A stretch of 64,000 nucleotides of DNA. It comes from Pseudomonas sp. 7SR1 (GTDB lineage: Bacteria; Pseudomonadota; Gammaproteobacteria; Pseudomonadales; Pseudomonadaceae). Made by a program: the position numbers and the translations under genes. The number at the start of each line of letters is the position of its first letter. The stretch's first letter is position 1. The notes beneath the pieces are model-generated. The model saw nothing but the letters and a program-made list of their open reading frames with translations. It did not search any database and was not told the origin of the DNA. The stretch is taken from assembly GCF_900156465.1 (NCBI RefSeq), contig NZ_LT707064.1:4479001-4543000 (forward strand), given 5' to 3'. Of this stretch, positions 1 through 64,000 are shown in pieces.

Positions 1-443
1 CGGCTGTCGGCAATCGGCGTTTCGCCGCCCGTGTCGCTGGCTTTCATGCAGTGGAACCAGATGCGCGAAGGCCAGGGCCGGGTGTAGGCCTGTTCGTTGT
101 GCAGGGGAATGAATTGATGGGCCGGGTATTCGGTGGAGCTGTAGACCCCGGCAAAGACTTTGCTGCGAGGCGTGGAGCCGAATTCGTAACTGGCCAGCGG
201 CGCGCCGAAACTGGCGGCGAAGCGCTTGAAGTCGATGGGCGTGGCGACAGTGAAGCCGCGAAACAGGACGCCACCCACCGTCGTCAGGGTATTGGCCACG
301 CTGTCGCGAATCGAGGCGTCCAGATCGTGGATCGACTGTCCGGCTGTCGCGTGCACCACCACGGGGAGAGTCCCCGCGCTTCCTTGCGTGGATGCGATTG
401 AAAACGGCTCGGAACGCCCGTGCAGGTGTTCGATTGAGGTCAT
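1..443 (-). CDS. TauD/SyrP-like Fe(II)/2-oxoglutarate dioxygenase, 3' part cut by window edge
   Basis: The reading frame opens at the ATG complementary to 441-443 and runs off the left edge, giving the first 147 residues. The segment LHNEQAYTRPWP contains the H-x-E iron-binding pair (His115, Glu117), followed by IWFHC and GGETPIADS, the signature of the SyrP-like branch of the TauD/TfdA family. Members beta-hydroxylate aspartate or histidine held on NRPS carrier proteins or act on free amino acids. The distal iron-binding His and the 2-oxoglutarate Arg lie outside the window. The gene is divergent from the TonB receptor and faces the Dab aminotransferase, which suggests a role in making beta-hydroxy amino acids of a peptide siderophore. 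Family assignment is firm; substrate is inferred. Confidence 0.85.
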   Translation of the reverse strand, partial: MTSIEHLHGRSEPFSIASTQGSAGTLPVVVHATAGQSIHDLDASIRDSVANTLTTVGGVLFRGFTVATPIDFKRFAASFGAPLASYEFGSTPRSKVFAGVYSSTEYPAHQFIPLHNEQAYTRPWPSRIWFHCMKASDTGGETPIADS

Positions 444-569
444 CCTTGTGCTTCCTCTTTTATCTTTTTCGACCCATCAAAGACCGTGAAAGCAAGGCAG
501 TGGTCTATGGTGCGAGACGGGGCGGCAAATGTATCCAGATCAATACACGGCGGCATATTAGGTACAAAT

Positions 570-588
570 GAGATGGATTATCAATACT
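570..588. promoter_or_regulatory. candidate Fur box in divergent promoter region
   Basis: This AT-rich stretch between the dioxygenase and the TonB receptor gene reads GAGATGGATTATCAATACT and agrees with the 19-bp Fur consensus at about 12-13 positions. Agreement is strongest in the central ATTATC half. Its place between two putative iron-acquisition genes makes Fur control plausible, but the match is imperfect. Confidence 0.35.
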
Positions 589-636
589 ATTTATTTAAAA
601 TTTTTTTTGGATTAGACTCCGCTCCGCTGGCCCGAG

Positions 637-2760
637 ATGGGGTTCGGCTGGCTCAAAAAAACCAAAAAAATCTGTCGCAGGGGACGGGGCGTGAATTTCA
701 AAAAAAATACAATTGCGTTGGCGGTGGGGTCGGCGATCGGTCTGCTCAACTGCGCATGGGCGGCTGAAGAATCCGATGCTTCCAACACTCTGGAAATCGC
801 TCCGATCACGGTGTCGGGGGAAAAGATCGACCGTACCCTTGAGCAGACTCAGTCCAGCGTCGTGGTAGTGACTGAAAAGAACCTGCGCGAGCATGCCGAC
901 AAGGACCTGGTGGATGTATTTGCCCGCACGCCAGGCGTCTATAGCCAGGCCGGCAACGAGAACTGGGGTATCCGTGGCGTGCCGGTGTCCGGTTTCGACG
1001 ACCAGGGCCCGGCGGCCCTCAACGGTGCGGTATCGGTGTATGTCGACGGTGCCGTCCAGCCCAACCGCGCACTGACCCTCAGCCCGGTCCCGCTCTGGGA
1101 TGCCGAGCAGGTCGAGGTTTTCCTGGGGCCGCAGTCCACCACCCAGGGCCGTAACTCCCTGGCGGGTGCGGTGGTCATCCGGACCAAGAATCCCACCTTC
1201 GAACCGAGTTTCTCGGCGCAGACCAACGTGGGCAACTACGGTGAGCACGGTGCTGCCGTGGCGGGCGGCGGCTCGATCATCGACGACAAGGTCGCGGGCC
1301 GTATCGCCGTGGACTATGGCGAAGGTGATGGCTACATCCGCAACACCGCCCTCAATGACGACGCCAACCCGCGTCGCACCAGCAACGTGCGCGGCAAACT
1401 GCTGATCCTGCCCAATGACGACACCGACGTCCTGCTGACCTACGCCCACAGCGAACACCGCCAGGGCGACCGTTCTACCATGCGCGTCAACGGCAAGCCG
1501 AGCTATTACGACATCTCTTCCAACACAAAGGCTTTCGACAACCTCAAGCAGGACACCCTCAGCGCCAAGGTGGACTATCGCCTGAACGACGCGTGGTCGC
1601 TGACGAGCATGACGGCCAATACCAGTACGGACTACAGCAACCGCCTGGATTTCGACCAGAATGCCGTGGACAATCAGGTCGTTCTGCGTAAGCAAGACGG
1701 AAACCTGTTCAGTCAGGAGCTGCGCCTGAACTACACCTCGGACACGGTGAAGAGTTTTGTGGGCGCTTACTATGGCCACAACAGCAACGATATCCACGAC
1801 CGATTGCTGTTCGATGACGCGTTGTTCGGTACGGTCAAGGGCGATACCACCATCGAGAACAAGGCCGTGTTCGGTGAAGTCAACTGGACGTTCGCACCAC
1901 GCTGGACCTTGATCACCGGCCTGCGTTACGACCACGAAACGAACGACACCGAGATCAAGCAGGACGATTTCTCCGAAGCGGCCGATGTCAGCAAGTCGTT
2001 CGATGCGGTGCTGCCGAAGCTCGGTATCGACTACGAATTGGCGACTGATCAATACCTCGGTTTCATGGTGCAAAAAGGTTACCGCGGTGGTGGCGTCAAC
2101 CTGCGCTCCGGTAGTGGTCACCAGGCCTACGACCCGGAATACACCACCAACTACGAGCTTTCCTATCGCGGTTCGTTCTTCGACAAGACCCTGCGTGCCC
2201 GCGCCAACCTGTACTACACCGACTGGAAAGACCAGCAGGTCAGCGTACGGCAGAGCGGCAGTTCGGTTATCGATGTCTTCAACGCCGGTCGCAGCGACAT
2301 CAAGGGCCTGGAAGTCTTCGTCGAGAAAGACATCACCGAACAACTGACCCTGAACGTCGGTGGCGCCATTACCGATAGCAAATACAAGGACTTCATCACG
2401 GGCAGTGGCCAGGATATGAGCGGTGAGTCGTTCCTTTACTCGCCTAAATACAAGGTGTCCGTAGGTGGCGTCTACCGCCTCGACGACCGCTTCATTTTCG
2501 GTACGGATGTCACCTATCAGAGCACTGCGCCTTCGGAATACGAGTTCGACGCCAGCGGCAAGGTGAGCGGTGAGCGCCGTAGCGACAACTACGTGCTGGT
2601 GAACTTCAACACCGAGTACAAGGTGACCAAGAACGTTGCCGTGTCCGCCTACGTGAAGAACGCTTTCGACAAGGAGTACGTCACCAACAACCGCAGCGAC
2701 GACATCATCGACGTCGGCGCGCCGCGCACGGTGGGCATGGCTCTGCGTTACGACATGTAA
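637..2760 (+). CDS. TonB-dependent siderophore receptor
   Basis: Outer-membrane receptor of the FecA/CirA class that imports ferric siderophore using TonB energy. The N-terminus carries a signal peptide ending near AWA|AEE, then a TonB-box-like ITVSG, a plug domain (SVVVVTEKNLREH through the VFLGPQSTTQGRNS region) and a roughly 500-residue beta-barrel closing with an aromatic-terminated strand (ALRYDM). The ATG at 637 has little ribosome-binding sequence; a GTG at 691 directly before NFKKN gives a more ordinary signal peptide and follows a GGGGAC stretch, so translation may start there. There is no N-terminal signalling domain, so it is not a FpvA-type transducer. It sits between a siderophore-type dioxygenase and a Dab aminotransferase, which supports uptake of the siderophore made by this locus. 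Confidence 0.93.
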   Translation: MGFGWLKKTKKICRRGRGVNFKKNTIALAVGSAIGLLNCAWAAEESDASNTLEIAPITVSGEKIDRTLEQTQSSVVVVTEKNLREHADKDLVDVFARTPGVYSQAGNENWGIRGVPVSGFDDQGPAALNGAVSVYVDGAVQPNRALTLSPVPLWDAEQVEVFLGPQSTTQGRNSLAGAVVIRTKNPTFEPSFSAQTNVGNYGEHGAAVAGGGSIIDDKVAGRIAVDYGEGDGYIRNTALNDDANPRRTSNVRGKLLILPNDDTDVLLTYAHSEHRQGDRSTMRVNGKPSYYDISSNTKAFDNLKQDTLSAKVDYRLNDAWSLTSMTANTSTDYSNRLDFDQNAVDNQVVLRKQDGNLFSQELRLNYTSDTVKSFVGAYYGHNSNDIHDRLLFDDALFGTVKGDTTIENKAVFGEVNWTFAPRWTLITGLRYDHETNDTEIKQDDFSEAADVSKSFDAVLPKLGIDYELATDQYLGFMVQKGYRGGGVNLRSGSGHQAYDPEYTTNYELSYRGSFFDKTLRARANLYYTDWKDQQVSVRQSGSSVIDVFNAGRSDIKGLEVFVEKDITEQLTLNVGGAITDSKYKDFITGSGQDMSGESFLYSPKYKVSVGGVYRLDDRFIFGTDVTYQSTAPSEYEFDASGKVSGERRSDNYVLVNFNTEYKVTKNVAVSAYVKNAFDKEYVTNNRSDDIIDVGAPRTVGMALRYDM

Positions 2761-2768
2761 ACCCACGA

Positions 2769-2800
2769 GCGCGGGGAGGCAATCTCCCCGCGCCTGGTTT
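2769..2800 (+). terminator. hairpin after TonB receptor gene
   Basis: A 10-bp GC-rich stem (GCGCGGGGAG, 5-base loop, CTCCCCGCGC) lies just after the receptor stop codon and is followed by a short T-containing tail (CTGGTTT). The T tract is poor, so termination may be partial, letting transcription reach the aminotransferase gene. Confidence 0.5.
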
Positions 2801-2868
2801 GCAACGTCACGGATGTTTGTTTTCAGGCTGTTTGTTCCCTTCCAAACCCAGCCTCCATGGAGGAAATC

Positions 2869-4290
2869 ATGAATACTTCTTCGAATGCCACGGCGGGTGG
2901 CGCGCAACAGCTACGTCTGTTGCACACCGGTCTGTCGACCCCTTACTGCCTCGATCCGACCCCGTTGCTGGAGCGTCAGCAACAGCAGGAATCCAATGCC
3001 CGCAGTTATCCGCGACGCATCCCCCTGGTGCTCGAAAGGGCCCACGGCATCTATGTACAGGACAGCCGAGGGCAAGTATTCGTCGATTGCCTGGCCGGCG
3101 CCGGGACCCTGGCGCTGGGCCACAATCACCCGGTCATCATCCAGGCCATCACCCAGGTCATGGCGGCGGGTGTGCCGATGCATACTCTGGACCTCATGAC
3201 TCCGGTCAAGGACGCATTCGTCCAGGAAATTTTCGGGTGCCTGCCGGCCGAGTTCGCTCGTAACGCACGCATCCAGTTCTGCGGCCCCAGCGGGGCCGAT
3301 GCGGTCGAGGCCGCCCTCAAGCTGACCCGCACCGCGACAGGGCGTCACTCGGTCCTGGCGTTCGAAGGCGCCTATCACGGCATGACCCTGGGCACGCTGG
3401 CCATCAGCGGCAACCTGTCGCCGAAAAACGCCCTGGGCGCCCTGATGGCGGGGGTGCAGCGCCTGCCATACCCCAACGATTACCGTTGCCCGTTCGGCGT
3501 CGCCGGCGAGCAAGGAGTCACGTTGAATGTGCGTTACCTGGAGCACCTGCTCAACGACCCGGAAAGCGGTGTGACCGCGCCGGCGGCGATGATCCTCGAA
3601 CCGATCCAGGGGGAGGGCGGCGTGATCGCCGCGCCTGACCGCTGGCTCCAGGAACTGCGCCGGCTGACCCAGGCCCACGGTATTCCCCTGATCGTCGACG
3701 AAATCCAGTGCGGCATCGCCCGCAGCGGGCGCATGTTCGGCTTCGAGCAATCGGGCATCACGCCGGATGTGATCACGTTGTCCAAGGCCATCGGCGGCGG
3801 CCTGCCGCTGTCGGTCGTGGTCTACAACGATTCCCTGGATGTCTGGCAGCCGGGGGCCCACGCCGGAACATTCCGAGGCAACCAGCTGGCGATGGCGGCG
3901 GGCACGGCGACCTTGCGCTTCATCCGCGATGAGGGCCTGGTGAAGCACGCCGAATCCATGGGGGCGCATCTGCGCAAGCACCTGCTGGCCCTGCAAAGCG
4001 AGTTCGCCTGGATCGGCGATGTGCGTGGTCGTGGCCTGATGCTCGGCATGGAAGTCGTCGATCCCCAAGGCACTGCGGACGTCCAGGGCCATCCGCCGGT
4101 GGACACTGCCAGGGCCAAGGCCTTCCAGCAGGCTTGCCTGCGACATGGCCTGATCCTCGAACTGGGAGGCCGTCATGGCGCGACCGTGCGCTTCCTGCCG
4201 CCGCTGATCATCACCGAGCAGGAGATCGATTTCGTCGCGCAAATCCTGTTCCGTGCCGCCAGCGCGATCAATGAGCGTCCGGCTGGCTGA
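2869..4290 (+). CDS. diaminobutyrate--2-oxoglutarate aminotransferase, PvdH-like
   Basis: PLP-dependent class III aminotransferase of 473 residues, the usual length for enzymes that convert aspartate semialdehyde and glutamate to L-2,4-diaminobutyrate (Dab). Visible features are FCGPSGADAVEAALK, the cofactor aspartate in IVDEIQCG (Asp277) and the Schiff-base lysine in TLSKAIGGGLP (Lys306). The start at 2869 is chosen because GGAGGAA lies 4-9 bases upstream, whereas an in-frame ATG at 2857 overlaps that site. Dab is a building block of pyoverdines and of corrugatin-type lipopeptide siderophores. Its place next to a TonB receptor and a beta-hydroxylase suggests it supplies Dab to a siderophore NRPS outside the window. 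Confidence 0.9.
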   Translation: MNTSSNATAGGAQQLRLLHTGLSTPYCLDPTPLLERQQQQESNARSYPRRIPLVLERAHGIYVQDSRGQVFVDCLAGAGTLALGHNHPVIIQAITQVMAAGVPMHTLDLMTPVKDAFVQEIFGCLPAEFARNARIQFCGPSGADAVEAALKLTRTATGRHSVLAFEGAYHGMTLGTLAISGNLSPKNALGALMAGVQRLPYPNDYRCPFGVAGEQGVTLNVRYLEHLLNDPESGVTAPAAMILEPIQGEGGVIAAPDRWLQELRRLTQAHGIPLIVDEIQCGIARSGRMFGFEQSGITPDVITLSKAIGGGLPLSVVVYNDSLDVWQPGAHAGTFRGNQLAMAAGTATLRFIRDEGLVKHAESMGAHLRKHLLALQSEFAWIGDVRGRGLMLGMEVVDPQGTADVQGHPPVDTARAKAFQQACLRHGLILELGGRHGATVRFLPPLIITEQEIDFVAQILFRAASAINERPAG

Positions 4291-4303
4291 TCGGACACCG
4301 TAC

Positions 4304-4331
4304 AAGGCCTGCCTGCCATGGCAGGCCTTTT
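4304..4331 (+). terminator. rho-independent terminator after Dab aminotransferase
   Basis: A 10-bp stem (AAGGCCTGCC / GGCAGGCCTT) with a 6-base loop is followed directly by a T run. It lies 14 bases after the aminotransferase stop and 20 bases before the efflux adaptor start, so the pump genes probably also need their own promoter or read-through. Confidence 0.8.
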
Positions 4332-4350
4332 TCATGGACAGGGAGCGACG

Positions 4351-5505
4351 ATGCCCAGGGTTCTTGCCTCGATGAAACCCGCCTGGCTGATGCTGGCGGT
4401 GCTAGGGATAGGCGGTTGCGGCGAGCCGAAGCCATCCACCGAACGTAACGTGCCGGTACCCCGGGTCAAGACGCTGACGGTACAGCCGCAGGCGTTGGCC
4501 ATGACCACGGAGCTGCCCGGCCGTATCGAGCCGGTACGCATTGCCGAGGTGCGCGCCCGCGTGGCCGGTGTGGTGCTGACCCGGCACTTCCAGGAGGGCG
4601 CCGACGTCAAGGCGGGGCAGTTGCTGTTCAGCATCGACCCGGCGCCGTTCAAGGCCGCGTTGATGCGCGCCGAGGGGACGTTGGCCAGGGCCGAGGCGGA
4701 TGTCTATCGGGCCAAGGCCCAGGCAAGGCGCTTCAAGGAACTGGTGGCGATCAATGCCATCAGCCCACAGGCCTTCGACGACGCGGTCTCGGACCTCAAG
4801 AGTGCCGAGGCCGATCGCCTCACCGCCCGGGCCGACCTGGACAGCGCCCGGCTCAGCCTGGGGTACTGCCAGGTGCGGGCGCCGATCGATGGTCGTATCG
4901 GCCGGGCCCTGGTCAGTGAGGGATCGCTGGTCGGGCAGGACGAGGCCACGCAGATGGCGCGGATCCAGCAACTGGACCCGATCTATGCCGATTTCACCCA
5001 ATCGGCCGATAAAGTCGTGGCGCTGCAGCAAGCCCTGGCCGACGGCCGCCTGACGCATGATGGCAGTGGCTCGGCGCAGGTGACCGTACAGGTGGGCGAC
5101 CCACCCCAGGTGCGACATGGCAAGTTGATCTTTTCCGATATTTCCGTCGATCGCAGTACCGGCCAGGTCACCCTGCGTGGCGAATTTGCCAACCCGGACA
5201 ACCTGCTGTTGCCCGGCATGTATGTGCGCGTCAAGGCGCCGGCCGGCGTCGATCCGCAGGCGTTGTTCGTTCCGCAACAGGCGGTGCAGCGCGGTGCCGA
5301 TGGCCAGGCCCGGTTGATGCTGGTGGACAGCGGCGCGGTGGTGCGCGAGCGGGTGGTCAGCACCGGTGTGATGCAAGGTTCCAACTGGCAGATCACCCAG
5401 GGGTTGTCGGCCGGCGAGCGGGTCGTGATCGAACGGGCCGACAAGCTCGGCGCCGGGACCCAGGTCAGCCCTATCACGCTGGCCGAGCAACAGGCCCAGC
5501 ACTGA
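4351..5505 (+). CDS. RND efflux periplasmic adaptor (membrane fusion) lipoprotein
   Basis: Adaptor subunit of a tripartite RND pump. The N-terminus is a lipoprotein signal (VLGIGGC followed by Gly-Glu), then a barrel-sandwich half (VRARVAGVVLTRHFQEGADV), an alpha-hairpin rich in Ala/Arg/Glu, the second lipoyl half (VRAPIDGRIGRALVSEGSLV) and a C-terminal membrane-proximal domain. The ATG at 4351 is preceded by GGGAGC; an earlier in-frame ATG at 4318 lies inside the terminator hairpin and is rejected. The transporter gene follows after 19 bases. No outer-membrane factor gene is adjacent, so a TolC/OprM-type channel encoded elsewhere is expected. In this context the pump may export the peptide siderophore. 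Confidence 0.92.
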   Translation: MPRVLASMKPAWLMLAVLGIGGCGEPKPSTERNVPVPRVKTLTVQPQALAMTTELPGRIEPVRIAEVRARVAGVVLTRHFQEGADVKAGQLLFSIDPAPFKAALMRAEGTLARAEADVYRAKAQARRFKELVAINAISPQAFDDAVSDLKSAEADRLTARADLDSARLSLGYCQVRAPIDGRIGRALVSEGSLVGQDEATQMARIQQLDPIYADFTQSADKVVALQQALADGRLTHDGSGSAQVTVQVGDPPQVRHGKLIFSDISVDRSTGQVTLRGEFANPDNLLLPGMYVRVKAPAGVDPQALFVPQQAVQRGADGQARLMLVDSGAVVRERVVSTGVMQGSNWQITQGLSAGERVVIERADKLGAGTQVSPITLAEQQAQH

Positions 5506-5524
5506 CGGTCAAGGAACAACAACC

Positions 5525-8500
5525 GTGCCGGAATTTTTCATCAATCGTCCGAATCTTGCCTGGGTCATTGCCCTGTTCATCGTGCTGGCGGGGCTGCTGA
5601 CCCTGCGTACCCTGCCGGTCAGCCAGTACCCGGACGTGGCTCCACCGCAGATCAGTGTCAGCGCCAATTACCCCGGGGCGTCCGCGCAGATCGTCGGCCA
5701 GAACGTCACCAGCCTGATCGAGGAGGAGCTCAACGGCCTCAAGGGCTTGATCTATTACGAGTCCACCAGCGCCAATGGTGGGGCCGATATCACCGTCACC
5801 TTCACTCCGGGGACCGACCCCGACATGGCACAGGTCGATGTGCAGAATCGCCTGCAGCGAGTGATCGGGCGGTTGCCTCAAGCCGTCATCGAGCAAGGCC
5901 TGAAGGTGGAACAGGCGCGCTCCAACTTTCTCCTGGTGTATGCCCTGTCCTATGTCGATGGACAGGCCGACTCCGTGGTGCTGGCGGATTATGCGGCCCG
6001 GGCCATCAACAACGAAATCCGCCGGGTGGCCGGGGTCGGGCGGGTACAGATGTACACCTCCGAACGGGCCATGCGGATCTGGGTCGATCCCGCCCGCCTC
6101 GTGGCGTACAACCTGTCGATGGCCGATGTCGGCCGGGCCATTGCCGCGCAGAACGTGCAGGTGCCCGCCGGCAGCACGGGAGAACGGCCGGGGCCCGCCG
6201 AGCAGCACATCACCGCCACCGTGATGGTGCAGGGGCAACTGGAGTCGGTCGAGGCGTTCGGCAATATCGTGTTGCGGGCCAACGACGACGGCTCCAGTGT
6301 GCGAATCCACGACGTGGCGCGGGTCGAGCTGGGGCGCAAGGACTATCGTTTCGACGCGCGCCTGAACGGCAAGCCTGCCGCCGCCATGTCGGTGCAGCTG
6401 GCCCCCGGCGCCAACGCGCTGCAGGCCGCGCAAGCGATCAAGGCGCGGCTTGGGCAACTGTCGAGTACATTGCCGGCGAACATGGCCCTGAGCGTGCCTT
6501 ATGACACTTCCTACTTCGTCGATGTGGCGATCGAGCAAGTCCTCTACACCCTGGCCGAAGCCATGGTCCTGGTGTTCCTGGTCATGCTGCTGTTCCTGCA
6601 GAACCTGCGTTACACGCTGATTCCCGCCGTGACCGTGCCGGTCTGCCTGCTGGGAACGATCGCGCTCATGGCGCCGTTGGGTTTCTCCATCAACATGATG
6701 ACCCTGTTCGGCATGGTCCTGGCCATCGGCATCCTGGTGGATGACGCCATCGTCGTGGTGGAAAACGTCGAGCGGCTGATTTCCCGCGAGCACCTGTCGC
6801 CCGGGGAGGCGACCCGCAAGGCCATGCAGCAGATCAGCGGGGCGATTGTCGGCATTACCCTGGTGCTGTCCGCGGTATTCGTGCCACTGGCGTTCATGGG
6901 CGGATCGGTGGGAGTGATCTACCAGCAGTTCGCCATGACCTTGTCGATATCCATCCTGTTTTCCGGGTTCCTCGCCCTGAGCCTGACGCCCGCCCTGTGC
7001 GCGACCCTGCTCAAGCCCCACGACCCGACCCGCCGGGCCGGCGCTCATCGCTGGGCGCACGCCTTCAATCGGCGCTTCGATGCCCTGGCCGAGCGCTTCG
7101 AGGGACTGGGAGCCAGTTGGGTCCGACGGTCCGGGCGCAGCATGGCTGTCTACCTGGTGTTGCTGCTGGTACTGGCCTTGGCCTACCTGCGGCTGCCAAC
7201 CTCGTTCCTGCCGGACGAGGACCAGGGATACATCGTCACCGATATCCAGTTGCCGCCTGCGGCGTCCGCCTCTCGTACCGATGTCACGGTCCGGGCGTGG
7301 GAGGACTATGCCCTGGCGCAACCGGCCACCGAGCACGTGCTGGCGATCATGGGCTTCAGCTTCTCCGGGGAGGGCGCCAATGCGGCGCTATCCTACGTCA
7401 CCCTCAAGGACTGGTCGTTGCGCGGCAGCGGCCAGGCCAGCGACGAAGTGGCCGAGCGGGCTAACGAGGCCTTCGAGGACATTGCCGACGGTACGCTGTA
7501 CAGCGTGGTGCCGCCGCCGGTGGATGGGCTCGGTACGTCCGGTGGTTTCGACCTGCGCCTGCTGGACCTGGCGGGCCGGGGGCACGAAGCGCTATCGAAG
7601 GCGCGTGACCAGTTGCTCGAGGGCGCCAAGGCATCGCCGCAGATCGGGCATCTGTCGGAAGACGGCCTGGCTGATGCGCCCCAGATCAATGTCAGCATCG
7701 ACCGTGAAAAAGCCGAGGCCCTGGGGGTGAGTTTCGACGTGATCAGCTCGGCATTGGCCGCCGCCCTGGGCTCGGAGCAGATCAACGAATTCGCCAATCA
7801 GGGGCGGATGCAGCGGGTGATCATCCAGGCTGACGGCGTCAGCCGGCAGACGCCCGAAGCGCTGCTGCGCCTGCAAGTGCCCAACCGGCAGGGGCGCCTG
7901 GTGCCGCTGGATGCCTTCAGTCGTTTCGAGTGGCAGGTCGGGCCCCTGCAGATCGCCCGCTACAACGGCTCGGCGTCGTTGCGTTTTTCCGGAGAGCCGG
8001 CGCCGGGGTACAGCACCGGCCAGGCGATGGAGGCGTTGCAGGGCATCGCGCGGCAGTTGCCGTCCGGGTTCAGCCTGGAATGGGCGGGGCTTTCACTGCA
8101 GGAACAGCAAGCCAGCGACCAGGTCCCCTGGCTGGTGGGCTTGGCATTGACCATGGTCTTGCTGGTGCTGGTCGCGTTGTATGAAAGCTGGTCGATTCCC
8201 TTCGCCGTGTTGCTGGTGGTGCCGCTGGGCATGCTCGGTTCGGTATTGGCGGTGACGGTGATGGGCATGCCCGATGACGTCTATTTCAAAGTAGGGCTGA
8301 TCACCATCATCGGCCTGTGTGCAAAGAACGCCATCCTCATCGTCGAGTTCGCCAAGTCCCTTCATGGCCAGGGCGTCAGCCTGGCGCAGGCGGCGGCCCG
8401 GGCGACCCGCCTGCGCTTTCGGCCGATTGTCATGACTTCCCTGGCTTTCATCCTGGGGGTATTGCCCCTGGCGTTGGCCAGCGGCGCCGGAGCGGCGAGC

Positions 8501-8665
8501 CAGCGTGCAATCGGCGTCGGTGTCATCGGCGGCATGCTGGCGGCGACGGTGCTGGGCATTCTGTACGTCCCGGTGTTTTTCGTCTGGGTGCTGTCCATCG
8601 CCCAACGGCGACGTGATCGCCGGGGTACGGTCAGCGCGCCAGTGCCCGGGGAAGCGGGGCCATGA
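5525..8665 (+). CDS. RND efflux transporter, HAE1 family
   Basis: Inner-membrane proton-driven pump of 1046 residues, full length for the AcrB/MexB family. It opens VPEFFINRPNLAWVIAL, the canonical HAE1 start, has the TM4 motif GILVDDAIVVVENVE with the paired proton-relay aspartates, and GLCAKNAILIVEFAK in the second half with the relay lysine. The start is a GTG with AAGGA a suitable distance upstream; no better ATG exists. It forms an operon with the preceding adaptor. Substrates cannot be read from sequence; its position beside siderophore genes suggests siderophore or iron-related export. Confidence 0.93.
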   Translation: MPEFFINRPNLAWVIALFIVLAGLLTLRTLPVSQYPDVAPPQISVSANYPGASAQIVGQNVTSLIEEELNGLKGLIYYESTSANGGADITVTFTPGTDPDMAQVDVQNRLQRVIGRLPQAVIEQGLKVEQARSNFLLVYALSYVDGQADSVVLADYAARAINNEIRRVAGVGRVQMYTSERAMRIWVDPARLVAYNLSMADVGRAIAAQNVQVPAGSTGERPGPAEQHITATVMVQGQLESVEAFGNIVLRANDDGSSVRIHDVARVELGRKDYRFDARLNGKPAAAMSVQLAPGANALQAAQAIKARLGQLSSTLPANMALSVPYDTSYFVDVAIEQVLYTLAEAMVLVFLVMLLFLQNLRYTLIPAVTVPVCLLGTIALMAPLGFSINMMTLFGMVLAIGILVDDAIVVVENVERLISREHLSPGEATRKAMQQISGAIVGITLVLSAVFVPLAFMGGSVGVIYQQFAMTLSISILFSGFLALSLTPALCATLLKPHDPTRRAGAHRWAHAFNRRFDALAERFEGLGASWVRRSGRSMAVYLVLLLVLALAYLRLPTSFLPDEDQGYIVTDIQLPPAASASRTDVTVRAWEDYALAQPATEHVLAIMGFSFSGEGANAALSYVTLKDWSLRGSGQASDEVAERANEAFEDIADGTLYSVVPPPVDGLGTSGGFDLRLLDLAGRGHEALSKARDQLLEGAKASPQIGHLSEDGLADAPQINVSIDREKAEALGVSFDVISSALAAALGSEQINEFANQGRMQRVIIQADGVSRQTPEALLRLQVPNRQGRLVPLDAFSRFEWQVGPLQIARYNGSASLRFSGEPAPGYSTGQAMEALQGIARQLPSGFSLEWAGLSLQEQQASDQVPWLVGLALTMVLLVLVALYESWSIPFAVLLVVPLGMLGSVLAVTVMGMPDDVYFKVGLITIIGLCAKNAILIVEFAKSLHGQGVSLAQAAARATRLRFRPIVMTSLAFILGVLPLALASGAGAASQRAIGVGVIGGMLAATVLGILYVPVFFVWVLSIAQRRRDRRGTVSAPVPGEAGP

Positions 8666-8751
8666 CTCGCACCGCAGGCTGACAAGGGCAACGTGACGGC
8701 CGGGAGCGGTCGTTTCCGGTTTTACCAGGTAGGTGTTGAAAAGGATTTCTC

Positions 8752-9135
8752 ATGAACGACCCATCGGCCTCGTTGCCGCGTATCAGGCCACAGCAACCCT
8801 CCCTCGGCGTCGGCCGAGGGCTTGCCGAGGATGATCGCGACACGAATCGACGTATCCGTGAATTGCTGCGCTTCTATGGGCTGCGCACCAGCCTGATTCG
8901 TTTGAAGGTGATCGAGGCCATGCTGGTCGCGGCCAGGGCGGATCATGCCCTAGAGGTGCGTGAACTGCATGCCGCCCTGGGCGAGCCTTGCGCGCAGCTG
9001 TCATTCATCAGCGTGAGGGAAGTGCTGCGGCGCTTATGCGAGGAGGATGTCGTTCTCCTGCGGGACAAGCGCTACAGCTTCACCGTCGACGCCCGGGCGA
9101 TGTTGCACCTGGACACTGCTCAAGCGTTCGGATGA
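8752..9135 (+). CDS. Fur-related winged-helix protein lacking the metal/dimerisation domain
   Basis: A 127-residue protein whose residues 34-110 resemble the Fur DNA-binding domain: IRELLRFYGLRTSLIRLKVIEAML, then LSFISVREVLRRLCEEDVVLL in place of the Fur recognition helix and wing. The usual C-terminal dimerisation domain with its His/Cys/Glu metal ligands is missing; the protein ends soon after the wing. AAGGA precedes the ATG at a good distance. It follows the exporter by 86 bases and ends the siderophore-like block. It may be a local iron-regulated DNA-binding protein or a competitor of Fur; neither is shown. Confidence 0.7.
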   Translation: MNDPSASLPRIRPQQPSLGVGRGLAEDDRDTNRRIRELLRFYGLRTSLIRLKVIEAMLVAARADHALEVRELHAALGEPCAQLSFISVREVLRRLCEEDVVLLRDKRYSFTVDARAMLHLDTAQAFG

Positions 9136-9143
9136 GGTTGTTC

Positions 9144-9190
9144 GCTGCACAAAATGCAGCGCCCGCGCCCTTTTTACGGGGCGCGGGCGC
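9144..9190. terminator. two adjacent strong hairpins between convergent genes
   Basis: CGCTGCA-caaaa-TGCAGCG is followed, sharing bases, by a 12-bp GC stem (GCGCCCGCGCCC / GGGCGCGGGCGC) with a T-rich loop. There is no good T tail on either strand, but the position between convergent genes at 9135 and 9211 fits a bidirectional transcription stop. Confidence 0.5.
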
Positions 9191-9210
9191 TTGAGCGGAC
9201 CGGCGTGCAA

Positions 9211-9639
9211 TCACAAGCGCATGCCCTGGAACGGGTTCCAGCCTTGCTCGCCTTTGACTTCCTTGAGGTAGTAAGCGTAGTTGGTCATCATCGCGTAGGT
9301 CATGGAGAACGCGATGCTCAGGCCGGTATTCAGAGGCCTTGGCACCTCCATGCCCATGATGGCGAAAAGCACGCTCAGCGCGATGTTGATGGCGATGATG
9401 AGGCCGATCATGGCCAGGTTCTTCTTCCACAGCCCCAGGACGAACAGATAGATCGGGCCAAAGAAGAAGGCGATGATGTTGGCGTTGATGAGGATCTTTT
9501 TCCTGAAGTCGGGCAGCTTTTTCATCGCTTCCTTGTAGCGCGGGTCGCTCGGCGCTCCATAGGTGTCGAAGAAGTTGAAGCGCTCCTGCCACTTGGCGCT
9601 GTATTTGCCGCTATCTTGCAACTGTTCGGTGGTGCTCAT
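9211..9639 (-). CDS. DUF2628 family small membrane protein
   Basis: A 142-residue protein starting MSTTEQLQDSGKYS, with AAGGAGC just upstream of the chosen ATG (the frame is open further upstream, but without a good ribosome site). A soluble N-terminus ending in the phrase DFRKKILINANIIAFFFGP leads into two or three hydrophobic segments (IYLFVLGLW, AMIGLIIAINIALSVLFAIMG, LSIAFSMTYAMMTNYAYYL). This is the layout of DUF2628, found widely in Proteobacteria and of unknown function. It is convergent with the Fur-like gene and shows no functional link to its neighbours. Confidence 0.8.
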   Translation of the reverse strand: MSTTEQLQDSGKYSAKWQERFNFFDTYGAPSDPRYKEAMKKLPDFRKKILINANIIAFFFGPIYLFVLGLWKKNLAMIGLIIAINIALSVLFAIMGMEVPRPLNTGLSIAFSMTYAMMTNYAYYLKEVKGEQGWNPFQGMRL

Positions 9640-9903
9640 CCGGGGCTCCTTGGGGTCCATGAGGGGGCAATCGTTCTTCCGGGATTTTCCTGTGCTTGCG
9701 CTGCAAGCTTTATAAGCGTTGGGGCGAAAAAATACTCCATCGCCTGCCCGTGGGACCGCCTGATCTGTGACCCGTATCACTTTCCTGCGCACACCGGCCC
9801 GCCCTCATTCGGAACGTGCCCATTGTCTGGCACGGCAATTACGTCTAGTTTGCTGCCCGACCCTTAAATAAAAACCAGCGTACAAAAAAATCAGGAGTCC
9901 CAG

Positions 9904-10830
9904 ATGCAACCGATTCGTCTCGGTCTGGTGGGCTATGGCAAGATCGCCCAGGACCAACACGTTCCCGCCATCCAGGCCAACCCCGCCTTCCAGCTGGTGG
10001 CCGTCGCTACCCAGGGCAAGCCCTGTGCCGGCGTGGAGAATTTCCAGTCCCTGGGCCAGTTGCTCGATAACGGCCCGCAGGTCGATGCCATTGCGTTCTG
10101 CACGCCGCCCCAGGGTCGATTCGCGTTGGTGCAGCAAGCGCTGGCCGCAGGCAAGCATGTCCTGGTGGAAAAGCCGCCGTGCGCCACGTTGGGCGAAGCC
10201 ATGGAACTGGTGAGCCAGGCGCACAAGCACGGTGTCAGCGCGCTGTTCGCCTGGCATTCTCGCTACGCGCCGGGAATCGAAGCCGCTCGCGACTGGTTGG
10301 CCACCCGGACGTTGCAGAGCGTGCAGATCGACTGGAAGGAAGACGTGCGCAAGTGGCATCCCGGCCAGGCGTGGATCTGGCAGCCGGGTGGCCTGGGTGT
10401 GTTCGATCCCGGAATCAACGCGCTGTCCATCGCGACCCATCTGCTGCCCTTGCCACTGTTCGTCGAATCTGCCGAGCTGCGGGTTCCGGACAATTGCCAA
10501 TCACCTATCGCCGCCAGCATCAGGATGTCGGATGCACGCCACCTCGATGTCCGGGCGGAGTTCGATTTCGACCATGGTCATGATGAGCTCTGGAGCATCG
10601 AGATTCGCTGCGCCGAGGGTGTCCTGCGGCTGGACAACGGTGGCGCGTTGTTGAGTATCGATGGCGTGCGCCAGGCCGTTTCGGAGGAAGGGGAATACCC
10701 GGCGGTGTATCGGCATTTCCAGCAGTTGATCACGGACAAGGCCCGCGACCTGGACCTGCAGCCCTTGCGGCTGGTGGCGGACAGCTTCTTCGTGGGCAGC
10801 CGGACGCTGGTCGAACCGTTCTACGATTGA
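9904..10830 (+). CDS. gal: D-galactose/L-arabinose 1-dehydrogenase, Gfo/Idh/MocA family
   Basis: NAD(P)-dependent sugar dehydrogenase of 308 residues oxidising the sugar C1 hydroxyl to a lactone. The Rossmann fold shows at residues 5-12 (GLVGYGKI) and the family lysine in VLVEKPP. The sequence closely follows what I recall of the Pseudomonas fluorescens galactose dehydrogenase (MQPIRLGLVGYGKIAQDQHVP). CAGGAG precedes the ATG. It is a single-gene unit bounded by a terminator; sugar-acid dehydratase genes of the De Ley-Doudoroff route are not adjacent. Family is certain, exact substrate likely. Confidence 0.8.
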   Translation: MQPIRLGLVGYGKIAQDQHVPAIQANPAFQLVAVATQGKPCAGVENFQSLGQLLDNGPQVDAIAFCTPPQGRFALVQQALAAGKHVLVEKPPCATLGEAMELVSQAHKHGVSALFAWHSRYAPGIEAARDWLATRTLQSVQIDWKEDVRKWHPGQAWIWQPGGLGVFDPGINALSIATHLLPLPLFVESAELRVPDNCQSPIAASIRMSDARHLDVRAEFDFDHGHDELWSIEIRCAEGVLRLDNGGALLSIDGVRQAVSEEGEYPAVYRHFQQLITDKARDLDLQPLRLVADSFFVGSRTLVEPFYD

Positions 10831-10890
10831 AGATCGGGCAACGGCACTGCACCCGTTGGCGTGGCAAGGTCATCGCCGGGCCCCATGTGA

Positions 10891-10936
10891 GGCTGCCGGA
10901 CACTGCGACTCGCTCGCAGAGTCCGGCAGCCTTTTT
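10891..10936 (+). terminator. rho-independent terminator after galactose dehydrogenase
   Basis: An 11-bp stem (GGCTGCCGGAC / GTCCGGCAGCC) with a 19-base loop is followed by five T. It separates the dehydrogenase from the convergent molybdenum-enzyme operon, whose large-subunit stop is only a few bases away. Confidence 0.85.
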
Positions 10937-10940
10937 CATG

Positions 10941-13181
10941 TCATGCCAGCTGGAACGGCAACTGGCGTAGCGGCTTGCCCGTGAGGCTCGCGATGGCGTT
11001 GGCAAAAGCAGGTGCCAGGGCCGGCAGGCCGGGTTCACCCATCCCCGTGGGAGGCTCGGCGCTGGGTACGACATGGACGGCGATGTCCGGCATGTCGGTG
11101 ATGCGCGGCACGCTGAAGTCGGCGAAGTTGCTCTGCTGCACCACCCCGTCCGTCAAGGTGACAGCGCCGCCTGGCAGGCACATGGACAAGCCCATCACGG
11201 CCGCGCCCTGTACCTGGGCTTCCACGCTGCGCGGGTTGACCACCAGGTTGCAGTGCACGCCAGCGGTGGCGCGATGCAGCACCGGGCGACCGTCTTGCAC
11301 GGAGGCCTCCACGACATAGGCCACCACGGAACTGAACGACTCATGGACCGCCACGCCCCAGGCATGGCCGGCGTTAAGCTGACGCTTGCCATATTCGCTC
11401 TTGTCCACGGCCAGTTGCAGGGCCGCGCGATGGCGAGGACTTTGGTCGCCGAACAGCTTCATCCTGTAGGCCACCGGATCCTGCCGGGTGGTGCGGGCGA
11501 TTTCGTCGATCAAGGTTTCCATGACGAAGGCGGTGTGGGTGGAACCCACGCTGCGCCACCAGAGCACCGGTACGTTGAGTTTGGGATGATGGACCGTCAG
11601 GCGCATCGGCAGCGGGTAAGGGTTGCGCATGCCCTCGGTCGCGGTAGGATCGATGCCGTTTTTCACCCGGCCACCGAACAGGGTGCCGCTGAGGATCGAC
11701 TGCCCGACCAGGGCGTGGTCCCAGGCCAGCACCTTGCCGTTGTCATCGAAGCCTATTCGCGCGCGGTGCAGGTGCATGGGCCGGTAGTAGCCGCCCTTGA
11801 TGTCGTCTTCCCGGCTCCAGAGCGTGCGTATCGGGACCTCCAGCCCACTGGCGCGGGCAGCCTTGGCCACCTCGCAGGCCAGGGCGACGAAATCGCCGCT
11901 GGGGACACCACGCCGGCCGAAGCCTCCGCCCGCCGTCTGCACGTTGACCAGGACCTGTTCCGGCTTGAGATTCAGCACCTTGGCGGCCACGCTCCCATCG
12001 CCGCCGGGAAACTGCGTGCCGACCCACAGGCGGGCGCCATCGTCGGCAAGCTGCACGGTGCAGTTCAGGGGCTCCATGGGGGCATGGGCGAGGTAGGGGA
12101 ATACGAATTCGGCTTCGAGCTTGTGCGGTGCCGTGGCCAGGGGCGCCATGTCGGCCTCGAAATGCAACGGGCCGGGCTGGCCGGCGAGTTCCCGGTACTG
12201 GACCAGTTGCTTGTCGCTGTCCACTTTCTCCAAGCCAGCCAGGTTCCATTCCAGCTTCAAGGCGTCTCGGGCGAGCTTGGCTTGCCAGTAGCCATCGGCG
12301 ATGACCGCCACGCCTTCGGCACCGCCATCCAGCGGCACCCGCACCACGGCTTTCACGCCCTTGGTGGCACGCGCCGCGCTGTCGTCCAGGGAGCTGATTT
12401 TCGCGCCGAATACCGGTGGCCTGGCGACGACGGCCGTAAGCTGCCCAGGCAGGTGCATGTCGATGCCGAAATCCTGCTGGCCGCTGCTCTTGGCCTTGGC
12501 ATCGATGCGGGTGGTGGCCTGGCCGATGATGCGGAAGTCCTTGGGGTCCTTGAGCGTGATCTGCTCGGGCACGGGCATTTTCATTGCGGCTTCGGCCAGT
12601 TCCCCATAGCTTGCCTGGCGTCCTCCAGGCCCCAGCACCTTGCCAGATTGCGTGCTCAGGCTCGCCACGTCCACGTTCCAGCGCGCGGCCGCGGCGGCAA
12701 GCAGCATGGCGCGAGCGCGGGCGCCGAGTTCGCGGTATTGGATGTAGCTGTTCTTGATCGAATTGGAGCCGCCGGTGAGGTGGATGCCGAAGATCGGGTC
12801 CTGGTAGGCGGCGTCGCCGTTGCCGTTGCGACTGCGCACCAGGCTCCAGTCGGCATCGAGTTCTTCGGCGAGAATCATCGGCAGGGCGGTCTGCACCCCT
12901 TGGCCGAACTCCAGTCGATTGATGGTCACGATGACCTCTCCGCTGGGGGCGATCTGCACGAAGGCAGACGGTTGCTGGGCCGGTTTGAGAGGGGCGCCGG
13001 CAGTGTCGTCGGCCTGTTGGGCCATGGCCAGGTGCGGAAAGGCACCCAGCGCCAGCCCGCCGATGCCGACGATCTTAAGGAAACTGCGACGGGGCAGGGT
13101 GGTGGGGCCGTCGGCAAGATCGCGCTCGAACATAGGCTGCAAGGCGCGGGGAACCTCACCGGGAAAGATGTCGTTCAGCAT
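10941..13181 (-). CDS. molybdenum-dependent aldehyde/N-heterocycle oxidoreductase large subunit, IorB-like
   Basis: A 746-residue molybdopterin-binding subunit of the xanthine-dehydrogenase superfamily, isoquinoline 1-oxidoreductase beta type. A long N-terminal region leads to a twin-arginine signal (RRSFLKIVGIGGLALG, Arg31-Arg32), so the enzyme is exported folded to the periplasm. Molybdopterin-binding glycine-rich segments such as GGGFGRRG and GRVKNG and the C-terminal GEPGLPALAPAFANAI with the conserved glutamate are present. It follows the 2Fe-2S subunit gene by 12 bases in one operon. Substrates of this group include aldehydes and N-heteroaromatics; the one used here cannot be told. The cytochrome c subunit often linked to such enzymes is not adjacent. 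Confidence 0.9.
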   Translation of the reverse strand: MLNDIFPGEVPRALQPMFERDLADGPTTLPRRSFLKIVGIGGLALGAFPHLAMAQQADDTAGAPLKPAQQPSAFVQIAPSGEVIVTINRLEFGQGVQTALPMILAEELDADWSLVRSRNGNGDAAYQDPIFGIHLTGGSNSIKNSYIQYRELGARARAMLLAAAAARWNVDVASLSTQSGKVLGPGGRQASYGELAEAAMKMPVPEQITLKDPKDFRIIGQATTRIDAKAKSSGQQDFGIDMHLPGQLTAVVARPPVFGAKISSLDDSAARATKGVKAVVRVPLDGGAEGVAVIADGYWQAKLARDALKLEWNLAGLEKVDSDKQLVQYRELAGQPGPLHFEADMAPLATAPHKLEAEFVFPYLAHAPMEPLNCTVQLADDGARLWVGTQFPGGDGSVAAKVLNLKPEQVLVNVQTAGGGFGRRGVPSGDFVALACEVAKAARASGLEVPIRTLWSREDDIKGGYYRPMHLHRARIGFDDNGKVLAWDHALVGQSILSGTLFGGRVKNGIDPTATEGMRNPYPLPMRLTVHHPKLNVPVLWWRSVGSTHTAFVMETLIDEIARTTRQDPVAYRMKLFGDQSPRHRAALQLAVDKSEYGKRQLNAGHAWGVAVHESFSSVVAYVVEASVQDGRPVLHRATAGVHCNLVVNPRSVEAQVQGAAVMGLSMCLPGGAVTLTDGVVQQSNFADFSVPRITDMPDIAVHVVPSAEPPTGMGEPGLPALAPAFANAIASLTGKPLRQLPFQLA

Positions 13182-13193
13182 GACGAGCTCCGA

Positions 13194-13667
13194 TCAGGCA
13201 AGGGCCTTGGCGGCATCAGCCACCGCGGCGCGAATACGGGCATAAGTGCCGCAACGGCAGATATTGCCGGCCATGGCTGAGTCGATTTCAGCCACGGTGG
13301 GTTGCTTGCCCTTGGGTTGGGCCTTGAGGAAAGCGGTGGCGCTCATGATCTGGCCGCTCTGGCAGTAGCCGCACTGCGCCACGTCGTGCTTGACCCAGGC
13401 TTCATGGACCGCGGTGCCGACCGGATCGCTGCCGTTGGTGGCCGCTTCGATGGTGGTGATGTGCTTGCCTTCGGCGGCGGCAATGGGCGTCACGCAGGAA
13501 CGAATGGCCTGGCCATCGAGGTGAACGGTGCAGGCGCCGCACAGTGCCGCGCCGCAGCCGAACTTGGTGCCGGTCATGCCCAGCGTGTCGCGCAGGGTCC
13601 AGAGGATGGGCGTTCCTGGGTCTACGTCGACCGTGTATTCACGGCCGTTGATAGTGAGTGCACTCAT
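13194..13667 (-). CDS. 2Fe-2S subunit of molybdenum oxidoreductase, IorA-like
   Basis: Small electron-transfer subunit of 157 residues, full length. The plant-ferredoxin-type cluster motif GCGAALCGACTVHLDG and the second cluster motif CGYCQSGQIM with NICRCGTY are both complete. It passes electrons from the molybdopterin subunit encoded just downstream. GGAGA precedes the ATG. The protein has no signal of its own and is presumably carried out with the Tat-targeted large subunit. Confidence 0.93.
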   Translation of the reverse strand: MSALTINGREYTVDVDPGTPILWTLRDTLGMTGTKFGCGAALCGACTVHLDGQAIRSCVTPIAAAEGKHITTIEAATNGSDPVGTAVHEAWVKHDVAQCGYCQSGQIMSATAFLKAQPKGKQPTVAEIDSAMAGNICRCGTYARIRAAVADAAKALA

Positions 13668-13790
13668 GATGGGCTAGCTCTCCGGACAAGAGTGGGTCAG
13701 TGCTTGGATACGACGCGTGTTGAAGACAAGGGGAGGCCGGTAGCGGAAGGTCAATCTGGCCCACTTCCGCTGTGGACACACCGCATCATC

Positions 13791-13881
13791 AGGCTTTGCA
13801 CGAAAAGCCTTGATACTCGCTCATGCTGCGTTGAAAACAGCCTCGCCTGAACTTCGTCTCAAGACTTTTCGTACAGAGCCT
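13791..13881. repeat. 91-bp MITE-like inverted-repeat element, copy A
   Basis: The element is bounded by 23-bp terminal inverted repeats (left AGGCTTTGCACGAAAAGC..., right complement AGGCTCTGTACGAAAAGT...) that match at 20 of 23 positions, with an internal GCTGCGTTGAAAACAGC hairpin. Related copies lie at 14064-14154 and about 25798-25884, with a short remnant at 14537-14568. It contains no gene. No clear target-site duplication was recognised. Confidence 0.75.
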
Positions 13882-14063
13882 GGCGCCGTGACTCGATCAG
13901 ATACCGATTTGATGTGAATGACTCTAACCCACTATAGAAGTCATTGCGTTAGACCGGATTGCCTGATCCTCTCGAATAATTGCCTGATCTGGCAAATTGG
14001 CGGGTCAGTCGAATCGAAGTTGTCGATAGCCGCTTCGCCTCATCCAGGGCTCCTGAGGGCGCT

Positions 14064-14154
14064 AGACTCGGTACGGAAAGCCTTGACACTCGTTCAGGCT
14101 GCGTTGAAAACCGCCTCGCCTGATCTTCGCCTCAAGACTTTTCGTACAGAGCCT
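14064..14154. repeat. 91-bp MITE-like inverted-repeat element, copy B
   Basis: Same length and orientation as the copy 180 bp upstream, with ends AGACTCGGTACGGAAAGC... and ...TCGTACAGAGCCT and the same GCGTTGAAAAC core. It lies immediately downstream of the small gene at 14167-14427. The 182 bases between the two copies (13882-14063) hold no gene that I can support. Confidence 0.75.
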
Positions 14155-14166
14155 GACTGTCAGGAT

Positions 14167-14427
14167 TCAGCGCGTTGAGCGTCTGTTCGATTCGTGATCG
14201 GCCGTTGCGGCCGGGGCAAGTTCCGGGAACTGCGCCAGCAGCGCCTTGTTCCCGGCGGCGATGAGTTTCTTCACTGCCTGGGTGATGTTGAGTCGGACCA
14301 TTCCGGTGGAAATGGAATACATGGCCCAGGCTTGTTCGGGTGTGCAATGGATGATTTGCTCTTCAATTTCCTTATAGGCCTTGCGGTCGTCTGACTCCGG
14401 ATAGCCCTGGTGGTTACTTTGGTGCAT
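14167..14427 (-). CDS. small hypothetical protein, 86 residues
   Basis: I do not recognise this family. The product is soluble, starting MHQSNHQGYPESDDRKAYKE, with amphipathic helical stretches (KEIEEQIIHCTPEQAWAMY and ITQAVKKLIAAGNKALLAQF) and no signal or membrane segment. AAGGA lies about 8 bases before the ATG and the amino-acid composition looks like a real protein rather than a shadow frame. Its 3' end abuts repeat copy B, so its tail may have been altered by the element. Confidence 0.55.
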   Translation of the reverse strand: MHQSNHQGYPESDDRKAYKEIEEQIIHCTPEQAWAMYSISTGMVRLNITQAVKKLIAAGNKALLAQFPELAPAATADHESNRRSTR

Positions 14428-14536
14428 GAATGGATTCCTTCCCTCTATGACAGCCCTGGCGTCGGGCTGTCTTTTCCCTGGGTGACGTTCATGGCTTCAG
14501 ATAGCCGCGTCAGAACTGCAGCGGTTCTCCCACCCT

Positions 14537-14568
14537 GGGCGCTGTCTGAAAAGCCTCAAACAGAGCCT
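14537..14568. repeat. remnant of the MITE-like element
   Basis: About 30 bases resemble one terminal repeat (GGGCGCTGTCTGAAAAGCCT) joined almost directly to the outer end of the other (ACAGAGCCT), as if the interior had been deleted. Confidence 0.5.
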
Positions 14569-14610
14569 GATTCAAGCGTTGCAGGAGGCGTCAACGACAA
14601 CTCCATCAGA

Positions 14611-15714
14611 TCAAGTGCCGCTCTTTACCTTGGTCCAGACCCGGGTGCGGATGCGCTCCAGTTTCAAGGGCAGGGGTTCGAGAGGAACCAGTGTGGCAAT
14701 CGTCTTCTTGTCCGGATAGATCCAGGGATTGTCGCGCAGCTGTTGCTCGACGAATTCCGTGGCGTCTTTATTGGCGTTGGGATAGAGGGTGTGATTCGAG
14801 GTCTTGGCGATGACTTCCGGACGCAGCATGTAGTTGATGAATGCCATGCCTTCCTTCGGGTGGGGGGCGTCTTTCAATAGAACCAGGTTTTCCGACCAGA
14901 CCAGCGCACCTTCGCGGGGAAGGCTGTAGGCGATCTTGCGACCAGTGTTGTTCTTTTCGTTGATGGCCTGCGCCGCAAGCGCACCGTTTGCCCAGCCCAC
15001 GACCGCGCAGATATTGCCATCGGCCAGGTCGGCGTCGATTCGCGACGAGTCGAAATAGAGGACGTAGGGACGGATTTTCAGCAGCAGCGCCTGGGCCTTC
15101 TGGTAGTCGTCCGGATTCTTGCTGTTGCTTGGCAGCCCAAGGTAATGCAAGGCAATGGAGATGATCTCGCTGGGAGAGTCGAGCATCGCCACGCCACACG
15201 ACTTGAGTTTGCTGATGTTCTCTTCCTTGAAGATCAGGTCCCAGCTGTCCACCGGCGCATCGTCGCCCAGGGCGGCCTTGATCTTGTCCACGTCATAACC
15301 AATGCCGGTGGTCCCCCACAGATAGGGCACGGCATAGCGGTTGCCTGGATCATTGACTGCCAGTTGGGCCAGGATGTCAGGGTCGACATGGGACAAGTTT
15401 CCGAGCTGGTTGCGATCCAGCGGTTGCAGCACACCTGCCTGGATGAGGCTTGGCAATACATTGGAGGTGGCCACCACCACATCGTACCCTGTACGCCCGG
15501 CCATCACCTTGCTCTGCATGATTTCGGCGCTGTCGAATGGGTCCATGTGGAATCGGGTGCCGGTTTCCTGCTCGAACTCTTTCGGAGTCTGCGGTGCGAT
15601 AAACCCGAACCAGTTATACAGATACATCGTCGGTTCTGCGGCACCCGCCGAGCTGTTTATCCCGATACAAAGAAGCGAAGCTGAAAGAATGCGGCGCAGG
15701 CGCGACTTGCTCAT
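14611..15714 (-). CDS. periplasmic polyamine-binding protein, PotF/SpuD-like
   Basis: Substrate-binding component of a putrescine/spermidine-type ABC importer, 367 residues. A signal peptide ends near SAGA|AEPT; YLYNWFGFIAP, YDVVVATSNVLPSLIQAGVLQPLD, VPYLWGTTGIGYDVD and the C-terminal NYMLRPEVIAKTSNHTLYPNAN are characteristic of the PotF group. AAGGA precedes the ATG. No permease or ATPase gene lies beside it; the nearest gene is a divergent LuxR-type regulator 136 bases away. It may serve a transporter encoded elsewhere or act as a sensing protein. Ligand specificity is not determined. Confidence 0.88.
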   Translation of the reverse strand: MSKSRLRRILSASLLCIGINSSAGAAEPTMYLYNWFGFIAPQTPKEFEQETGTRFHMDPFDSAEIMQSKVMAGRTGYDVVVATSNVLPSLIQAGVLQPLDRNQLGNLSHVDPDILAQLAVNDPGNRYAVPYLWGTTGIGYDVDKIKAALGDDAPVDSWDLIFKEENISKLKSCGVAMLDSPSEIISIALHYLGLPSNSKNPDDYQKAQALLLKIRPYVLYFDSSRIDADLADGNICAVVGWANGALAAQAINEKNNTGRKIAYSLPREGALVWSENLVLLKDAPHPKEGMAFINYMLRPEVIAKTSNHTLYPNANKDATEFVEQQLRDNPWIYPDKKTIATLVPLEPLPLKLERIRTRVWTKVKSGT

Positions 15715-15783
15715 ACAACTATCCTTGTCAAGGCGATGGCCTTCATGGCCGTCGTAACCCGGGACCGAATATACCCCGCATTG

Positions 15784-15828
15784 ACGAATAGTAAATACCT
15801 ACGAATACTTATCCGCGCCCGACGAATC
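15784..15828. promoter_or_regulatory. three ACGAAT repeats between polyamine-binding protein and LuxR genes
   Basis: ACGAATA, ACGAATA and ACGAATC occur in the same orientation at 15784, 15801 and 15822 in the divergent intergenic region. They could be binding sites for the adjacent LuxR-type regulator or part of the promoter; this is inferred from position only. Confidence 0.3.
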
Positions 15829-15850
15829 CCTAACCCTAAAGGGGTAGAAA

Positions 15851-16642
15851 ATGCCGCTCGACCTTCACAGCCTGGCTTGGCATCGATCGATCGGACAACT
15901 GATCATGCGGTTGAATCGTCCAGAGTTCTGGAGCTCTCTTGTCCGTCTTTTGAATGAACATGTGCAGGTCGATAACTGGGTCGTATTGATTTTCAGCAAT
16001 CAGCAAGTTCAAGTGGTCAGCCTTCCTGAAGTGGCCGACACGGAAGAAGTCGATGCGTTCATTCATCGCTATGTAAAAGGGCTCTACATGCTGGACCCGT
16101 TCTATATAGCCGATCGGGAAAATCCGCAGACCGGTTTCTTCCATATGTTGGATGTGGCGCCGGAGCACTTTCTCGAGACAGAGTATTACCACCAGTATTT
16201 TGAACAGTACATCTCGGTGGATGAGGCGCAATACAACGTCAAGCTCGATCCCGAAAGAACGCTATGCGTGTCCTTCGGCAGCAATGTTCGCTTTACCCAG
16301 GAACAAATCACGACGCTCGATATCATCAAGCCCTGGGTGACAGCGTTGATGCACCAGCGCATGGCTTTTGAAGTTGACGTGGCAAAACATCCTGGCGAGC
16401 CAGCACCCTGGCCAGAGACCATCGCCTCGCTGGGGGCACAGATCACCGTGCGTGAAAAAGATGTGCTCAAGTTGTTATTGAGTGGCTTTTCAAACAAGGA
16501 AATCGCAGGAAAGCTTTCCCTGTCGGCGGAAACCATAAAAGTGCACCGTCGTAACATCTACGCCAAGTTGAATATCAAGTCACAGTCCGAATTGTTTGCA
16601 CGATTCTTTACCTCCAAGCAGGACGCCATGGCGTTGAGTTGA
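15851..16642 (+). CDS. LuxR-family transcriptional regulator
   Basis: A 263-residue protein with an unassigned N-terminal sensory half (residues 1-170, not an evident autoinducer-binding domain) and a C-terminal LuxR/FixJ-type helix-turn-helix from about residue 196: ITVREKDVLKLLLSGFSNKEI, then LSAETIKVHRRNIYAKL. It has no receiver domain. AGGGG lies a few bases before the ATG. It is divergent from the orphan polyamine-binding protein and may control it; similar stand-alone LuxR regulators next to binding proteins occur in Pseudomonas. Confidence 0.88.
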   Translation: MPLDLHSLAWHRSIGQLIMRLNRPEFWSSLVRLLNEHVQVDNWVVLIFSNQQVQVVSLPEVADTEEVDAFIHRYVKGLYMLDPFYIADRENPQTGFFHMLDVAPEHFLETEYYHQYFEQYISVDEAQYNVKLDPERTLCVSFGSNVRFTQEQITTLDIIKPWVTALMHQRMAFEVDVAKHPGEPAPWPETIASLGAQITVREKDVLKLLLSGFSNKEIAGKLSLSAETIKVHRRNIYAKLNIKSQSELFARFFTSKQDAMALS

Positions 16643-16687
16643 GGCCGGTATGCCTTTGCAGAATGAGCAGAGGCACCGCTATTTCCC

Positions 16688-17623
16688 TCACGGCTTGCCG
16701 AAGAAATCAACCAACAGGTCGGCCACGCGGTTGGCCGCTTCCTCTGGCAGGTAATGCCCGGCATCGAGGATCACCTCGCCTTGCACATCTGCCGCCAGAG
16801 GCTTCAATGCATCGATGATGTGATTCGCGACACCTCGCTGCGCTCCGAGGGCCAGGACGGGGATGCCGAGTGGCGTCTCGGCGCGGCGACGGTTCGCGGC
16901 GACCCCTTCGCCGGACAATGCAGATTGGTAGTAGCCGGTCACCGCCCGTAATGCGCCAGGGGCCGCAAGCTGGCGTGCATAGACGGCGATGTCTTCAGGC
17001 GTGATGGTCCAGGGCTGAAGGGCCTTGGCCCTGAACAGCCAGGTGAGAAAGGCCTCTTCGCGCCCGGATATGAGTAGCTGGGGGAGGTCATCGAGCTGGT
17101 TGAACGCAAAGTGCCAACTGCGTCGGTTGGCCTCATCGACAGGCAGGTCGGTGCGAGGCGTTGAAAGGCCGGGTATCAACGCGTCGAGCAGTGCGACGCG
17201 ACGGATGTCCGAGCGCCAGTCCGCGGCCCAGGCGTAGGCGATCCAGGTGCCTACGTCATGCCCCGCGACATCGATGGGGCCGTTTTCGAACAATCCGAGG
17301 ACCTGGGCGAACTGGTGCAGTTCGGTGGCGACAGTGGCCAGGTCATAACGACCGGCAGGCGCATCGCTTTCACCCATGCCGCGAGGGTCGAGCGCGATGA
17401 CCCGATAACCGGCGTCCACCAGTTGGGGCATCACATAGCGCCATGCATACCAGCTTTGCGGCCAACCTGGGATCAGCAGGATGGGTGGGCCTTCGCCGCC
17501 CTCGACGTAGTGAATATTGACGTCACTTACCCGTGTGCTGGCATGGCGAAAACGCTGCCAGAAGTCGGTGCGGAGCAGGAAATCCTGACCGACGAAATCA
17601 GGCTGTGCTGATCGAGTGTTCAT
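16688..17623 (-). CDS. alpha/beta hydrolase, epoxide hydrolase/haloalkane dehalogenase-like
   Basis: A 311-residue alpha/beta-fold enzyme without signal peptide. The oxyanion-hole segment is IPGWPQSWYAWR, the nucleophile elbow AGHDVGTW carries an aspartate (Asp123) rather than serine, and DAGHYLPEE near the end supplies the catalytic histidine. An Asp nucleophile with an HGxP-like loop points to epoxide hydrolases or dehalogenases rather than esterases. It lies 47 bases downstream of a TetR gene on the same strand and is probably the gene that regulator controls. The substrate is unknown. Confidence 0.88.
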   Translation of the reverse strand: MNTRSAQPDFVGQDFLLRTDFWQRFRHASTRVSDVNIHYVEGGEGPPILLIPGWPQSWYAWRYVMPQLVDAGYRVIALDPRGMGESDAPAGRYDLATVATELHQFAQVLGLFENGPIDVAGHDVGTWIAYAWAADWRSDIRRVALLDALIPGLSTPRTDLPVDEANRRSWHFAFNQLDDLPQLLISGREEAFLTWLFRAKALQPWTITPEDIAVYARQLAAPGALRAVTGYYQSALSGEGVAANRRRAETPLGIPVLALGAQRGVANHIIDALKPLAADVQGEVILDAGHYLPEEAANRVADLLVDFFGKP

Positions 17624-17670
17624 GTGGTTTCCTCAAATGGAACTGAATGTTTCCTAATTGGGCAAAAAAA

Positions 17671-18282
17671 TCATTCGAGCAAGCGCATCAACTCGAAAAC
17701 CATGCCAGACATTGCCTCGCTGCTGGATCCGGTCTTTCCCAATACCCGCATGCCTTGCTGGAGTGCCAGCAGGAGTTTGGCCAGGGGAGCGGCATCGATC
17801 TGTGCATTGACGGACCCGTCGAGCTGCCCTTCTTCGATCAGGCGACGCAACTGTGCCTCCCGCCTGTTCTGCTGTGCAGCGATCCGGTCTGCCACGTCCA
17901 TATCGGCCTGGGAAAGCTCCACGGCGGCTTCGACCACCAGGCATCCGGTGCGGCCCGGGATCTCGCCGCTCAGCTGCGCGTATTGAGTGAGCAAGGCCTG
18001 GATTTTGTCGCGGCCCGAATGCCTGTCCAGCAACTGAGCGGCGATGGCTTCGGCGCGCAGCGCCATATAGCGATCGAGCGCCGCCAGAAAAAGTCCGCGT
18101 TTGTCGCCCCAGGCCTTGTAGATGCTGCCCGACGTCAGCCCCAGGCAGGCGTTCAGGTCGGCGATGGAGGTGCCGTGATAGCCATATTCGCTGAAGCGCT
18201 TGATTGCCTTGTCCAGCACCGCATCCGTATCGAATTCGCGGGGGCGGCCTGGGCGGATGGATATTTCGGATTGAGTCGTCAT
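17671..18282 (-). CDS. TetR-family transcriptional regulator
   Basis: A 203-residue repressor beginning MTTQSEISIRPGRPREF. The N-terminal helix-turn-helix is GYHGTSIADLNACLGLTSGSIYKAWGDKRGLF, followed by an all-helical ligand domain containing GRTGCLVVEAAVEL. The ATG at 18282 is preferred over an upstream TTG (18312) because the latter would place a palindromic operator inside the gene. The hydrolase follows in the same direction, so the pair is probably an autoregulated operon induced by a small organic ligand. Confidence 0.9.
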   Translation of the reverse strand: MTTQSEISIRPGRPREFDTDAVLDKAIKRFSEYGYHGTSIADLNACLGLTSGSIYKAWGDKRGLFLAALDRYMALRAEAIAAQLLDRHSGRDKIQALLTQYAQLSGEIPGRTGCLVVEAAVELSQADMDVADRIAAQQNRREAQLRRLIEEGQLDGSVNAQIDAAPLAKLLLALQQGMRVLGKTGSSSEAMSGMVFELMRLLE

Positions 18283-18294
18283 GGCGACAGCATA

Positions 18295-18310
18295 GGAAAC
18301 ATTTGTTTCC
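18295..18310. promoter_or_regulatory. palindromic operator upstream of TetR gene
   Basis: GGAAACATTTGTTTCC is an inverted repeat with 7-bp arms lying 13 bases before the TetR start. GTTTCC also recurs in the short gap between the TetR and hydrolase genes (around 17626-17654). Its position fits autoregulation by the TetR protein. Confidence 0.6.
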
Positions 18311-18408
18311 AAATAAAGGGGGGGGAAACAAAAAATACCGTTGCCCCCACAGAAAGACAGGCGGGTCCAGGCGAACCCGCGCCTCCTGATGCATGGCTCC
18401 GGGGCGTC

Positions 18409-19779
18409 TCACTGCTGCCGGATAAGCTGGAACCGTAGCCCGGGATCCGCTCGCTGTACGGACAGTGTCCAGCCGTGGGCCGTGGCGATTTCCTGGCAGA
18501 TGGCCAGGCCCAGCCCCGCGCCGTGATCACGCCGATGGGCCCCGCGCCAGAACCGCTCGAAGAGATGCACCAGATGCTCTTTGTCCACGCCCGGACCGTG
18601 ATCGCGCAATGTCAGGGTGTCGGCATCCACTTCGATATGAATGTCGCTGCCTTGAGGCGCATGCTGGAGAGCGTTTTCCAGCAGGTTCTTGAGTAGCGTG
18701 AAGAGGGCGCCTCGATCCGCCAGCCACTGTGTGTCGGCATCGCCGCCGACGAGCAGTTTCACCTGTGCCGTGTCGGCCATTCGTTGGAGGTAATCGACGG
18801 TTTCCCTGACCACTTCGCGGACGTTGACCGTAGCGAACCGGTAGCTCTGGATCTCGCTCGCTTCGGCCAGGTGCAGCAATTGATGGACCTGGCGGGTCAT
18901 GTGCTCGACGTCGTTGAGCAGCGCTCCGCGTTCATGGCCTTGATCCAGTAATTCGATCTGGGCACGGATCAAGGCCAGCGGCGTCTTCAGCTCATGCGCC
19001 GCTTTGGCCAGGAATTCCTGCTGCACGCGATAACCACGTTCCAGGCGCATCAGCACGTGGTTGAAACTCTCGACCAGGGGCGCGATTTCCGCCGGAACCG
19101 AAGCGGTTGGCAGGCGTGCGTGAATGGACCGGGGGGAAATGGCGGCGGCCAGGTTCGATATGTCGCGCAGTGGCTTGAAGGTGTATCTCAAGGTGACGTA
19201 GACGCAGGTGCCGAAGACGAACAGCAGCACCAGGCTGAACAGGGCGATTCCCAGCCCGGTGAAAGGCAGTGCGAAGGCCCGGTAGACCAGGTGCAGGAAC
19301 CTCGTGCTGGCGGCGAATTGCAGATACCAGACGCGTCCCTCGTGTTCGACGACCGCGGTGGCGCCGTGCATCCGCACGTCAGCATGCGTGAACACGAAGC
19401 GCTCCGGTGGCGGCAGGCTGGCCGCGCTGTAGGGCGGCCATTGGACTTCGCTGGCGGAAGCCAGCGCGACCTTGCCGGAATCGTCCAGCACGCGGTAAGC
19501 CGTTTCCTGTTTAAGGCTGTCGAACACCCATTCGACGTCGAAGTCGGTGACGTCCAGGTCCACCGGATTGCCCTGGCTGTCGAACACCAGGTCATCGACC
19601 ATGTCGTGTGTCGTATCGGCCACTTCTGCGCCCGAGAGCAGGTCGCTCTGGGAAGAGGACATCGAAACCACCACCAGCACCACCAGCGCGGTGGTCAGCG
19701 CTGCCCCGGCGACATACGCGAGCAACACCTTAACGGCGAGGCTATTGAACCTGATCATGCGTGCCCAGGGCATAGCCAT
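18409..19779 (-). CDS. sensor histidine kinase
   Basis: Membrane kinase of up to 456 residues: TM1 near residues 16-40, a periplasmic domain of about 120 residues, TM2 near 172-198, HAMP, then the H-box AKAAHELKTPLAL (His262) and the ATPase boxes with NLLENALQHAP, LRDHGPGVDKE and GAGLGLAICQEIA. The frame overlaps the end of the response-regulator gene; ATGs at 19779, 19773 and 19758 are all possible, and AGGGGA best fits 19773. It pairs with the OmpR-type regulator encoded upstream in the same operon. The nearby MipA-like protein and the divergent RND pump suggest it senses an envelope-active compound. Confidence 0.93.
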   Translation of the reverse strand: MAMPWARMIRFNSLAVKVLLAYVAGAALTTALVVLVVVSMSSSQSDLLSGAEVADTTHDMVDDLVFDSQGNPVDLDVTDFDVEWVFDSLKQETAYRVLDDSGKVALASASEVQWPPYSAASLPPPERFVFTHADVRMHGATAVVEHEGRVWYLQFAASTRFLHLVYRAFALPFTGLGIALFSLVLLFVFGTCVYVTLRYTFKPLRDISNLAAAISPRSIHARLPTASVPAEIAPLVESFNHVLMRLERGYRVQQEFLAKAAHELKTPLALIRAQIELLDQGHERGALLNDVEHMTRQVHQLLHLAEASEIQSYRFATVNVREVVRETVDYLQRMADTAQVKLLVGGDADTQWLADRGALFTLLKNLLENALQHAPQGSDIHIEVDADTLTLRDHGPGVDKEHLVHLFERFWRGAHRRDHGAGLGLAICQEIATAHGWTLSVQRADPGLRFQLIRQQ

Positions 19780-20428
19780 GTCCCCTGACGTTCACGATGG
19801 TGTATTGCGACCCCACCATGATCAATTTACGACGAATGCGGTGCAGGGCGACGTCCAGTGCATTGGGTGTGACCGCATCGGTCAATCCCCAGGCTGCCGC
19901 CTCCAATGCTTTGCGTCGCACCACATCGGACTGATTGCGCACCAGAAGCAGCATGATCTGCATTTGCGCAGCGGACAGGGCCATGCTCCTGTCCCCTCGG
20001 CACAGTACGCCGGTGTCGGGTCGCAAGGTTAGGTCGCCATGGCTGGGATTGAGGGTGCTGAGCTGGACGGGGCGGCGAAGCAGCGCCTTGACCCGTGCCA
20101 CCATCTCATCCATGGCGAAGGGTTTGGGAAGATAGTCGTCCGCGCCGGCGTCCAGGCCTTCGACGCGATCATGCAGCGCATCCCGCGCCGTCAAGACCAG
20201 GCACGGCAAGCCCAGGGCGACCCTGCGCATTTTCTGCAGCAGCACGAGCCCGTCGCCATCCGGCAGCCCTCGGTCCAGGACCATTGCCTGGTAAGGAAGC
20301 CGCTGCACGGCCGCCCAGGCGGTGTCGATGCGGCCGACCACATCCACCGCGATGCCGACGCCGGCCAGGCCCTTGCAGATCAGCTGCGCAAGCCGTTCGT
20401 GGTCCTCGACCAGGAGTATGCGGCTCAT
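19742..20428 (-). CDS. OmpR/PhoB-family response regulator
   Basis: A 228-residue two-domain regulator. The receiver domain has the acidic pair Glu8-Asp9, phosphoacceptor Asp52 in VLDRGLPDGDG, and KPF for the conserved lysine. The C-terminal winged helix ends NVRGHGYAL, typical of OmpR proteins. Its start codon overlaps the MipA-like stop (ATGA type) and its end overlaps the kinase start, so the three are translationally coupled. It probably binds the CTTACCG direct repeats in the divergent promoter region and drives the RND pump. Confidence 0.93.
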   Translation of the reverse strand: MSRILLVEDHERLAQLICKGLAGVGIAVDVVGRIDTAWAAVQRLPYQAMVLDRGLPDGDGLVLLQKMRRVALGLPCLVLTARDALHDRVEGLDAGADDYLPKPFAMDEMVARVKALLRRPVQLSTLNPSHGDLTLRPDTGVLCRGDRSMALSAAQMQIMLLLVRNQSDVVRRKALEAAAWGLTDAVTPNALDVALHRIRRKLIMVGSQYTIVNVRGHGYALGTHDQVQ

Positions 20429-21249
20429 CAGAAACGGTACAGGTAACCGAAGCGCACGCTGTTTTCGGTAGAAGCATCCACCAGCGGGCTGTCCTTGATC
20501 TCATTGGCCAGGCGTACCGCTTCCAGGTCGAGAAATACCGAGTGGTGTCGATCGAACAGGTAGGTACCACGCAGGCCGAATTCAGTGTTCATAGCGGACT
20601 TCCCGTCATAGGCTGGGCGATCGGAACGGGCTTCCTCGTCGCGAACCCCGAAATAGTAGTCGACATAGTCCTTGTCCTGCCAGACGGCGGCCAGCCGCGG
20701 AGTGAGCCTGATCCGGTCGCCCAGCTCCCACGTCCTGTCCAGGCCGAGGGTGAAGCGCTGTCCATCGCTGTTGCCCGAGGCGTCGGCCGTCCACTGCGCC
20801 GTGACGTTCGCCCATGGGTTTTCCCATTTCACGTTCCCCCCGGCCCATAGGCCGCCGTCCCGGTCATCCATACCGTCGAGAATCCGTGCGTCGTCGTCCT
20901 CATAGCCGCTGGAGTCGTAGTGGATCACTGCGTTGAACTTCAGTTGCTGAGTGTCATCGAGGCGCAGGCTCGGCAGCTTGATCTCGGCAGTGGTGCCGAA
21001 CACCTCCAGATAATCGTTCTCGAAATAGATCAGCGGTATGACCTGGTTATCCCGATCGATATCGGTATAGGGCTGTTGGCTGCTGGCGGCACCGATCCCC
21101 AGCCCCCAGGATGAACTCCCTTCGGCGCGTTCCGGTTCGGCGGCGCGGACCACCAGGGACGTACTCGACCCAACCAGAGCGGCTGAAATGACCATGCAGC
21201 GCGTCAGCGCCGTCAAGCGTTTCGGAGCAGGGAAGCGTGAAAGAGACAT
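20428..21249 (-). CDS. MipA/OmpV-family outer-membrane protein
   Basis: A 273-residue protein with a signal peptide (ending near VVRA|AEPE) and alternating beta-strand sequence such as WGLGIGAASSQQPY, VIPLIYFENDYLEVFG and NSVRFGYLYRF with a terminal phenylalanine, as in the MipA/OmpV family. It is the first gene of an operon with the response regulator and kinase. In Pseudomonas, MipA-type proteins have been linked to sensing of membrane-active peptides by two-component systems; that this copy aids the adjacent kinase is inference. Confidence 0.88.
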   Translation of the reverse strand: MSLSRFPAPKRLTALTRCMVISAALVGSSTSLVVRAAEPERAEGSSSWGLGIGAASSQQPYTDIDRDNQVIPLIYFENDYLEVFGTTAEIKLPSLRLDDTQQLKFNAVIHYDSSGYEDDDARILDGMDDRDGGLWAGGNVKWENPWANVTAQWTADASGNSDGQRFTLGLDRTWELGDRIRLTPRLAAVWQDKDYVDYYFGVRDEEARSDRPAYDGKSAMNTEFGLRGTYLFDRHHSVFLDLEAVRLANEIKDSPLVDASTENSVRFGYLYRF

Positions 21250-21299
21250 GCAGCTCTCCAGAGCGAGGATAAGGACGCCGCGATGATCGGCAGCTTCGT

Positions 21300-21317
21300 C
21301 TTACCGAACACTTACCG
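21300..21317. promoter_or_regulatory. CTTACCG direct repeats, probable response-regulator site
   Basis: CTTACCG occurs at 21300 and 21311, an 11-bp period typical of OmpR-family sites, and an inverted GGTAAG lies at 21344. The repeats sit in the 204-bp divergent region between the MipA-regulator-kinase operon and the RND adaptor gene. Confidence 0.5.
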
Positions 21318-21453
21318 GGCGACATCTTTCGCTCCTTGTTCCTGGTAAGGATCTGGAAAGGTTTCCCGCTGGATAGTGGCCGCCTTGCAGCGATTTGCGC
21401 ACAAGCCCCATCAGCATCGCGCCGACAGCGCTGTGTCCAGGAATACCACCCGC

Positions 21454-22647
21454 ATGAAATCGATCTCCCGCCAAACGGCTCTCGTGGCCGTGAGCACCGC
21501 CGCAGCGATCATTTTGGTGATCGTCGCCCTTGCAACGAGCCCCTCTGAATCCACGCCGGATGTCAGCCAGGCAGCCCCCGCGGCAAAGCCTGCGCTTTCG
21601 GTCGCGGTCACCACGCTGCAGCCGTTGCGGCTTCCCGTGCGGATTCATGCCAACGGCGACATCATGCCGTGGCAGGAGGCGAGCATCGGGACCGAGGCGG
21701 ACGGGCTGCGCCTGGCGGAGGTCAAGGTCAATGTCGGCGACCAGGTCCGGCGCAACCAGTTGCTCGCCACCTTTGCCCCCGACACGCCTGGCGCCGAGCT
21801 TGCGCAAAGTCAGGCCGCCACGGCGGAGGCGCGGGCTGCCCTTGTCGAAGCCGAGGCCAATGCCAAGCGGGCGCGCTTGCTGGAGGTCGACGGTGCGATG
21901 TCAGCGCAGCAGATCACCCAATACCTGGTGGCCGAGCGCACCGCGCAGGCCCGGCTGAAGTCCGCCGAGGCCACCGAGCAGTTGCGGCGCCTTCGACTGG
22001 CCCACACCCAGGTACTGGCCCCGGACGACGGTGTCATCTCGTCTCGAACCGCCACCGTGGGCGCCGTGCTGCCGGCTGGCCAGGAACTGTTTCGCCTGAT
22101 CCGTGGCCAGCGGCTCGAATGGCGGGCCGAAGTCGCGGCCGCCGATCTTGCGCGGTTGAAACCCGGCCAGGTGGCCAGGGTACGCCTGGCCGATGGCCAG
22201 GTGGCGCAGGGCACCCTGCGGATGATCGCGCCCACGGTGGATACGCAAACCCGCAACGGGATGGCCTATGTCGATCTGCCGGCCGGTGGCGTCGCCCGTG
22301 CCGGCATGTTCGCACGAGGCGAATTCGAGGTGGGTGCCGATCGGGCGATGACCTTGCCGCAGAGCGCGGTACTGTTGAGCGATGGCTTCAGCTACGTGCT
22401 GCGCGTAGGGCCGGACGCCAGGGTCATGCGAAGCAAGGTATCGGTCGGGCGCAGCGTGGGCGAGCGGATCGAAATCATTCATGGCCTCGACCCTGCTAGC
22501 CCCGTGGTCCTGGCCGGTGGCGGCTTCCTGAACGAAGGCGATCATGTCCGGGTCGTTGAGGCGCTGCCGGCTCCCGACCCTGACCAGGTGACATCCAGTT
22601 CGAGGGTGGGTGCTGGCAGCCTGCGTTTGCCGGAGAGCCAGCCATGA
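21454..22647 (+). CDS. RND efflux periplasmic adaptor subunit
   Basis: A 397-residue adaptor starting MKSISRQTALVAV with one N-terminal membrane anchor (AAAIILVIVALA). Lipoyl halves are IHANGDIMPWQEASIG...VGDQVRRNQLLATF and VLAPDDGVISSRTATVGAVL, separated by a short alpha-hairpin, with beta-barrel and membrane-proximal domains after. The upstream in-frame ATG at 21376 would add a non-membrane leader and is less likely. The stop overlaps the transporter start. No lipobox is present, unlike the adaptor at 4351. The operon is divergent from a two-component system that probably controls it. Confidence 0.92.
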   Translation: MKSISRQTALVAVSTAAAIILVIVALATSPSESTPDVSQAAPAAKPALSVAVTTLQPLRLPVRIHANGDIMPWQEASIGTEADGLRLAEVKVNVGDQVRRNQLLATFAPDTPGAELAQSQAATAEARAALVEAEANAKRARLLEVDGAMSAQQITQYLVAERTAQARLKSAEATEQLRRLRLAHTQVLAPDDGVISSRTATVGAVLPAGQELFRLIRGQRLEWRAEVAAADLARLKPGQVARVRLADGQVAQGTLRMIAPTVDTQTRNGMAYVDLPAGGVARAGMFARGEFEVGADRAMTLPQSAVLLSDGFSYVLRVGPDARVMRSKVSVGRSVGERIEIIHGLDPASPVVLAGGGFLNEGDHVRVVEALPAPDPDQVTSSSRVGAGSLRLPESQP

Positions 22648-25600
22648 GCCTGAACGTGTCGTCCTGGTCGATCCGAAACCCGACACCGGCCATTCTGCTG
22701 TTCATCCTGCTGACGTTCGTTGGCCTGATGAGTTTCGCGATGATGAAAGTGCAGGAGTTTCCCGATATCGACTTGCCGGTGGTGACGGTGACGGCTGAAT
22801 TGCCGGGCGCTTCGCCGGTCCAGCTGGAAAACGACGTCGCCCGCAAGATCGAGGATTCCCTCGCCACGGTGCAGGGCGTCAAGCACATTCGCAGCACCCT
22901 GTCCGACGGCACCGTGGACATCTCCGTCGAGTTTCGTCTGGAGAAGTCCAGCCAGCAAGGGTTGGACGAGGTTCGCGACGCCGTGGCCCGTGTGCGCGCG
23001 GACTTGCCCGCCGACCTGCGGGACCCGGTGATCAGAAAGGTCGACATCGCCGGCTCGGCGATATTGATCTATACCCTGGCATCGACGCGCCTGGACGATG
23101 AAGCCCTGTCCTGGTTCGTCGAGCACGAACTCAGCAAGGCGCTGCTGGCGGTTCGGGGTGTCGGGGCGGTTTCCCGCGTCGGTGGGGTCAGTCGTGAGGT
23201 GCGCATCGACCTGGATCCGGTGAAACTGCTCGCCCTCAATACCAGCGCCTTGGATATCTCCCGCCAGCTGCGGCAGATGCAGCAGGAGGCGTCCGGCGGC
23301 CGGGCCTATCTGGGTGGCGCGGAACAGTCGATCCGCATGCTGGCCAACGTGCAGTCGAGCGAAGAAATCGCCCGTTTCGAAATCACCCTGAGCGACGGTC
23401 GCCGTGTCAGGCTCGACGAAATCGCCTCCGTGGCCGATACGGTGGCCGAACCGCGTTCAGCCGCACTGCTCAACGGCCAGCCAGTGGTCGGTTTCGAGGT
23501 GCTGCGCGCGCGCGGCGCCGGGGAGGTCGAAGTGGGCGAAGGCGTCCAGGCCGCCCTCGACGCCCTCAAGGCCAGGCATCCTCATATCGTGGTCACAGAG
23601 GTATTCAACTCGGTGGAGCTGGTGGTGGAGAACTATGACGGTTCGATGCGCCTGCTCTACGAAGGTGCCGCCCTTGCCATCCTGGTGGTGTTTTTCTTCC
23701 TGCGTGACTGGCGAGCGACCGCCGTTGTCGCCGTCGCGCTACCCCTGTCGGCCATTCCGACCTTCGCCGTGATGCACTGGATGGGATTCACGCTGAACAC
23801 CGTAACGCTGTTGTCCTTGTCCCTGGTGATCGGTGTGCTGGTGGACGATGCCATAGTCGAGATCGAGAACATCGAGCGCCATATGCGGCTGGGCAAGACT
23901 CCTTATCAGGCCGCGCTGGAGGCCGCTGATGAGATCGGGTTGGCAGTGATAGCCACCACGTTCACCTTGATCGCGGTATTTTTGCCGACGGCGTTCATGA
24001 GCGGGACCGTCGGCAAGTTCTTCGTCCAGTTCGGCTGGACAGCTGCCATTGCGGTGTTCTTTTCACTGCTCGTCGCGCGAATGTTGACCCCGATGATGGC
24101 GGCCTACCTGCTCAGAGCACCGAAGTCGTCGAACCGACAGTCTTCACGGTGGATGAACCTGTATCTGTCCTGGGCTCGCTGGTGCTTGCGTCATCGTCTG
24201 TTGACGGTGACGATCGCGGCGGCCTTTTTCGCCGGTGGCCTGATGCTCGCGGTGTCGTTGCCAGGAACGTTCATTCCTGCCGATGACGATTGGCAAACCC
24301 AGGTCACGCTGACACTCGCTCCGGGCAGCAAGATGGCCGATACCCTTTCCCTCGCCGAACGGGCACGCCGGATCGTCGAACAGAACCCCCAGGTAAAGCG
24401 GGTTTACACCGCCATTGGTAAAAGCGCCGCCGAGGATGATCCAGGCGAACCGCCTGCCAGTTCCGCCGGGGACGTGCGTACCGCCGTACTCACGATCAGC
24501 ATCGCACACCGCAATGACCGCCCCGGCCTGAGCAAGCAACAGATCGAGGGCGAACTGCGCGAAGCGCTGGGCGTGTTGCCGGGAGTGCGGGTCGGGGTCG
24601 GCATGGGCGGTTCGGACAACTTCGTGCTGGTGTTGGCGGGTGAAGACGCTCTGGTGCTGACCCGACATGCGCAGCAGGTAGCGCGCGAGCTGCGTACGCT
24701 TCCAGGGGGCGGCGCGGTCACTTCAACCGCCAGCCTGGTGCGACCCGAGTTGATCGTGCGTCCTGACTTTGCGCGTGCCGCCGACCTGGGCGTCACCTCC
24801 GCTGCGATCGCCGATACCCTGCGGGTCGCTACCCTGGGGGATTACGACCAGGCGCTCGCAAAGTTGAGTTTCAGCGAGCGACAGGTGCCGGTGGTGGTAA
24901 GGCTTGCCGATGCTGCCCGGGCAGACATCGAGGTGCTCAAGCGGCTTCCGGTTCCCGGGGCCAGGGGGCCTGTAGCGCTGGAGAATGTCGCCACGCTGGA
25001 AATCGGCAGCGGCCCGGCTGAAATCGCACGCTACGACCGCATGCGCAACGTCGACATCGAAGTCGAGCTCAACGGCCAAGCCTTGGGAGACGTCGAGGAG
25101 GCGGTGCTGGCGTTGCCCAGCCTGCGGACGTTGCCGGCAGGGGTGGTGCAAACCTCCGGTGGCGATGCCGAGGCCATGGGCGAGCTGGCCATCGGCTTCG
25201 GCCTGGCGATGCTGACGGGCGTCCTGTGCATCTACATGGTGCTAGTCTTGCTGCTGAAGGATTTCATGCAGCCGTTGACAATCCTGGCGGCGCCGATGCT
25301 ATCGATCCCCGGGGCATTCGTGGCCTTGTTCTTCACCGACACCGAGATGTCGATGCCGGCGATGATCGGGCTCATCATGCTGATGGGCATCGCCACGAAG
25401 AACTCTATCCTGCTGGTCGACTACATCATCCTCGCTCGCCGGGATCATGGCCTTTCCCGCTGGGATGCGATTATCGATGCCTGTGGCAAGCGTGCCCGTC
25501 CCATCATCATGACCACGATGGCCATGGGGGGTGGGATGCTACCGGTGGCCCTGGGTATAGGGGCCGATCCGAGTTTTCGAGCGCCCATGGCCATCGGCGT

Positions 25601-25775
25601 ATTGGGCGGCCTGATGACGTCGACCCTGTTCAGCCTGCTGGTGATCCCGGTGGTCTTTACCTATGTGGACGACGCCGCCCAGTGGATCGGCAGACTCACC
25701 GGCACCTTTGGCGGGCGGCCGATGGCGGGCAAGGAAGGGCATGCCGATCTCTCTGGTGGAGGTGCTGGGTCATGA
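22644..25775 (+). CDS. RND efflux transporter
   Basis: A 1043-residue inner-membrane pump opening MSLNVSSWSIRNPTPAILLF. TM4 carries VIGVLVDDAIVEIENIERH with the paired proton-relay aspartates, and the second half carries MGIATKNSILLVDYI. The sequence is nearer the MdtBC/AcrB-like multidrug group that starts with RNP than to heavy-metal pumps. Start ATG overlaps the adaptor stop (ATGA). No outer-membrane channel gene follows; a repeat element begins about 20 bases after the stop. Confidence 0.93.
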   Translation: MSLNVSSWSIRNPTPAILLFILLTFVGLMSFAMMKVQEFPDIDLPVVTVTAELPGASPVQLENDVARKIEDSLATVQGVKHIRSTLSDGTVDISVEFRLEKSSQQGLDEVRDAVARVRADLPADLRDPVIRKVDIAGSAILIYTLASTRLDDEALSWFVEHELSKALLAVRGVGAVSRVGGVSREVRIDLDPVKLLALNTSALDISRQLRQMQQEASGGRAYLGGAEQSIRMLANVQSSEEIARFEITLSDGRRVRLDEIASVADTVAEPRSAALLNGQPVVGFEVLRARGAGEVEVGEGVQAALDALKARHPHIVVTEVFNSVELVVENYDGSMRLLYEGAALAILVVFFFLRDWRATAVVAVALPLSAIPTFAVMHWMGFTLNTVTLLSLSLVIGVLVDDAIVEIENIERHMRLGKTPYQAALEAADEIGLAVIATTFTLIAVFLPTAFMSGTVGKFFVQFGWTAAIAVFFSLLVARMLTPMMAAYLLRAPKSSNRQSSRWMNLYLSWARWCLRHRLLTVTIAAAFFAGGLMLAVSLPGTFIPADDDWQTQVTLTLAPGSKMADTLSLAERARRIVEQNPQVKRVYTAIGKSAAEDDPGEPPASSAGDVRTAVLTISIAHRNDRPGLSKQQIEGELREALGVLPGVRVGVGMGGSDNFVLVLAGEDALVLTRHAQQVARELRTLPGGGAVTSTASLVRPELIVRPDFARAADLGVTSAAIADTLRVATLGDYDQALAKLSFSERQVPVVVRLADAARADIEVLKRLPVPGARGPVALENVATLEIGSGPAEIARYDRMRNVDIEVELNGQALGDVEEAVLALPSLRTLPAGVVQTSGGDAEAMGELAIGFGLAMLTGVLCIYMVLVLLLKDFMQPLTILAAPMLSIPGAFVALFFTDTEMSMPAMIGLIMLMGIATKNSILLVDYIILARRDHGLSRWDAIIDACGKRARPIIMTTMAMGGGMLPVALGIGADPSFRAPMAIGVLGGLMTSTLFSLLVIPVVFTYVDDAAQWIGRLTGTFGGRPMAGKEGHADLSGGGAGS

Positions 25776-25797
25776 GTGGACGATGCCGCCCGAGAAC

Positions 25798-25884
25798 CAT
25801 ACGCCTTACCAAAAACCGTGATACTCGTTCAGGCTGCGTTGAAAACAGCCTGATCTTGGGCTCAAGATTTTTCGGACAGAGCCT
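25798..25884. repeat. MITE-like inverted-repeat element, copy C (shorter, diverged)
   Basis: The right end (TCAAGATTTTTCGGACAG then AGCCT) and the core GGCTGCGTTGAAAACAGCC match copies A and B near 14 kb in the same orientation. The left terminal repeat is degraded and about 5-10 internal bases are missing. It overlaps the very end of the small gene that follows. Confidence 0.6.
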
Positions 25885-26131
25885 AAGGCTGCCTTTTGGT
25901 GTCGGTCGAGACCACGTTCTCGAGACCGGCCGCATGGGGTATGTGGTTCGGCACGATCAATTGCACTTGCTGACGGCGGCATTTGAATTTCACGCCCTTG
26001 CGGGGCGCCATGCCCCTGGCCGTTTCCATGCATATTTCCTTGGTGGCATAGGTCGGTCCCGGCTTGCGTTCTTCCACGCAGCCTTCCTTGCCACTGCAGA
26101 TCGCCATGACCATAACGTATACAGTCATCAT
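25883..26131 (-). CDS. small cysteine-containing hypothetical protein, about 82 residues
   Basis: I do not recognise a named family. The product starts MMTVYVMVMAICSGKEGC, has four cysteines and several basic residues (RKGVKFKCRRQQ), and no clear cleavable signal. GGGAGC precedes two adjacent ATGs (26131 and 26128). The frame extends upstream to 26212, but without a supported start. The 3' end abuts repeat copy C, so the tail after KCRRQ may be degenerate. Confidence 0.5.
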   Translation of the reverse strand: MMTVYVMVMAICSGKEGCVEERKPGPTYATKEICMETARGMAPRKGVKFKCRRQQVQLIVPNHIPHAAGLENVVSTDTKRQP

Positions 26132-26591
26132 CCCGGTGTTGCTCCCATAGAAGCGATGCGATTGTTGCGTCCTGCGCCAGCCCTTGAAGGGGCAAACGAG
26201 TAGCAATGACACGCGGATGATGAGCCTTCATTCGAACACCCAGCAATGGCATGGTGATGCCATTTGTCGGAAAAACGTCACTATTTTAGTCTTTGGCATT
26301 TTTGCCAAAAATGGCGACAGTATATTGGCGCTATTGCTTGGAGGGCTGGGTTAATACTATGGGTTGAGCTGAGGTAATGGCCCGTAAATAAAGGGTTGTA
26401 AGTGACGCTGCGGCTGGGTGGGGGGACTGCTGTTTCGATCCGTGGATTCTGCTCAAAAATGATCGTGCAATACCTTGATTCGAATCACTTTTAAAGGGCC
26501 CAGGGCTGCGATGGCGGGGGTACATGCCGCTGTCAACGCGATCTGGATGAGGGCGATAAGGGTGGGGCAGCGCGGCGGGTCTCGAAGCAAT
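26132..26591. other. 460-bp intergenic region without a supported gene
   Basis: AT-richer than its surroundings. It contains two small inverted repeats, ATGGCA-tggtga-TGCCAT near 26246 and TTTGGCA-tttt-TGCCAAA at 26292-26309, neither followed by a T tract. It lies between the 3' end of a TetR gene and the 5' end of the small gene to its left, and probably holds the latter's promoter. Confidence 0.5.
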
Positions 26592-27233
26592 TCACCCTTC
26601 GCAAGCCTGACCTGATTGACGAGCGGATTGTTTTCTCGTGCTGGGGCGAGAAACTGGCGACAGCAAGCGCTCGATGGCACCGCCCACCATATTTGTCATC
26701 ATCAGGCCGCGTGCTTGTTCATCCAGCGCATATTGACCAAGCCAACTGGGCGCGCTGTTGAGCAAGGCGGCAATGGCATGAGCGGCAGCCATCTGGCCTT
26801 GTTCGTCGAGTTGCAGGCGCACGCCGAGCAGCAGCAAGAGCTTGCTCTCATACTGTTCGCGCAACTGCCGGACCCGTTCCTGTTGCGCCTCGTTCAGGCA
26901 ACCGCTGTCACGTTCCGCCAGACGGAAATGCCAAGGCATCTCCAGATGCAGGTTCAGGTGCGCGCGGATCACAAGGTCGAGCCTGTCGCGTTTCGCCGGG
27001 GCGGTTCGTTCGACGCGTTGCAGGGTGGCGAGCAACTCTTCGTAGAACTCTTCGATCAGGTCGAGCAGCAAATGCTGCTTGCTGGGGTAATGGTGATACA
27101 GCGAGCCTGGGGCGAGCCCCAGGCAGGTTGCGAGCTCACGCATGCCGACTTGACCGAAACCCTTGCAGGCAAAGAGCTCCAGTACCTTGTCCCGGTATTC
27201 GGCGAAGCGTGAGCAGCGCTCAGGCATAGGCAT
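26592..27233 (-). CDS. TetR-family regulator of the thiolase operon
   Basis: A 213-residue regulator starting MPMPERCSRFAEYRDK. The helix-turn-helix is GQVGMRELATCLGLAPGSLYHHYPSKQHLL, followed by a helical ligand domain. Start ATGs at 27233 and 27227 both overlap the 3-hydroxyacyl-CoA dehydrogenase stop, so it is the last gene of that operon. It likely responds to an acyl-CoA or the carboxylic acid degraded by the operon. The C-terminal region (RPSTRKQSARQSGQ) looks disordered. Confidence 0.88.
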   Translation of the reverse strand: MPMPERCSRFAEYRDKVLELFACKGFGQVGMRELATCLGLAPGSLYHHYPSKQHLLLDLIEEFYEELLATLQRVERTAPAKRDRLDLVIRAHLNLHLEMPWHFRLAERDSGCLNEAQQERVRQLREQYESKLLLLLGVRLQLDEQGQMAAAHAIAALLNSAPSWLGQYALDEQARGLMMTNMVGGAIERLLSPVSRPSTRKQSARQSGQACEG

Positions 27234-28071
27234 GGAAGCCACGCCCCGTCTTGCGTCCCAGGTAACCGGCGGCGACCATTTCCTTGAGCAACGGGGCAGG
27301 GCGGTACTTGCTGTCATTGAAACCCTCGTAGAAGGCTTCGAGGATTGCCAGCACCGTGTCCAGACCGATCAGGTCCGCCAGGGCCAGAGGGCCGATCGGC
27401 TGGTTGCAGCCCAGGCGCATGCCCGCGTCGATATCCTCGGCACTGGCCAGGCCTTCCTGGAACACCAGGATCGCTTCATTGATCATCGGCACCAGGATCC
27501 GGTTGACCACGAATCCCGGACGGTTGCCGGCGGTGATGGCGGTCTTGCCGAGCGCGGTGGCCATGTCCAGCGCCAGGGCGTGGGTGGCGTCGCTGGTCTG
27601 CAGGCGACGAATCTCTTCGATCAGGCCCATCACCGGCACCGGATTGAAGAAATGCAGGCCGATGAAGCGCTCAGGTCGGCTGACGCTGGCGGCGAGCTGG
27701 GTTATGGACAGTGACGAGGTGTTCGAGGCGATCACGCAATCGGCGCCGACCTGGGCCGCGATCTGTTGCAGGACGCGCAGCTTCAAGTCGAGGTTTTCGG
27801 TGGCGGCCTCGATCACCAGTTGCGCATCCTGGAGGCTGTCGTAATCGCAGCGGGTGCGGATCCTGTCCAAGGCTGCGCATTTTCGCTCGGGGGTCAGCGT
27901 GTCCTTGGCGACCTGGCGGTCGAGATTTTTATCAATCGTCGCGATGGCTTTCTGCAGGGCCGTCTCGCTGATGTCGATCAGCGTTACGTCGAAGCCGGCC
28001 AAGGCGCAGACCTGGGCAATACCGTTGCCCATGGTGCCGGCGCCAATGACGCCGATATTTCGTGGATTCAT
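27220..28071 (-). CDS. 3-hydroxyacyl-CoA (3-hydroxybutyryl-CoA) dehydrogenase
   Basis: NAD-dependent beta-oxidation enzyme of 283 residues, the usual size for the free-standing form. It has the dinucleotide motif VIGAGTMGNGIAQ near the N-terminus, SNTSSLSIT, the catalytic histidine in LHFFNPVPVM, and the C-terminal domain GNRPGFVVNRILVPMINEAI. The ATG at 28071 has GGAGA upstream, 14 bases after the thiolase stop. Together with the thiolase it carries out the last two steps of a beta-oxidation round or of acetoacetyl-CoA metabolism. Confidence 0.92.
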   Translation of the reverse strand: MNPRNIGVIGAGTMGNGIAQVCALAGFDVTLIDISETALQKAIATIDKNLDRQVAKDTLTPERKCAALDRIRTRCDYDSLQDAQLVIEAATENLDLKLRVLQQIAAQVGADCVIASNTSSLSITQLAASVSRPERFIGLHFFNPVPVMGLIEEIRRLQTSDATHALALDMATALGKTAITAGNRPGFVVNRILVPMINEAILVFQEGLASAEDIDAGMRLGCNQPIGPLALADLIGLDTVLAILEAFYEGFNDSKYRPAPLLKEMVAAGYLGRKTGRGFHAYA

Positions 28072-28085
28072 GCGCATCTCCTGGA

Positions 28086-29270
28086 TCACACCCGTTCGAA
28101 CAACACGGCGATGCCTTGGCCGCCGCCAATGCACATGGTTGCCAGGGCATAGCGGCCCTGGCAGCGATGCAATTCATGGATGGCCTTGGTGGCGATGATG
28201 GCGCCGGTCGCGCCTACCGGATGCCCCAGGGAAATGCCCGATCCGTTCGGGTTGACCTTCTGCGGGTCGAACCCCAGCTCTTGCGCGACGGCACAGGCCT
28301 GGGCAGCGAAGGCTTCGTTGGACTCAATGACGTCCAGGTCGGCGACGGTCAGGCCGGCGCGCTTGAGCACCAGGCGGGTGGCGGGAATCGGTCCCAGGCC
28401 CATCATCGAAGGCTCGACGCCGGCATGGGCGTAACCCACCAATCGGGCCATGGGCTTGAGGCCTTGAGCCTGGACGACCTGGCCCGTGGCCAGGATCAAT
28501 GCACCGGCCCCGTCGTTGAGGCCGGACGCATTGCCGGCGGTAACGCTGCCGTCCTTCTTGAAGGCGGGTTTCATGCGGCTCAATTGCTCGACATCCACCT
28601 CACCTCGGACATGCTCATCCGTGGCAAAGGAAACCGTTCCTTTGCGGGTGCTGATTTCGATCGGCACGATCTGCCCATCGAAACGCCCTTCGGCAATCGC
28701 CCGGGCGGCCCGCTGCTGGCTGAGGACCGCCAATTCATCCTGGGCCTGACGACTGATGCCGTAGTGCTCGGCGATGTTTTCAGCGGTGATGCCCATGTGG
28801 AACCCGCCAAACGGGTCCTGCAGGACCCCAAGCATGTAGTCGATGGCCTGCATGTCGCCCATTCGTGCGCCCCAGCGGGCCTGCGGCAGCAGGTACGCGC
28901 CTCGGCTCATGGACTCGACGCCACCGGCCAGCGCCGCGCCGGCATCTCCCAGCATCAGGCTTTGCGCGGCGCTGACGATTGCCTGCAGACCCGAACCGCA
29001 AAGGCGGTTGACGTTGAAGGCAGGCGTCTCTTTCGGCAGGCCCGCATTCATCGCCACGGCCCGTGAAATATAGGCATCACGCGCTTCGGTGGGGATCACA
29101 TGGCCCATCACCGCATGGCCGATGTGTTCGGGCGCCAGGCCCGACCGCTCGATAGCGGCGCGGCAAATGTCGGTTGCCAGCTGGACAGGCGGCACATCCT
29201 TGAGCGAACCGCCGAAGCTGCCGATGGCAGAACGGACGGCGCTCATCACAAAAATATCGGAAGGGTTCAT
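28086..29270 (-). CDS. acetyl-CoA acyltransferase (thiolase)
   Basis: Thiolase of 394 residues, full length. The acyl-accepting cysteine is Cys91 in NVNRLCGSGLQAI, and the C-terminus has NEAFAAQA, GGISLGHPxGATG-like GSGISLGHPVGATG and the second cysteine in MCIGGGQGIA. It is the first gene of the operon with the 3-hydroxyacyl-CoA dehydrogenase and TetR regulator; GGAGAG precedes the ATG. It cleaves a 3-ketoacyl-CoA to acetyl-CoA and a shortened acyl-CoA; chain-length preference cannot be told. Confidence 0.93.
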   Translation of the reverse strand: MNPSDIFVMSAVRSAIGSFGGSLKDVPPVQLATDICRAAIERSGLAPEHIGHAVMGHVIPTEARDAYISRAVAMNAGLPKETPAFNVNRLCGSGLQAIVSAAQSLMLGDAGAALAGGVESMSRGAYLLPQARWGARMGDMQAIDYMLGVLQDPFGGFHMGITAENIAEHYGISRQAQDELAVLSQQRAARAIAEGRFDGQIVPIEISTRKGTVSFATDEHVRGEVDVEQLSRMKPAFKKDGSVTAGNASGLNDGAGALILATGQVVQAQGLKPMARLVGYAHAGVEPSMMGLGPIPATRLVLKRAGLTVADLDVIESNEAFAAQACAVAQELGFDPQKVNPNGSGISLGHPVGATGAIIATKAIHELHRCQGRYALATMCIGGGQGIAVLFERV

Positions 29271-29344
29271 GGCGACTCTCCAGGCAGGTCTTTTTTGTTG
29301 GCTAGGAGTCTAGAATCTGCAGCGCCACTGGCCTATGCCAAAAC

Positions 29345-29385
29345 TGTCCAGGGGTGATGGCGTTTTTTGCCATGTCCAGGGGTGA
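29345..29385. promoter_or_regulatory. pair of 13-bp direct repeats, probable AraC-type operator
   Basis: TGTCCAGGGGTGA occurs exactly twice in the same orientation, at 29345-29357 and 29373-29385, 28 bp apart, with an ATGGC/GCCAT inverted repeat between them. The pair lies in the 133-bp gap between the divergent thiolase operon and the AraC-family gene, the place and form expected for an AraC-type activator site. Confidence 0.6.
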
Positions 29386-29403
29386 CGAGAGGGGCGTTCA
29401 ACA

Positions 29404-30420
29404 ATGCGGGAAACGGACTCGGTGGCGGTCTACTTCATGTACCCCATGCTTCATGCACTGCGTGACGAGCCGCAGCGCCTGCGCTCGGTGCTCGAGCAGG
29501 TGGGGATCGATCCGGCATGGGTGGATCAGCCGACGGCACGGGTACCGGCCAAGGCTTTCGCCGCGTTGTGGCTGGTGCAGATTCGTGAGTTGAACGACGA
29601 GTTTTTCCAGCTGGACTCCCATGGCATGCCGCCGGGCAGCTTTGCCTTGATCTGCCGGGCATTGATCCAGGAACCGACGCTGGAAAAAGCCATGCGCCAG
29701 TGCCTGGCCAACTTCGGACTGTTCCTGCGTGATTTCCGTGGCACGTTGAGTGTGCGGGGCAAGCGCGCGGTCATCAGCTTGCAGACCCGTTCGCAGAGCC
29801 GTGAGCTCGGCAGACTGGGGGAGGAAACGTTCATGGTATTGATGATCAGCCTGCTGTGTTGGCTGGGCGGACGGCGCATCCCCATCGACCGGGCGGATTT
29901 TCACCATACCCGCCTGTCACTGCAGGATGATCCCTTGCTCTGGGGGCCGAACCTGACCTTTGGCACCGAACACACCGAAATCGAGTTCGCCAGTCACTAC
30001 CTGCGGCTGCCGGTGGTCCAGGACCTGGCCTCGCTGAAAGTATTCTTGCGTACCGCTCCCCAATGGCTGGTGATTCGCTTCCGCAACCAGCATGGGTTGG
30101 CATCCCAGGTCTACCAGCGCCTGCGCCATAGCCATTACAGCGAATGGCCCACCTTGCAGGCCTTCGCCCTGGAACAGCGCCTGAGCCCCAGCACCTTGCG
30201 CCGCAAGCTGGGGCGTGAGGGCTGTTCATACCAGGAAATCAAGGACGAGGTACGGCGCGGGGTGGCGTTCGAACGGCTGCGCCAGGGCCAGGCGAACATC
30301 AGCGAGATCGCCGAGCAGCTGGGGTTCCAGGAGCCGAGTGCTTTTCACCGGGCATTCAAGAAATGGACCGGAGAGAGCCCCGGGCAGTACCGGTTGCGGT
30401 TTCAGGGGCGCGATGGTTGA
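29404..30420 (+). CDS. AraC-family transcriptional regulator
   Basis: A 338-residue regulator with the N-terminal ligand-binding domain of the OruR/ArgR-like group (VAVYFMYPMLHALRDEP, GIDPAWVDQP) and a C-terminal double helix-turn-helix, residues about 240-335: LSPSTLRRKLGREGCSYQEIK and ISEIAEQLGFQEPSAFHRAF. It is divergent from the thiolase/dehydrogenase operon, with a direct-repeat candidate site between, and probably activates that operon in response to its substrate. Confidence 0.9.
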   Translation: MRETDSVAVYFMYPMLHALRDEPQRLRSVLEQVGIDPAWVDQPTARVPAKAFAALWLVQIRELNDEFFQLDSHGMPPGSFALICRALIQEPTLEKAMRQCLANFGLFLRDFRGTLSVRGKRAVISLQTRSQSRELGRLGEETFMVLMISLLCWLGGRRIPIDRADFHHTRLSLQDDPLLWGPNLTFGTEHTEIEFASHYLRLPVVQDLASLKVFLRTAPQWLVIRFRNQHGLASQVYQRLRHSHYSEWPTLQAFALEQRLSPSTLRRKLGREGCSYQEIKDEVRRGVAFERLRQGQANISEIAEQLGFQEPSAFHRAFKKWTGESPGQYRLRFQGRDG

Positions 30421-30608
30421 TTGCTTTGCGGCGGCTGGCGCGAGCAGGCTCCACTTAAGGATTATCCCTAAGTCGGTTATGAATGCATCCTGGCATTTGA
30501 TATCATTCTGCTATTGAGAGTGGGCGGAGGTCCCTGACGGCACGCGGCGCGAACCTGGAATGTTCTGATGGCCTGGGTGAATTGAAATCCCTTCGCTGGA
30601 GGCATCCA

Positions 30609-32141
30609 TTGTTACGACATCGAGTGACCAAGACCAAGGCTGGGTTAGTGGCTGCGGCAGCCTTGCTGCTGACTTTGGTACCCATGTGGGTCACCCTGAG
30701 CGCATGGCTCAAGCATGAGCAGGTCCTGGTGGAGCAGGCGGCGGGCAATGATGCCATGAACCTGGCCATTGCCTTCGAAGAACACATCCAGAGTGTGGTG
30801 CGTTATGCAGATGCTCTGGTCCAGGACATTCGAGAGGATGTCATCGAGGACCCGAGCGAATTCGAAGAGATCGTCAAGGAAGAGACCCAGGTCTACGGAG
30901 ACATGGTTGCCCAGGTCGCCGTGATCGATGCCCAGGGCAAGTTGGTCTATTCCTCGCTGGGTCCGGTGAACGGTACTGTGGACCTGAGCGGCCGTGAACA
31001 TTTTCAGGTGCATCGCAACAATCCGTCCCAAGACAAACTGTTCATCAGCAAACCCGTTCTTGGGCGGATATCGGGGATCTGGTCGATGCAGTTCACTCGG
31101 CCCATTCTCGATAAGGGCAAGTTTGCCGGTGTCTTTGTGCTGTCGATCCCTGTCAGCTTCTTTACCGACTTCTATCAGAAGATCAATGTGGGGCCGAACG
31201 GCCTCATTGCGCTCGTGGGGCAAGACGGCGTTCCTCGAGCCGCCGCTTCCAAAGTTGGCGTCAACACGGCTTTGGACGGAATCGTTCTGGCCCGGCATGA
31301 ACCCTATTTCGCCTCCGACAAGCCGCCGCAAGGACTCTATCGGGGGCTGAGTGCCTTAGACAAGAAAGATAGCCTGGTTGCCTATCGACGCCTGATGCAG
31401 GCCGAGCTGGTGGTACTGGTTCAACTTTCGCCTGTGGACTATCTGGCGTCCTTCAATGAACGTCGTCAGTTTCTGTTGTTTTCTGCTGCAGCCATCTCGC
31501 TCTTGTTGGTCGCCTTTGCCGTGTTCATCTATTTCGCCACACGGCTGCATTTGGGCAATACGGCCGCGCTCAAGCAATCCCATAGTGCGCTAAGACAACT
31601 TGTCAGTATCGATGCGCTGACCGGTGCCCGTAGCAGGAGCGACTTTCTCAATGCCCTCGATAATGAATTCAGTCGAGCGAAGCGCCATGGCACGGAGCTC
31701 AGTCTCATATGGCTTGACCTCGATCACTTCAAGCGAGTGAACGATACGTTTGGTCATCCGATTGGTGACATCGTGTTGAAACAGGTGGCCACTCTCTGCA
31801 ACGGCGTGCTTCGGGCCCATGACGTGTTCGGCAGGCTTGGAGGAGAGGAGTTCGGGGTGGTCCTTGCTCATACCAGCGGGGTCGATGCGCTGGAGGTGGC
31901 CGAGAAGCTACGCGTGACCATCGAAGCGGCCATTATTCAAACGGACCGAGGCCCATTGCAGATCACGATCAGTTGTGGAGTCGCCTCCCTGTCGCTGGCG
32001 GGAGACAGTCCGAGCCAACTGATCGTGCGTGCGGACGATGCGCTATACAGCGCCAAGCACGCAGGTCGCAATCGAGCACGAGCTGCTCCTGCCTGTGTCG
32101 AGCAGCCGACGCAATCCCAAGGGCGATCTGCAGACTGGTAG
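30609..32141 (+). CDS. membrane diguanylate cyclase with periplasmic dCache sensor
   Basis: Makes c-di-GMP. TM1 near residues 11-30, a double-Cache periplasmic domain of about 240 residues with GREHFQVHRNN and ISKPVLGRISG, TM2 near 280-305, then a GGDEF domain with DLDHFKRVNDTFGHPIGD and the active-site signature GGEEF (about residues 411-415). No RxxD inhibitory site is obvious. The annotated start is a TTG at 30609, chosen because GGAGG lies 6 bases upstream; the open frame continues to a TTG at 30582. It precedes a DosP-like phosphodiesterase/cyclase by about 350 bp, so the two may form a functional pair. Confidence 0.9.
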   Translation: MLRHRVTKTKAGLVAAAALLLTLVPMWVTLSAWLKHEQVLVEQAAGNDAMNLAIAFEEHIQSVVRYADALVQDIREDVIEDPSEFEEIVKEETQVYGDMVAQVAVIDAQGKLVYSSLGPVNGTVDLSGREHFQVHRNNPSQDKLFISKPVLGRISGIWSMQFTRPILDKGKFAGVFVLSIPVSFFTDFYQKINVGPNGLIALVGQDGVPRAAASKVGVNTALDGIVLARHEPYFASDKPPQGLYRGLSALDKKDSLVAYRRLMQAELVVLVQLSPVDYLASFNERRQFLLFSAAAISLLLVAFAVFIYFATRLHLGNTAALKQSHSALRQLVSIDALTGARSRSDFLNALDNEFSRAKRHGTELSLIWLDLDHFKRVNDTFGHPIGDIVLKQVATLCNGVLRAHDVFGRLGGEEFGVVLAHTSGVDALEVAEKLRVTIEAAIIQTDRGPLQITISCGVASLSLAGDSPSQLIVRADDALYSAKHAGRNRARAAPACVEQPTQSQGRSADW

Positions 32142-32493
32142 CAGGTCGTCAACGGTCAGGATCGAGGCCTGTCTCAACCGGTAGCAACCCACTGCTGCGG
32201 TTCGTTGATTTGAGTCAAGGGAGGAATGTCGGGTAGTGGCACATTGGTATTCATTCGCCTGTGCTTCTACCAATAAGAGATACGCCCGTATATGCCAGCC
32301 TGCAGCCGTGTTCGCAGAGGTTTCTTGCCGACCCGACGTCTTGCTTCAGTTCTTCCCGCCACCCCGTCACTCTTGGCTTGCATCTCCATTGCAACGTCTT
32401 CGCAGGATCGCAGCGAGGCTGGATTCGCCTCGCCAAGCATCAAGTACTGGAAGGGATTCTGCTCATGCCCATCTCCTTCAGTAGATCACTGCC
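32142..32493. other. 352-bp intergenic region between two c-di-GMP genes
   Basis: No coding frame with a plausible start and composition was found, and no strong hairpin or terminator. It presumably carries the promoter of the DosP-like gene. Confidence 0.5.
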
Positions 32494-35034
32494 ATGCCGG
32501 ATCATAAGGATCTTTCGCAAGTCTTCATCCAGACCCTGGAGCAGAGTGTCGACAGCGTCGTCGTCATCGACAGCCATAACTCCATCATCTTGTTCAACGA
32601 GGCTGCCCAGAAGCTTTGGGGGTACAGTCCTGACGAAGTCATGGGCCGAAATGTGGACCTGTTGGTCCCGCAGAAGATTCGCCCTCATCACGATGGGTTC
32701 ATCGATGCCAACCGCCGCACCGGCATCAACAAGATCGTCGGCACCAGTCGCACTGTGCCGATCGAGCGCAAGGACGGGTCTCGTCGTTGGGGGGCGATGT
32801 CCATTTCGAGGGTCGAGACTCAAGGGCAGATCCTGTATACCGCCTTCATCAAGGACATTACCCAGCAACATGAAGAACAGCATCGCCTGTATCTCTTGTC
32901 GCTGGTCGTCGACACCACCGAAAACGCCATCCTCATAACGGATGCCTCCTGGCGGATCATTTTCGTCAATGACGGTTTCGTCCAGATGTTCGGCTATGGC
33001 GCTCAAGAGGCTGCCGGCAAGACGCCAATCGAGCTGCTCGCGCCGCACCTTGAACACCGCCAGGTCGCAGGGATTCGCCACCAGGTGGCCAGACACCATG
33101 TCTATCACGGACAGAACTATGGCTATCACCGGGAAGGGCCGCGGGTGTGGTGCAACATCACCAGCCATTCGGTCCACGATGCCCATGGACAACTGGCCAA
33201 CACCGTAAGCGTGTTGACGGACGTGACGCATACGCGGATGCATGAGGTGCTGCGCCACAAGATTCTCGAGGCGATGGTGCGCGAGGAGTCATTGAAAACC
33301 GTCTTGAACCTGGCATGCCTCGAAGTCCAACGTATTGCCCCTGAAGTCACTGCTTCGGTCCTGCATGTCGATGACCGCGGGTGCCTGCAGACATTGGCTG
33401 CCCCTGGCTTGCCGTCAGGCTTTTGCATGGCCCTGGACGGCACGGCCATGGGAGCCGGGCTCGATGCCTTGGCTGCGACGGTATTCAGCGGCGAGGCCGC
33501 CACGATAAGCGAACTCGACGCTCATCCGTTCTGGGCACGATTCAAGGAGCAGAAGCAGCCACTGGGCCTGACGAGATGCTGGGCGACGCCCGTCAAGTCC
33601 AACGACGGACGAGTGCTCGGCCTGTTCGCTTTCTACTACCGCGACTCAGGCCAGCCAAGCAGGCTTCATCAGTTGCTTGTCGACGCCTGCATTCATTTGT
33701 GTGCCTTGGCGCTGGAGCGGGAAGAGTCGCGCCAGCACATACGCAAGCTGGCGTTCTATGACGAACTGACGGGGCTGGCCAATCGCAATCTGCTCCACGC
33801 CCGGGCCGAGCAGGCGATCGCCGATGCGTCCAGACATCAGTCGAACCTGGCTGTGGTGTTCATCGACATGGACCGGTTCAAGCAGGTCAACGATTCGTTG
33901 GGGCATCCGGCCGGCGATGAGTTTCTGCGTCTGGTCGCCCATCGCCTGTCCGAGGACCGGCGTGAGCACGATATCGTCAGCCGGTTATCGGGCGATGAGT
34001 TCGTGCTGGTGCTGCCTCAATGCGACTCGGCGCAGGCGATCGACCTGATCGAGAAACTGCGGGCACGCCTGAATGTTCCTAGCCAGGTGTGCGGTGTGAC
34101 CCTCAGGCCCTCGGCGAGTATTGGCGTCAGCCTGTTTCCCGAGGATGGCTGCACCATGGAGGTGCTCCTGCACCGCGCCGACATGGCGATGTACCAAGCC
34201 AAGACTCGTGCGCGGGGAAGCGTCTGTTTCTTCAACGATGGGCTTAGCCAACTGACCCAATGCCGGTTGCGCCTGGAAGCGGCGCTGCGTGAGGCGATGG
34301 ATCAGCGATCCCTGCACCTGGCCTATCAGCCGCAGATCGATCTGGGCCGGTCGGCGTTGTATGGGGTGGAAGTGCTCGCGCGTTGGACGCATCCCCAACT
34401 GGGAGAGATTTCGCCCGCTCGTTTCATTGCGCTGGCGCAGGAGTGCGGGCTGATCAGCGAGCTGGGCCTCTGGGTGCTCAGCGAGGCCTGTCGTCAATTG
34501 GCCGCGTGGCGCAAGCAGGGACTGTTGGTACCGGCGGTATCGGTGAACATGTCGCCCACCCATTTTCATGACCGTGACCTTCCGACGATCCTGATGCGGA
34601 CGCTGCGGGCCCATGGCCTGCAAGCCAGGGACCTGACATTGGAGATTACCGAAAATGTGCTGATGGACATCAATCCGGACACGCTGACCACCATCGAGCA
34701 GGTTCATGCCTTGGGTATAACCCTGGCAATGGATGATTTCGGTACCGGTTATTCAAGCCTCAGCTACCTGCGGCGCTTGCCGATCCAGGAGCTCAAGCTT
34801 GATCGAAGCTTCGTCCACGACCTTGAGCGCGATACGACCAGCCAGGCCTTGAGCGAGGCCGTCATCCGTATCGGCGAAAGCTTGCAGATGAGAGTGGTCG
34901 CCGAGGGCGTCGAGACGTTGGCGCAACAGCAAGTCTTGCAAAACCAGGGGTACCGGATCGTTCAAGGGTTCCTGTATTCGAGGCCTTTGGTGGCCGAGGA
35001 AATAGGCCCCTGGATCAGGGCGCGCTACGTGTAG
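32494..35034 (+). CDS. DosP-like PAS-PAS-GAF-GGDEF-EAL c-di-GMP enzyme with predicted heme PAS
   Basis: Cytoplasmic protein of 846 residues with the same domain order as E. coli DosP: PAS1 (about 10-120), PAS2 (130-250), GAF (265-420), GGDEF (425-590) and EAL (600-846). PAS1 keeps the heme-PAS hallmarks: the proximal histidine in RPHHDGF (His66) and, exactly 20 residues later as in DosP (His77/Arg97), an arginine in GTSR (Arg86). The distal DosP methionine is replaced by threonine (Thr84). The GGDEF signature is SGDEF, which may be active; the EAL domain reads EVL, with DDFGTGYSSL and AEGVET intact, so phosphodiesterase activity is likely. It therefore probably senses O2 or another gas and tunes c-di-GMP. 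Confidence 0.88.
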   Translation: MPDHKDLSQVFIQTLEQSVDSVVVIDSHNSIILFNEAAQKLWGYSPDEVMGRNVDLLVPQKIRPHHDGFIDANRRTGINKIVGTSRTVPIERKDGSRRWGAMSISRVETQGQILYTAFIKDITQQHEEQHRLYLLSLVVDTTENAILITDASWRIIFVNDGFVQMFGYGAQEAAGKTPIELLAPHLEHRQVAGIRHQVARHHVYHGQNYGYHREGPRVWCNITSHSVHDAHGQLANTVSVLTDVTHTRMHEVLRHKILEAMVREESLKTVLNLACLEVQRIAPEVTASVLHVDDRGCLQTLAAPGLPSGFCMALDGTAMGAGLDALAATVFSGEAATISELDAHPFWARFKEQKQPLGLTRCWATPVKSNDGRVLGLFAFYYRDSGQPSRLHQLLVDACIHLCALALEREESRQHIRKLAFYDELTGLANRNLLHARAEQAIADASRHQSNLAVVFIDMDRFKQVNDSLGHPAGDEFLRLVAHRLSEDRREHDIVSRLSGDEFVLVLPQCDSAQAIDLIEKLRARLNVPSQVCGVTLRPSASIGVSLFPEDGCTMEVLLHRADMAMYQAKTRARGSVCFFNDGLSQLTQCRLRLEAALREAMDQRSLHLAYQPQIDLGRSALYGVEVLARWTHPQLGEISPARFIALAQECGLISELGLWVLSEACRQLAAWRKQGLLVPAVSVNMSPTHFHDRDLPTILMRTLRAHGLQARDLTLEITENVLMDINPDTLTTIEQVHALGITLAMDDFGTGYSSLSYLRRLPIQELKLDRSFVHDLERDTTSQALSEAVIRIGESLQMRVVAEGVETLAQQQVLQNQGYRIVQGFLYSRPLVAEEIGPWIRARYV

Positions 35035-35043
35035 ATGTGGTTG

Positions 35044-35068
35044 ACCCGGCCCACGAGCCGGGTTTTTT
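35044..35068 (+). terminator. rho-independent terminator after DosP-like gene
   Basis: A 7-bp stem (ACCCGGC / GCCGGGT) with a 6-base loop is followed by six T, ten bases after the stop codon. Confidence 0.85.
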
Positions 35069-35126
35069 ATGGCCACCTGCTCGGGGCGCTGGGAGCGAAC
35101 TGGCTTCAAGCGTGCATCGGCCTGCT

Positions 35127-36047
35127 CTATTTGAAGCGTGCCGCATAGGTCGCCAGATTGTCTGCGGTGATCAGTTCGTAGGGGACCCAGACGTCTCCCT
35201 GCACCGGCTCCTTGCGGATCATCTTCAGCGCGGCCTGGACGGCCTGCAGCGCCTGGCCCCCGGGATCCTGAAACACCGAAGCCGCCAACAGGCCGCGCTT
35301 GATGGCCGCCTGGCCATCGGGCAAGCCATCCACACCCACCACGGGGACGTCCTCCCTGCCAGCCTGGCGCAACGCCATGGCAGCGCCGATCGCCATTTCG
35401 TCGTTGTTGGCGACGACGGCGTCGAAGTCTGTACCAGCGGTCAACCAGTTGCTCGTCAGGTCCATGCCCTTGCTGCGATCCCAATCGGCGTTCTGCTGCA
35501 CCACCACCTGAATGCCCGGAAAGGCCTTGAGGCCCTCCTTGAGGCCTTCGGAACGGCCCCGGGTGGCGTTTTGGGTCAGTTCACCCATGATCAGGGCGAT
35601 GCTGCCCTTGCCGTTCAACCGCTTGGCAATGAACCGGGCCTGCAGTTGGCCGGCCTGCAGGTCATCCGAGGCCACGGCAACCACGCCGTTGGGAATGCCG
35701 GGATCGTCGGGGCGGCGGTTGACGTAGACCAGCGGGACCTTGGCGGAGGTGGCGGCCTGGGTGATGTTGACGGTGGCGGCGGTGTCCACCGGCAGCACGA
35801 TCACGGCGTCGACGTTCTGGGCCAGGAAACTCTGTACCTGGTTGAGCTGGCGCACGACATCGCCCTGGGCGTCCTCGAATTGCAGGGAGACCTTTTGCGT
35901 CTTGCCGGCTTCCTCGAGGTTACGGCGAACGTAGGTCATGAAGTTGTCGTCGACCTTGGCAATGCTGACACCGATGCGGTAGTCGGCCAGGGCCAGGGGA
36001 GTGAGGGAAAGCGCGAAGGCGGCGCACAGCAGTTTGCGAAGTAGCAT
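35127..36047 (-). CDS. sugar ABC transporter periplasmic-binding protein, RbsB-like
   Basis: A 306-residue substrate-binding protein of the ribose/inositol type. The signal peptide ends near ALA|DYRIG; VDAVIVLPVD, VYVNRRPDD, NNDEMAIGAAMALRQAG and VVGVDGLPDGQAAIK are typical of periplasmic binding protein cluster B. GGAACC precedes the ATG. It is the third gene of a sigma-54-type operon with a hydroxypyruvate isomerase-like and an IolG-like gene, so an inositol or related polyol is a likely ligand. Unusually, no ATPase or permease gene follows. Confidence 0.9.
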   Translation of the reverse strand: MLLRKLLCAAFALSLTPLALADYRIGVSIAKVDDNFMTYVRRNLEEAGKTQKVSLQFEDAQGDVVRQLNQVQSFLAQNVDAVIVLPVDTAATVNITQAATSAKVPLVYVNRRPDDPGIPNGVVAVASDDLQAGQLQARFIAKRLNGKGSIALIMGELTQNATRGRSEGLKEGLKAFPGIQVVVQQNADWDRSKGMDLTSNWLTAGTDFDAVVANNDEMAIGAAMALRQAGREDVPVVGVDGLPDGQAAIKRGLLAASVFQDPGGQALQAVQAALKMIRKEPVQGDVWVPYELITADNLATYAARFK

Positions 36048-36092
36048 GTCCGGTTCCTTTTGTTGTTATGCAAACGGGATGAAAACCTGGAT

Positions 36093-36884
36093 CTATAACG
36101 TGAAGGCACTTTTGAAACGCTGGAGCGCACGTTCGCAATTGCCATCCGCCGCCCAGCCCTCCAGACCGACCACGCCTCGATAACCCAGCTCGGCAAGCGT
36201 CCGGGCGATGGCGGGGTAATGGATTTCGCCGGTGCCGGGTTCGCAGCGGCCCGGCACGTCGGCCACCTGGATCTCGCCGATAGCCGCCCCGGCGCGCCGG
36301 ATCAACTCGATCAGATTGCCCTCGCCGATCTGGGCGTGATAGAGGTCCAGATTGAGCCGCAGGTGTGGGCTGTCCACGGCCTCGATCAGCGCCAGAGTGT
36401 CTTCGGCACGCGCAAAGGGAACCCCCGGATGATCCACCGCGGTGTTGAGATTCTCCAGGAGGAAGACTTTGCCAGCGGCCTCGCCCAGGCGCGCGATCAC
36501 CATGAGGGTGTCCCGCGCGGCCAGCCATTGCGCGCCAGTCACGGTGGGCAGGGGCCTGACCGGCAGGCCGTTGCTGTCCAGGCCGGTGCCATGCAGGTTG
36601 AGGGAGGGGCAGCCGAGCCGCTCTGCGACGGCCAGAGACTCCCGGGCACTGGCCAGCAGTGCGGCGCGTCCCTCGGCGGTGACCAGGTCGCCCGAAACAT
36701 ACCCGGTCATGGAGGTGAAGCGGGCGCCGGTAGCGGCCAGGGCGTCGATGTCGTGGCGCGTCCAGTCCCAGATTTCCACTGCGAAACCCAGGGCGTGCAA
36801 GCGACGAACCCGCTCGACGAAGGGCAGGTCGATAAAGACCATCTCGGCGCTGACGGCCAGTACAAAAGGTGTGGTAGAGGTCAT
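36093..36884 (-). CDS. hydroxypyruvate isomerase-like TIM-barrel sugar isomerase
   Basis: A 263-residue member of the xylose-isomerase-like TIM-barrel superfamily, closest to hydroxypyruvate isomerase (Hyi). Metal/active-site segments visible are FLLENLN with its glutamate, LDLYHAQIGEGN, IGEIQVADVPGR with the preceding histidine context, and GVVGLEGW. It starts 4 bases after the IolG-like stop with GGAG upstream. It probably isomerises or epimerises an oxidised sugar made by the dehydrogenase; the exact substrate is unknown. Confidence 0.85.
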   Translation of the reverse strand: MTSTTPFVLAVSAEMVFIDLPFVERVRRLHALGFAVEIWDWTRHDIDALAATGARFTSMTGYVSGDLVTAEGRAALLASARESLAVAERLGCPSLNLHGTGLDSNGLPVRPLPTVTGAQWLAARDTLMVIARLGEAAGKVFLLENLNTAVDHPGVPFARAEDTLALIEAVDSPHLRLNLDLYHAQIGEGNLIELIRRAGAAIGEIQVADVPGRCEPGTGEIHYPAIARTLAELGYRGVVGLEGWAADGNCERALQRFKSAFTL

Positions 36885-36888
36885 GGCA

Positions 36889-37905
36889 TCACGCTCCGAC
36901 GGCGACCGGCTGGCCGGATTTCACCGATTCGATGGCCGCCAGAGCGATGGCCAGGGCGGCCCGGGCGTCGGTTCCGTCCACCGGCACGGGGGTGCCGCCG
37001 CGCACGGCGTCGACGAAGGCGCGCAGCTCGGCCAGATAGGCGTCGCGCAGCAGCTGCGCATCCGAGCGCTGGGTGGTCTGGCTGATGCCTTCGGCTCCGT
37101 AGCAGACCAGCTCGCTGGTGCGCACGTCGCCGGCGGTGAGCATGCCTGCGCTGCCGAACACCTCGCCACGTACGTCATAGCCGTATACCGCCTGGAAGTT
37201 GGCCTCGGCGGTAGCGATGGCGCCGTTATCGTAGCGGACGGTGACCACTGCGGTATCGAGCAACCCCTGGTCGCGCAAATCGGGTCGTACCAAGGCGTCG
37301 GCCACCGCATACACCTGGGTGGCTTTGGCGCCTGGGTTGAAAAAATTGAGGGTGTCGAAATCGTGGATCAGGGTTTCCAGGAAAATGGTCCAGGGTTTCA
37401 CCGCGGCGGGATTGTGCAGGGCCGGATCCCGGGTGAGCGAGCGCAGCAGTTGCGGCGTGCCGATGCGACCCGCGAGGATCAAGTCGCGCGCCGTACGAAA
37501 ACTGGTGGCGAAGCGCCGATTGAAGCCAACCTGCAGGGCGACACGGGCTTGGGCGCAGGCCGCGATGGCCCGGTCGGCTTCTTCCAGGGTCACTGCCATG
37601 GGTTTCTCGCAGAATACCGGCTTGCCAGCGCGGGCGGCCGCCACCACCAGTTCAGCGTGACTGCGTGCCGGAGCGACGATCACCACCGCGTCCACGGCGC
37701 GGTCCTCGATCAGTGCCTGGGGATCGGTGTAGATGCGCTCGACATCCAGGGTCTCCCCAAGTCGAGCGGCGGCACCCGGGGCTGGATCGGCCAGGGCAAC
37801 CAGGCGGGCGCCGTAAAGATGCCGGGCGAGGGCGGTGGCGTGGAATGTGCCCATGCGACCGGTACCGATGAGGCCGAGGGACAGAGGTGTCTTGGAATGC
37901 GGCAT
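36889..37905 (-). CDS. Gfo/Idh/MocA dehydrogenase, inositol 2-dehydrogenase-like
   Basis: A 338-residue NAD-dependent dehydrogenase starting MPHSKTPLSLGLIGTG (AAGGACG upstream; the frame extends to 37977, but that start would overlap the sigma-54 promoter). Rossmann motif GLIGTGRMG, family lysine in FCEKPM (Lys101), and the IolG-type D-x3-H region LIHDFDTLNFF are seen. First gene of the operon with the isomerase-like and binding-protein genes; transcription appears to start from the sigma-54 promoter at 37961-37976. It likely oxidises myo- or another inositol or a related sugar. Confidence 0.88.
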   Translation of the reverse strand: MPHSKTPLSLGLIGTGRMGTFHATALARHLYGARLVALADPAPGAAARLGETLDVERIYTDPQALIEDRAVDAVVIVAPARSHAELVVAAARAGKPVFCEKPMAVTLEEADRAIAACAQARVALQVGFNRRFATSFRTARDLILAGRIGTPQLLRSLTRDPALHNPAAVKPWTIFLETLIHDFDTLNFFNPGAKATQVYAVADALVRPDLRDQGLLDTAVVTVRYDNGAIATAEANFQAVYGYDVRGEVFGSAGMLTAGDVRTSELVCYGAEGISQTTQRSDAQLLRDAYLAELRAFVDAVRGGTPVPVDGTDARAALAIALAAIESVKSGQPVAVGA

Positions 37906-37960
37906 GGAAGGGCGTCCTTTTGTGGTTGTTATAGGCGGCCGTGGGCCTTGATAGCCCGGG

Positions 37961-37976
37961 AGCAATCGCCATGCCA
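37961..37976 (-). promoter_or_regulatory. sigma-54 promoter of the inositol-like operon
   Basis: On the minus strand the sequence is TGGCATGGCGATTGCT, a complete match to the -24/-12 consensus TGGCAYR-N4-TTGCW. It lies about 56 bases upstream of the IolG-like start, facing it, and the divergent gene encodes a sigma-54 activator. Confidence 0.88.
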
Positions 37977-38040
37977 CTCCTCCAGCCCCCGTTTCCAGGC
38001 GCTTTGGCGGCTTGCCTGCTACTGTCTATGTCTAAGAAAA

Positions 38041-38064
38041 AGACATGTCTAGCTGGACATGTCC
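38041..38064. promoter_or_regulatory. tandem palindromes, probable sigma-54 activator enhancer
   Basis: AGACATGTCT and GGACATGTCC lie 14 bp apart centre to centre, with further TGTC/GGACA half-sites on both sides (from about 38023 to 38077). They are roughly 65-100 bp upstream of the sigma-54 promoter and just before the activator gene, the expected position of an upstream activating sequence that may also autoregulate the activator. Confidence 0.7.
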
Positions 38065-38086
38065 AACCTCTGGACAAGACTGACCC

Positions 38087-40108
38087 ATGACGCCCCTGAC
38101 CGCCGCGACCGACCTTGAACAAGAGCTGCTGTTCGTCACCGAGCTGCAGCAGCCTTCATCCGCCGACGCCACCCAGCATTCCCTGCACGCGGCATGGGAA
38201 GCCTGCCTGGCTGGCGATTGCGATCTGGCCGCTGTACGACCGGTGATTCGCGCGTCCTGGCTACGCAGCCGGGAGGCAGGCATTGCCGCGGATGAATTCC
38301 ACTATGAATTCGTCTCCCCCGAGGATCTGGCGAGCCGTCTCGCTGCCCATCGCGAGCTGCTGGACATCGCCGCACCGATCATGGCCGACCTGTTGCGCTA
38401 CAACCCGGACGGCCACCTCAATCTGGCGGACGCCGATGGCGTGACCCTCAGCGCTTGTGGGGTGGACCTGACCCCGTTGGGGAGCCGCCTGCTGGAGCAG
38501 GTTCAAGGGACCAATTGCACGGGTTTGGCGCTGCGCGAGCAGCGCCTGGTATTCGTCCTGGCCGCAGAGAACTTCAAGCGGGAACTGCGCGAGCGACACA
38601 TGCATTGTGCTTCGGCACCGGTGCGCGATACCCAGGGACGCCTGCTGGGCGCCCTGACGCTCACAGCGGCCGTGGGCAATTTCCATTGCCACACCCTTGG
38701 CACCGTACAGGCAGCGGCCGAGGCCATCTCCCGGCAACTGGCGCTCAAGGCGTTGCTGGAGGAGCAACAGCGGGTACTGGAGGTGCTCAACGAAGGGGTC
38801 ATCCTGCTGGACGATGACCGCCGGATCCGTAGCCTGAACGGCTATGCCCGGCGGCTGTTGCAGCTCGACGAGCCGCAGCAGGGCCGCCCCTTCGCCAGCC
38901 TCATCACCCAGGACACCGACCTCGATGTCTGGTTGGACCGGCGCTGGGAGCGCCAGGATCGCGATCTTACGCTGCTGCTGCCCGATGGCAGCGGTCTGCC
39001 GTGCCTGGCCTCGGCCTGTCCCATCGCCCAGGGCGGCTGGGTGCTGTCGCTCCGTGAAAACCGCCGCATCCGTGAGATTACCCGCCAGTTGCTGGGGACC
39101 CGGGCGCGCTACAGCTTCGCCGATATCCAGGGCCGTTCGGCGGCGCTGCAGGCCAGCCTGCAACTGGCACAGGCGGCCAGTCGCAGCGAAGCCACGGTGC
39201 TGGTGCTGGGGGAAAGCGGGGTGGGCAAGGAACTGTTCGCCCAAGCCATCCACAATGCCAGCGGACGTCGCCACGGTCCTTTCGTGGCGGTGAACTGTGG
39301 CGCCATCCCAAGGGATCTGGTGCAGAGCGAGTTGTTCGGTCATGTCGAGGGGGCCTTCACTGGTGCTGCGCGGGGTGGCGCGGCCGGCAAATTCGAACTG
39401 GCCGACGGCGGGACCCTGTTTCTCGATGAGATCGGCGACATGCCCCTCGAGGCCCAGATCAGCCTGTTGCGGGTTTTGCAGGAAGGCGAGGTCACCCGCG
39501 TCGGGGCGAGGAAGGCCCAGGCGGTGGACGTGCGGGTCATCGCCGCCACCCACCGCGACCTGGCCCAGGCCGTGGCGGAAGGAACCTTTCGCGAAGACGT
39601 CTTCTATCGCCTCAACGTCCTCACCCTGCAGGTGCCTGCGCTGCGCGAGCGCCGCGAGGATATCCCGCTGCTGGTGGCAACACTGCTCAAGCGCCTGGGC
39701 CGCAACCTGGAGCGACCGCCGCTGGCCATTTCCGACGAGGCGCTGGCGCGGTTGATGGCTCACGACTGGCCCGGCAACGTCCGGGAGTTGGAAAACGTCA
39801 TCGAGCGAGCCATGAATCTCGCCCAGGGTGCGTTCATCGAGCCTGCAGACTTTCCCCCCGCGCTGCTCGTCGATACCGCAAGAACAGCGCAGGACGAGGA
39901 GCGCCTGACGCCCTTGGAGCAGGGGCAGCGCGAACTGATCCGTGCGGCCTTGAAAGACTCGGGGGGTAACTTGCGCCAGACGGCGAGTCGCCTTGGCATT
40001 TCGCGGGCGGGACTCTACGTCAAGCTCAAACGCTACGGGCTTAGCGCAGCCAACTTTCGAGGGGCCTCGGCGCCTTCGCCACGAATGTCAGGCCGGCGCC
40101 ACGAATAG
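38087..40108 (+). CDS. sigma-54-dependent activator, AcoR-like
   Basis: A 673-residue enhancer-binding protein. The N-terminal part has a GAF-type sensory region (residues about 50-230) and a PAS-like region (240-330). The AAA+ domain has Walker A GESGVGKE (about residue 374), the sigma-54 contact loop GAFTGA (about 421), and [10 protein letters not shown]. The C-terminus is a Fis-type helix-turn-helix ([26 protein letters not shown]). There is no receiver domain, so it is controlled by a ligand. It is divergent from the IolG-like operon, which has a perfect sigma-54 promoter, and is very probably its activator. Confidence 0.92.
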
Positions 40109-40138
40109 GAGGGCGTCGGCGCCTCGTCCAGCCGCGGT

Positions 40139-41251
40139 TCATATCGGTTCGGTCAATGGCGTGTAGCTTCGCCGGTACAGCAGATTGCCCGCCAGCTTGA
40201 GCACAGACGCGCGGCCCCAGCCAGGCAGCCTGCGCATCTTGTCCCGGGCGATGCATTGCTTCTGGACCCAATCGACGCGTGGCTTGCGTCGTTGCGTATA
40301 GCCAGCAAGGGCATCGCCGATGCGCTCACTGGCGGATAGCATCTCAGCCAGCACCAGCGCATCCTCCATCGCCATCGCAGCCCCTTGTGCCATGCTCGGA
40401 GAAGACGCGTGCGCCGCATCGCCGATCAGCACTACATGCCCCGAGACCCAATCCTCCATGACCACCTGCTCCAGACGACCAGCATGGACCTGGGTGTGCG
40501 CAGGCATCTGCTCGACAAGCGCGGACAACGGTGCCGGGAACGTCTCGAGCAGGGCATTGCGGGGTAGTTGGGCCAGGTCCTGCTGCGCTTCCCGTTCGCT
40601 GGCGCTCCTATCGGCATACATGTAGACCTGCCCGTCACCGATGGGCAGCGCCAGCAGGCTCATCGAGTCCCCGAGCATCACTGTCCAGGCATCGATGCCC
40701 ACGGTGTCGGCGGTGATGAAGCGCCAACAGACGTTCCCGACATACTGGCTCAAGACCTCAGGGAACACGCTTTGACGTACCTTCGAATGAACGCCGTCGG
40801 CGCCGATGACGAGGTCATACTCGACCATGGTCCCGTCGGAAAAGGTCGCCAGGCTGGTCTTTTCGAGGGGTTCGATCTCGCTGATCGAAGTCCCGAAACG
40901 CAGGTGTGTTTCACGCAGCGATTGGCGCAGCGTCGCGTGGAGGACGCCACGGGGAAGCGCCAGGCACGGCCCGCAGGATGCCCAGACGTCCTGGGTCTGG
41001 GTAATGCTCAACGGTCGGCCTTTGTGGTCCAGGATGCGCTGGGTCTTGATCGGTGTCGCCAGCGCTGAGGTCGCATCCAGCAATCCCAGGGCTTGCAAGG
41101 CCCGGGCTGCGTTGCCTGGCAAGTAGAGCCCGGTCCCGCCTTGGGGCACGTCGGCCTTGCGTTCGATCAGGTCGGGGCGCAATCCCTTGAGTTCCAGCGC
41201 CCTGGCCATTGCCAGGCCAGCGATACCGCCGCCCACGATCAGTATTCTCAT
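40139..41251 (-). CDS. FAD-dependent aromatic-type monooxygenase
   Basis: A 370-residue flavoprotein of the salicylate hydroxylase/PHBH group. It shows the FAD dinucleotide motif ILIVGGGIAGLAMA at the N-terminus, the DG motif in DLVIGADGVHSKVR, and the GD motif VLIGDAAHASSPSMAQGAAMAMED. It lies 4 bases downstream of a GMC oxidoreductase and is probably co-transcribed. It hydroxylates an aromatic or similar ring compound with NAD(P)H; the substrate cannot be inferred. Confidence 0.9.
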   Translation of the reverse strand: MRILIVGGGIAGLAMARALELKGLRPDLIERKADVPQGGTGLYLPGNAARALQALGLLDATSALATPIKTQRILDHKGRPLSITQTQDVWASCGPCLALPRGVLHATLRQSLRETHLRFGTSISEIEPLEKTSLATFSDGTMVEYDLVIGADGVHSKVRQSVFPEVLSQYVGNVCWRFITADTVGIDAWTVMLGDSMSLLALPIGDGQVYMYADRSASEREAQQDLAQLPRNALLETFPAPLSALVEQMPAHTQVHAGRLEQVVMEDWVSGHVVLIGDAAHASSPSMAQGAAMAMEDALVLAEMLSASERIGDALAGYTQRRKPRVDWVQKQCIARDKMRRLPGWGRASVLKLAGNLLYRRSYTPLTEPI

Positions 41252-41255
41252 TGCA

Positions 41256-42833
41256 TTACCCGATGGTTGCTGTGGTTGGCGCGATCATACCGTGCGCGGC
41301 GAGGAGGAGATCTGCGGCTCGTTCGCCGATGACCACGCAAGGGGCCATGGTATTGCCGACGGTGATCCTGGGCATGATCGAGGCATCGGCGATGCGCAGT
41401 TTCTCGAAGCCATGCACCCGCAGCCGATGATCGACCACGGACATCTCGTCGCGGCCCATTCTGGCGGTGCAGCACGGGTGCCAGTAGGACACGGCGGCGT
41501 TGCGGATGAATTGCTCCATGGCGCGGTGATCCCTGGGGCCGGGTACGACTTCGCGCTTGACCAGGCCGTCGAAGGCTTCGCTGTTGCCCAGTGCCCGGCA
41601 GAGATCGACCGATGCGAATGCCGCCGCCATGTCCTCGGGCGCGCTCAGCGAGTTCGGCTCGATGAGCGGGGCATCCAGGGGGCCGGCCCCCGACAGGCGC
41701 ACGGCCCCTCGGCTGACGGGACGGGCCAGCCCGGCGAACATCGTCCAACCCTGTGGCGGTGGCTGGATGTCGACTTCGGCTGGGGAGGGCACCGCGAATT
41801 CCAACTGGCAGTGCAGAAGGTCCGGGGCATCCAGGCGGCTGTCGCTTTTCCAGTACAGCGTGGTCTCACAACCACCGCCGCCCACCGCCTGGGGATGCAG
41901 GTACTCCCAGGTGCAGCCAAAGGCGATATGGTCCTGGAAATTGCGACCCACGCCGGGCAGGTGACTGATCGGCGCGATGCCATGGGGGCGCAGTTCGCTT
42001 TCCGGGCCGATACCTGACTGCATCAGCACCTTGGGCGTGTTCACCGCGCCCATGGACAAGATGACCTCGGCGTGGGCATGGAAGCGCTGGCGCTGACCAT
42101 CGACCACCGCTTCGACTCCGATCGCCGTTGTGCCGCGCAACAGCACCCGGCAGACCCATGCGCCGGTGAGCACCGTCAGATTCGGCTGCTTCAGCAATGG
42201 TCGAAGATAGGAGTCGTAAACGGATTCGCGCCTGCCCTGGTTGATGCGCAGATCGGTGATCGCGACCCCGCCCGGGCTTTCCATCATCGCTCCGTTGGGA
42301 CTGTCATAGCGGGGAATGCCCAGGCGATTGGCCGCTTCCAGCGTTGCCCAGGCCAGGGGCTGGGGCTCGGCCGGTTGCTCGACGTGCGCAGGACCACCCG
42401 AACCGCGCCGTGCGGCGTCCGGTATGCCTTGCCAGTTCTCGATCCGCCGGTAGTAGTCCAGTACCGAGTCGTAACCCCAGGCAGGATCGCCGGACTCGGC
42501 CGCGAAATGATCCCAGTCCGTTCGATGCCCGCGGGCCCAGACCATCACATTGATGCTGGAGCCGCCCCCCAGGCCCTTGCCCATGTTCAAGGCCAGGCGG
42601 CGACCGTTGAGATGGGGGTTGGGCTGCCCGGCGAAGGCCCAATCGCGCTCGGAGCCGAGGTTCAACGGCCATTGGCCGGGCTCGACCACCTCAGGGCCGG
42701 CGTACGCCTGGCCGGCTTCGATCAGCAGTACGCGTACGTTGTCCTGGCGAGCGAGGCGGGCCGCGACCACGCAGCCCGCCGTACCTGCGCCACATACGAT
42801 GAAGTCATAGTGACGATCATGCAGATGATCCAT
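41256..42833 (-). CDS. GMC-family FAD oxidoreductase (choline/alcohol dehydrogenase-like)
   Basis: A 525-residue GMC flavoenzyme oxidising an alcohol. Seen are the N-terminal FAD motif FIVCGAGTAGCVVAARL, the GMC signature region GLGGGSSINVMVWARG, the second signature LSMGAVNTPKVLMQSGIGP, and the catalytic histidine in SYWHPCCTARMG with the C-terminal NTMAPCVVIGERAADLL. No signal peptide. First gene of a two-gene unit with the FAD monooxygenase. The substrate is unknown; choline is unlikely without bet genes nearby. Confidence 0.92.
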   Translation of the reverse strand: MDHLHDRHYDFIVCGAGTAGCVVAARLARQDNVRVLLIEAGQAYAGPEVVEPGQWPLNLGSERDWAFAGQPNPHLNGRRLALNMGKGLGGGSSINVMVWARGHRTDWDHFAAESGDPAWGYDSVLDYYRRIENWQGIPDAARRGSGGPAHVEQPAEPQPLAWATLEAANRLGIPRYDSPNGAMMESPGGVAITDLRINQGRRESVYDSYLRPLLKQPNLTVLTGAWVCRVLLRGTTAIGVEAVVDGQRQRFHAHAEVILSMGAVNTPKVLMQSGIGPESELRPHGIAPISHLPGVGRNFQDHIAFGCTWEYLHPQAVGGGGCETTLYWKSDSRLDAPDLLHCQLEFAVPSPAEVDIQPPPQGWTMFAGLARPVSRGAVRLSGAGPLDAPLIEPNSLSAPEDMAAAFASVDLCRALGNSEAFDGLVKREVVPGPRDHRAMEQFIRNAAVSYWHPCCTARMGRDEMSVVDHRLRVHGFEKLRIADASIMPRITVGNTMAPCVVIGERAADLLLAAHGMIAPTTATIG

Positions 42834-42888
42834 GCGTCCGTTCCGTACAAATGCAGCGGTTGAGTTCAGGGCTGTGAAGAGGCGGCGA

Positions 42889-43662
42889 TCACGGTTTGTC
42901 GACGCTGTTCACTGCCTCGAGGATCACCTTGGCCACTTCGGCTGGCTGCGACTGCTGGGGAACATGGCTGGTGCGCAGCTCCGTCAGGGTGGCGCCGATA
43001 CGCTTGGCGGCGGAACGCTGGACATCGGGATGGATCATCCGGTCTTCGCGGGCGAGCAGGTACCAGGACGGCTTGGTCTTCCAGGCGGAGACGGTCGTCT
43101 TGTCCTCGAAGGCGGAGGCCTTGATAGGGCCTTGCGTCGCAGTCATCACGGCGGTCTGTGCCGCGGGGAGATCCTGGGCGAAGTCCTTGGCCATACCTTC
43201 TGGCGTGAGGTAGAGGAAACCGTTGCCGTCCGCCTTGATCTGACTGATACCAGGGGGCGTGGGCGCGCCTTTGCCCTGTTCGCCGCTGGTTTGTCCGGCA
43301 TCGGGCGCGAAGGCGGCCACGTAGACCAGGGCGCGGACTTTCTCGTCGTTGCCGGCCTGGGTAATGACAGTGCCGCCCCAGGAGTGACCGACCAGCACGA
43401 CGGGGCCCGACTGGTTGTTGAGTGTTCTCTGCGTGGCGGCCACGTCGTCGGCCAGGGAGGTGAGCGGGTTCTGCACCACCGAGACGGCCACCCCTTTGGC
43501 CTGCAGAAGCGGCACGACTTTGGCCCAATCGGAGCCGTCGGCGAACGCGCCGTGTACGATGACGACCGAAGGCGTTGTATCTTTGGCCTGGCTGACACCG
43601 GCGGCGAATGTGCTTGCAACGGCAAAGGCGACGGTGATGGCTTTCAATCTGAATGTTTTCAT
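42889..43662 (-). CDS. secreted alpha/beta hydrolase
   Basis: A 257-residue hydrolase with a signal peptide (MKTFRLKAITVAFAVAS, cleavage near SQA|KDT). Oxyanion loop IVHGAFADGSDW, nucleophile serine in LVGHSWGGT (Ser94), an Asp in LAREDRM and a late His in TSHVPQQSQP complete the triad. The ATG at 43662 has AGGAGC upstream. It belongs to the group of periplasmic hydrolases that resemble AB_hydrolase_6 esterases; divergent from the HD/LuxR gene that may control it. Confidence 0.88.
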   Translation of the reverse strand: MKTFRLKAITVAFAVASTFAAGVSQAKDTTPSVVIVHGAFADGSDWAKVVPLLQAKGVAVSVVQNPLTSLADDVAATQRTLNNQSGPVVLVGHSWGGTVITQAGNDEKVRALVYVAAFAPDAGQTSGEQGKGAPTPPGISQIKADGNGFLYLTPEGMAKDFAQDLPAAQTAVMTATQGPIKASAFEDKTTVSAWKTKPSWYLLAREDRMIHPDVQRSAAKRIGATLTELRTSHVPQQSQPAEVAKVILEAVNSVDKP

Positions 43663-43749
43663 GGGATGAGCTCCTGTGTAGGTGCTCGAATTCTGCTGAC
43701 TGGCCTGCTCGCTGGGCATCGGTCATTTATCCGACCCCAAGGTTTTTCC

Positions 43750-45189
43750 ATGGATAGTGCGTTGCGGCTGGACATTTCATTGAGCGGAGCGCTGCGGGCG
43801 ATCGGCCAGGTCGGCGACCTCAGCATGGGACAACCCCTGGGGCACTCCCGCCGCGTCGCCACGTTGGCACAGAGGTTGGCGCAGGCCGCGCACGGCGAAG
43901 GCGAGCACCTGGCAGTGGCGGAGCAGGTCGCCTTGCTGCGCTGGTCCGGCTGCACCGCCAACGCCGAAGGTTTTGCCGACCTGCTGGGCGATGACGTCGA
44001 CGGCCGCCGCGCGATGCTCGACCTGACCTTGAGCCGCGAGGAAATGACCGCGGTGCACCAGGCGACCCCGTTGGCGGTGGTGCACTGCGAGGTATCCGGC
44101 GAAGTCGCCAGGACCCTCGAACTGGGTGAGGCGGTGCAGGCAGGCTTGTGTCGTGTATTCGAAACCTACGATGGGACCGGCCGGCCGCTGGGCCTGACCC
44201 ATGAGCACATTCCGGAAGTCGCTTATCAGGTGGTGCTGGCCGGTGACCTGGATATCCTCAGCCGAGCCCATGGCCTGGACGCCGCCCTGCGCTGGATCCG
44301 GGACCAGTCGGATCGACGTTATCCCGCCGCGCTCGCATCGTTGCTGGCGGATAACGCCAATGATTGGCTGACCGAGCTGGAAAATTCTTCTCAAGCCCCG
44401 GCCAGTGAGCATGCCGAGCGTTCTGTCTCACTGACGTTGGTGGGGGATGTGATCGACTTGAAGCTACCCTGGCTGGCGGGCCATTCGCGGCGGGTGGCCC
44501 TCCTGGCGATGGAAGCAGCCCGTCTGTGGGGGGTGAGCGAGCCCACCCTGACGGCGCTCGGGAAGGCCGCGCTTGTCTACGGGCTCGGTCGGGCAGCAGT
44601 GTCCAACCAGCTCTGGAACACCGCCGGGGCACTGCCTTATGGCGCCGTGGAGCGGGTGCACCTGGTTCCCTACTGGACGCAACAGGCGCTCAGGCCGATC
44701 AGCGAACTGGTCGTGCCCGCGCAGATTGCAGCCCATGCCTACGAGCGGCTCGACGGCAGTGGTTATTTTCGAGGCGTGATGGGCGATGCGCTGTGTGCCG
44801 AACATCGGCTGTTCGCTACTACCGTCGCCTGGGTCGCGCTGAGGGAGGCCAGGCCGTGGAGGGCGGCCCATGGAGAATCGGAAGCGGCCAGGCTGCTCGA
44901 ACAGGAGGCCGTCCGTGGCTTGTTCGACAAGGATATCTGCGACGCGGTGATCGCCGCCGCCCGTGGCGAGCGTCGAGCGCATCAGCCCAAGGCGTCGTTA
45001 CTCACCGCGCGCGAGTGTGATGTGCTCCAGGAGATCAGTCGCGGCGCCAGTAACAAACAAGTGGCGCGACTGCTGGACATCAGCCCGAGCACGGTTCGCA
45101 CACACATGGAGAGCATCTTTCGCAAACTGCAATGCTCGACCCGAGCCGCCGCGACCCTCAAGGGATTGACGCTGGGGTTGATCTCCTGA
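43750..45189 (+). CDS. double HD-GYP-like domain protein with LuxR helix-turn-helix
   Basis: A 479-residue regulator. Two HD-GYP-like modules are visible: the first with GHSRRVATLAQRLA (His32) and YDGTGRPLG (about 140), the second with GHSRRVALLAMEAA (His245) and YERLDGSGYF (331-340). The HD dyad expected after each GHSRRV helix is missing (SGCTAN and VYGLGR instead), so c-di-GMP hydrolysis is doubtful and a ligand-binding role is more likely. The C-terminus (419-465) is a LuxR helix-turn-helix: LTARECDVLQEISRGASNKQ. The start at 43750 follows the divergent promoter gap with the hydrolase; the long upstream open frame is antisense to that gene. Confidence 0.85.
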   Translation: MDSALRLDISLSGALRAIGQVGDLSMGQPLGHSRRVATLAQRLAQAAHGEGEHLAVAEQVALLRWSGCTANAEGFADLLGDDVDGRRAMLDLTLSREEMTAVHQATPLAVVHCEVSGEVARTLELGEAVQAGLCRVFETYDGTGRPLGLTHEHIPEVAYQVVLAGDLDILSRAHGLDAALRWIRDQSDRRYPAALASLLADNANDWLTELENSSQAPASEHAERSVSLTLVGDVIDLKLPWLAGHSRRVALLAMEAARLWGVSEPTLTALGKAALVYGLGRAAVSNQLWNTAGALPYGAVERVHLVPYWTQQALRPISELVVPAQIAAHAYERLDGSGYFRGVMGDALCAEHRLFATTVAWVALREARPWRAAHGESEAARLLEQEAVRGLFDKDICDAVIAAARGERRAHQPKASLLTARECDVLQEISRGASNKQVARLLDISPSTVRTHMESIFRKLQCSTRAAATLKGLTLGLIS

Positions 45190-45279
45190 AGTCGGACAAT
45201 AGCGTCAGTTCTCCATCAGGCTGGAAGTGCCATGGAAGATCGTCCCATTCGGCTGGCGAACACGAACGCACCGATGGCG

Positions 45280-45579
45280 TCAGCCCTCAAAGCTGCCCCC
45301 CTCGATATGGTAGACCTGCGGTTCTTCGGAAAAATATTCCTCCAGGCCCATCATGAACAACCGATGGTCTTCACTCGCTTCGAAGCCTGGCGTGTGATCT
45401 TCCAGTGATTGCCATCTCACGATCAGATTGAACACCTCGGGACTTTCGATCCCTTGTGCGAGCAGATGGCCGCCGTAACCTTTCGCACGGCTGAGCAAAG
45501 GGGCGACCTCGGCAAATGCGCCTCGGAACATTTCAATGCGTTCTTTGTGAACGGGAAGTCGAGCGATCTCGTAGATCAT
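45280..45579 (-). CDS. antibiotic biosynthesis monooxygenase (ABM) family protein
   Basis: A 99-residue ferredoxin-like-fold protein starting MIYEIARLPVHKERIEMF, with VFNLIVRWQSLEDHT and FMMGLEEYFSE as in the ABM family. GAGGAA precedes the ATG. Such small enzymes oxidise quinol-like compounds or act as dimeric scavengers. It is the last gene of an operon with a quinone-oxidoreductase-like enzyme under ArsR control. Confidence 0.85.
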   Translation of the reverse strand: MIYEIARLPVHKERIEMFRGAFAEVAPLLSRAKGYGGHLLAQGIESPEVFNLIVRWQSLEDHTPGFEASEDHRLFMMGLEEYFSEEPQVYHIEGGSFEG

Positions 45580-45620
45580 GGCGTTTCCTCTGGCTTGGCT
45601 TGATGATTGAAATTACCCAC

Positions 45621-46595
45621 TCAAGGAATCAGCGATGGCTCCACTGCGATCGCGATTTTTCCTTGGAGACCGTTGTTGGGCGTTTCCAAACGGGCATGGG
45701 CGAGGGCAATGTCGGCGAGCGAATAGACGGCGCCGACATGAGGCCGCAGCTGACCGCGCGTTATCAATGCACTGAGCTCATCCAGCTTGCCGCGGTTTTG
45801 CCGGGTGAACACGAAGTGATAACTGGCGTTCTTGCCCCAGGCCTGGATGAGGTTTTGTGGCTGTGCGATGTCCACGATGGTGACGACGCGGCCAAGCTGG
45901 GCCAGCACGTCGGAGCTGCGTGACAATGTGTTGCCGCCAATGGTGTCGAAGACGACATCGACGCCGCGACCATTCGTTTCCCCCATGACGGCGTCGACGT
46001 AATCCTGTTTTTCGTAATCGATGGTCACGTCGGCCCCCATGCTGCGGGCGAATGCGGCGTTTGTCTGGCGTACGGTGGTGAACACCCGGGCTCCCATGGC
46101 TTTGGCCAGTTGAATCGCGACATGACCGACGCCGCCCGCGCCGCCGTGGACAAGAATGCTTTCCCCGACCCTGAGCGCCGCACGCACCACCAGCGCTTCC
46201 CATACTGTCCCGCCGACCAGGCTCAGGCTTGCCGCCTCGAGGTGGCTCAGCGAGGAGGGCTTCTTACCGACAATGCTTTGGGCGGCGACGTGGTACTCGG
46301 CATAACTGCCTGGGCCTTCGAATATCTGTGGCGTGTACCAGACTTCGTCTCCCGGAACGAAGGCCGTCACCCCTGGCCCCACTGCTTCGACAACGCCCGA
46401 TACGTCGTGCCCGGTAATGGCCGGCAGTGGTACCAGGTCGGGATAGTCGCCACGTCGAACCTGGTAATCCAGCGGATTGATGGACGTGGCGTGGACCCGC
46501 ACCAGCACTTGCCCGGCTTGCGGTACGGGCTTGGGTACTTCGCAGAGCTCGAACGATTCAGGACCGCCGAATGCCTTGAGAATCATCGCTTTCAT
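45621..46595 (-). CDS. zinc-less quinone oxidoreductase/MDR-family alcohol dehydrogenase
   Basis: A 324-residue medium-chain reductase: GroES-like N-terminus ([21 protein letters not shown]), substrate loop, and NADPH-binding [21 protein letters not shown]. The catalytic and structural zinc ligands of true alcohol dehydrogenases are absent, as in the quinone oxidoreductase group. GAGG precedes the ATG. It lies between an ArsR regulator and an ABM-family gene; a perfect 20-bp palindrome sits just upstream. A role in detoxifying quinones or enals is likely. Confidence 0.9.
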
Positions 46596-46624
46596 GGTTG
46601 AAAACCTCGTATCGATAAAAAGGG

Positions 46625-46644
46625 ATATCGAGATATCTCGATAT
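46625..46644. promoter_or_regulatory. perfect 20-bp palindromic operator before the oxidoreductase gene
   Basis: ATATCGAGATATCTCGATAT is a perfect palindrome in the 65-bp gap between the ArsR and oxidoreductase genes. A near-identical copy (17 of 20 bases) lies upstream of the ArsR gene, which marks both as ArsR-protein operators. Confidence 0.8.
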
Positions 46645-46660
46645 ATTGCGGCAAAAAAAT

Positions 46661-46963
46661 CTACAGCTCTTTCCCTATGATCTCGGCCAGTGCACCGATG
46701 GCCGCTTCATTGCGCTTGTAGTACGTCCACTGGCCGATGCGCCTGACTTCCACCAGGCCGACTCGTTGCAACGTAGCGAGGTAACCCGACACCGTCGACT
46801 GCGACAGCCCGATACCTTCCTGGATACTGCTGACGCAGACGCCGACCGTGAGAACGTCCCCTTCATCCTGTGGAGGGAAGTTCTTTACGGGGTCCTTCAA
46901 ACCTTTCAGGATCTGAAGACGCGTAGGGTTCGAGAGGGCTTTGAATATTTCGATCAATTCCAT
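46661..46963 (-). CDS. ArsR-family transcriptional repressor
   Basis: A 100-residue winged-helix repressor: [16 protein letters not shown], recognition helix [20 protein letters not shown], wing [14 protein letters not shown]. The metal-binding ELCVCDL motif of ArsR/SmtB is replaced by [10 protein letters not shown], with a single cysteine (Cys43), so it more probably senses an electrophile or oxidant than a metal. It is followed by the oxidoreductase and ABM genes on the same strand and flanked by two matching operators. Confidence 0.9.
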
Positions 46964-46972
46964 GCGCCGAGG

Positions 46973-46992
46973 ATATCGAGATTTACCGATAT
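46973..46992. promoter_or_regulatory. second ArsR-type operator upstream of its own gene
   Basis: ATATCGAGATTTACCGATAT lies 10 bases before the ArsR start and matches the perfect palindrome at 46625-46644 at 17 of 20 positions. This indicates autoregulation. Confidence 0.75.
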
Positions 46993-47048
46993 GTCAATAC
47001 GAAAAAATTGGTCCGCCCGGTTTTTCCTCGGCCGAAGCATGCCGCTCT

Positions 47049-47726
47049 TCAGTCGAGGCGGCCGATGGCGTGGGCAAGGTTCGCACGTGCCTGTGTTTCA
47101 AACGCGTCGAAGTAAGTGGCAGTCGTATAGAGCCGCCCCCGGGCCAGAAAGCCCTCCAGCACCTGGCGCCGCTTTTGGCGGTAAAGGGGCAGGGGCACGT
47201 AGCTGTATTCCTGACGGATTTGCCGGTCGTACTCCTCGAAGCGTTCGGGCGGCGCCCCGAGAATCGCCAGATCCGTGTCCACCAGCACTGCCTGGTCTGC
47301 CGAAGCAGGGGCTGCGTCGTGCCGCGTCACCATGACCAGGTCGTACAGCCTGCGCTGTGTTTCGGCACACAAGCCGTGATCCCGAGCGACCTCGGCCAGC
47401 CACTGGGCACTGCGCAGCTCGTTGTCGTTGCGAAGTGGATCGTAGATCGCATCATGGAACCACAGGGCGAGGTCGACCTCGGCGGCTGCCTGGCAGCTGG
47501 CGCCGACGCCTCGTCTCACCCGCAGGCACTCAGTCAGGTGCTGGCGGTTGTGGTAAGCGCGATGTGGTTCGTCGTAGCGCCGAATGAGTGCTTCGTATGT
47601 CTCGTGCGACGCCGCTGTGACGCCCAGCACCGACCAGGCACGAGCCCAGGCCGAAAAGTCCATCGCGCCGGTGTCTTCATGTGTATTGGCTGGAAACGGG
47701 GTGCTTTTTTCTGATGATGCCGTCAT
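47049..47726 (-). CDS. HD-domain predicted metal-dependent hydrolase
   Basis: A 225-residue cytosolic protein with YHNRQHLTECL and ALWFHDAIYDP, the H...HD metal-binding pattern of the HD superfamily, and a later VDTDLAILG aspartate. AAGGACACG precedes the ATG at 47726. Homologues are common in proteobacteria and are often mislabelled as NMDA receptor subunits in databases. The substrate is unknown. It stands alone between two regulated units. Confidence 0.85.
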   Translation of the reverse strand: MTASSEKSTPFPANTHEDTGAMDFSAWARAWSVLGVTAASHETYEALIRRYDEPHRAYHNRQHLTECLRVRRGVGASCQAAAEVDLALWFHDAIYDPLRNDNELRSAQWLAEVARDHGLCAETQRRLYDLVMVTRHDAAPASADQAVLVDTDLAILGAPPERFEEYDRQIRQEYSYVPLPLYRQKRRQVLEGFLARGRLYTTATYFDAFETQARANLAHAIGRLD

Positions 47727-47836
47727 TTCGTGTCCTTACCATCAATCCAGGGGCTTAGCTGCATGTGCTGGCAATAACCAGAGGAGGCGATACCTGATAC
47801 AAGGATTGATTCGCCGGTCAAACCGAGCGATCTCGA

Positions 47837-48214
47837 TCAGCCTCCTGAACTTTCAATCAGCATGGCGCGCAAGCGTTGGCGTTGTTCTTCGAGTGCATCG
47901 ATCTGTCGTTCGAGCCTCGCCAGCCGCTTGCGTTGAGTCTCGGTGATGTCCGCGCAGGCTTTCGCTCCTTCGATCAACAGCATGCAATCGGGAAAGCTGC
48001 GGATTTCATCCAGGCTGAAGCCCGTGGCGATCAGGCGCTGGATCTGCTTCACCTGGGTGATGGCTTTTTCCGGGAACGCCCGGTAGCCATTTTCGCTTCG
48101 CGTGGAGGCCAGCAGGCCATGCTGATCATAATGACGAATCGAGCGCACGCTGACGCCGGTGGCCCGGGCCAGGGCACCGATCTTGAGCACGGTGGGGGGC
48201 GATATCTGGTTCAT
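47837..48214 (-). CDS. MerR-family transcriptional regulator
   Basis: A 125-residue regulator starting MNQISPPTVLKIGALARA. The DNA-binding domain is GVSVRSIRHYDQHGLLASTRSENGYR, followed by a coiled-coil dimerisation helix (residues about 80-120, ETQRKRLARLERQIDALEEQ). The short C-terminus has one or two cysteines but no metal loop. It is divergent from a secreted hydrolase gene, with a TGACA/TGTCA palindrome in the shared promoter. Confidence 0.9.
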   Translation of the reverse strand: MNQISPPTVLKIGALARATGVSVRSIRHYDQHGLLASTRSENGYRAFPEKAITQVKQIQRLIATGFSLDEIRSFPDCMLLIEGAKACADITETQRKRLARLERQIDALEEQRQRLRAMLIESSGG

Positions 48215-48236
48215 GGGCGAACGATAGCATTGCGGC

Positions 48237-48257
48237 TTGACTGTGACACTAATGTCA
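48237..48257 (+). promoter_or_regulatory. MerR-type operator with -35 element
   Basis: A TTGACT -35-like hexamer at 48237 is followed by the palindrome TGACACTAATGTCA (48244-48257), the arrangement MerR proteins use between -35 and -10 elements. It lies between the MerR gene and the divergent hydrolase gene. Confidence 0.6.
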
Positions 48258-48298
48258 GGGTCCAGGCTGTGCTCTTTCAATACTTGAGGAGCTTGAAC

Positions 48299-49213
48299 AT
48301 GATGTCGTTCAAATGCATCAACCACGGGCGCAGCTGGCTGGCTGGCCTGCTGCTGATGGGCGCGTCCTGGCTGGCACAGGCCGCCGTGCAACCGTATACC
48401 GTGACGGCGCCTGACGGTGTGTCCATCGCGGTGCAAGAGGCGGGGGACCCGAACGGTCAGCCCATCATCTTCATTCATGGCTTGCTGGGCAGTCATCTGA
48501 GCTGGGAAAAACAAGTCGAGAGCCCTGAGCTTCAGCGTTATCGCCTGATCACCTACGACCTGCGTGGGCATGGGCGTTCCGGCCAACCCGGGGAGGGCGA
48601 TGCCTACAGCGACGGACGACGTTGGGCCGATGACCTGGCGGCGGTGATCGCAGGATCAGGCGCCCGACGCCCCGTCTTGGTGGGATGGTCCCTGGGGGCT
48701 GCCGTAGCGACCAACTACCTGGCCGCCTATGGCGACGAGAAGATCGCCGGCGCCGTTTACGTCGGCGGCGTCATTGAGCTCAAGCCTGATCAGATCGTTG
48801 CGCACCCCTCTGTGTACAGCGGCATGACGTCGCCTGATCTCAAGACCCACCTCGATGCCGAGCGTGAGTTCGTCGCGCTGTGTTTCGCCACACGGCCTGA
48901 TGCCGATACTTTCCAGCGTTTGTTGGCCAATGCGGCCATGGCTTCCGAAAACATGCAGAAAGCCGTGCATGGCATGTCGCTGGACGCCCCCAAGGGCCTG
49001 GGTGCGATGCACAAGCCGTTGCTCTTGATTTATGGGGCGCGTGACGCCCTGGTGCAGGCCGAACCGTCCTTCAATCGCGCCAAGGCGTTGAACCCCAGCG
49101 TCCTCGGCAAGTTCTACCCGAGTTCGGGGCATTCTCCCTTTCTGGAAGAGGCGCAGCGGTTCAATCATGACCTGTCTGCGTTCGTTGACGCTGCGATGCG
49201 CGCTCGGCGATGA
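48299..49213 (+). CDS. secreted alpha/beta hydrolase controlled by MerR
   Basis: A 304-residue hydrolase with a signal peptide (cleavage near AQA|AVQ). It shows IIFIHGLLGSHLSWE, LRGHGRSGQP, the nucleophile serine in LVGWSLGAAV (Ser131), an acid in YGARDAL and the catalytic His in SSGHSPFLEE. This is the pattern of alpha/beta-fold peroxidase/esterase enzymes. GAGGAG precedes two adjacent ATGs at 48299 and 48302. Divergent from, and probably regulated by, the MerR gene. Confidence 0.9.
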   Translation: MMSFKCINHGRSWLAGLLLMGASWLAQAAVQPYTVTAPDGVSIAVQEAGDPNGQPIIFIHGLLGSHLSWEKQVESPELQRYRLITYDLRGHGRSGQPGEGDAYSDGRRWADDLAAVIAGSGARRPVLVGWSLGAAVATNYLAAYGDEKIAGAVYVGGVIELKPDQIVAHPSVYSGMTSPDLKTHLDAEREFVALCFATRPDADTFQRLLANAAMASENMQKAVHGMSLDAPKGLGAMHKPLLLIYGARDALVQAEPSFNRAKALNPSVLGKFYPSSGHSPFLEEAQRFNHDLSAFVDAAMRARR

Positions 49214-49223
49214 AGCCGGCCGC

Positions 49224-50597
49224 TCACAGCTTCAACGGGTATTCGATCACGATGTAAATCCGGTCGATGTCATCCCCGCCCTGAGCGCTGTTGGCCCGAT
49301 GGGACACGTGGGATACCTGCATGGACAAATCCTTGGCCGGCCCGGAGGGCACGATGTAGTGCAGGTCTATATCCCGTTCCCAGTGGCGTCCGCCATCCCC
49401 TTGTTGCGGGACGAACTGGCCGGTGTCCGGGTCGAGTGGGTTATACGCTCCACCTTGGGGGGCATGGGTGCCGTCGATACCGCGACCGGTGACGTAGCGG
49501 GTCATGAATTTCAACCCCGGGACGCCGAAAGCGCCCAGGTCAAGGTCATAGCGGGCCTGCCACGAACGTTCGCCGGCACCGTTGAAATCAGCGTATTTGA
49601 TGGAGTTGGCAAGGTAGATCGAGTCGCCGCCCACAAAGTCGAATGGCGTGTCGCCCTGGATCTTCTGATAGGCCAGCGTGAATCCCTGTGCGCCAAGGGT
49701 GTATTTGCCCGACAGGCTGTACGCAGTGTTATCGATCCTGCCGGACGTAGCGTTGCCGTAATCCCGGGTGTGGTAGACGTTGCTGTCCAGGAAGAACCCG
49801 GATCGCTTCAGATGTGCATTGGCGTAGTACTGACGCCAGGTGTCGGTCAGCTCGGAAGCGTACAGGGCGCCGCCCAGGGGCTGGTCTTCGAAAAATTGGG
49901 TACCGAGAAAACTGATGCTGCCTGGGTCAGTGCTTGCCCCGTAGCCCGTGAAGTCCCCTTCGCTGGTGGAGGCGTCCTGATTCTTGAACGCGGTGAACCG
50001 CCCGGCCTGCACGTGCACATCGTCGAACTCCCGACTGTCGAGCAGAAACCCTGTGGCATATTCCGGTTGCAGGCGTTTGTCGGCGGTGTCGAACACCGGA
50101 GTTTGCACGGTCATTTCACCGTAGGCCAGGGTGGTTCTGGACGAGCGCAGTTTCAACGCGCCACCGGCACTGGAGTATTCGCGCTCACTGCGGCCTTGCG
50201 AATCCAGCGGCAGCAATCCCGTTCCGGAATGCCCTCGGCCGCCATCCAGTTTCAATCCGAGAAAACCATGGGCATCGACACCGAACCCGACAGTGCCGGG
50301 GGTAAAACCGGAGGAAAACGAGGCGATGAAACCTTGGGCCCACTCCTGTTTGTAGTTTTTGTTCGCCGGGGAGGGGGATCGGTAGTCGTTCTGCAGGAAG
50401 AAATTTCGGCTCAGCACGCCGAAGGTCGAGCCGGCCATGACATCCTGCACCGAAGGCTCGGCAGCCAGGGCCGTGGTGCTGGAGCCGATCAGCACCATGG
50501 ATAGCCAGAGTCTGTGCATGGGTTGTGGCCACCGTTGCGTGCAAGCTTCATTGCTGTAAAGGCGCCGGGTTTTCACCGCGTGATTTGTCGTGTGCAT
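49224..50597 (-). CDS. OprD-family outer-membrane porin
   Basis: Substrate-specific porin of about 430-457 residues for small organic acids or amino acids. A signal peptide ends near TALA|AEPS; FGVLSRNFFLQNDYRSP is the typical OprD N-terminus, NAGRFTAF-like VQAGRFTAFKNQD lines loop 3, and the last strand reads IYIVIEYPLKL. An internal ATG at 50519 (MHRLWLSMV) gives a normal signal peptide, while 50597 gives a long n-region; neither has a strong ribosome site. It stands alone; ligand unknown. Confidence 0.9.
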   Translation of the reverse strand: MHTTNHAVKTRRLYSNEACTQRWPQPMHRLWLSMVLIGSSTTALAAEPSVQDVMAGSTFGVLSRNFFLQNDYRSPSPANKNYKQEWAQGFIASFSSGFTPGTVGFGVDAHGFLGLKLDGGRGHSGTGLLPLDSQGRSEREYSSAGGALKLRSSRTTLAYGEMTVQTPVFDTADKRLQPEYATGFLLDSREFDDVHVQAGRFTAFKNQDASTSEGDFTGYGASTDPGSISFLGTQFFEDQPLGGALYASELTDTWRQYYANAHLKRSGFFLDSNVYHTRDYGNATSGRIDNTAYSLSGKYTLGAQGFTLAYQKIQGDTPFDFVGGDSIYLANSIKYADFNGAGERSWQARYDLDLGAFGVPGLKFMTRYVTGRGIDGTHAPQGGAYNPLDPDTGQFVPQQGDGGRHWERDIDLHYIVPSGPAKDLSMQVSHVSHRANSAQGGDDIDRIYIVIEYPLKL

Positions 50598-50744
50598 GCT
50601 ACAACCGGTTCGGTGACTTCAAAGGGGGCGTCGGGCCATGTATGCGGGCGTGGGAAAGGCTCGCGCAGAGGGCTTGATTATTGGCTGCGGGGCTCTGGCG
50701 AGTGAGTTAAACGTTGTTAATTTCAAGCGGAACGCGTCGGGGCC

Positions 50745-51236
50745 TCAGATCAGGATGTAATCGCTGCGTTGGCCAATCCCCTTATGAGCGCCTGGAACCA
50801 GATGCACGTAACGGCCATTCACCAGGTCGACCGGCAAGCAATCGTCCACCTCGAGTACCGCGTCGGTGTGTGACTTGAGCCAATCGGCCGGCATGCGTTG
50901 CCTGCCCAGTTGTCTGGCCTGGGCCTTGTTCTGCGCCACCACCAGCAGGTAACGATGTGCCTCGCCAAACACACCGGGTTCGTAGCCCCCAAGGTTGATG
51001 AAAAACAGCCTCGGATCGTCGGGCCCCGGGGCCAATTGGCCGAGTTCGACACGGTAGGAGTCGATGCCGTCGACCTCCAGCCACGAGTCGATGTGCAGGC
51101 CCTTGGGGCTGCCGAACCAGGCGTCGCGCAGTTGCGGATACGCCTGTTGCAGTGAGTCCGCCTGGGCGAACAGCACATCATGTACTTCAATGCTCGCCCT
51201 TGGATGACGGCCACCGAGCATGACGATGTACAGCAT
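50745..51236 (-). CDS. DUF1543 family protein
   Basis: A 163-residue soluble protein starting MLYIVMLGGRHPRASIEVHDV, with FFINLGGYEPGVFGE-like and YLLVVAQNKAQAR segments typical of DUF1543, which has two repeated alpha/beta halves and no known function. GAAGGAG precedes the ATG. It is divergent from the light-type cluster; the 149-bp gap holds the first TGTACA operator pair, but this is nearer the rightward gene. Confidence 0.85.
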   Translation of the reverse strand: MLYIVMLGGRHPRASIEVHDVLFAQADSLQQAYPQLRDAWFGSPKGLHIDSWLEVDGIDSYRVELGQLAPGPDDPRLFFINLGGYEPGVFGEAHRYLLVVAQNKAQARQLGRQRMPADWLKSHTDAVLEVDDCLPVDLVNGRYVHLVPGAHKGIGQRSDYILI

Positions 51237-51331
51237 GGATAACTCCTTCGGGACGCGTAAGGCGCGACATTCTGCGGATGATGGGGCGTTTATTCAAAGT
51301 CGTGAAAAACCTATACATGGTTTGAAATTAT

Positions 51332-51358
51332 CTGTACAAGAAACTAGTCTTGTACAAG
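51332..51358. promoter_or_regulatory. paired TGTACAAG operator upstream of chalcone-isomerase-like gene
   Basis: CTGTACAAG and the perfect palindrome CTTGTACAAG are spaced so that TGTACAAG recurs after exactly 18 bp (51333 and 51351). The pair ends 27 bases before the gene start. The same pair and spacing occurs in front of the opposite arm of the cluster at 57758-57785. Confidence 0.8.
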
Positions 51359-51385
51359 TATTTCTCTCGCCCTGATAGGTGCCTC

Positions 51386-51916
51386 ATGGCAAATCCGGCT
51401 CGTTGGGCCTGCCTCTGCTTGCTGTTGACGGTGATGTCGTCGGCGGCAGCGGACTGGCGCACGACATTGCCCACGGCGCAACGGCTGGGAGGCGGTGATT
51501 TCACCTGGTTTGGCCTGCGCCTCTATACCGCACGGTTGTGGACTGTCGGTCTTGTACATGACTGGAACCAGCCTTTCGCCCTGGAACTGCTTTACCACCG
51601 ATCCATGTCCCGGGACACGCTGGTGCAGGCCAGCCTCGAGGAGATGCGCCGCCTGGGTTCCGGTAGCGTGCTCCCGCAAGACATCACGACCTGGACTGAA
51701 GCCATGGAAGCGGCGTTCGTGGACGTTCGCCCCGGCATGCGGATCACGGGACTGTATCTGCCAGGAGAGGGCTGCCGCTTCTATGTCGACGGCAAGCTCA
51801 GTCGGGAAATTGCCGACCCGGTTTTCGCCCGGGCGTTCTTTTCCATCTGGCTGGATCCCCAGGCCCGAGACCCACAACTGCGTCAACGCCTGCTTGGCCT
51901 GGCTGACAACGACTGA
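51386..51916 (+). CDS. chalcone-isomerase-like periplasmic protein
   Basis: A 176-residue protein with a signal peptide (cleavage near SSAAA|DWR) and the chalcone-isomerase-like pattern: FGLRLYTARLW, FALELLYHRSMSRDTLVQAS, RPGMRITGLYLPGEGCRFYVDGK and ARAFFSIWLDP. The catalytic residues of plant flavonoid isomerases are not expected here; bacterial members probably bind fatty acids. The start is the ATG at 51386 with AGGTG upstream. First gene of a rightward three-gene operon. Confidence 0.87.
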   Translation: MANPARWACLCLLLTVMSSAAADWRTTLPTAQRLGGGDFTWFGLRLYTARLWTVGLVHDWNQPFALELLYHRSMSRDTLVQASLEEMRRLGSGSVLPQDITTWTEAMEAAFVDVRPGMRITGLYLPGEGCRFYVDGKLSREIADPVFARAFFSIWLDPQARDPQLRQRLLGLADND

Positions 51917-51921
51917 GGAAC

Positions 51922-52464
51922 ATGAACATGTACAAAGCGCTTGTGCTGGTAGCCTGCCTGTTTCTGGGCAGTTGCGGCAATGTCGGGGTCGAGCATTACG
52001 CCGGGGAGCAGCCACGTCTGGACCTGGCGGCTTTCTTTTCTCGACCGGTGCAGGCCTGGGGCATGTTCCAGAAGCGCTCCGGGGAGGTGGTCAAGCGCTT
52101 TCATGTGCGTATCGACAGCCGTCGGGAAGGCGAGCAGCTGATCCTCGACGAACATTTCCTCTACAGCGACGGCACGCGTCAGCAACGCACCTGGACGCTG
52201 GTGCCGGATGGCCCGGGCCGGTGGAGCGGCACGGCGGGGGATGTGATTGGCCAGGCCCGCGGCGAAGTAGCCGGCAATGCCCTGCGTTGGCGTTACCGAT
52301 TGGACCTGCCGGTGGACGGAGAACACTGGCAGGTGGATCTGGATGACTGGATGTACCTGATGGATGAGGACACCCTGATCAATCGCTCGAGCATGAGCAA
52401 ACTGGGCGTGGAGATCGGTCAGATCACCTTGTTCTTCCGCCGCCTGCCGGAGGGCACACCATGA
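51922..52464 (+). CDS. DUF3833 lipoprotein
   Basis: A 180-residue lipoprotein: lipobox LFLGSC at residues 14-19, then a beta-rich domain with RFHVRIDSRREG-like and LDEHFLYSDGTRQQRTW segments ending in IDLPVDGEHWQVDLDDWMY. This is the DUF3833 family, nearly always found with Cfa-like and DUF2878 genes. It starts 5 bases after the isomerase-like gene. A lipocalin-like lipid-binding role is a reasonable guess. Confidence 0.88.
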   Translation: MNMYKALVLVACLFLGSCGNVGVEHYAGEQPRLDLAAFFSRPVQAWGMFQKRSGEVVKRFHVRIDSRREGEQLILDEHFLYSDGTRQQRTWTLVPDGPGRWSGTAGDVIGQARGEVAGNALRWRYRLDLPVDGEHWQVDLDDWMYLMDEDTLINRSSMSKLGVEIGQITLFFRRLPEGTP

Positions 52465-52766
52465 ACCTGAACAATCTCGCCGAGCGAGTCACTGCCGGGG
52501 AAGTCCAAGAGCTTGAACTGCTGTCGCTGGAAGGAGGTTTCTACATCCTGCGGGCCCTTACTGGCACGGGGCCGATCACCCTGAGCGATGCGCAGGGGCA
52601 ACCCCTTCGATTGCGCTCCACCACCGAGCTGCGCCAGTTACTGGCGGACATGCCTGCGGTGCCGTGCATGCTGGTGCAGCAAGTGGTGCATGACGAGATG
52701 TGCGGCCTGCGTGATGGCCCCGTTGCACCGCTGCGGGTACCGGTGTCGCTGACGACCCAGTGGTAA
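52461..52766 (+). CDS. DUF6482 family small protein
   Basis: A 101-residue soluble protein starting MNLNNLAERVTAGEVQELEL, with GGFYILRAL and a VPCMLVQQVVHDEMCGLRDG segment carrying two cysteines. Start overlaps the DUF3833 stop (ATGA type), so it belongs to the same operon. Function unknown. It ends just before the convergent DUF2878 gene. Confidence 0.8.
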   Translation: MNLNNLAERVTAGEVQELELLSLEGGFYILRALTGTGPITLSDAQGQPLRLRSTTELRQLLADMPAVPCMLVQQVVHDEMCGLRDGPVAPLRVPVSLTTQW

Positions 52767-52783
52767 CCGGTGGATGCTGGGGC

Positions 52784-53272
52784 TCAGCGCCACGCCGCGA
52801 TGCGCACCAGCAGCATAAAGACCAATGCCCACACCGCGGATAACAGCAGCGCTGTTTCCACGGTTCCCAGGGGCAGGTCCACATTCGCCAGCCTGGCGCC
52901 GCCCAGATACGCCAATGGCCCCCCAAGGGCACCCAGCAGTGCGCCGCGCCAGATGGGTCGGCCTGCCCAGGCCAGGCTGTGACGCAAGCCGCTGGCCAGC
53001 ACCAGCCACAGCAACCCCAGCCACAAGGGCAGCGGCCTGGCGTCGAAGCTGAACACACCCAGTGCCCCCAGCACGCTGTCGAGCACGCAGCCGGCCAGTG
53101 CGACGCGCAACAGTGCCTTGGCCTCGGCAGCCAAGTCCGGGCAAAGCCACAGGTGCACTGCCAGGCCGAGGGGTACCAGGAGCAACAGCCAGGGGCGCTG
53201 CGCGCCCAGGACGCAGATCCACCAGCCGGCCTGCAGCCAAAGGGCGTTGCCGATCAGCCAGTATCCGGGCAT
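52784..53272 (-). CDS. DUF2878 integral membrane protein
   Basis: A 162-residue inner-membrane protein with four to five hydrophobic segments, starting MPGYWLIGNALWLQAGWW, and with DSVLGALGVFSFD in the centre, typical of DUF2878. The ATG at 53272 overlaps the methyltransferase stop. It is the last gene of the leftward operon. Function unknown, but the family is consistently linked with Cfa-like enzymes. Confidence 0.87.
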   Translation of the reverse strand: MPGYWLIGNALWLQAGWWICVLGAQRPWLLLLVPLGLAVHLWLCPDLAAEAKALLRVALAGCVLDSVLGALGVFSFDARPLPLWLGLLWLVLASGLRHSLAWAGRPIWRGALLGALGGPLAYLGGARLANVDLPLGTVETALLLSAVWALVFMLLVRIAAWR

Positions 53273-54534
53273 CAGGCTGGCCCGGACATTGGCGCGCGCC
53301 GTGCCTGGGGCGCCGCCCACAACAGTTGTGCCACACCGATGGCACGCTCCTCGAAGCCGCCCTGGCAATAACACAGGTAGAACTCCCACAGGCGCTGGAA
53401 TGTATCGTCGTAGCCCAGCGTGGTCAGCTCGGCACGGGCATGGCGCAGGTTATCGCGCCAATGTTCCAGGGTGCGGGCGTAGTCCAGGCCGAAGTCCTCC
53501 AGGTGCACGAGGTTGAGCGGGGTGTGCCGGCTGGCGGTGTCCAGCATCACGCTCAGCGAGGGCAGGGCGCCGCCAGGGAAAATGTAGCGCTGGATGAAAT
53601 CCACCGAGCGCCTTGCCTGGGCGTAGCGCTGGTCGCGGATGGTGATGGCTTGCAACAGCATGAGTCCATCGGGCTTGAGCAGTGCCGCACACTGGCGGAA
53701 ATACACCGGCAGATAGCGGTGCCCGACAGCCTCGATCATTTCGATCGAGACGAGTTTGTCGAAGGTTCCTTCAAGGTCACGATAATCTTCACGCAGCACC
53801 GTCACCCGCGCCTCCAACCCCAACGCCTGAACACGCTGCAGGGTATGAGCGTACTGCGCCTCGGAAAGCGTCGTGGTGGTGACCCGGCAGCCATGGCGGG
53901 TGGCGGCGTGGATCGCCAGGCTGCCCCAACCACACCCGATTTCCAGCAGATGATCGCCGGGGTGTAATTCGAGTTTCTGGCAGATGCGCTCCAGTTTGTT
54001 CAACTGGGCCTGTTCCAGGGGCTGCCCGGGGTGTTCGAACTGGGCGGCCGAATACATCATGGTCGGATCCAGCAGCCGTTCGAACAGGGCGTTGCCCAGG
54101 TCGTAGTGGGCCAGGATATTGCGTCGTGAACCGCGCTTGCTGTTGCGGTTCAACCGGTGCAGCAAACGCAGGGCCGGACGGCCGAAGCGTGCCAGGCCAC
54201 CTTCCAGGGCATCGAGCACGTCCAGGTTGGCGACGAACAGGCGGGTCACCCGTGCCAGGTCCGGGCTGCGCCAGTAGCCATGGATGTAGGCCTCGCCGGC
54301 ACCGATCGAGCCATTGCCGGCGATCATGCTCCAGGCGGTGTCATCCAGGACCTCCACTTCGGCCTGCAAAGCGCTGTCGGCATCGCCAAAATTCCACTGC
54401 TGTCCGTGGCTGAGCAGGCGCAGATGGCCGTGGCGCAGTTTGCCCAGTTGGGCGAGCACAGCGGTTCGCGCGAGGCCGCCGAGCAGAGGCGCCAGGCCCG
54501 CGGACTTGCTAACGCTCAGGGTAGGATTCGACAT
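53272..54534 (-). CDS. cyclopropane-fatty-acid synthase-like SAM methyltransferase
   Basis: A 420-residue Cfa/UfaM-type enzyme that transfers a methyl or methylene group to unsaturated acyl chains of membrane phospholipids. SAM site LLEIGCGWGSLAIHAA, NILAHYDLGNALFERLLDPTMMYS upstream of it, and IEMIEAVGHRYLPVYF are canonical. The chosen ATG (54534) overlaps the DUF1365 gene end by 26 bases. With the DUF1365 and flavin oxidoreductase genes it forms the core seen in light- or singlet-oxygen-induced lipid clusters. Whether the product is a cyclopropane, methylated or furan fatty acid is not determined. Confidence 0.92.
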   Translation of the reverse strand: MSNPTLSVSKSAGLAPLLGGLARTAVLAQLGKLRHGHLRLLSHGQQWNFGDADSALQAEVEVLDDTAWSMIAGNGSIGAGEAYIHGYWRSPDLARVTRLFVANLDVLDALEGGLARFGRPALRLLHRLNRNSKRGSRRNILAHYDLGNALFERLLDPTMMYSAAQFEHPGQPLEQAQLNKLERICQKLELHPGDHLLEIGCGWGSLAIHAATRHGCRVTTTTLSEAQYAHTLQRVQALGLEARVTVLREDYRDLEGTFDKLVSIEMIEAVGHRYLPVYFRQCAALLKPDGLMLLQAITIRDQRYAQARRSVDFIQRYIFPGGALPSLSVMLDTASRHTPLNLVHLEDFGLDYARTLEHWRDNLRHARAELTTLGYDDTFQRLWEFYLCYCQGGFEERAIGVAQLLWAAPQARRAPMSGPA

Positions 54535-55318
54535 GATCGGGATTCTCGCAAGGTTGGCCGAGCGCCAGGTTGCCCCGGCGGGTCGTGTGGTCATGGATAG
54601 GGGTACGTTTGAACAACAGGCGCAGGGCTTGCCAGTAGATGGCCGAGACGGTGCGCAGGCTCATCCAGGGGAAGGCCAGGATGTATCGATGCAGTGCCTT
54701 TCGCTCCAGCGGTTGGCGGTGCAAGGCGAGGTCGGCCTCGAAGACCTTGTCGGCGCCTTGCCAGTTCTCCATGTGGATGCGGACGCGCTCCTCGTCCAGG
54801 ACGAATCGCAGGCGATACTCCATGTCCAACGGCATGAACGGCGACACATGGAAAGCCTTGGCCATGGCGAATGACTTCGCATGAGCGTCTTGCACCGGCA
54901 GTACATAGTGAAAACGTTCATGCCAGGGGGTGTTGCGCACTTCCAGCAGGATCGCCGTCAGATGCCCGTCCCGGTCATGGCAAAAATAGAAACTCACCGG
55001 GTTGAACGACAGCCCCCAGCAACGCAGTTGGGTGAGCAAGCGGACCGGGCCCTCGGGCATCTGTCCCGTGGCCTGACCGACCAGCAGGCGGGCAGCCTGG
55101 GCCAGCGATTCACCCTGGCGGGTCAGCGCCGGCAGGTAGTCGGTCTCGCGCCAGCTCAGGGGCGCCAGGCGCCGACGCCCCAGCCACCGAGACAGGCCCA
55201 GCAGCCAGGTTTGCTCGTCCAGGTCCAGGTAAAACATGCCGGTCCGGTAGCGAAAAGCATGGCGTCGCGGCGACAGGCGCCGATGGCTGATCCAGCCCAG
55301 GCAAAGGCTGCTGTTCAC
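54509..55318 (-). CDS. DUF1365 family protein
   Basis: A 269-residue protein starting MNSSLCLGWISHRRLSPRRH, with FRYRTGMFYLDLDE, GLSFNPVSFYFCHD, and FHVSPFMPLDMEYRL, which define DUF1365. It usually sits between a flavin amine-oxidase-like gene and a Cfa-like gene, exactly as here. The start overlaps the oxidoreductase stop (ATGA type). Presumed to act in modifying unsaturated acyl chains; the reaction is unknown. Confidence 0.92.
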   Translation of the reverse strand: MNSSLCLGWISHRRLSPRRHAFRYRTGMFYLDLDEQTWLLGLSRWLGRRRLAPLSWRETDYLPALTRQGESLAQAARLLVGQATGQMPEGPVRLLTQLRCWGLSFNPVSFYFCHDRDGHLTAILLEVRNTPWHERFHYVLPVQDAHAKSFAMAKAFHVSPFMPLDMEYRLRFVLDEERVRIHMENWQGADKVFEADLALHRQPLERKALHRYILAFPWMSLRTVSAIYWQALRLLFKRTPIHDHTTRRGNLALGQPCENPDHVESYPER

Positions 55319-56562
55319 AATGATTCTCCGAAGTGCTCAGCCACCTTCAGAGCACTGACCACGCCGTCTTCGTGAAAACCGTTGCCCCAGTAGGCGCCAC
55401 AGTAATAAGTGAACTGCTGGCCCTGCAGCTCCGCCTGGCGCGCCTGTGCGGCGGAGGCCGCCAGGCTGTACTGCGGATGGGCGTACTGGAAGCGGGCGAT
55501 GATTTTCGCTGGATCCACGAGCGCCGTCTGGTTGAGGCTCACGCAGAAGGTCTCCGGCGCCTGGAGGCCTTGCAGGATGTTCATGTTGTAGGTCACTGCG
55601 GCCGGAGCCTGCTCGGTGCCGCCGAGGCGGTAGTTCCAGCTGGCCCAGGCCCGGCTTCGGCTTGGCAGCAGGCGGGTATCGGTGTGCAGCACTACATCGT
55701 TGTCGGCATAGCCGATGGCGCCCAGCACGGCTCGTTCTTGCAGGCTGGGCGCTTCCAGCAGCGCCAGGGCCTGGTCGCTATGGCAGGCGAACACCACGTT
55801 GTCGAAGCGTTCGGTGCCGGCGGCGCTGACAAGAGTGACGCCTCCTTCGTCACGGCTGACGCGCAGGACTTTGCAACCGAGGCGGATCCGTTCGGCAAAC
55901 GGCCGGCACAGCGGGGCTACATAGCTACGCGATCCGCCCTGGATAACCCGCCATTGCGGACGATCATTCACCGACAGCAAACCGTGGTTGCGACAGAAAC
56001 GCACGAAGAACTGCAAGGGGAAGCCGAGCATGTCAGCCCGAGACATGGACCAGATGGCCGACCCCATCGGCACGATGTAATGGTCGATGAAGCGGTGCCC
56101 GTATCCTTGGGCCTGCAGGTACGCACCCAGGGTGGTGTCGGTATCGATACGCTGACTGTCCAGGTCGGCCAGGGCCTGGCGGTTGAAGCGCAGGATATCG
56201 CGCAGCATCCTCCAGAACCCCGGGGATACGAGATTGCGCCGTTGGGCGAACAGGGTGTTCAGGTCGTGGCCGTTGTATTCCAGGCCTGTGAGCGGATCAT
56301 GGACAGAGAAGCTCATCTCGGTCGGCTGTGAGGTCACCTCGAGCTGATCGAGCAAACGGATGAAGTTCGGATAGGTCCAGTCGTTGAATACGATGAAGCC
56401 GGTATCTATGGCATAGGGCTGACCACGCCAGATTACATCGACGGTATGGGTGTGGCCGCCGATCCATTCGGCGGCCTCGAACACCGTCACCTCGTGTTTG
56501 CGTGACAGCAAGTGGGCACAGGTCAGGCCCGCGATGCCACTGCCAATAATCGCTATGCGCAT
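55315..56562 (-). CDS. FAD-dependent amine-oxidase-like oxidoreductase
   Basis: A 415-residue NAD(P)/FAD protein: IAIIGSGIAGLTCAHLLSRK at the N-terminus, EAAEWIGGHTHTVDV, and FTYYCGAYWGNGFHEDGVVSAL at the C-terminus, as in the phytoene-desaturase-like proteins next to cfa genes. Partner of the DUF1365 and methyltransferase genes in one overlapping operon. It may oxidise the methylated acyl chain. Function assigned by context. Confidence 0.9.
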   Translation of the reverse strand: MRIAIIGSGIAGLTCAHLLSRKHEVTVFEAAEWIGGHTHTVDVIWRGQPYAIDTGFIVFNDWTYPNFIRLLDQLEVTSQPTEMSFSVHDPLTGLEYNGHDLNTLFAQRRNLVSPGFWRMLRDILRFNRQALADLDSQRIDTDTTLGAYLQAQGYGHRFIDHYIVPMGSAIWSMSRADMLGFPLQFFVRFCRNHGLLSVNDRPQWRVIQGGSRSYVAPLCRPFAERIRLGCKVLRVSRDEGGVTLVSAAGTERFDNVVFACHSDQALALLEAPSLQERAVLGAIGYADNDVVLHTDTRLLPSRSRAWASWNYRLGGTEQAPAAVTYNMNILQGLQAPETFCVSLNQTALVDPAKIIARFQYAHPQYSLAASAAQARQAELQGQQFTYYCGAYWGNGFHEDGVVSALKVAEHFGESL

Positions 56563-56568
56563 TGATCG

Positions 56569-57321
56569 TTATTCCTGTTCATGACGGGCCAGGCGTTGAC
56601 CGAGAGCCAGACGCAGGCGCGCGGGCAGCGCCCCGAGCAGGCGCAGCACCAGGGTGAAAATGCCGGGGAAATTGATCTCCAACGGGCGTCTGGGCAGACG
56701 CCGGGCGATGTGTGTGGCGGCACGCTGCGCCGACCACAGCAGGGGCATGGGGAAGTCGTTGCGGCGCGTCAGCGGCGTGTCGACGAAGCCGGGGCTGACC
56801 AGGGTGACGTCGATGCCCTCGCGGGCCAGGTCGATGCGCTGTGACTCCACCAGATAGCGCACCGCGGCCTTGGAGGCCCCATAGGCACCGGCCCGGGGCA
56901 AGGCCAGCCAGGTCACGGAGCTGCCCATCACCACCAGGTGGGGGCGTTGGCCGGCGCGAAGCAAGGGGAGGGCCGCCGCCAGACAGTAGCTGACGCCCAG
57001 CAGATTGGTGCGCAACACACGCTCGACCACGGCCGGGTCGAACTGGCCCGGCTCCAGGTACTCGCAGGTGCCAGCGTTGAGGACCGCCATGTCCAGCGCC
57101 CCCCAGGCCTGCTCGATCCGGGCGGCGATTCCGGCAACCTGCTGCGGGTCGTCCAGATCGCCGATGGCCAGCAATACCTGCCCCGGAAAGCGTTCAGCCA
57201 AAGGAGCAAGGCGATCGGCGCAGCGACCACCCAGTGCGACCTGATGACCTTGCTCCAGCAGGCTTTGCGCCAGGGCGGCACCGATACCGCTGCTGGCGCC
57301 GGTCAGCCAACAGCGGCTCAT
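56569..57321 (-). CDS. short-chain dehydrogenase/reductase
   Basis: A 250-residue SDR: cofactor motif WLTGASSGIGAALAQ, NAG in AVLNAGTCEY, catalytic Ser in MGSSVTWLALP, and YGASKAAVRYLVES with the Tyr-x3-Lys pair. The C-terminal extension (EINFPGIFTLVLRLLGALPARLR) is hydrophobic, suggesting membrane association. Start overlaps the NTF2-like stop. It belongs to the lipid operon and may act on acyl intermediates. Confidence 0.92.
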   Translation of the reverse strand: MSRCWLTGASSGIGAALAQSLLEQGHQVALGGRCADRLAPLAERFPGQVLLAIGDLDDPQQVAGIAARIEQAWGALDMAVLNAGTCEYLEPGQFDPAVVERVLRTNLLGVSYCLAAALPLLRAGQRPHLVVMGSSVTWLALPRAGAYGASKAAVRYLVESQRIDLAREGIDVTLVSPGFVDTPLTRRNDFPMPLLWSAQRAATHIARRLPRRPLEINFPGIFTLVLRLLGALPARLRLALGQRLARHEQE

Positions 57322-57740
57322 GCCAGCCTGCCTTTGAGCCAGCGGATTGCGCCGCCCATGACGGGAATGTGTTCGTAAAGCAGGGCGCCAGCGTCGAAAT
57401 AATCCTGGTGGAAGTGGACACGGTCATGCCACTGCAAGTGACTGCATCCCTGCAAGGTGATCTGTTGTCCATGGGCCAGGCGTGAATGGCGGAACTGCAG
57501 GGTCCAGCGCAGGTAACCCTGCCCGGGCTGCACTTCGTCCGTGCCGCTGATGAGGTAGCGGATATCCTCTGCGTTGGCGTACAACTGGGCGAAATAGGCC
57601 CGCAGGTCCTGCAATCCGCGAATATGGTGCAGAGGGTCGCAGAAGACGACATCTTCACTGTACAGCTTTTCCAGCGTGTCGAGGTTATCCCCATCGAGGC
57701 TGGCGAAGCGCTCGGCGAATTGCTGCAGATAGGCTGACAT
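57318..57740 (-). CDS. NTF2/SnoaL-like protein
   Basis: A 140-residue cone-fold protein starting MSAYLQQFAERFASLDGD, with LEKLYSEDVVFCDPLHHIRGLQDLRAYFAQLY and MGGAIRWLKGRLA. The family includes isomerases and binding proteins. It is the first gene of the six-gene leftward operon (NTF2-like, SDR, flavin oxidoreductase, DUF1365, Cfa-like, DUF2878), transcribed from the region with two TGTACA operator pairs. Confidence 0.9.
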   Translation of the reverse strand: MSAYLQQFAERFASLDGDNLDTLEKLYSEDVVFCDPLHHIRGLQDLRAYFAQLYANAEDIRYLISGTDEVQPGQGYLRWTLQFRHSRLAHGQQITLQGCSHLQWHDRVHFHQDYFDAGALLYEHIPVMGGAIRWLKGRLA

Positions 57741-57757
57741 GGGTGGCTCCGGGCAAT

Positions 57758-57836
57758 CTTGTACAAGAAAGAATATCTGTACAAGTATTGCTGAAGCCTA
57801 AGGCTAAATCTGTACAAGTCAATGGCTTTGTACAGT
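57758..57836. promoter_or_regulatory. two paired TGTACA operators upstream of the lipid operon
   Basis: TGTACAAG occurs at 57760 and 57778, and again at 57811 with TGTACAGT at 57829: two pairs, each with 18-bp spacing. The pair nearer the gene has the perfect palindrome CTTGTACAAG on the gene-proximal side, as at 51332-51358. They are probable sites for the LitR-like MerR regulator encoded nearby. Confidence 0.8.
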
Positions 57837-57845
57837 TATTTTGAG

Positions 57846-58292
57846 TCAGCGTTTGACTGCGTCCAGTTGGCGGCGCAATTCAGCGACTTCTGCCTCCAGT
57901 TCGCGGACCTTCTCTTCGGCCGATATCTGCGCGGTGACGTCACGCTGGATGCCGATGTAATAGGTCAACTGATCCGCCTCATTGTGCACGGGCGTGATGG
58001 ACAGTTCGTTCCAGAACAGGCTGCCATCCTTGCGGTAGTTACGCAGCACCTGGCGGCAGGGCCGGCGTTCGCGAATCGCCTGGCGGATGGTCGCGATGCC
58101 CGCCTGGTCATGATCCTGGCCCTGGAGAAAACGGCAATCCTGATAGAGGATGTCGTCGGCGCTATAACCGGTGAGGCGCTCGAAGGCAGGGTTGGTGTAG
58201 ATGAGGATGCTCTCGTGGCCCTCCTGCTCGGCGACGACGATGCCATCGTTGGAGTGCTCGACCATCAATTGCAGGAGTTTGGCGTCGATCAT
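57846..58292 (-). CDS. short LOV blue-light photoreceptor, PpSB1-LOV-like
   Basis: A 148-residue single-domain LOV protein that binds FMN and forms a cysteinyl adduct in blue light. The adduct motif is QDCRFLQG with the photoactive Cys53 (same number as in PpSB1-LOV of P. putida), and the FMN-contact segments TNPAFERLTGY, NYRKDGSLFWNELSITPV and YYIGIQRDVT are intact. A C-terminal coiled coil (ISAEEKVRELEAEVAELRRQ) replaces any effector domain. The ATG at 58292 is preferred over a GTG at 58301, as it matches the short-LOV N-terminus (MIDAKLLQ). It lies beside a LitR-like regulator and the lipid cluster, and is probably the light input. Confidence 0.92.
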   Translation of the reverse strand: MIDAKLLQLMVEHSNDGIVVAEQEGHESILIYTNPAFERLTGYSADDILYQDCRFLQGQDHDQAGIATIRQAIRERRPCRQVLRNYRKDGSLFWNELSITPVHNEADQLTYYIGIQRDVTAQISAEEKVRELEAEVAELRRQLDAVKR

Positions 58293-58420
58293 GGGGGTCA
58301 CCTACAGGATTATGCGGCGCTATGCGAAGCGCCGAGGCGGTTCGCTACATGATGACCTACGCAGGCTCGCCGCAAAAGGTATCTATGGGTTTAGAATGTG
58401 CCACCCTTCGGAAAACCACT

Positions 58421-59308
58421 ATGACTCAAACCCCTTCACCCGATCTGCTGCCCATGCGGGATGTGGTCAGCCTGACCGGCATCAATCCGGTGACGCTGCG
58501 TGCCTGGGAGCGGCGCCATGGGCTGATTCGCCCGCAACGCACCGACGGTGGGCATCGGCTGTACACGCCCGACGATGTCCAACGGATACGCGATATCCTG
58601 CGCTGGACTTCCGATGGCCTGCCCATCAGCAAGGTCGGCGAAATGCTCCAGGGCGAACGCGATGAGCCCCCTCGGCAACTCAATGCCATCCAGGATTGGC
58701 GCGCCGCCGTATTACGCGCCACGAAGGCATTCGATATCCAAGCGCTGGAAGAGACTTATCAGCAACTGTTCACGCTCCTGCCCAGGGCAACGGCATTGCG
58801 TGAAGTGTTGATGCCGGCCTGGCACGAGCTGTCATCAGGCAGCGCGTTTGGCGAGTGCAGTCAATGGCTGCTGCTCGATACCTTCCTGCGCGCTCGCCTC
58901 ATGCTGCGCTTGCAGATGAACCAGGTCGAAGCCCCGCGCGTACTGCTGGCGGGCACCGAAGGGCATGCCGAGTTGCAACTGCTGTGCGCCGGTGTGCTGT
59001 TGAGCGGTAGGCAACAACGCATCGAAGTGCTCGGCTGTGGGCAACCACTGGAGGAGCTCCCCTTGCTCTGCGCGGCGATCCAGCCTGCTGCGCTGGTGAT
59101 TGCGGTACAGGCACCAGTGAGCCCGATCCTGGCCAAGCGGCTGCGTTCGTTGCAGATGGAAATCGCCTGTCCACTGGCCCTGACAGGGGCGGGATCGGCG
59201 GGTTCGCAGGCTGCCTTGCAAGGTATTCCGCTGTGTCTGTTGAACGAGCAGGACGCCGATGTGGCAGGGGTGCTCAGTGCCTTGATCAAGGGCACCCTGG
59301 ACCTTTGA
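58421..59308 (+). CDS. LitR-like MerR-family regulator lacking a clear B12-binding motif
   Basis: A 295-residue protein with an N-terminal MerR domain (MRDVVSLTGINPVTLRAWER, then DGGHRLYTPDDVQRI) and a C-terminal half shaped like the helical-plus-B12-binding fold of CarH/LitR. The DxHxxG cobalamin signature is not found; GTEGHAELQLL is the nearest segment. It therefore resembles class II LitR proteins (PplR-like) of P. putida, which control light-induced genes together with a short LOV protein. It is divergent from the LOV gene. The paired TGTACA sites are its likely targets. Confidence 0.85.
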   Translation: MTQTPSPDLLPMRDVVSLTGINPVTLRAWERRHGLIRPQRTDGGHRLYTPDDVQRIRDILRWTSDGLPISKVGEMLQGERDEPPRQLNAIQDWRAAVLRATKAFDIQALEETYQQLFTLLPRATALREVLMPAWHELSSGSAFGECSQWLLLDTFLRARLMLRLQMNQVEAPRVLLAGTEGHAELQLLCAGVLLSGRQQRIEVLGCGQPLEELPLLCAAIQPAALVIAVQAPVSPILAKRLRSLQMEIACPLALTGAGSAGSQAALQGIPLCLLNEQDADVAGVLSALIKGTLDL

Positions 59309-59535
59309 TTTGCATGGCCTACCGTGGCTCCGCTACGTATAGCCCGCCAGTATTGCTCCTCCTGGCCCGAAAAAAGATCGTAGGCCTGCACGCCTTGCCA
59401 GCGGATATCTGGGTGGCGATCACTACGACGCTGGTTCTTGCCATGGAAAAAATGATGGTAAAGTGATGGCGTTGTCTGAGGGTCAATCGAGCTACGCTGG
59501 ACGTTTTCAAGAGCCAATTCGAGCAAGGAAGCCAA

Positions 59536-60624
59536 ATGAATCAAAATGCATCCGCCACTGAATTCCAGCTACCTGAGCGCATAGGTATCGCAGCTGACCT
59601 GTGTTTTTCAGTTTCAGATCATGTTGGCTACCTGGCGGATTGTCTGCTCGTTCATGACGAAGTCGTGATTCCACTCGACGCTGCGGTATTGAACCGACTG
59701 GAGGCAGCTTTTGATACGGGCCCCCTCCATCTGCTGATACAGAAAAAACGTATTCGTTTTTGCCCGTCCTACTCGTTAAGTCATGCAAACGGCGTCGAGC
59801 CGCAAACGTATGATCGCGATCGATTTTTCGCCAGTGTCCGCGACAGGGACATGCATAAGCATGGCAGTGATCGCGATGCGCTGTTCAAGGACATAGAAGA
59901 CACGTTCGTTGACCCGATTGGATTCAACTACTCGACCTGGTTGCCAGCCAGGGATGTCATTGAAGATGCCTTCGCTTATTACGCAGGGCGTCCAGGTTAT
60001 GAGTTTCTCTTTCCCAGCGCGCGGTACTATCTGAGTGGTGCAATAACCGGGGTCGCCAGAATGAATGACCTGATGCTGGCCGGGGTCCCCTCCATGGAAA
60101 TGGATCTGGAGTTACCTCAGTTATTGGAATTGTGCTACCCCATCAAACGATTGAAAGGCGCCTCCCCAGAAGCTGACCATTTCGCGGCAAAGGGTGTAAT
60201 CGAGCAACTTCATAAGGTTCAGAATCTTCCAACGTTTGAAAAGCTCGCTTCAAGTTCACTCAGGCGAGAAGAGGAAATCAAAGACATCGTGGACATCATC
60301 TTGAGTGATGAAGCCCACGACCTGAAGTCTTGGCTGGCAAGAAATCTGAAAGCCGATCTTGATGTACGTGCAGCCTATGATTCGGCTGAAAAGCGGCTGC
60401 CGTCCAAAAAGTCATGGACGAATTGGGTCAGGTTCGGGATGTCCACCGGCGTCGGTACGGTTGCCGGTTTGTTCCTGGCTGGACCACCAGGTGCCATAGC
60501 GGGGGCAGCGATAGGAGCAGCAGATCTGGCCGGAGGTGAAAAAGCAGTCGCTCTTTTTGATGGCTATCACCCTAAATTATGGCTATCGCACATACAACGA
60601 ACCGGGCTACTGAAAAAAATCTGA
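59536..60624 (+). CDS. unrecognised 362-residue protein with C-terminal glycine-rich hydrophobic segment
   Basis: I do not recognise this family. The product is largely soluble, starting MNQNASATEFQLPERIGIAA, with many charged residues. Near residues 300-334 it has a Gly/Ala-rich hydrophobic stretch (TVAGLFLAGPPGAIAGAAIG) that could form a membrane hairpin, then a short basic tail. AAGGAAG precedes the ATG. Base composition is visibly less GC-rich than the neighbours, and no gene is nearby in the same unit, which suggests acquisition by transfer. Nothing supports a specific function. Confidence 0.75.
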   Translation: MNQNASATEFQLPERIGIAADLCFSVSDHVGYLADCLLVHDEVVIPLDAAVLNRLEAAFDTGPLHLLIQKKRIRFCPSYSLSHANGVEPQTYDRDRFFASVRDRDMHKHGSDRDALFKDIEDTFVDPIGFNYSTWLPARDVIEDAFAYYAGRPGYEFLFPSARYYLSGAITGVARMNDLMLAGVPSMEMDLELPQLLELCYPIKRLKGASPEADHFAAKGVIEQLHKVQNLPTFEKLASSSLRREEEIKDIVDIILSDEAHDLKSWLARNLKADLDVRAAYDSAEKRLPSKKSWTNWVRFGMSTGVGTVAGLFLAGPPGAIAGAAIGAADLAGGEKAVALFDGYHPKLWLSHIQRTGLLKKI

Positions 60625-60838
60625 TCCCGATCGCATCGGGTGCGTATGCCTTGAGCAAACGCCTCCAGCAATGACAGGCGAAAGTTCATGTTTGCCTGCA
60701 AGCAGCGTTCGCGCACCGTAGCCGGACGCTACCGTCCTACCTCAGACGTCCTCGACCAGCCACAGGTCGTTTCTGGAATATCGAGGCGCCCAGCTAAGGG
60801 GCAGTGTGCTGATGACCTGCTGACGCCGATGGATTCTC

Positions 60839-61726
60839 ATGAGTGACCCAATGGAACGCATACCCTTGGCGCAGCAGGTGCCTCGCCCGCAGCTGGGGAT
60901 TGTCCTGTGCCTGCTGTCGATGATGATATTCGCGTTCCAGGACGCGATCACCAAGGTCATGGTGAGGGACCTTCCGGTCACCCAACTGGTGATGGTCAGG
61001 TATTGGGCCTTCCTCGCGTTCGCCATCGTCTACAGCCTTTGCAAGGGTGGTTTGCGCGCCGCGTCCAGAACCCGTCACCCTTATCTGCAGGTCATCCGCG
61101 CGCTGATCGGCATTGGCGAGATCGCCTTGTTCGGCATCGGCCTGCGTTATCTGGGACTGGCGCAAACCCACGCACTCTTTGCGGTATTCCCGTTGATGAC
61201 GTTGGCTTTGGCCGGCATTTTCCTGAAGGAATTCGTCGGAATCCGCCGATGGCTGGCGGCAGCGGTAGGCTTTGCCGGCACCCTGGTCATCCTGCGCCCG
61301 GGTAGCGGGGTATTCGAGCTGGCGGCGCTTATTCCCCTGATTGCAGCGCTGTGCTTCGCTGTTTTCAACGTCCTGACGCGAAGAATCAGCCAGGGCGACG
61401 CCTTCGCCACCAACATGCTCTATATGGGGTTGGTGGGAGCGGCCGCCATCACGCTGGTGGGATTTCCCGGCTGGGTCGCGCCAAATCCGTTGCAATGGGC
61501 ATTGCTGGGCGTCCTTTCGATCACCGGCGTCGTGGCCCAGCTGCTACTGTTCCAGGCCCTGCGCTATGCGACGGCTTCTACTTTGCAGCCTTTCAATTAC
61601 ACGCTGCTGGTGTTCGCTACGCTCATTGGATTGTTGTTCTTTGGCGAGCTTCCCGATATCTGGACGGTGACAGGAGGCTGCATGGTCATTGCGGCCGGCT
61701 TGTACGCGGCGCGGGTCGCGAGGTAA
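60839..61726 (+). CDS. DMT-superfamily (EamA) transporter
   Basis: A 295-residue inner-membrane protein with ten predicted hydrophobic segments in two EamA repeats (PQLGIVLCLLSMMIFAFQDA at the start of the first, LAALIPLIAALCFAVFNVLT of the second). Such proteins are drug/metabolite exporters of unknown substrate. It stands alone between the 362-residue orphan and a lipoprotein gene. Confidence 0.9.
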   Translation: MSDPMERIPLAQQVPRPQLGIVLCLLSMMIFAFQDAITKVMVRDLPVTQLVMVRYWAFLAFAIVYSLCKGGLRAASRTRHPYLQVIRALIGIGEIALFGIGLRYLGLAQTHALFAVFPLMTLALAGIFLKEFVGIRRWLAAAVGFAGTLVILRPGSGVFELAALIPLIAALCFAVFNVLTRRISQGDAFATNMLYMGLVGAAAITLVGFPGWVAPNPLQWALLGVLSITGVVAQLLLFQALRYATASTLQPFNYTLLVFATLIGLLFFGELPDIWTVTGGCMVIAAGLYAARVAR

Positions 61727-61843
61727 AGCCCAGGCGAGGGGAGAGAGCCTAGAGATGATGGCCTTTTGATTTCAGCTGGATCCGGCTAGAATTCGTGCCC
61801 CTCTCAGTGAGCGGCATGTAGAAATTCACGCAAGGAAGTTGAT

Positions 61844-62479
61844 ATGCAATTTGCAAAAGCCATAGGCCTCGCCTTGGCCCTGAGCCTCAGTGGATGCGCC
61901 AGTTTCACCAAAGATGAAGTCGCACCCGTGAACCTGCCTTCAATGGCCAGCTACTCGAACAAGCCAAACGTTTATGTCGACTTCGATTTCTATCAAGGCG
62001 AACCTGGCAATGCCAAGGCCACCGAGGTGCCACAGGCGCGTGACATGCTCAAGCCCGAGCTGAAACGAACCTTCGATGAATCGGGGCTCTTCGGGCGGGT
62101 GGTCTTCGACGAGTTCCAGAAGCAACCAGGCGACTACAGCCTTCGACTGAAGGTCTATAACCATGCGCCAGGCGGCGGACAGCTGGTATTGGCGTTCATC
62201 AGTGGTTTCACACTGGGTGTGATACCCGCGGTAGGAACCGACCAGTACACCATGAGCCTTGAAACCCTGGACGATCAAGGACAGCCCCTGGCCAAGTCCA
62301 GCAATCATGATGCGATCAATACCTGGATCGGCATCTGGTTCCTGCCGCTGGCAGGCAACACGCCCAAGGCTGCGGTCACCGATACCTTCAACCGGCAGGT
62401 CAATGCGCTGTTGAAGAACTGGGTCGACACCAACCGCATGAAATACTCCGCTGTCGACACCCGCATTCCAAGGGGCTGA
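61844..62479 (+). CDS. hypothetical lipoprotein
   Basis: A 211-residue lipoprotein with lipobox LSLSGC (Cys18) and mature Ala-Ser start. No named domain was recognised; FTLGVIPAVGTDQYTMSLETLDDQGQPL and IGIWFLPLAGN suggest a compact beta-rich periplasmic domain with a hydrophobic central strand. AAGGAAG precedes the ATG. It is convergent with another lipoprotein of similar style across a shared terminator. Confidence 0.8.
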   Translation: MQFAKAIGLALALSLSGCASFTKDEVAPVNLPSMASYSNKPNVYVDFDFYQGEPGNAKATEVPQARDMLKPELKRTFDESGLFGRVVFDEFQKQPGDYSLRLKVYNHAPGGGQLVLAFISGFTLGVIPAVGTDQYTMSLETLDDQGQPLAKSSNHDAINTWIGIWFLPLAGNTPKAAVTDTFNRQVNALLKNWVDTNRMKYSAVDTRIPRG

Positions 62480-62490
62480 CACTGATGAAA

Positions 62491-62516
62491 AAAAGAGCCG
62501 CAATCGCGGCTCTTTT
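62491..62516. terminator. bidirectional terminator between convergent lipoprotein genes
   Basis: An 11-bp stem (AAAAGAGCCGC / GCGGCTCTTTT) with a 4-base loop has T runs on the exit side on both strands, between genes ending at 62479 and 62522. Confidence 0.9.
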
Positions 62517-62521
62517 CTTTA

Positions 62522-63067
62522 TTACTTCAACGCTTGAGTGAACTGTGGGTCGCTGTACAGGCTCTTGAGAAGATCGTGCACCATCGGGTTGTAATTGTTC
62601 GCGGCTGCCGGAATGGCGATTGCGCCAATGAAACTACTGTCCCATTCACGTTGCACGTCCTTGGTGGACTCGTACAACACCTGATCACCTTTACGCAGCG
62701 TGAAGCGTGCCGCCAGTTGCCCGTGCCCAGTGCCCATGCCTGCGGTCAGCTGACTCTTGACCAGCTGAACCTGCAGCTGCCGGTCAGCACGTGGGTCCAA
62801 CAGACCCGCCTGGCGAAGCTCATCGTTGATCGCGGCCTGGATATGCAATGGAACGCTGCCTGCGGGGGAGGAAATCGGGTTCATGCGCACCATCAGCGAC
62901 CCTTGGCCGGAATCGGCATTTACCTGTGCTTCGCGCAGAGGCTGCATGGGTTCGTTTTTCTTGAGCTGCTGAACGTTCTGGAAATCGGGTTCATAGCGGG
63001 TCATGGTGACACCACAGCCCTGGAGCAACAGAGCGCAGATTGGTAGAGCCAGATAGAGCTTCTTCAC
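62522..63067 (-). CDS. hypothetical lipoprotein
   Basis: A 181-residue lipoprotein with lipobox LLLQGC (Cys18) starting from a GTG with AAGGAT upstream. The mature part begins GVTMTRYEPDFQNVQQLK; AAINDELRQAGLLDPRADRQLQVQL and ARFTLRKGDQVLYESTKDVQREW resemble the DUF4136/DUF4410-like periplasmic fold, but I cannot assign a family firmly. Convergent with the lipoprotein to its left. Confidence 0.8.
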   Translation of the reverse strand: MKKLYLALPICALLLQGCGVTMTRYEPDFQNVQQLKKNEPMQPLREAQVNADSGQGSLMVRMNPISSPAGSVPLHIQAAINDELRQAGLLDPRADRQLQVQLVKSQLTAGMGTGHGQLAARFTLRKGDQVLYESTKDVQREWDSSFIGAIAIPAAANNYNPMVHDLLKSLYSDPQFTQALK

Positions 63068-63298
63068 AGCAAATCCTTATGTGCTTTTTTGAAGGGAGGG
63101 GATTATCGGCAGATAGCTATTGGCCATCAAGGAATAAGTTCTGCGGCAGCAGATACGCCTGACGTCGTGGTAGCTGCGATGTGCGATGAACCTTGCTCAT
63201 TGCCGGAGCCGAAACGGTTCAAATGAGGGCCAACCGACGAGACGGCCGATCTGGAGCAGACCGTGATCCAGACCTCTGAATCCAGTCACCATGTCCTT

Positions 63299-64000
63299 TC
63301 ACGGCACCGGAAAAGGAATATTGCCGTTCAGGGCCGCAGTTCTCGAGAACACCTCAGCCATGAAGTCCATGAACACGATTGCCCGCGTGGGGAGCAGTCT
63401 GTTGGCGACATAGACGATCTGCACCGGGACGGGCGGAGCGACGTGGTCCGCCAGGATGAGTTGCAATCGACCACTGCTCAAGCCTTCCTCAAACAGCCAC
63501 GCGGGCCCATGTCCCACCCCCAAGCCTGCCGTGACCGCAGCACTCACGGCGTCGGGCGAGTTGACCCGGAACCTGCCGGAAACCGCAATTTCAGCGTCAC
63601 GCAAGCGCCAGGTCGCCCCGGACGCCAGCAGGGTGTAGATGACGCAGTCGTGGTCGCGCAGGTCATCCGGTGTCAGCGGGACTCCGCGTTTGCCCAGGTA
63701 GTCCTTGCTGGCCACGAAGACGCGGTCGTACCATCCAAGACGCCGGGCGCGCAGGGCGCTGTCTTCCAGGTGTCCGATGCGAATGGCAAGTTCGGTTCCT
63801 TCATTGACCAGATCCACGTAGCGATCGTTGAGCTGAAGATCCAGGGTCAGTTGGGGGTAACGCTCCAGAAACGCCGGTACGTGCGGCAGCACGAACGCGT
63901 GTGCAAGCGCTGTCGGGCAGGCTACACGCAAGAGTCCCGACGGCTCGATGATGTTTCGCAAGGACGACTCGGATTCATCCACCGCATCGAGGATTCGCCG
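63299..64000 (-). CDS. LysR-family transcriptional regulator, 5' end cut by window edge
   Basis: The effector-binding domain and part of the linker are present; the frame continues through RRILDAVDESESS to the window edge, so the helix-turn-helix lies outside. Typical LysR segments are GLLRVACPTALAHAFVLPHV, LDLQLNDRYVDLVNEGTELAIRIG and AAVTAGLGVGHGPAWL. It ends in NIPFPVP. The 231 bases downstream (63068-63298) hold no supported gene. Target genes unknown. Confidence 0.92.
   Translation of the reverse strand, partial: RRILDAVDESESSLRNIIEPSGLLRVACPTALAHAFVLPHVPAFLERYPQLTLDLQLNDRYVDLVNEGTELAIRIGHLEDSALRARRLGWYDRVFVASKDYLGKRGVPLTPDDLRDHDCVIYTLLASGATWRLRDAEIAVSGRFRVNSPDAVSAAVTAGLGVGHGPAWLFEEGLSSGRLQLILADHVAPPVPVQIVYVANRLLPTRAIVFMDFMAEVFSRTAALNGNIPFPVP

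Follow-up and report, generated by a model that had tools for sequence, protein, structure and literature searches.

In the window (the whole stretch of Pseudomonas sp. 7SR1 DNA that was analysed, 64 kb in length), the region 51386-59308 contains nine genes of lipid type along with those for a Cys53-bearing short LOV protein and for a MerR/LitR-type protein that lacks a B12 motif. Two questions arise from this arrangement: which input controls the lipid genes, and which lipid would they make? A preliminary description proposed a light-controlled lipid cluster under the LOV and LitR-like proteins, and this proposal finds good support in homology and in the exact operators present at the two lipid promoters. 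We consider it probable that the locus represents a PplR/PpSB-LOV blue-light switch, of a kind known in Pseudomonas, with genes for furan fatty acid synthesis under its control. The system can be called known in kind because the mechanism has been published for P. mendocina and an ufaM-containing light regulon for P. putida. The same description had called the system poorly described, which does not agree with the published LOV-LitR switch of P. mendocina (PMC9758184).

Gene content of the locus

All genes named in the preliminary description were recovered as open reading frames with Pfam matches (Table 1), with Chalcone_3, DUF3833, DUF6482 and MerR_1 on the forward strand and DUF2878, CMAS, DUF1365, amine oxidase, SDR, SnoaL and PAS/LOV on the reverse strand. 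Its outer coordinates are the ATG of the Chalcone_3 gene (51386) and the stop codon of the MerR gene (59308), and Cys53 is present in the LOV protein as it had stated. For the Chalcone_3 gene this ATG is preferred because an upstream TTG start at 51350 falls within the operator. The start of the DUF2878 gene (ATG at 53272-53270, from the translation) and the stop of the UfaM-type gene overlap by one base. An alternative ATG of the UfaM-type gene lies at 54594.

Table 1 Features of the locus, in window coordinates.
Feature	Position	Strand	Evidence
Predicted LitR/PplR operator TGTACA-N12-TGTACA, Chalcone_3-DUF3833-DUF6482 promoter	51333..51356	.	exact match, 0 mismatches
Chalcone isomerase-like (Chalcone_3) protein	51386..51916	+	PF16036 E 4.2e-12
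DUF3833 protein	51922..52464	+	PF12915 E 2.2e-67
DUF6482 protein	52461..52766	+	PF20090 E 7.1e-17
DUF2878 protein	52784..53272	-	PF11086 E 3.9e-38
UfaM-type SAM-dependent acyl methylase (Cfa-like)	53272..54534	-	PF02353 E 2.7e-87
UfaO (DUF1365), predicted furan-forming monooxygenase	54509..55318	-	PF07103 E 2.3e-77
UfaD, predicted FAD-dependent acyl desaturase	55315..56562	-	PF01593/PF13450
Lipid-operon short-chain dehydrogenase	56569..57321	-	PF00106 E 1.3e-35
SnoaL-like protein, first gene of the lipid operon	57318..57740	-	PF12680 E 3e-12
Predicted operator site 2, lipid operon promoter, expected 5' leader	57760..57783	.	exact match
Predicted operator site 1, lipid operon promoter	57811..57834	.	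exact match, contains TTGACT
Short LOV blue-light receptor, PpSB2 type (Cys53, His61, Ile66)	57846..58292	-	129/145 identical to PDB 7A6P
Class II LitR/CarH-type MerR, predicted repressor (PplR2-like), divergent from LOV	58421..59308	+	MerR_1 E 3.8e-16

Photoreceptor, putative repressor and proposed switch

The LOV protein consists of 148 amino acids with the adduct cysteine Cys53 and without an effector domain. It had been likened to PpSB1-LOV, but is nearest to PpSB2-LOV (7A6P, 281 bits) as opposed to PpSB1-LOV (3SW1, 196 bits). PpSB1-type proteins carry Arg61 and Arg66, while PpSB2-type proteins carry His61 and Ile66 (PMC13322254). The window protein has His61 and Ile66 and is closest to 7A6P, as expected of the PpSB2 type, and these residues together with the bit scores rule out an assignment to PpSB1. 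Cys53 is kept in all 80 loci with a LOV relative (the best 80 of at least 476 relatives) and is also found in the second short LOV of the genome.

The MerR protein combines the features of class II LitR, namely a MerR DNA-binding domain, a CarH-like C-terminal half and the absence of the B12 motif. Neither [DE]xHxxG nor a Pfam B12 domain match was found in it, and its residues 10-263 align to CarH (E 2.5e-17) in an alignment that spans the B12-binding_2 (four-helix) region, in keeping with the earlier view of a LitR-like MerR protein lacking the motif. In its paralogue at locus L109, the B12-binding_2 (four-helix) domain does give a Pfam match. B12-based sensing is rejected on the absence of [DE]xHxxG from the window protein and from the other LitR-like proteins listed, some of which end at the edge of a locus.

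Repressor binding and anti-repression can be proposed from the behaviour of relatives. In the dark, the LitR-like protein would bind TGTACA-N12-TGTACA operators and shut two promoters, that of the SnoaL-SDR-ufaD-ufaO-ufaM-DUF2878 operon (two sites) and that of Chalcone_3-DUF3833-DUF6482 (one site). Blue light would lead to a Cys53-FMN adduct in the LOV protein, and the lit LOV would act as an anti-repressor by binding the LitR-like repressor, thereby releasing both promoters.

Operators and possible control in cis or in trans

Genes, operators and their conservation are direct observations of this analysis. Target promoters of the PplR regulon carry operators of the form T(G/A)TACA-N12-TGTA(C/T)A, to which the three exact sites of the window conform. 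The whole 6.09 Mb genome holds seven exact operators versus none for a backwards control pattern, and three of the seven sit at the two lipid promoters, these being the only ones in the 64 kb window. Site 1 contains TTGACT, which is also the -35 hexamer of P6650 in P. mendocina, and the location of site 2 in the expected leader matches the footprint position there (PMC9758184). A generic consensus promoter scan gave two promoter-like sites versus 1.6 in shuffles and reported none at site 1, where the -10 is poor. No operator-like site with two or fewer mismatches was found in the gap between the LOV and MerR genes, which agrees with P. mendocina, where pmlR2 and pmSB-LOV are expressed constitutively (PMC9758184).

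Across the best 80 of at least 476 LOV-relative loci, 71 operators were counted versus none for the control. Of 25 related loci within these 80, 20 carry a pair of operators at a distance of 51 bp, with the first base of site 2 lying 42-43 bp ahead of the SnoaL match, and five carry a single operator; an operator lies no more than 200 bp from the chal start in 21 of the 27 chal-bearing loci. The three core lipid genes are joined by both LOV and MerR in 26 of the same 80 loci. Among 17 genomes of the same genus whose LOV is 81% or more identical, 16 have MerR, SnoaL, SDR and UfaD next to it. As the grouping is kept in both sets, the cluster is not a product of chance. The LOV match of one of the 17 genomes (L230) contains a stop codon.

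The preliminary description had placed much weight on the physical union of sensor, regulator and lipid genes. This weight has to be lowered, as the lipid operon operators are kept in 13 of 13 same-genus loci whose fetched stretch contains neither a LOV nor a LitR gene, these being among 18 loci picked by hand and not a random sample; adjacency of LOV and LitR therefore proves no pairing. A serious, if somewhat doubtful, possibility is that the cluster is light-controlled mainly in trans, by PplR1- or PplR3-like proteins and the second LOV, with the adjacent LOV-LitR pair serving other targets or just fine-tuning. The persisting operators fit this possibility, as do the two LitR genes and the one short LOV that the genome contains further to those of the window (making three class II LitR and two short LOV genes in all, so that any of several pairs may control these operators) and the joint action of three PplRs in P. 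putida (PMC9758184). Arguing against it, LOV and LitR adjoin the operon in the same 16 of 17 genomes with the closest LOVs.

Predicted lipid product

Furan fatty acids are unusual membrane lipids with a link to protection from damage by light. The lipid product had been considered unknown, but with UfaM, UfaO and UfaD together, a methylated furan fatty acid is predicted. From their sequences, the FAD oxidase is predicted to correspond to UfaD, the DUF1365 protein to UfaO and the Cfa-like protein to UfaM, the three enzymes of the furan fatty acid pathway in R. sphaeroides and R. palustris; this putative orthology is based on family, gene order and co-occurrence. The three homologues lie together as overlapping genes (56562-53272), and the predicted pathway steps fall to these three of the nine lipid-type genes. 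Co-occurrence is also seen elsewhere: UfaD is in the same stretch (within 19.5 kb or less) as UfaO in 74 of 74 sampled loci and a Cfa-like gene in 71 of 74, the sample comprising 14 of 15 matches in the own genus or family (the window itself being excluded) and 60 loci, one per genus, from a score-ordered list of 114 genera with a match that favours high scorers.

With enzyme activities likewise transferred from relatives, UfaM would methylate phospholipid-bound cis-vaccenate, UfaD would introduce a second double bond and UfaO would insert oxygen, giving a methylated furan fatty acid able to react with singlet oxygen. In R. sphaeroides, no enzymes beyond UfaM, UfaD and UfaO are needed for a furan fatty acid, whether the genes are its own or those of R. 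palustris, and deletion of RSP1087-1089, three other genes of the R. sphaeroides operon, left the fatty acids unchanged (PMC7380195). Halomonas UfaM in E. coli yields 11-methyloctadec-12-enoate (PMC12089945). No report of furan fatty acids from Pseudomonas was found in the literature searched.

Could the Cfa-like enzyme instead form cyclopropane fatty acids, so that the product is a cyclopropane lipid and not a furan? The protein belongs to the CMAS family and is similar to Cfa of E. coli. Cyclic fatty acids were also obtained in E. coli with Halomonas UfaM (PMC12089945), although this host possesses its own Cfa. However, of the bicarbonate ligands of CFA synthase, Glu239, His266 and Tyr317 (PMC11387697), the window protein keeps Glu and Tyr, while its residue aligned with His266 of E. 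coli Cfa is Gln. Gln replaces this His in 69 of 69 UfaM-type proteins adjoining UfaO, whereas the second Cfa of the genome retains the E. coli-type residues. In addition, the window protein lies under the cut-offs of the NCBIfam Cfa equivalogs (best 270.6 versus 400), and UfaD and UfaO share its stretch. A cyclopropane product is thus improbable, and identity as a cyclopropane synthase is rejected on the NCBIfam scores and the Gln at the His266 position.

A lipid cassette with possibly different inputs

An exact operator is present in 14 of 14 sampled cassette loci of the Pseudomonas family and is rare beyond it (2 of 12 MerR-bearing loci); the LOV groups in such operator and residue counts were assigned by hand from LOV labels (blastp E 1e-5 to the window LOV), which may include LOV/PAS proteins in L181, L185, L194 and L217. 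That ECF-ChrR makes the cassette respond to singlet oxygen, as it does in Rhodobacter, with light acting through damage only, is very unlikely: ChrR occurs in 25 and ECF in 23 of the 74 sampled cassette loci, both ChrR-cupin genes of the genome match a ChrR profile built from these loci, and ChrR and a MerR-like protein mediate the blue-light response of Vibrio cholerae (PMC5241685), but no ECF-ChrR pair was found at the locus (Pfam scan of 19 ORFs, 47.8-63.1 kb), no ECF gene of that family lies within 5.5 kb around either ChrR-cupin gene, and exact LitR operators stand at both promoters here versus in only 1 of 26 ChrR/ECF loci. ChrR is rejected as the main input on this operator contrast and on the lack of ECF near the ChrR-cupin genes; it could still provide a second input.

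A broader proposition, which could fall either way, is that the cassette is a lipid module whose input was swapped in evolution. ECF-ChrR would sense damage in many Pseudomonadota, while LOV and B12-free LitR would sense blue light in Pseudomonas, with one operator code and three gene layouts, so that the lipid would here be made ahead of damage; a change of His to Gln at the bicarbonate ligand would have given a methyl-branching enzyme from the fold of a cyclopropane synthase. L069, a Halothiobacillus MAG locus that holds the LOV, the LitR and the cassette, raised the possibility of their joint transfer, which is rejected because its cassette proteins are just 32-44% identical. A plasmid search with UfaD returned 146 records, all less than 60% identical.

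Comparison with known systems

PP_2734-PP_2740 of P. putida KT2440 presumably have the same gene order as the window cluster, and the window LOV is the counterpart of PpSB2 of that strain. Similarly to 7SR1, KT2440 has three class II LitR proteins, two short LOVs and a light-induced ufaM (PMC9758184, PMC8508746), and P. putida without PpSB1- and PpSB2-LOV shows constantly low expression of PplR-dependent genes (PMC9758184). Unlike the KT2440 regulon, the window strain is without a PF04244 (CryB-type) gene. In P. mendocina NBRC 14162, PmlR2/PmSB-LOV likewise places a Cys53 short LOV beside a class II LitR and uses the same operator with the -35 hexamer within site 1, and a nine-gene light-induced operon with SDR, FAD oxidase and ufaM (induced 25-33 fold by light) lies in the pmlR1 region (PMC9758184). 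The layouts differ, however: P. mendocina has its LOV-LitR pair with folM-folE-folX and its lipid genes in the pmlR1-phrB region (PMC9758184), whereas in the window strain the lipid genes are with LOV-LitR and the PplR1-phrB unit is 1.9 Mb away.

UfaM-UfaD-UfaO of R. sphaeroides/R. palustris resemble the window set in consisting of a SAM methylase, an FAD desaturase and a DUF1365 oxidase, with a link to photo-oxidative stress. In Rhodobacter, the pathway goes up with singlet oxygen and when ChrR is lost (PMC7380195), in contrast to the window, which has LitR operators and a LOV. The described photoreceptor-repressor switch is hereby linked to a specific predicted lipid with exact operator sites, and the same lipid cassette is found close to a damage sensor in certain bacteria but behind operators for light regulators elsewhere. 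If true, the His-to-Gln mark would allow UfaM and cyclopropane synthases, members of a single Pfam family, to be told apart in annotation. New in comparison with these systems are the operators that persist where cassette and sensor genes are apart (all 13 such hand-picked loci), the frequent location of the cassette near ECF-ChrR instead elsewhere in the phylum, and the Gln for His266 in every one of the 69 UfaM-type enzymes next to UfaO.

Gene layout and predicted lipid product

The genome forms a single 6.09 Mb contig, with the window at 4479001-4543000, its named relatives point to Pseudomonas, and gene calls together with Pfam matches resolve 51386-59308 into two convergent lipid-type units, separated by 17 bases at their ends, and a sensor pair. 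This confirms the grouping of lipid-type genes with a short LOV and a MerR protein. The main line of the preliminary description, a light-controlled lipid cluster, held, while its assignment of the LOV type was wrong and its reading of the lipid product too cautious. At 47840-50597 of the window, outside the cluster, a second and unrelated MerR regulator (47840-48586, - strand) has genes for an alpha/beta hydrolase and for an OprD-type porin as neighbours.

Features of the cluster, with predicted LitR/PplR operators (TGTACA-N12-TGTACA) in window coordinates
Feature	Position	Strand	Remarks
Lipid unit 1		-	SnoaL, SDR, FAD oxidase, DUF1365, Cfa-like methylase, DUF2878, in this order; ends overlap or almost touch
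Lipid unit 2		+	Chalcone_3 protein, DUF3833, DUF6482
LOV protein		-	148 residues; upstream of SnoaL
MerR protein			divergent from LOV gene
Predicted operator	51333-51356		exact match, lipid promoter
Predicted operator	57760-57783		exact match, lipid promoter
Predicted operator	57811-57834		exact match, lipid promoter; contains TTGACT

UfaM (a SAM methylase), UfaD (a FAD desaturase) and UfaO (DUF1365) are described as converting phospholipid cis-vaccenate to a methylated furan fatty acid, for which RSP1087-1089 are reported to be dispensable (PMC7380195). All three families occur here in overlapping genes, and a methylated furan fatty acid is the predicted product. A limited literature search found no report of furan fatty acids measured in Pseudomonas, which is weak evidence that no such report exists. 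Compared with E. coli Cfa (6BQC), the window methylase has the same Glu and Tyr at positions 239 and 317 but Gln in place of His266; the three positions are given as bicarbonate ligands in PMC11387697. Gln occupies this position in 69/69 Cfa-like proteins adjoining UfaO, the second Cfa of the genome has the E. coli-type residues, and His is present in 11 of the 12 Cfa-like proteins that lie farther off in these loci, with Gln in the remaining one (in L199). One plausible reading is that, without the histidine, the base needed for closing the cyclopropane ring is weaker, in which case the methylated cation would shed another proton and yield a branched olefin.

Sensor and regulator

The window LOV carries Cys53, a residue conserved in 80/80 loci (the best 80 of at least 476 LOV relatives), among which residues 61 and 66 vary. 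Its closest solved structure is 7A6P (281 bits, 129/145 residues identical; 196 bits for 3SW1), identified as PpSB2-LOV in PMC13322254. The same source assigns His61 and Ile66 with recovery in about 2 minutes to PpSB2, and Arg61 and Arg66 with recovery in about 2400 minutes to PpSB1. Since the window LOV carries His61 and Ile66, it belongs with PpSB2 and is not PpSB1-like as first described; fast recovery would be expected by analogy. The second short LOV of the genome (539870-540301, 58% identical) has Arg61 and Leu66.

Residues 10-263 of the MerR protein align with CarH (E 2.5e-17), although the CarH region around the histidine that we take to be the B12 ligand is not conserved in the alignment. 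The [DE]xHxxG motif is absent from this protein, as had been noted of its lack of a B12 motif, and from the other LitR-like proteins examined. Two more LitR-like proteins are encoded elsewhere in the genome, at 541112 (39%) and 2623706 (29%).

Operators in the window and genome

PMC9758184 gives the PplR1 consensus as T(G/A)TACA-N12-TGTA(C/T)A and maps PmlR2 footprints to two sites of this kind: the -35 is covered by one, and the other falls between transcription start and ATG. All three exact operators of the window lie at the two lipid promoters; three further sites match with two mismatches, where 1.13 would be expected at two or fewer. The TTGACT hexamer in one operator equals the -35 hexamer of P. 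mendocina P6650, but the -10 behind it is poor and a consensus promoter scan did not report a promoter there. The whole genome holds seven exact operators and no match to the pattern read backwards. Of the four beyond the window, one, at 2625543, lies at a unit of 2-thiouracil desulfurase/DUF1722, PplR1 and photolyase. Another, at 4677519-4677542 (L110:5020-5043), lies where the sequence shows no clear gene, and those at 5316243 and 5316556 (L111) have a PAS chemotaxis gene nearby, together with one for a sigma54 activator. The last three belong to neither the lipid nor the photolyase units and may be signs of additional genes under light control.

Conservation and layouts in Pseudomonas

Within the best 80 of at least 476 LOV relatives, a LitR-like gene lies within 3.5 kb in 59, and LitR, UfaD, UfaO and a Cfa-like gene are all present in 26, namely 25 Pseudomonas loci and a Halothiobacillus MAG. 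These 80 loci hold 71 operators (control, 0). Two operators, always spaced by 51 bp, occur in 20 of the 25 SnoaL-matched loci and one in the other 5, and 21 of the 27 loci with Chalcone_3 have an operator at the start of that gene. In the Halothiobacillus MAG (L069:3333-10438), UfaD, UfaO, Cfa-like, DUF3833, SDR, LitR and short LOV genes stand together in another order; an exact operator is absent from this locus.

Of 199 same-genus genomes, 172 carry a short LOV and 146 carry UfaO. A LOV at least 81% identical occurs in 17 genomes, 16 of which have LitR, SnoaL, SDR and UfaD adjoining together with one or two operators. The cassette is absent beside LOV in L222, and L230 has a stop codon within the LOV match. 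The L222 genome carries its cassette about 120 kb off along that contig (L256), accompanied by two operators. The UfaD-UfaO-UfaM operon is likewise missing beside LOV and LitR in L016, L031, L037 and L038, of which L016 and L031 retain the Chalcone_3 unit and its operator. In L014, the only locus annotated by Pfam for it, a PF04244 (CryB-type photolyase-like) gene (15625-17226) adjoins the DUF6482/Chalcone_3 unit; similar ORFs occur in L012, L016 and L031, with a tblastn match in L254. No PF04244 gene occurs in the window genome.

Among 18 further same-genus loci, picked by hand, the cassette lacks LOV or LitR in the fetched stretch in 13, adjoins both in 3, and in 2 follows PplR1 and photolyase with an operator heading the longer stretch. 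Operators are kept in all three arrangements, and thus one operator code serves three layouts. The weight initially placed on the physical union of sensor, regulator and lipid genes is not borne out, as one or two operators still stand ahead of SnoaL in 13/13 of the hand-picked loci with no LOV or LitR nearby.

Survey across Pseudomonadota

DUF1365 occurs in 187/397 Pseudomonadota genomes. We surveyed 74 loci, 14 from the genus or family of the window and 60 taken one per genus from a score-ordered list, which favours high scorers. They contain UfaD (74), Cfa-like (71), SDR (54), SnoaL (44), photolyase (31) and DUF3833 (28) genes, with LitR-like MerR (26), ChrR (25), ECF (23) and LOV matches (6) as regulators, the ChrR and ECF families being named by Pfam from one representative each. 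Two kinds of regulator thus occur near the cassette, with neither present in 22/74 loci. Exact operators accompany MerR in 13/21 loci, MerR with LOV in 3/5, ChrR/ECF in 1/26 and neither in 0/22 (control, 0). This signal comes mainly from the window's own family (14/14 loci), in contrast to 2/12 MerR-bearing loci of other families, where the operator code may therefore have drifted or not apply. Our main claim concerns Pseudomonas.

Comparison with known systems

Furan fatty acid genes are listed as core ChrR-sigmaE targets (PMC6852236), and in Vibrio cholerae the blue-light response is reported to be carried by both ChrR and a MerR-like protein (PMC5241685). The LOV-LitR switch of P. mendocina is published, with light-dependent binding, a requirement for Cys53 and a 25-33 fold induction of ufaM by light (PMC9758184), and a review citing Sumi et al. 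2020 includes folE2, ufaM and phrB in the P. putida light regulon (PMC8508746). The switch predicted here is hence of a known kind, and what our analysis adds concerns its operators, the gene layouts and the residue found in UfaM. No operator-like site at two or fewer mismatches lies in the LOV-MerR intergenic gap of the window, which fits the constitutive expression (0.9-1.5 fold) reported for pmlR2 and pmSB-LOV in P. mendocina (PMC9758184). The window genome also shares with P. putida KT2440 the set named for that strain in this source, with three genes for LitR and two for short LOV proteins.
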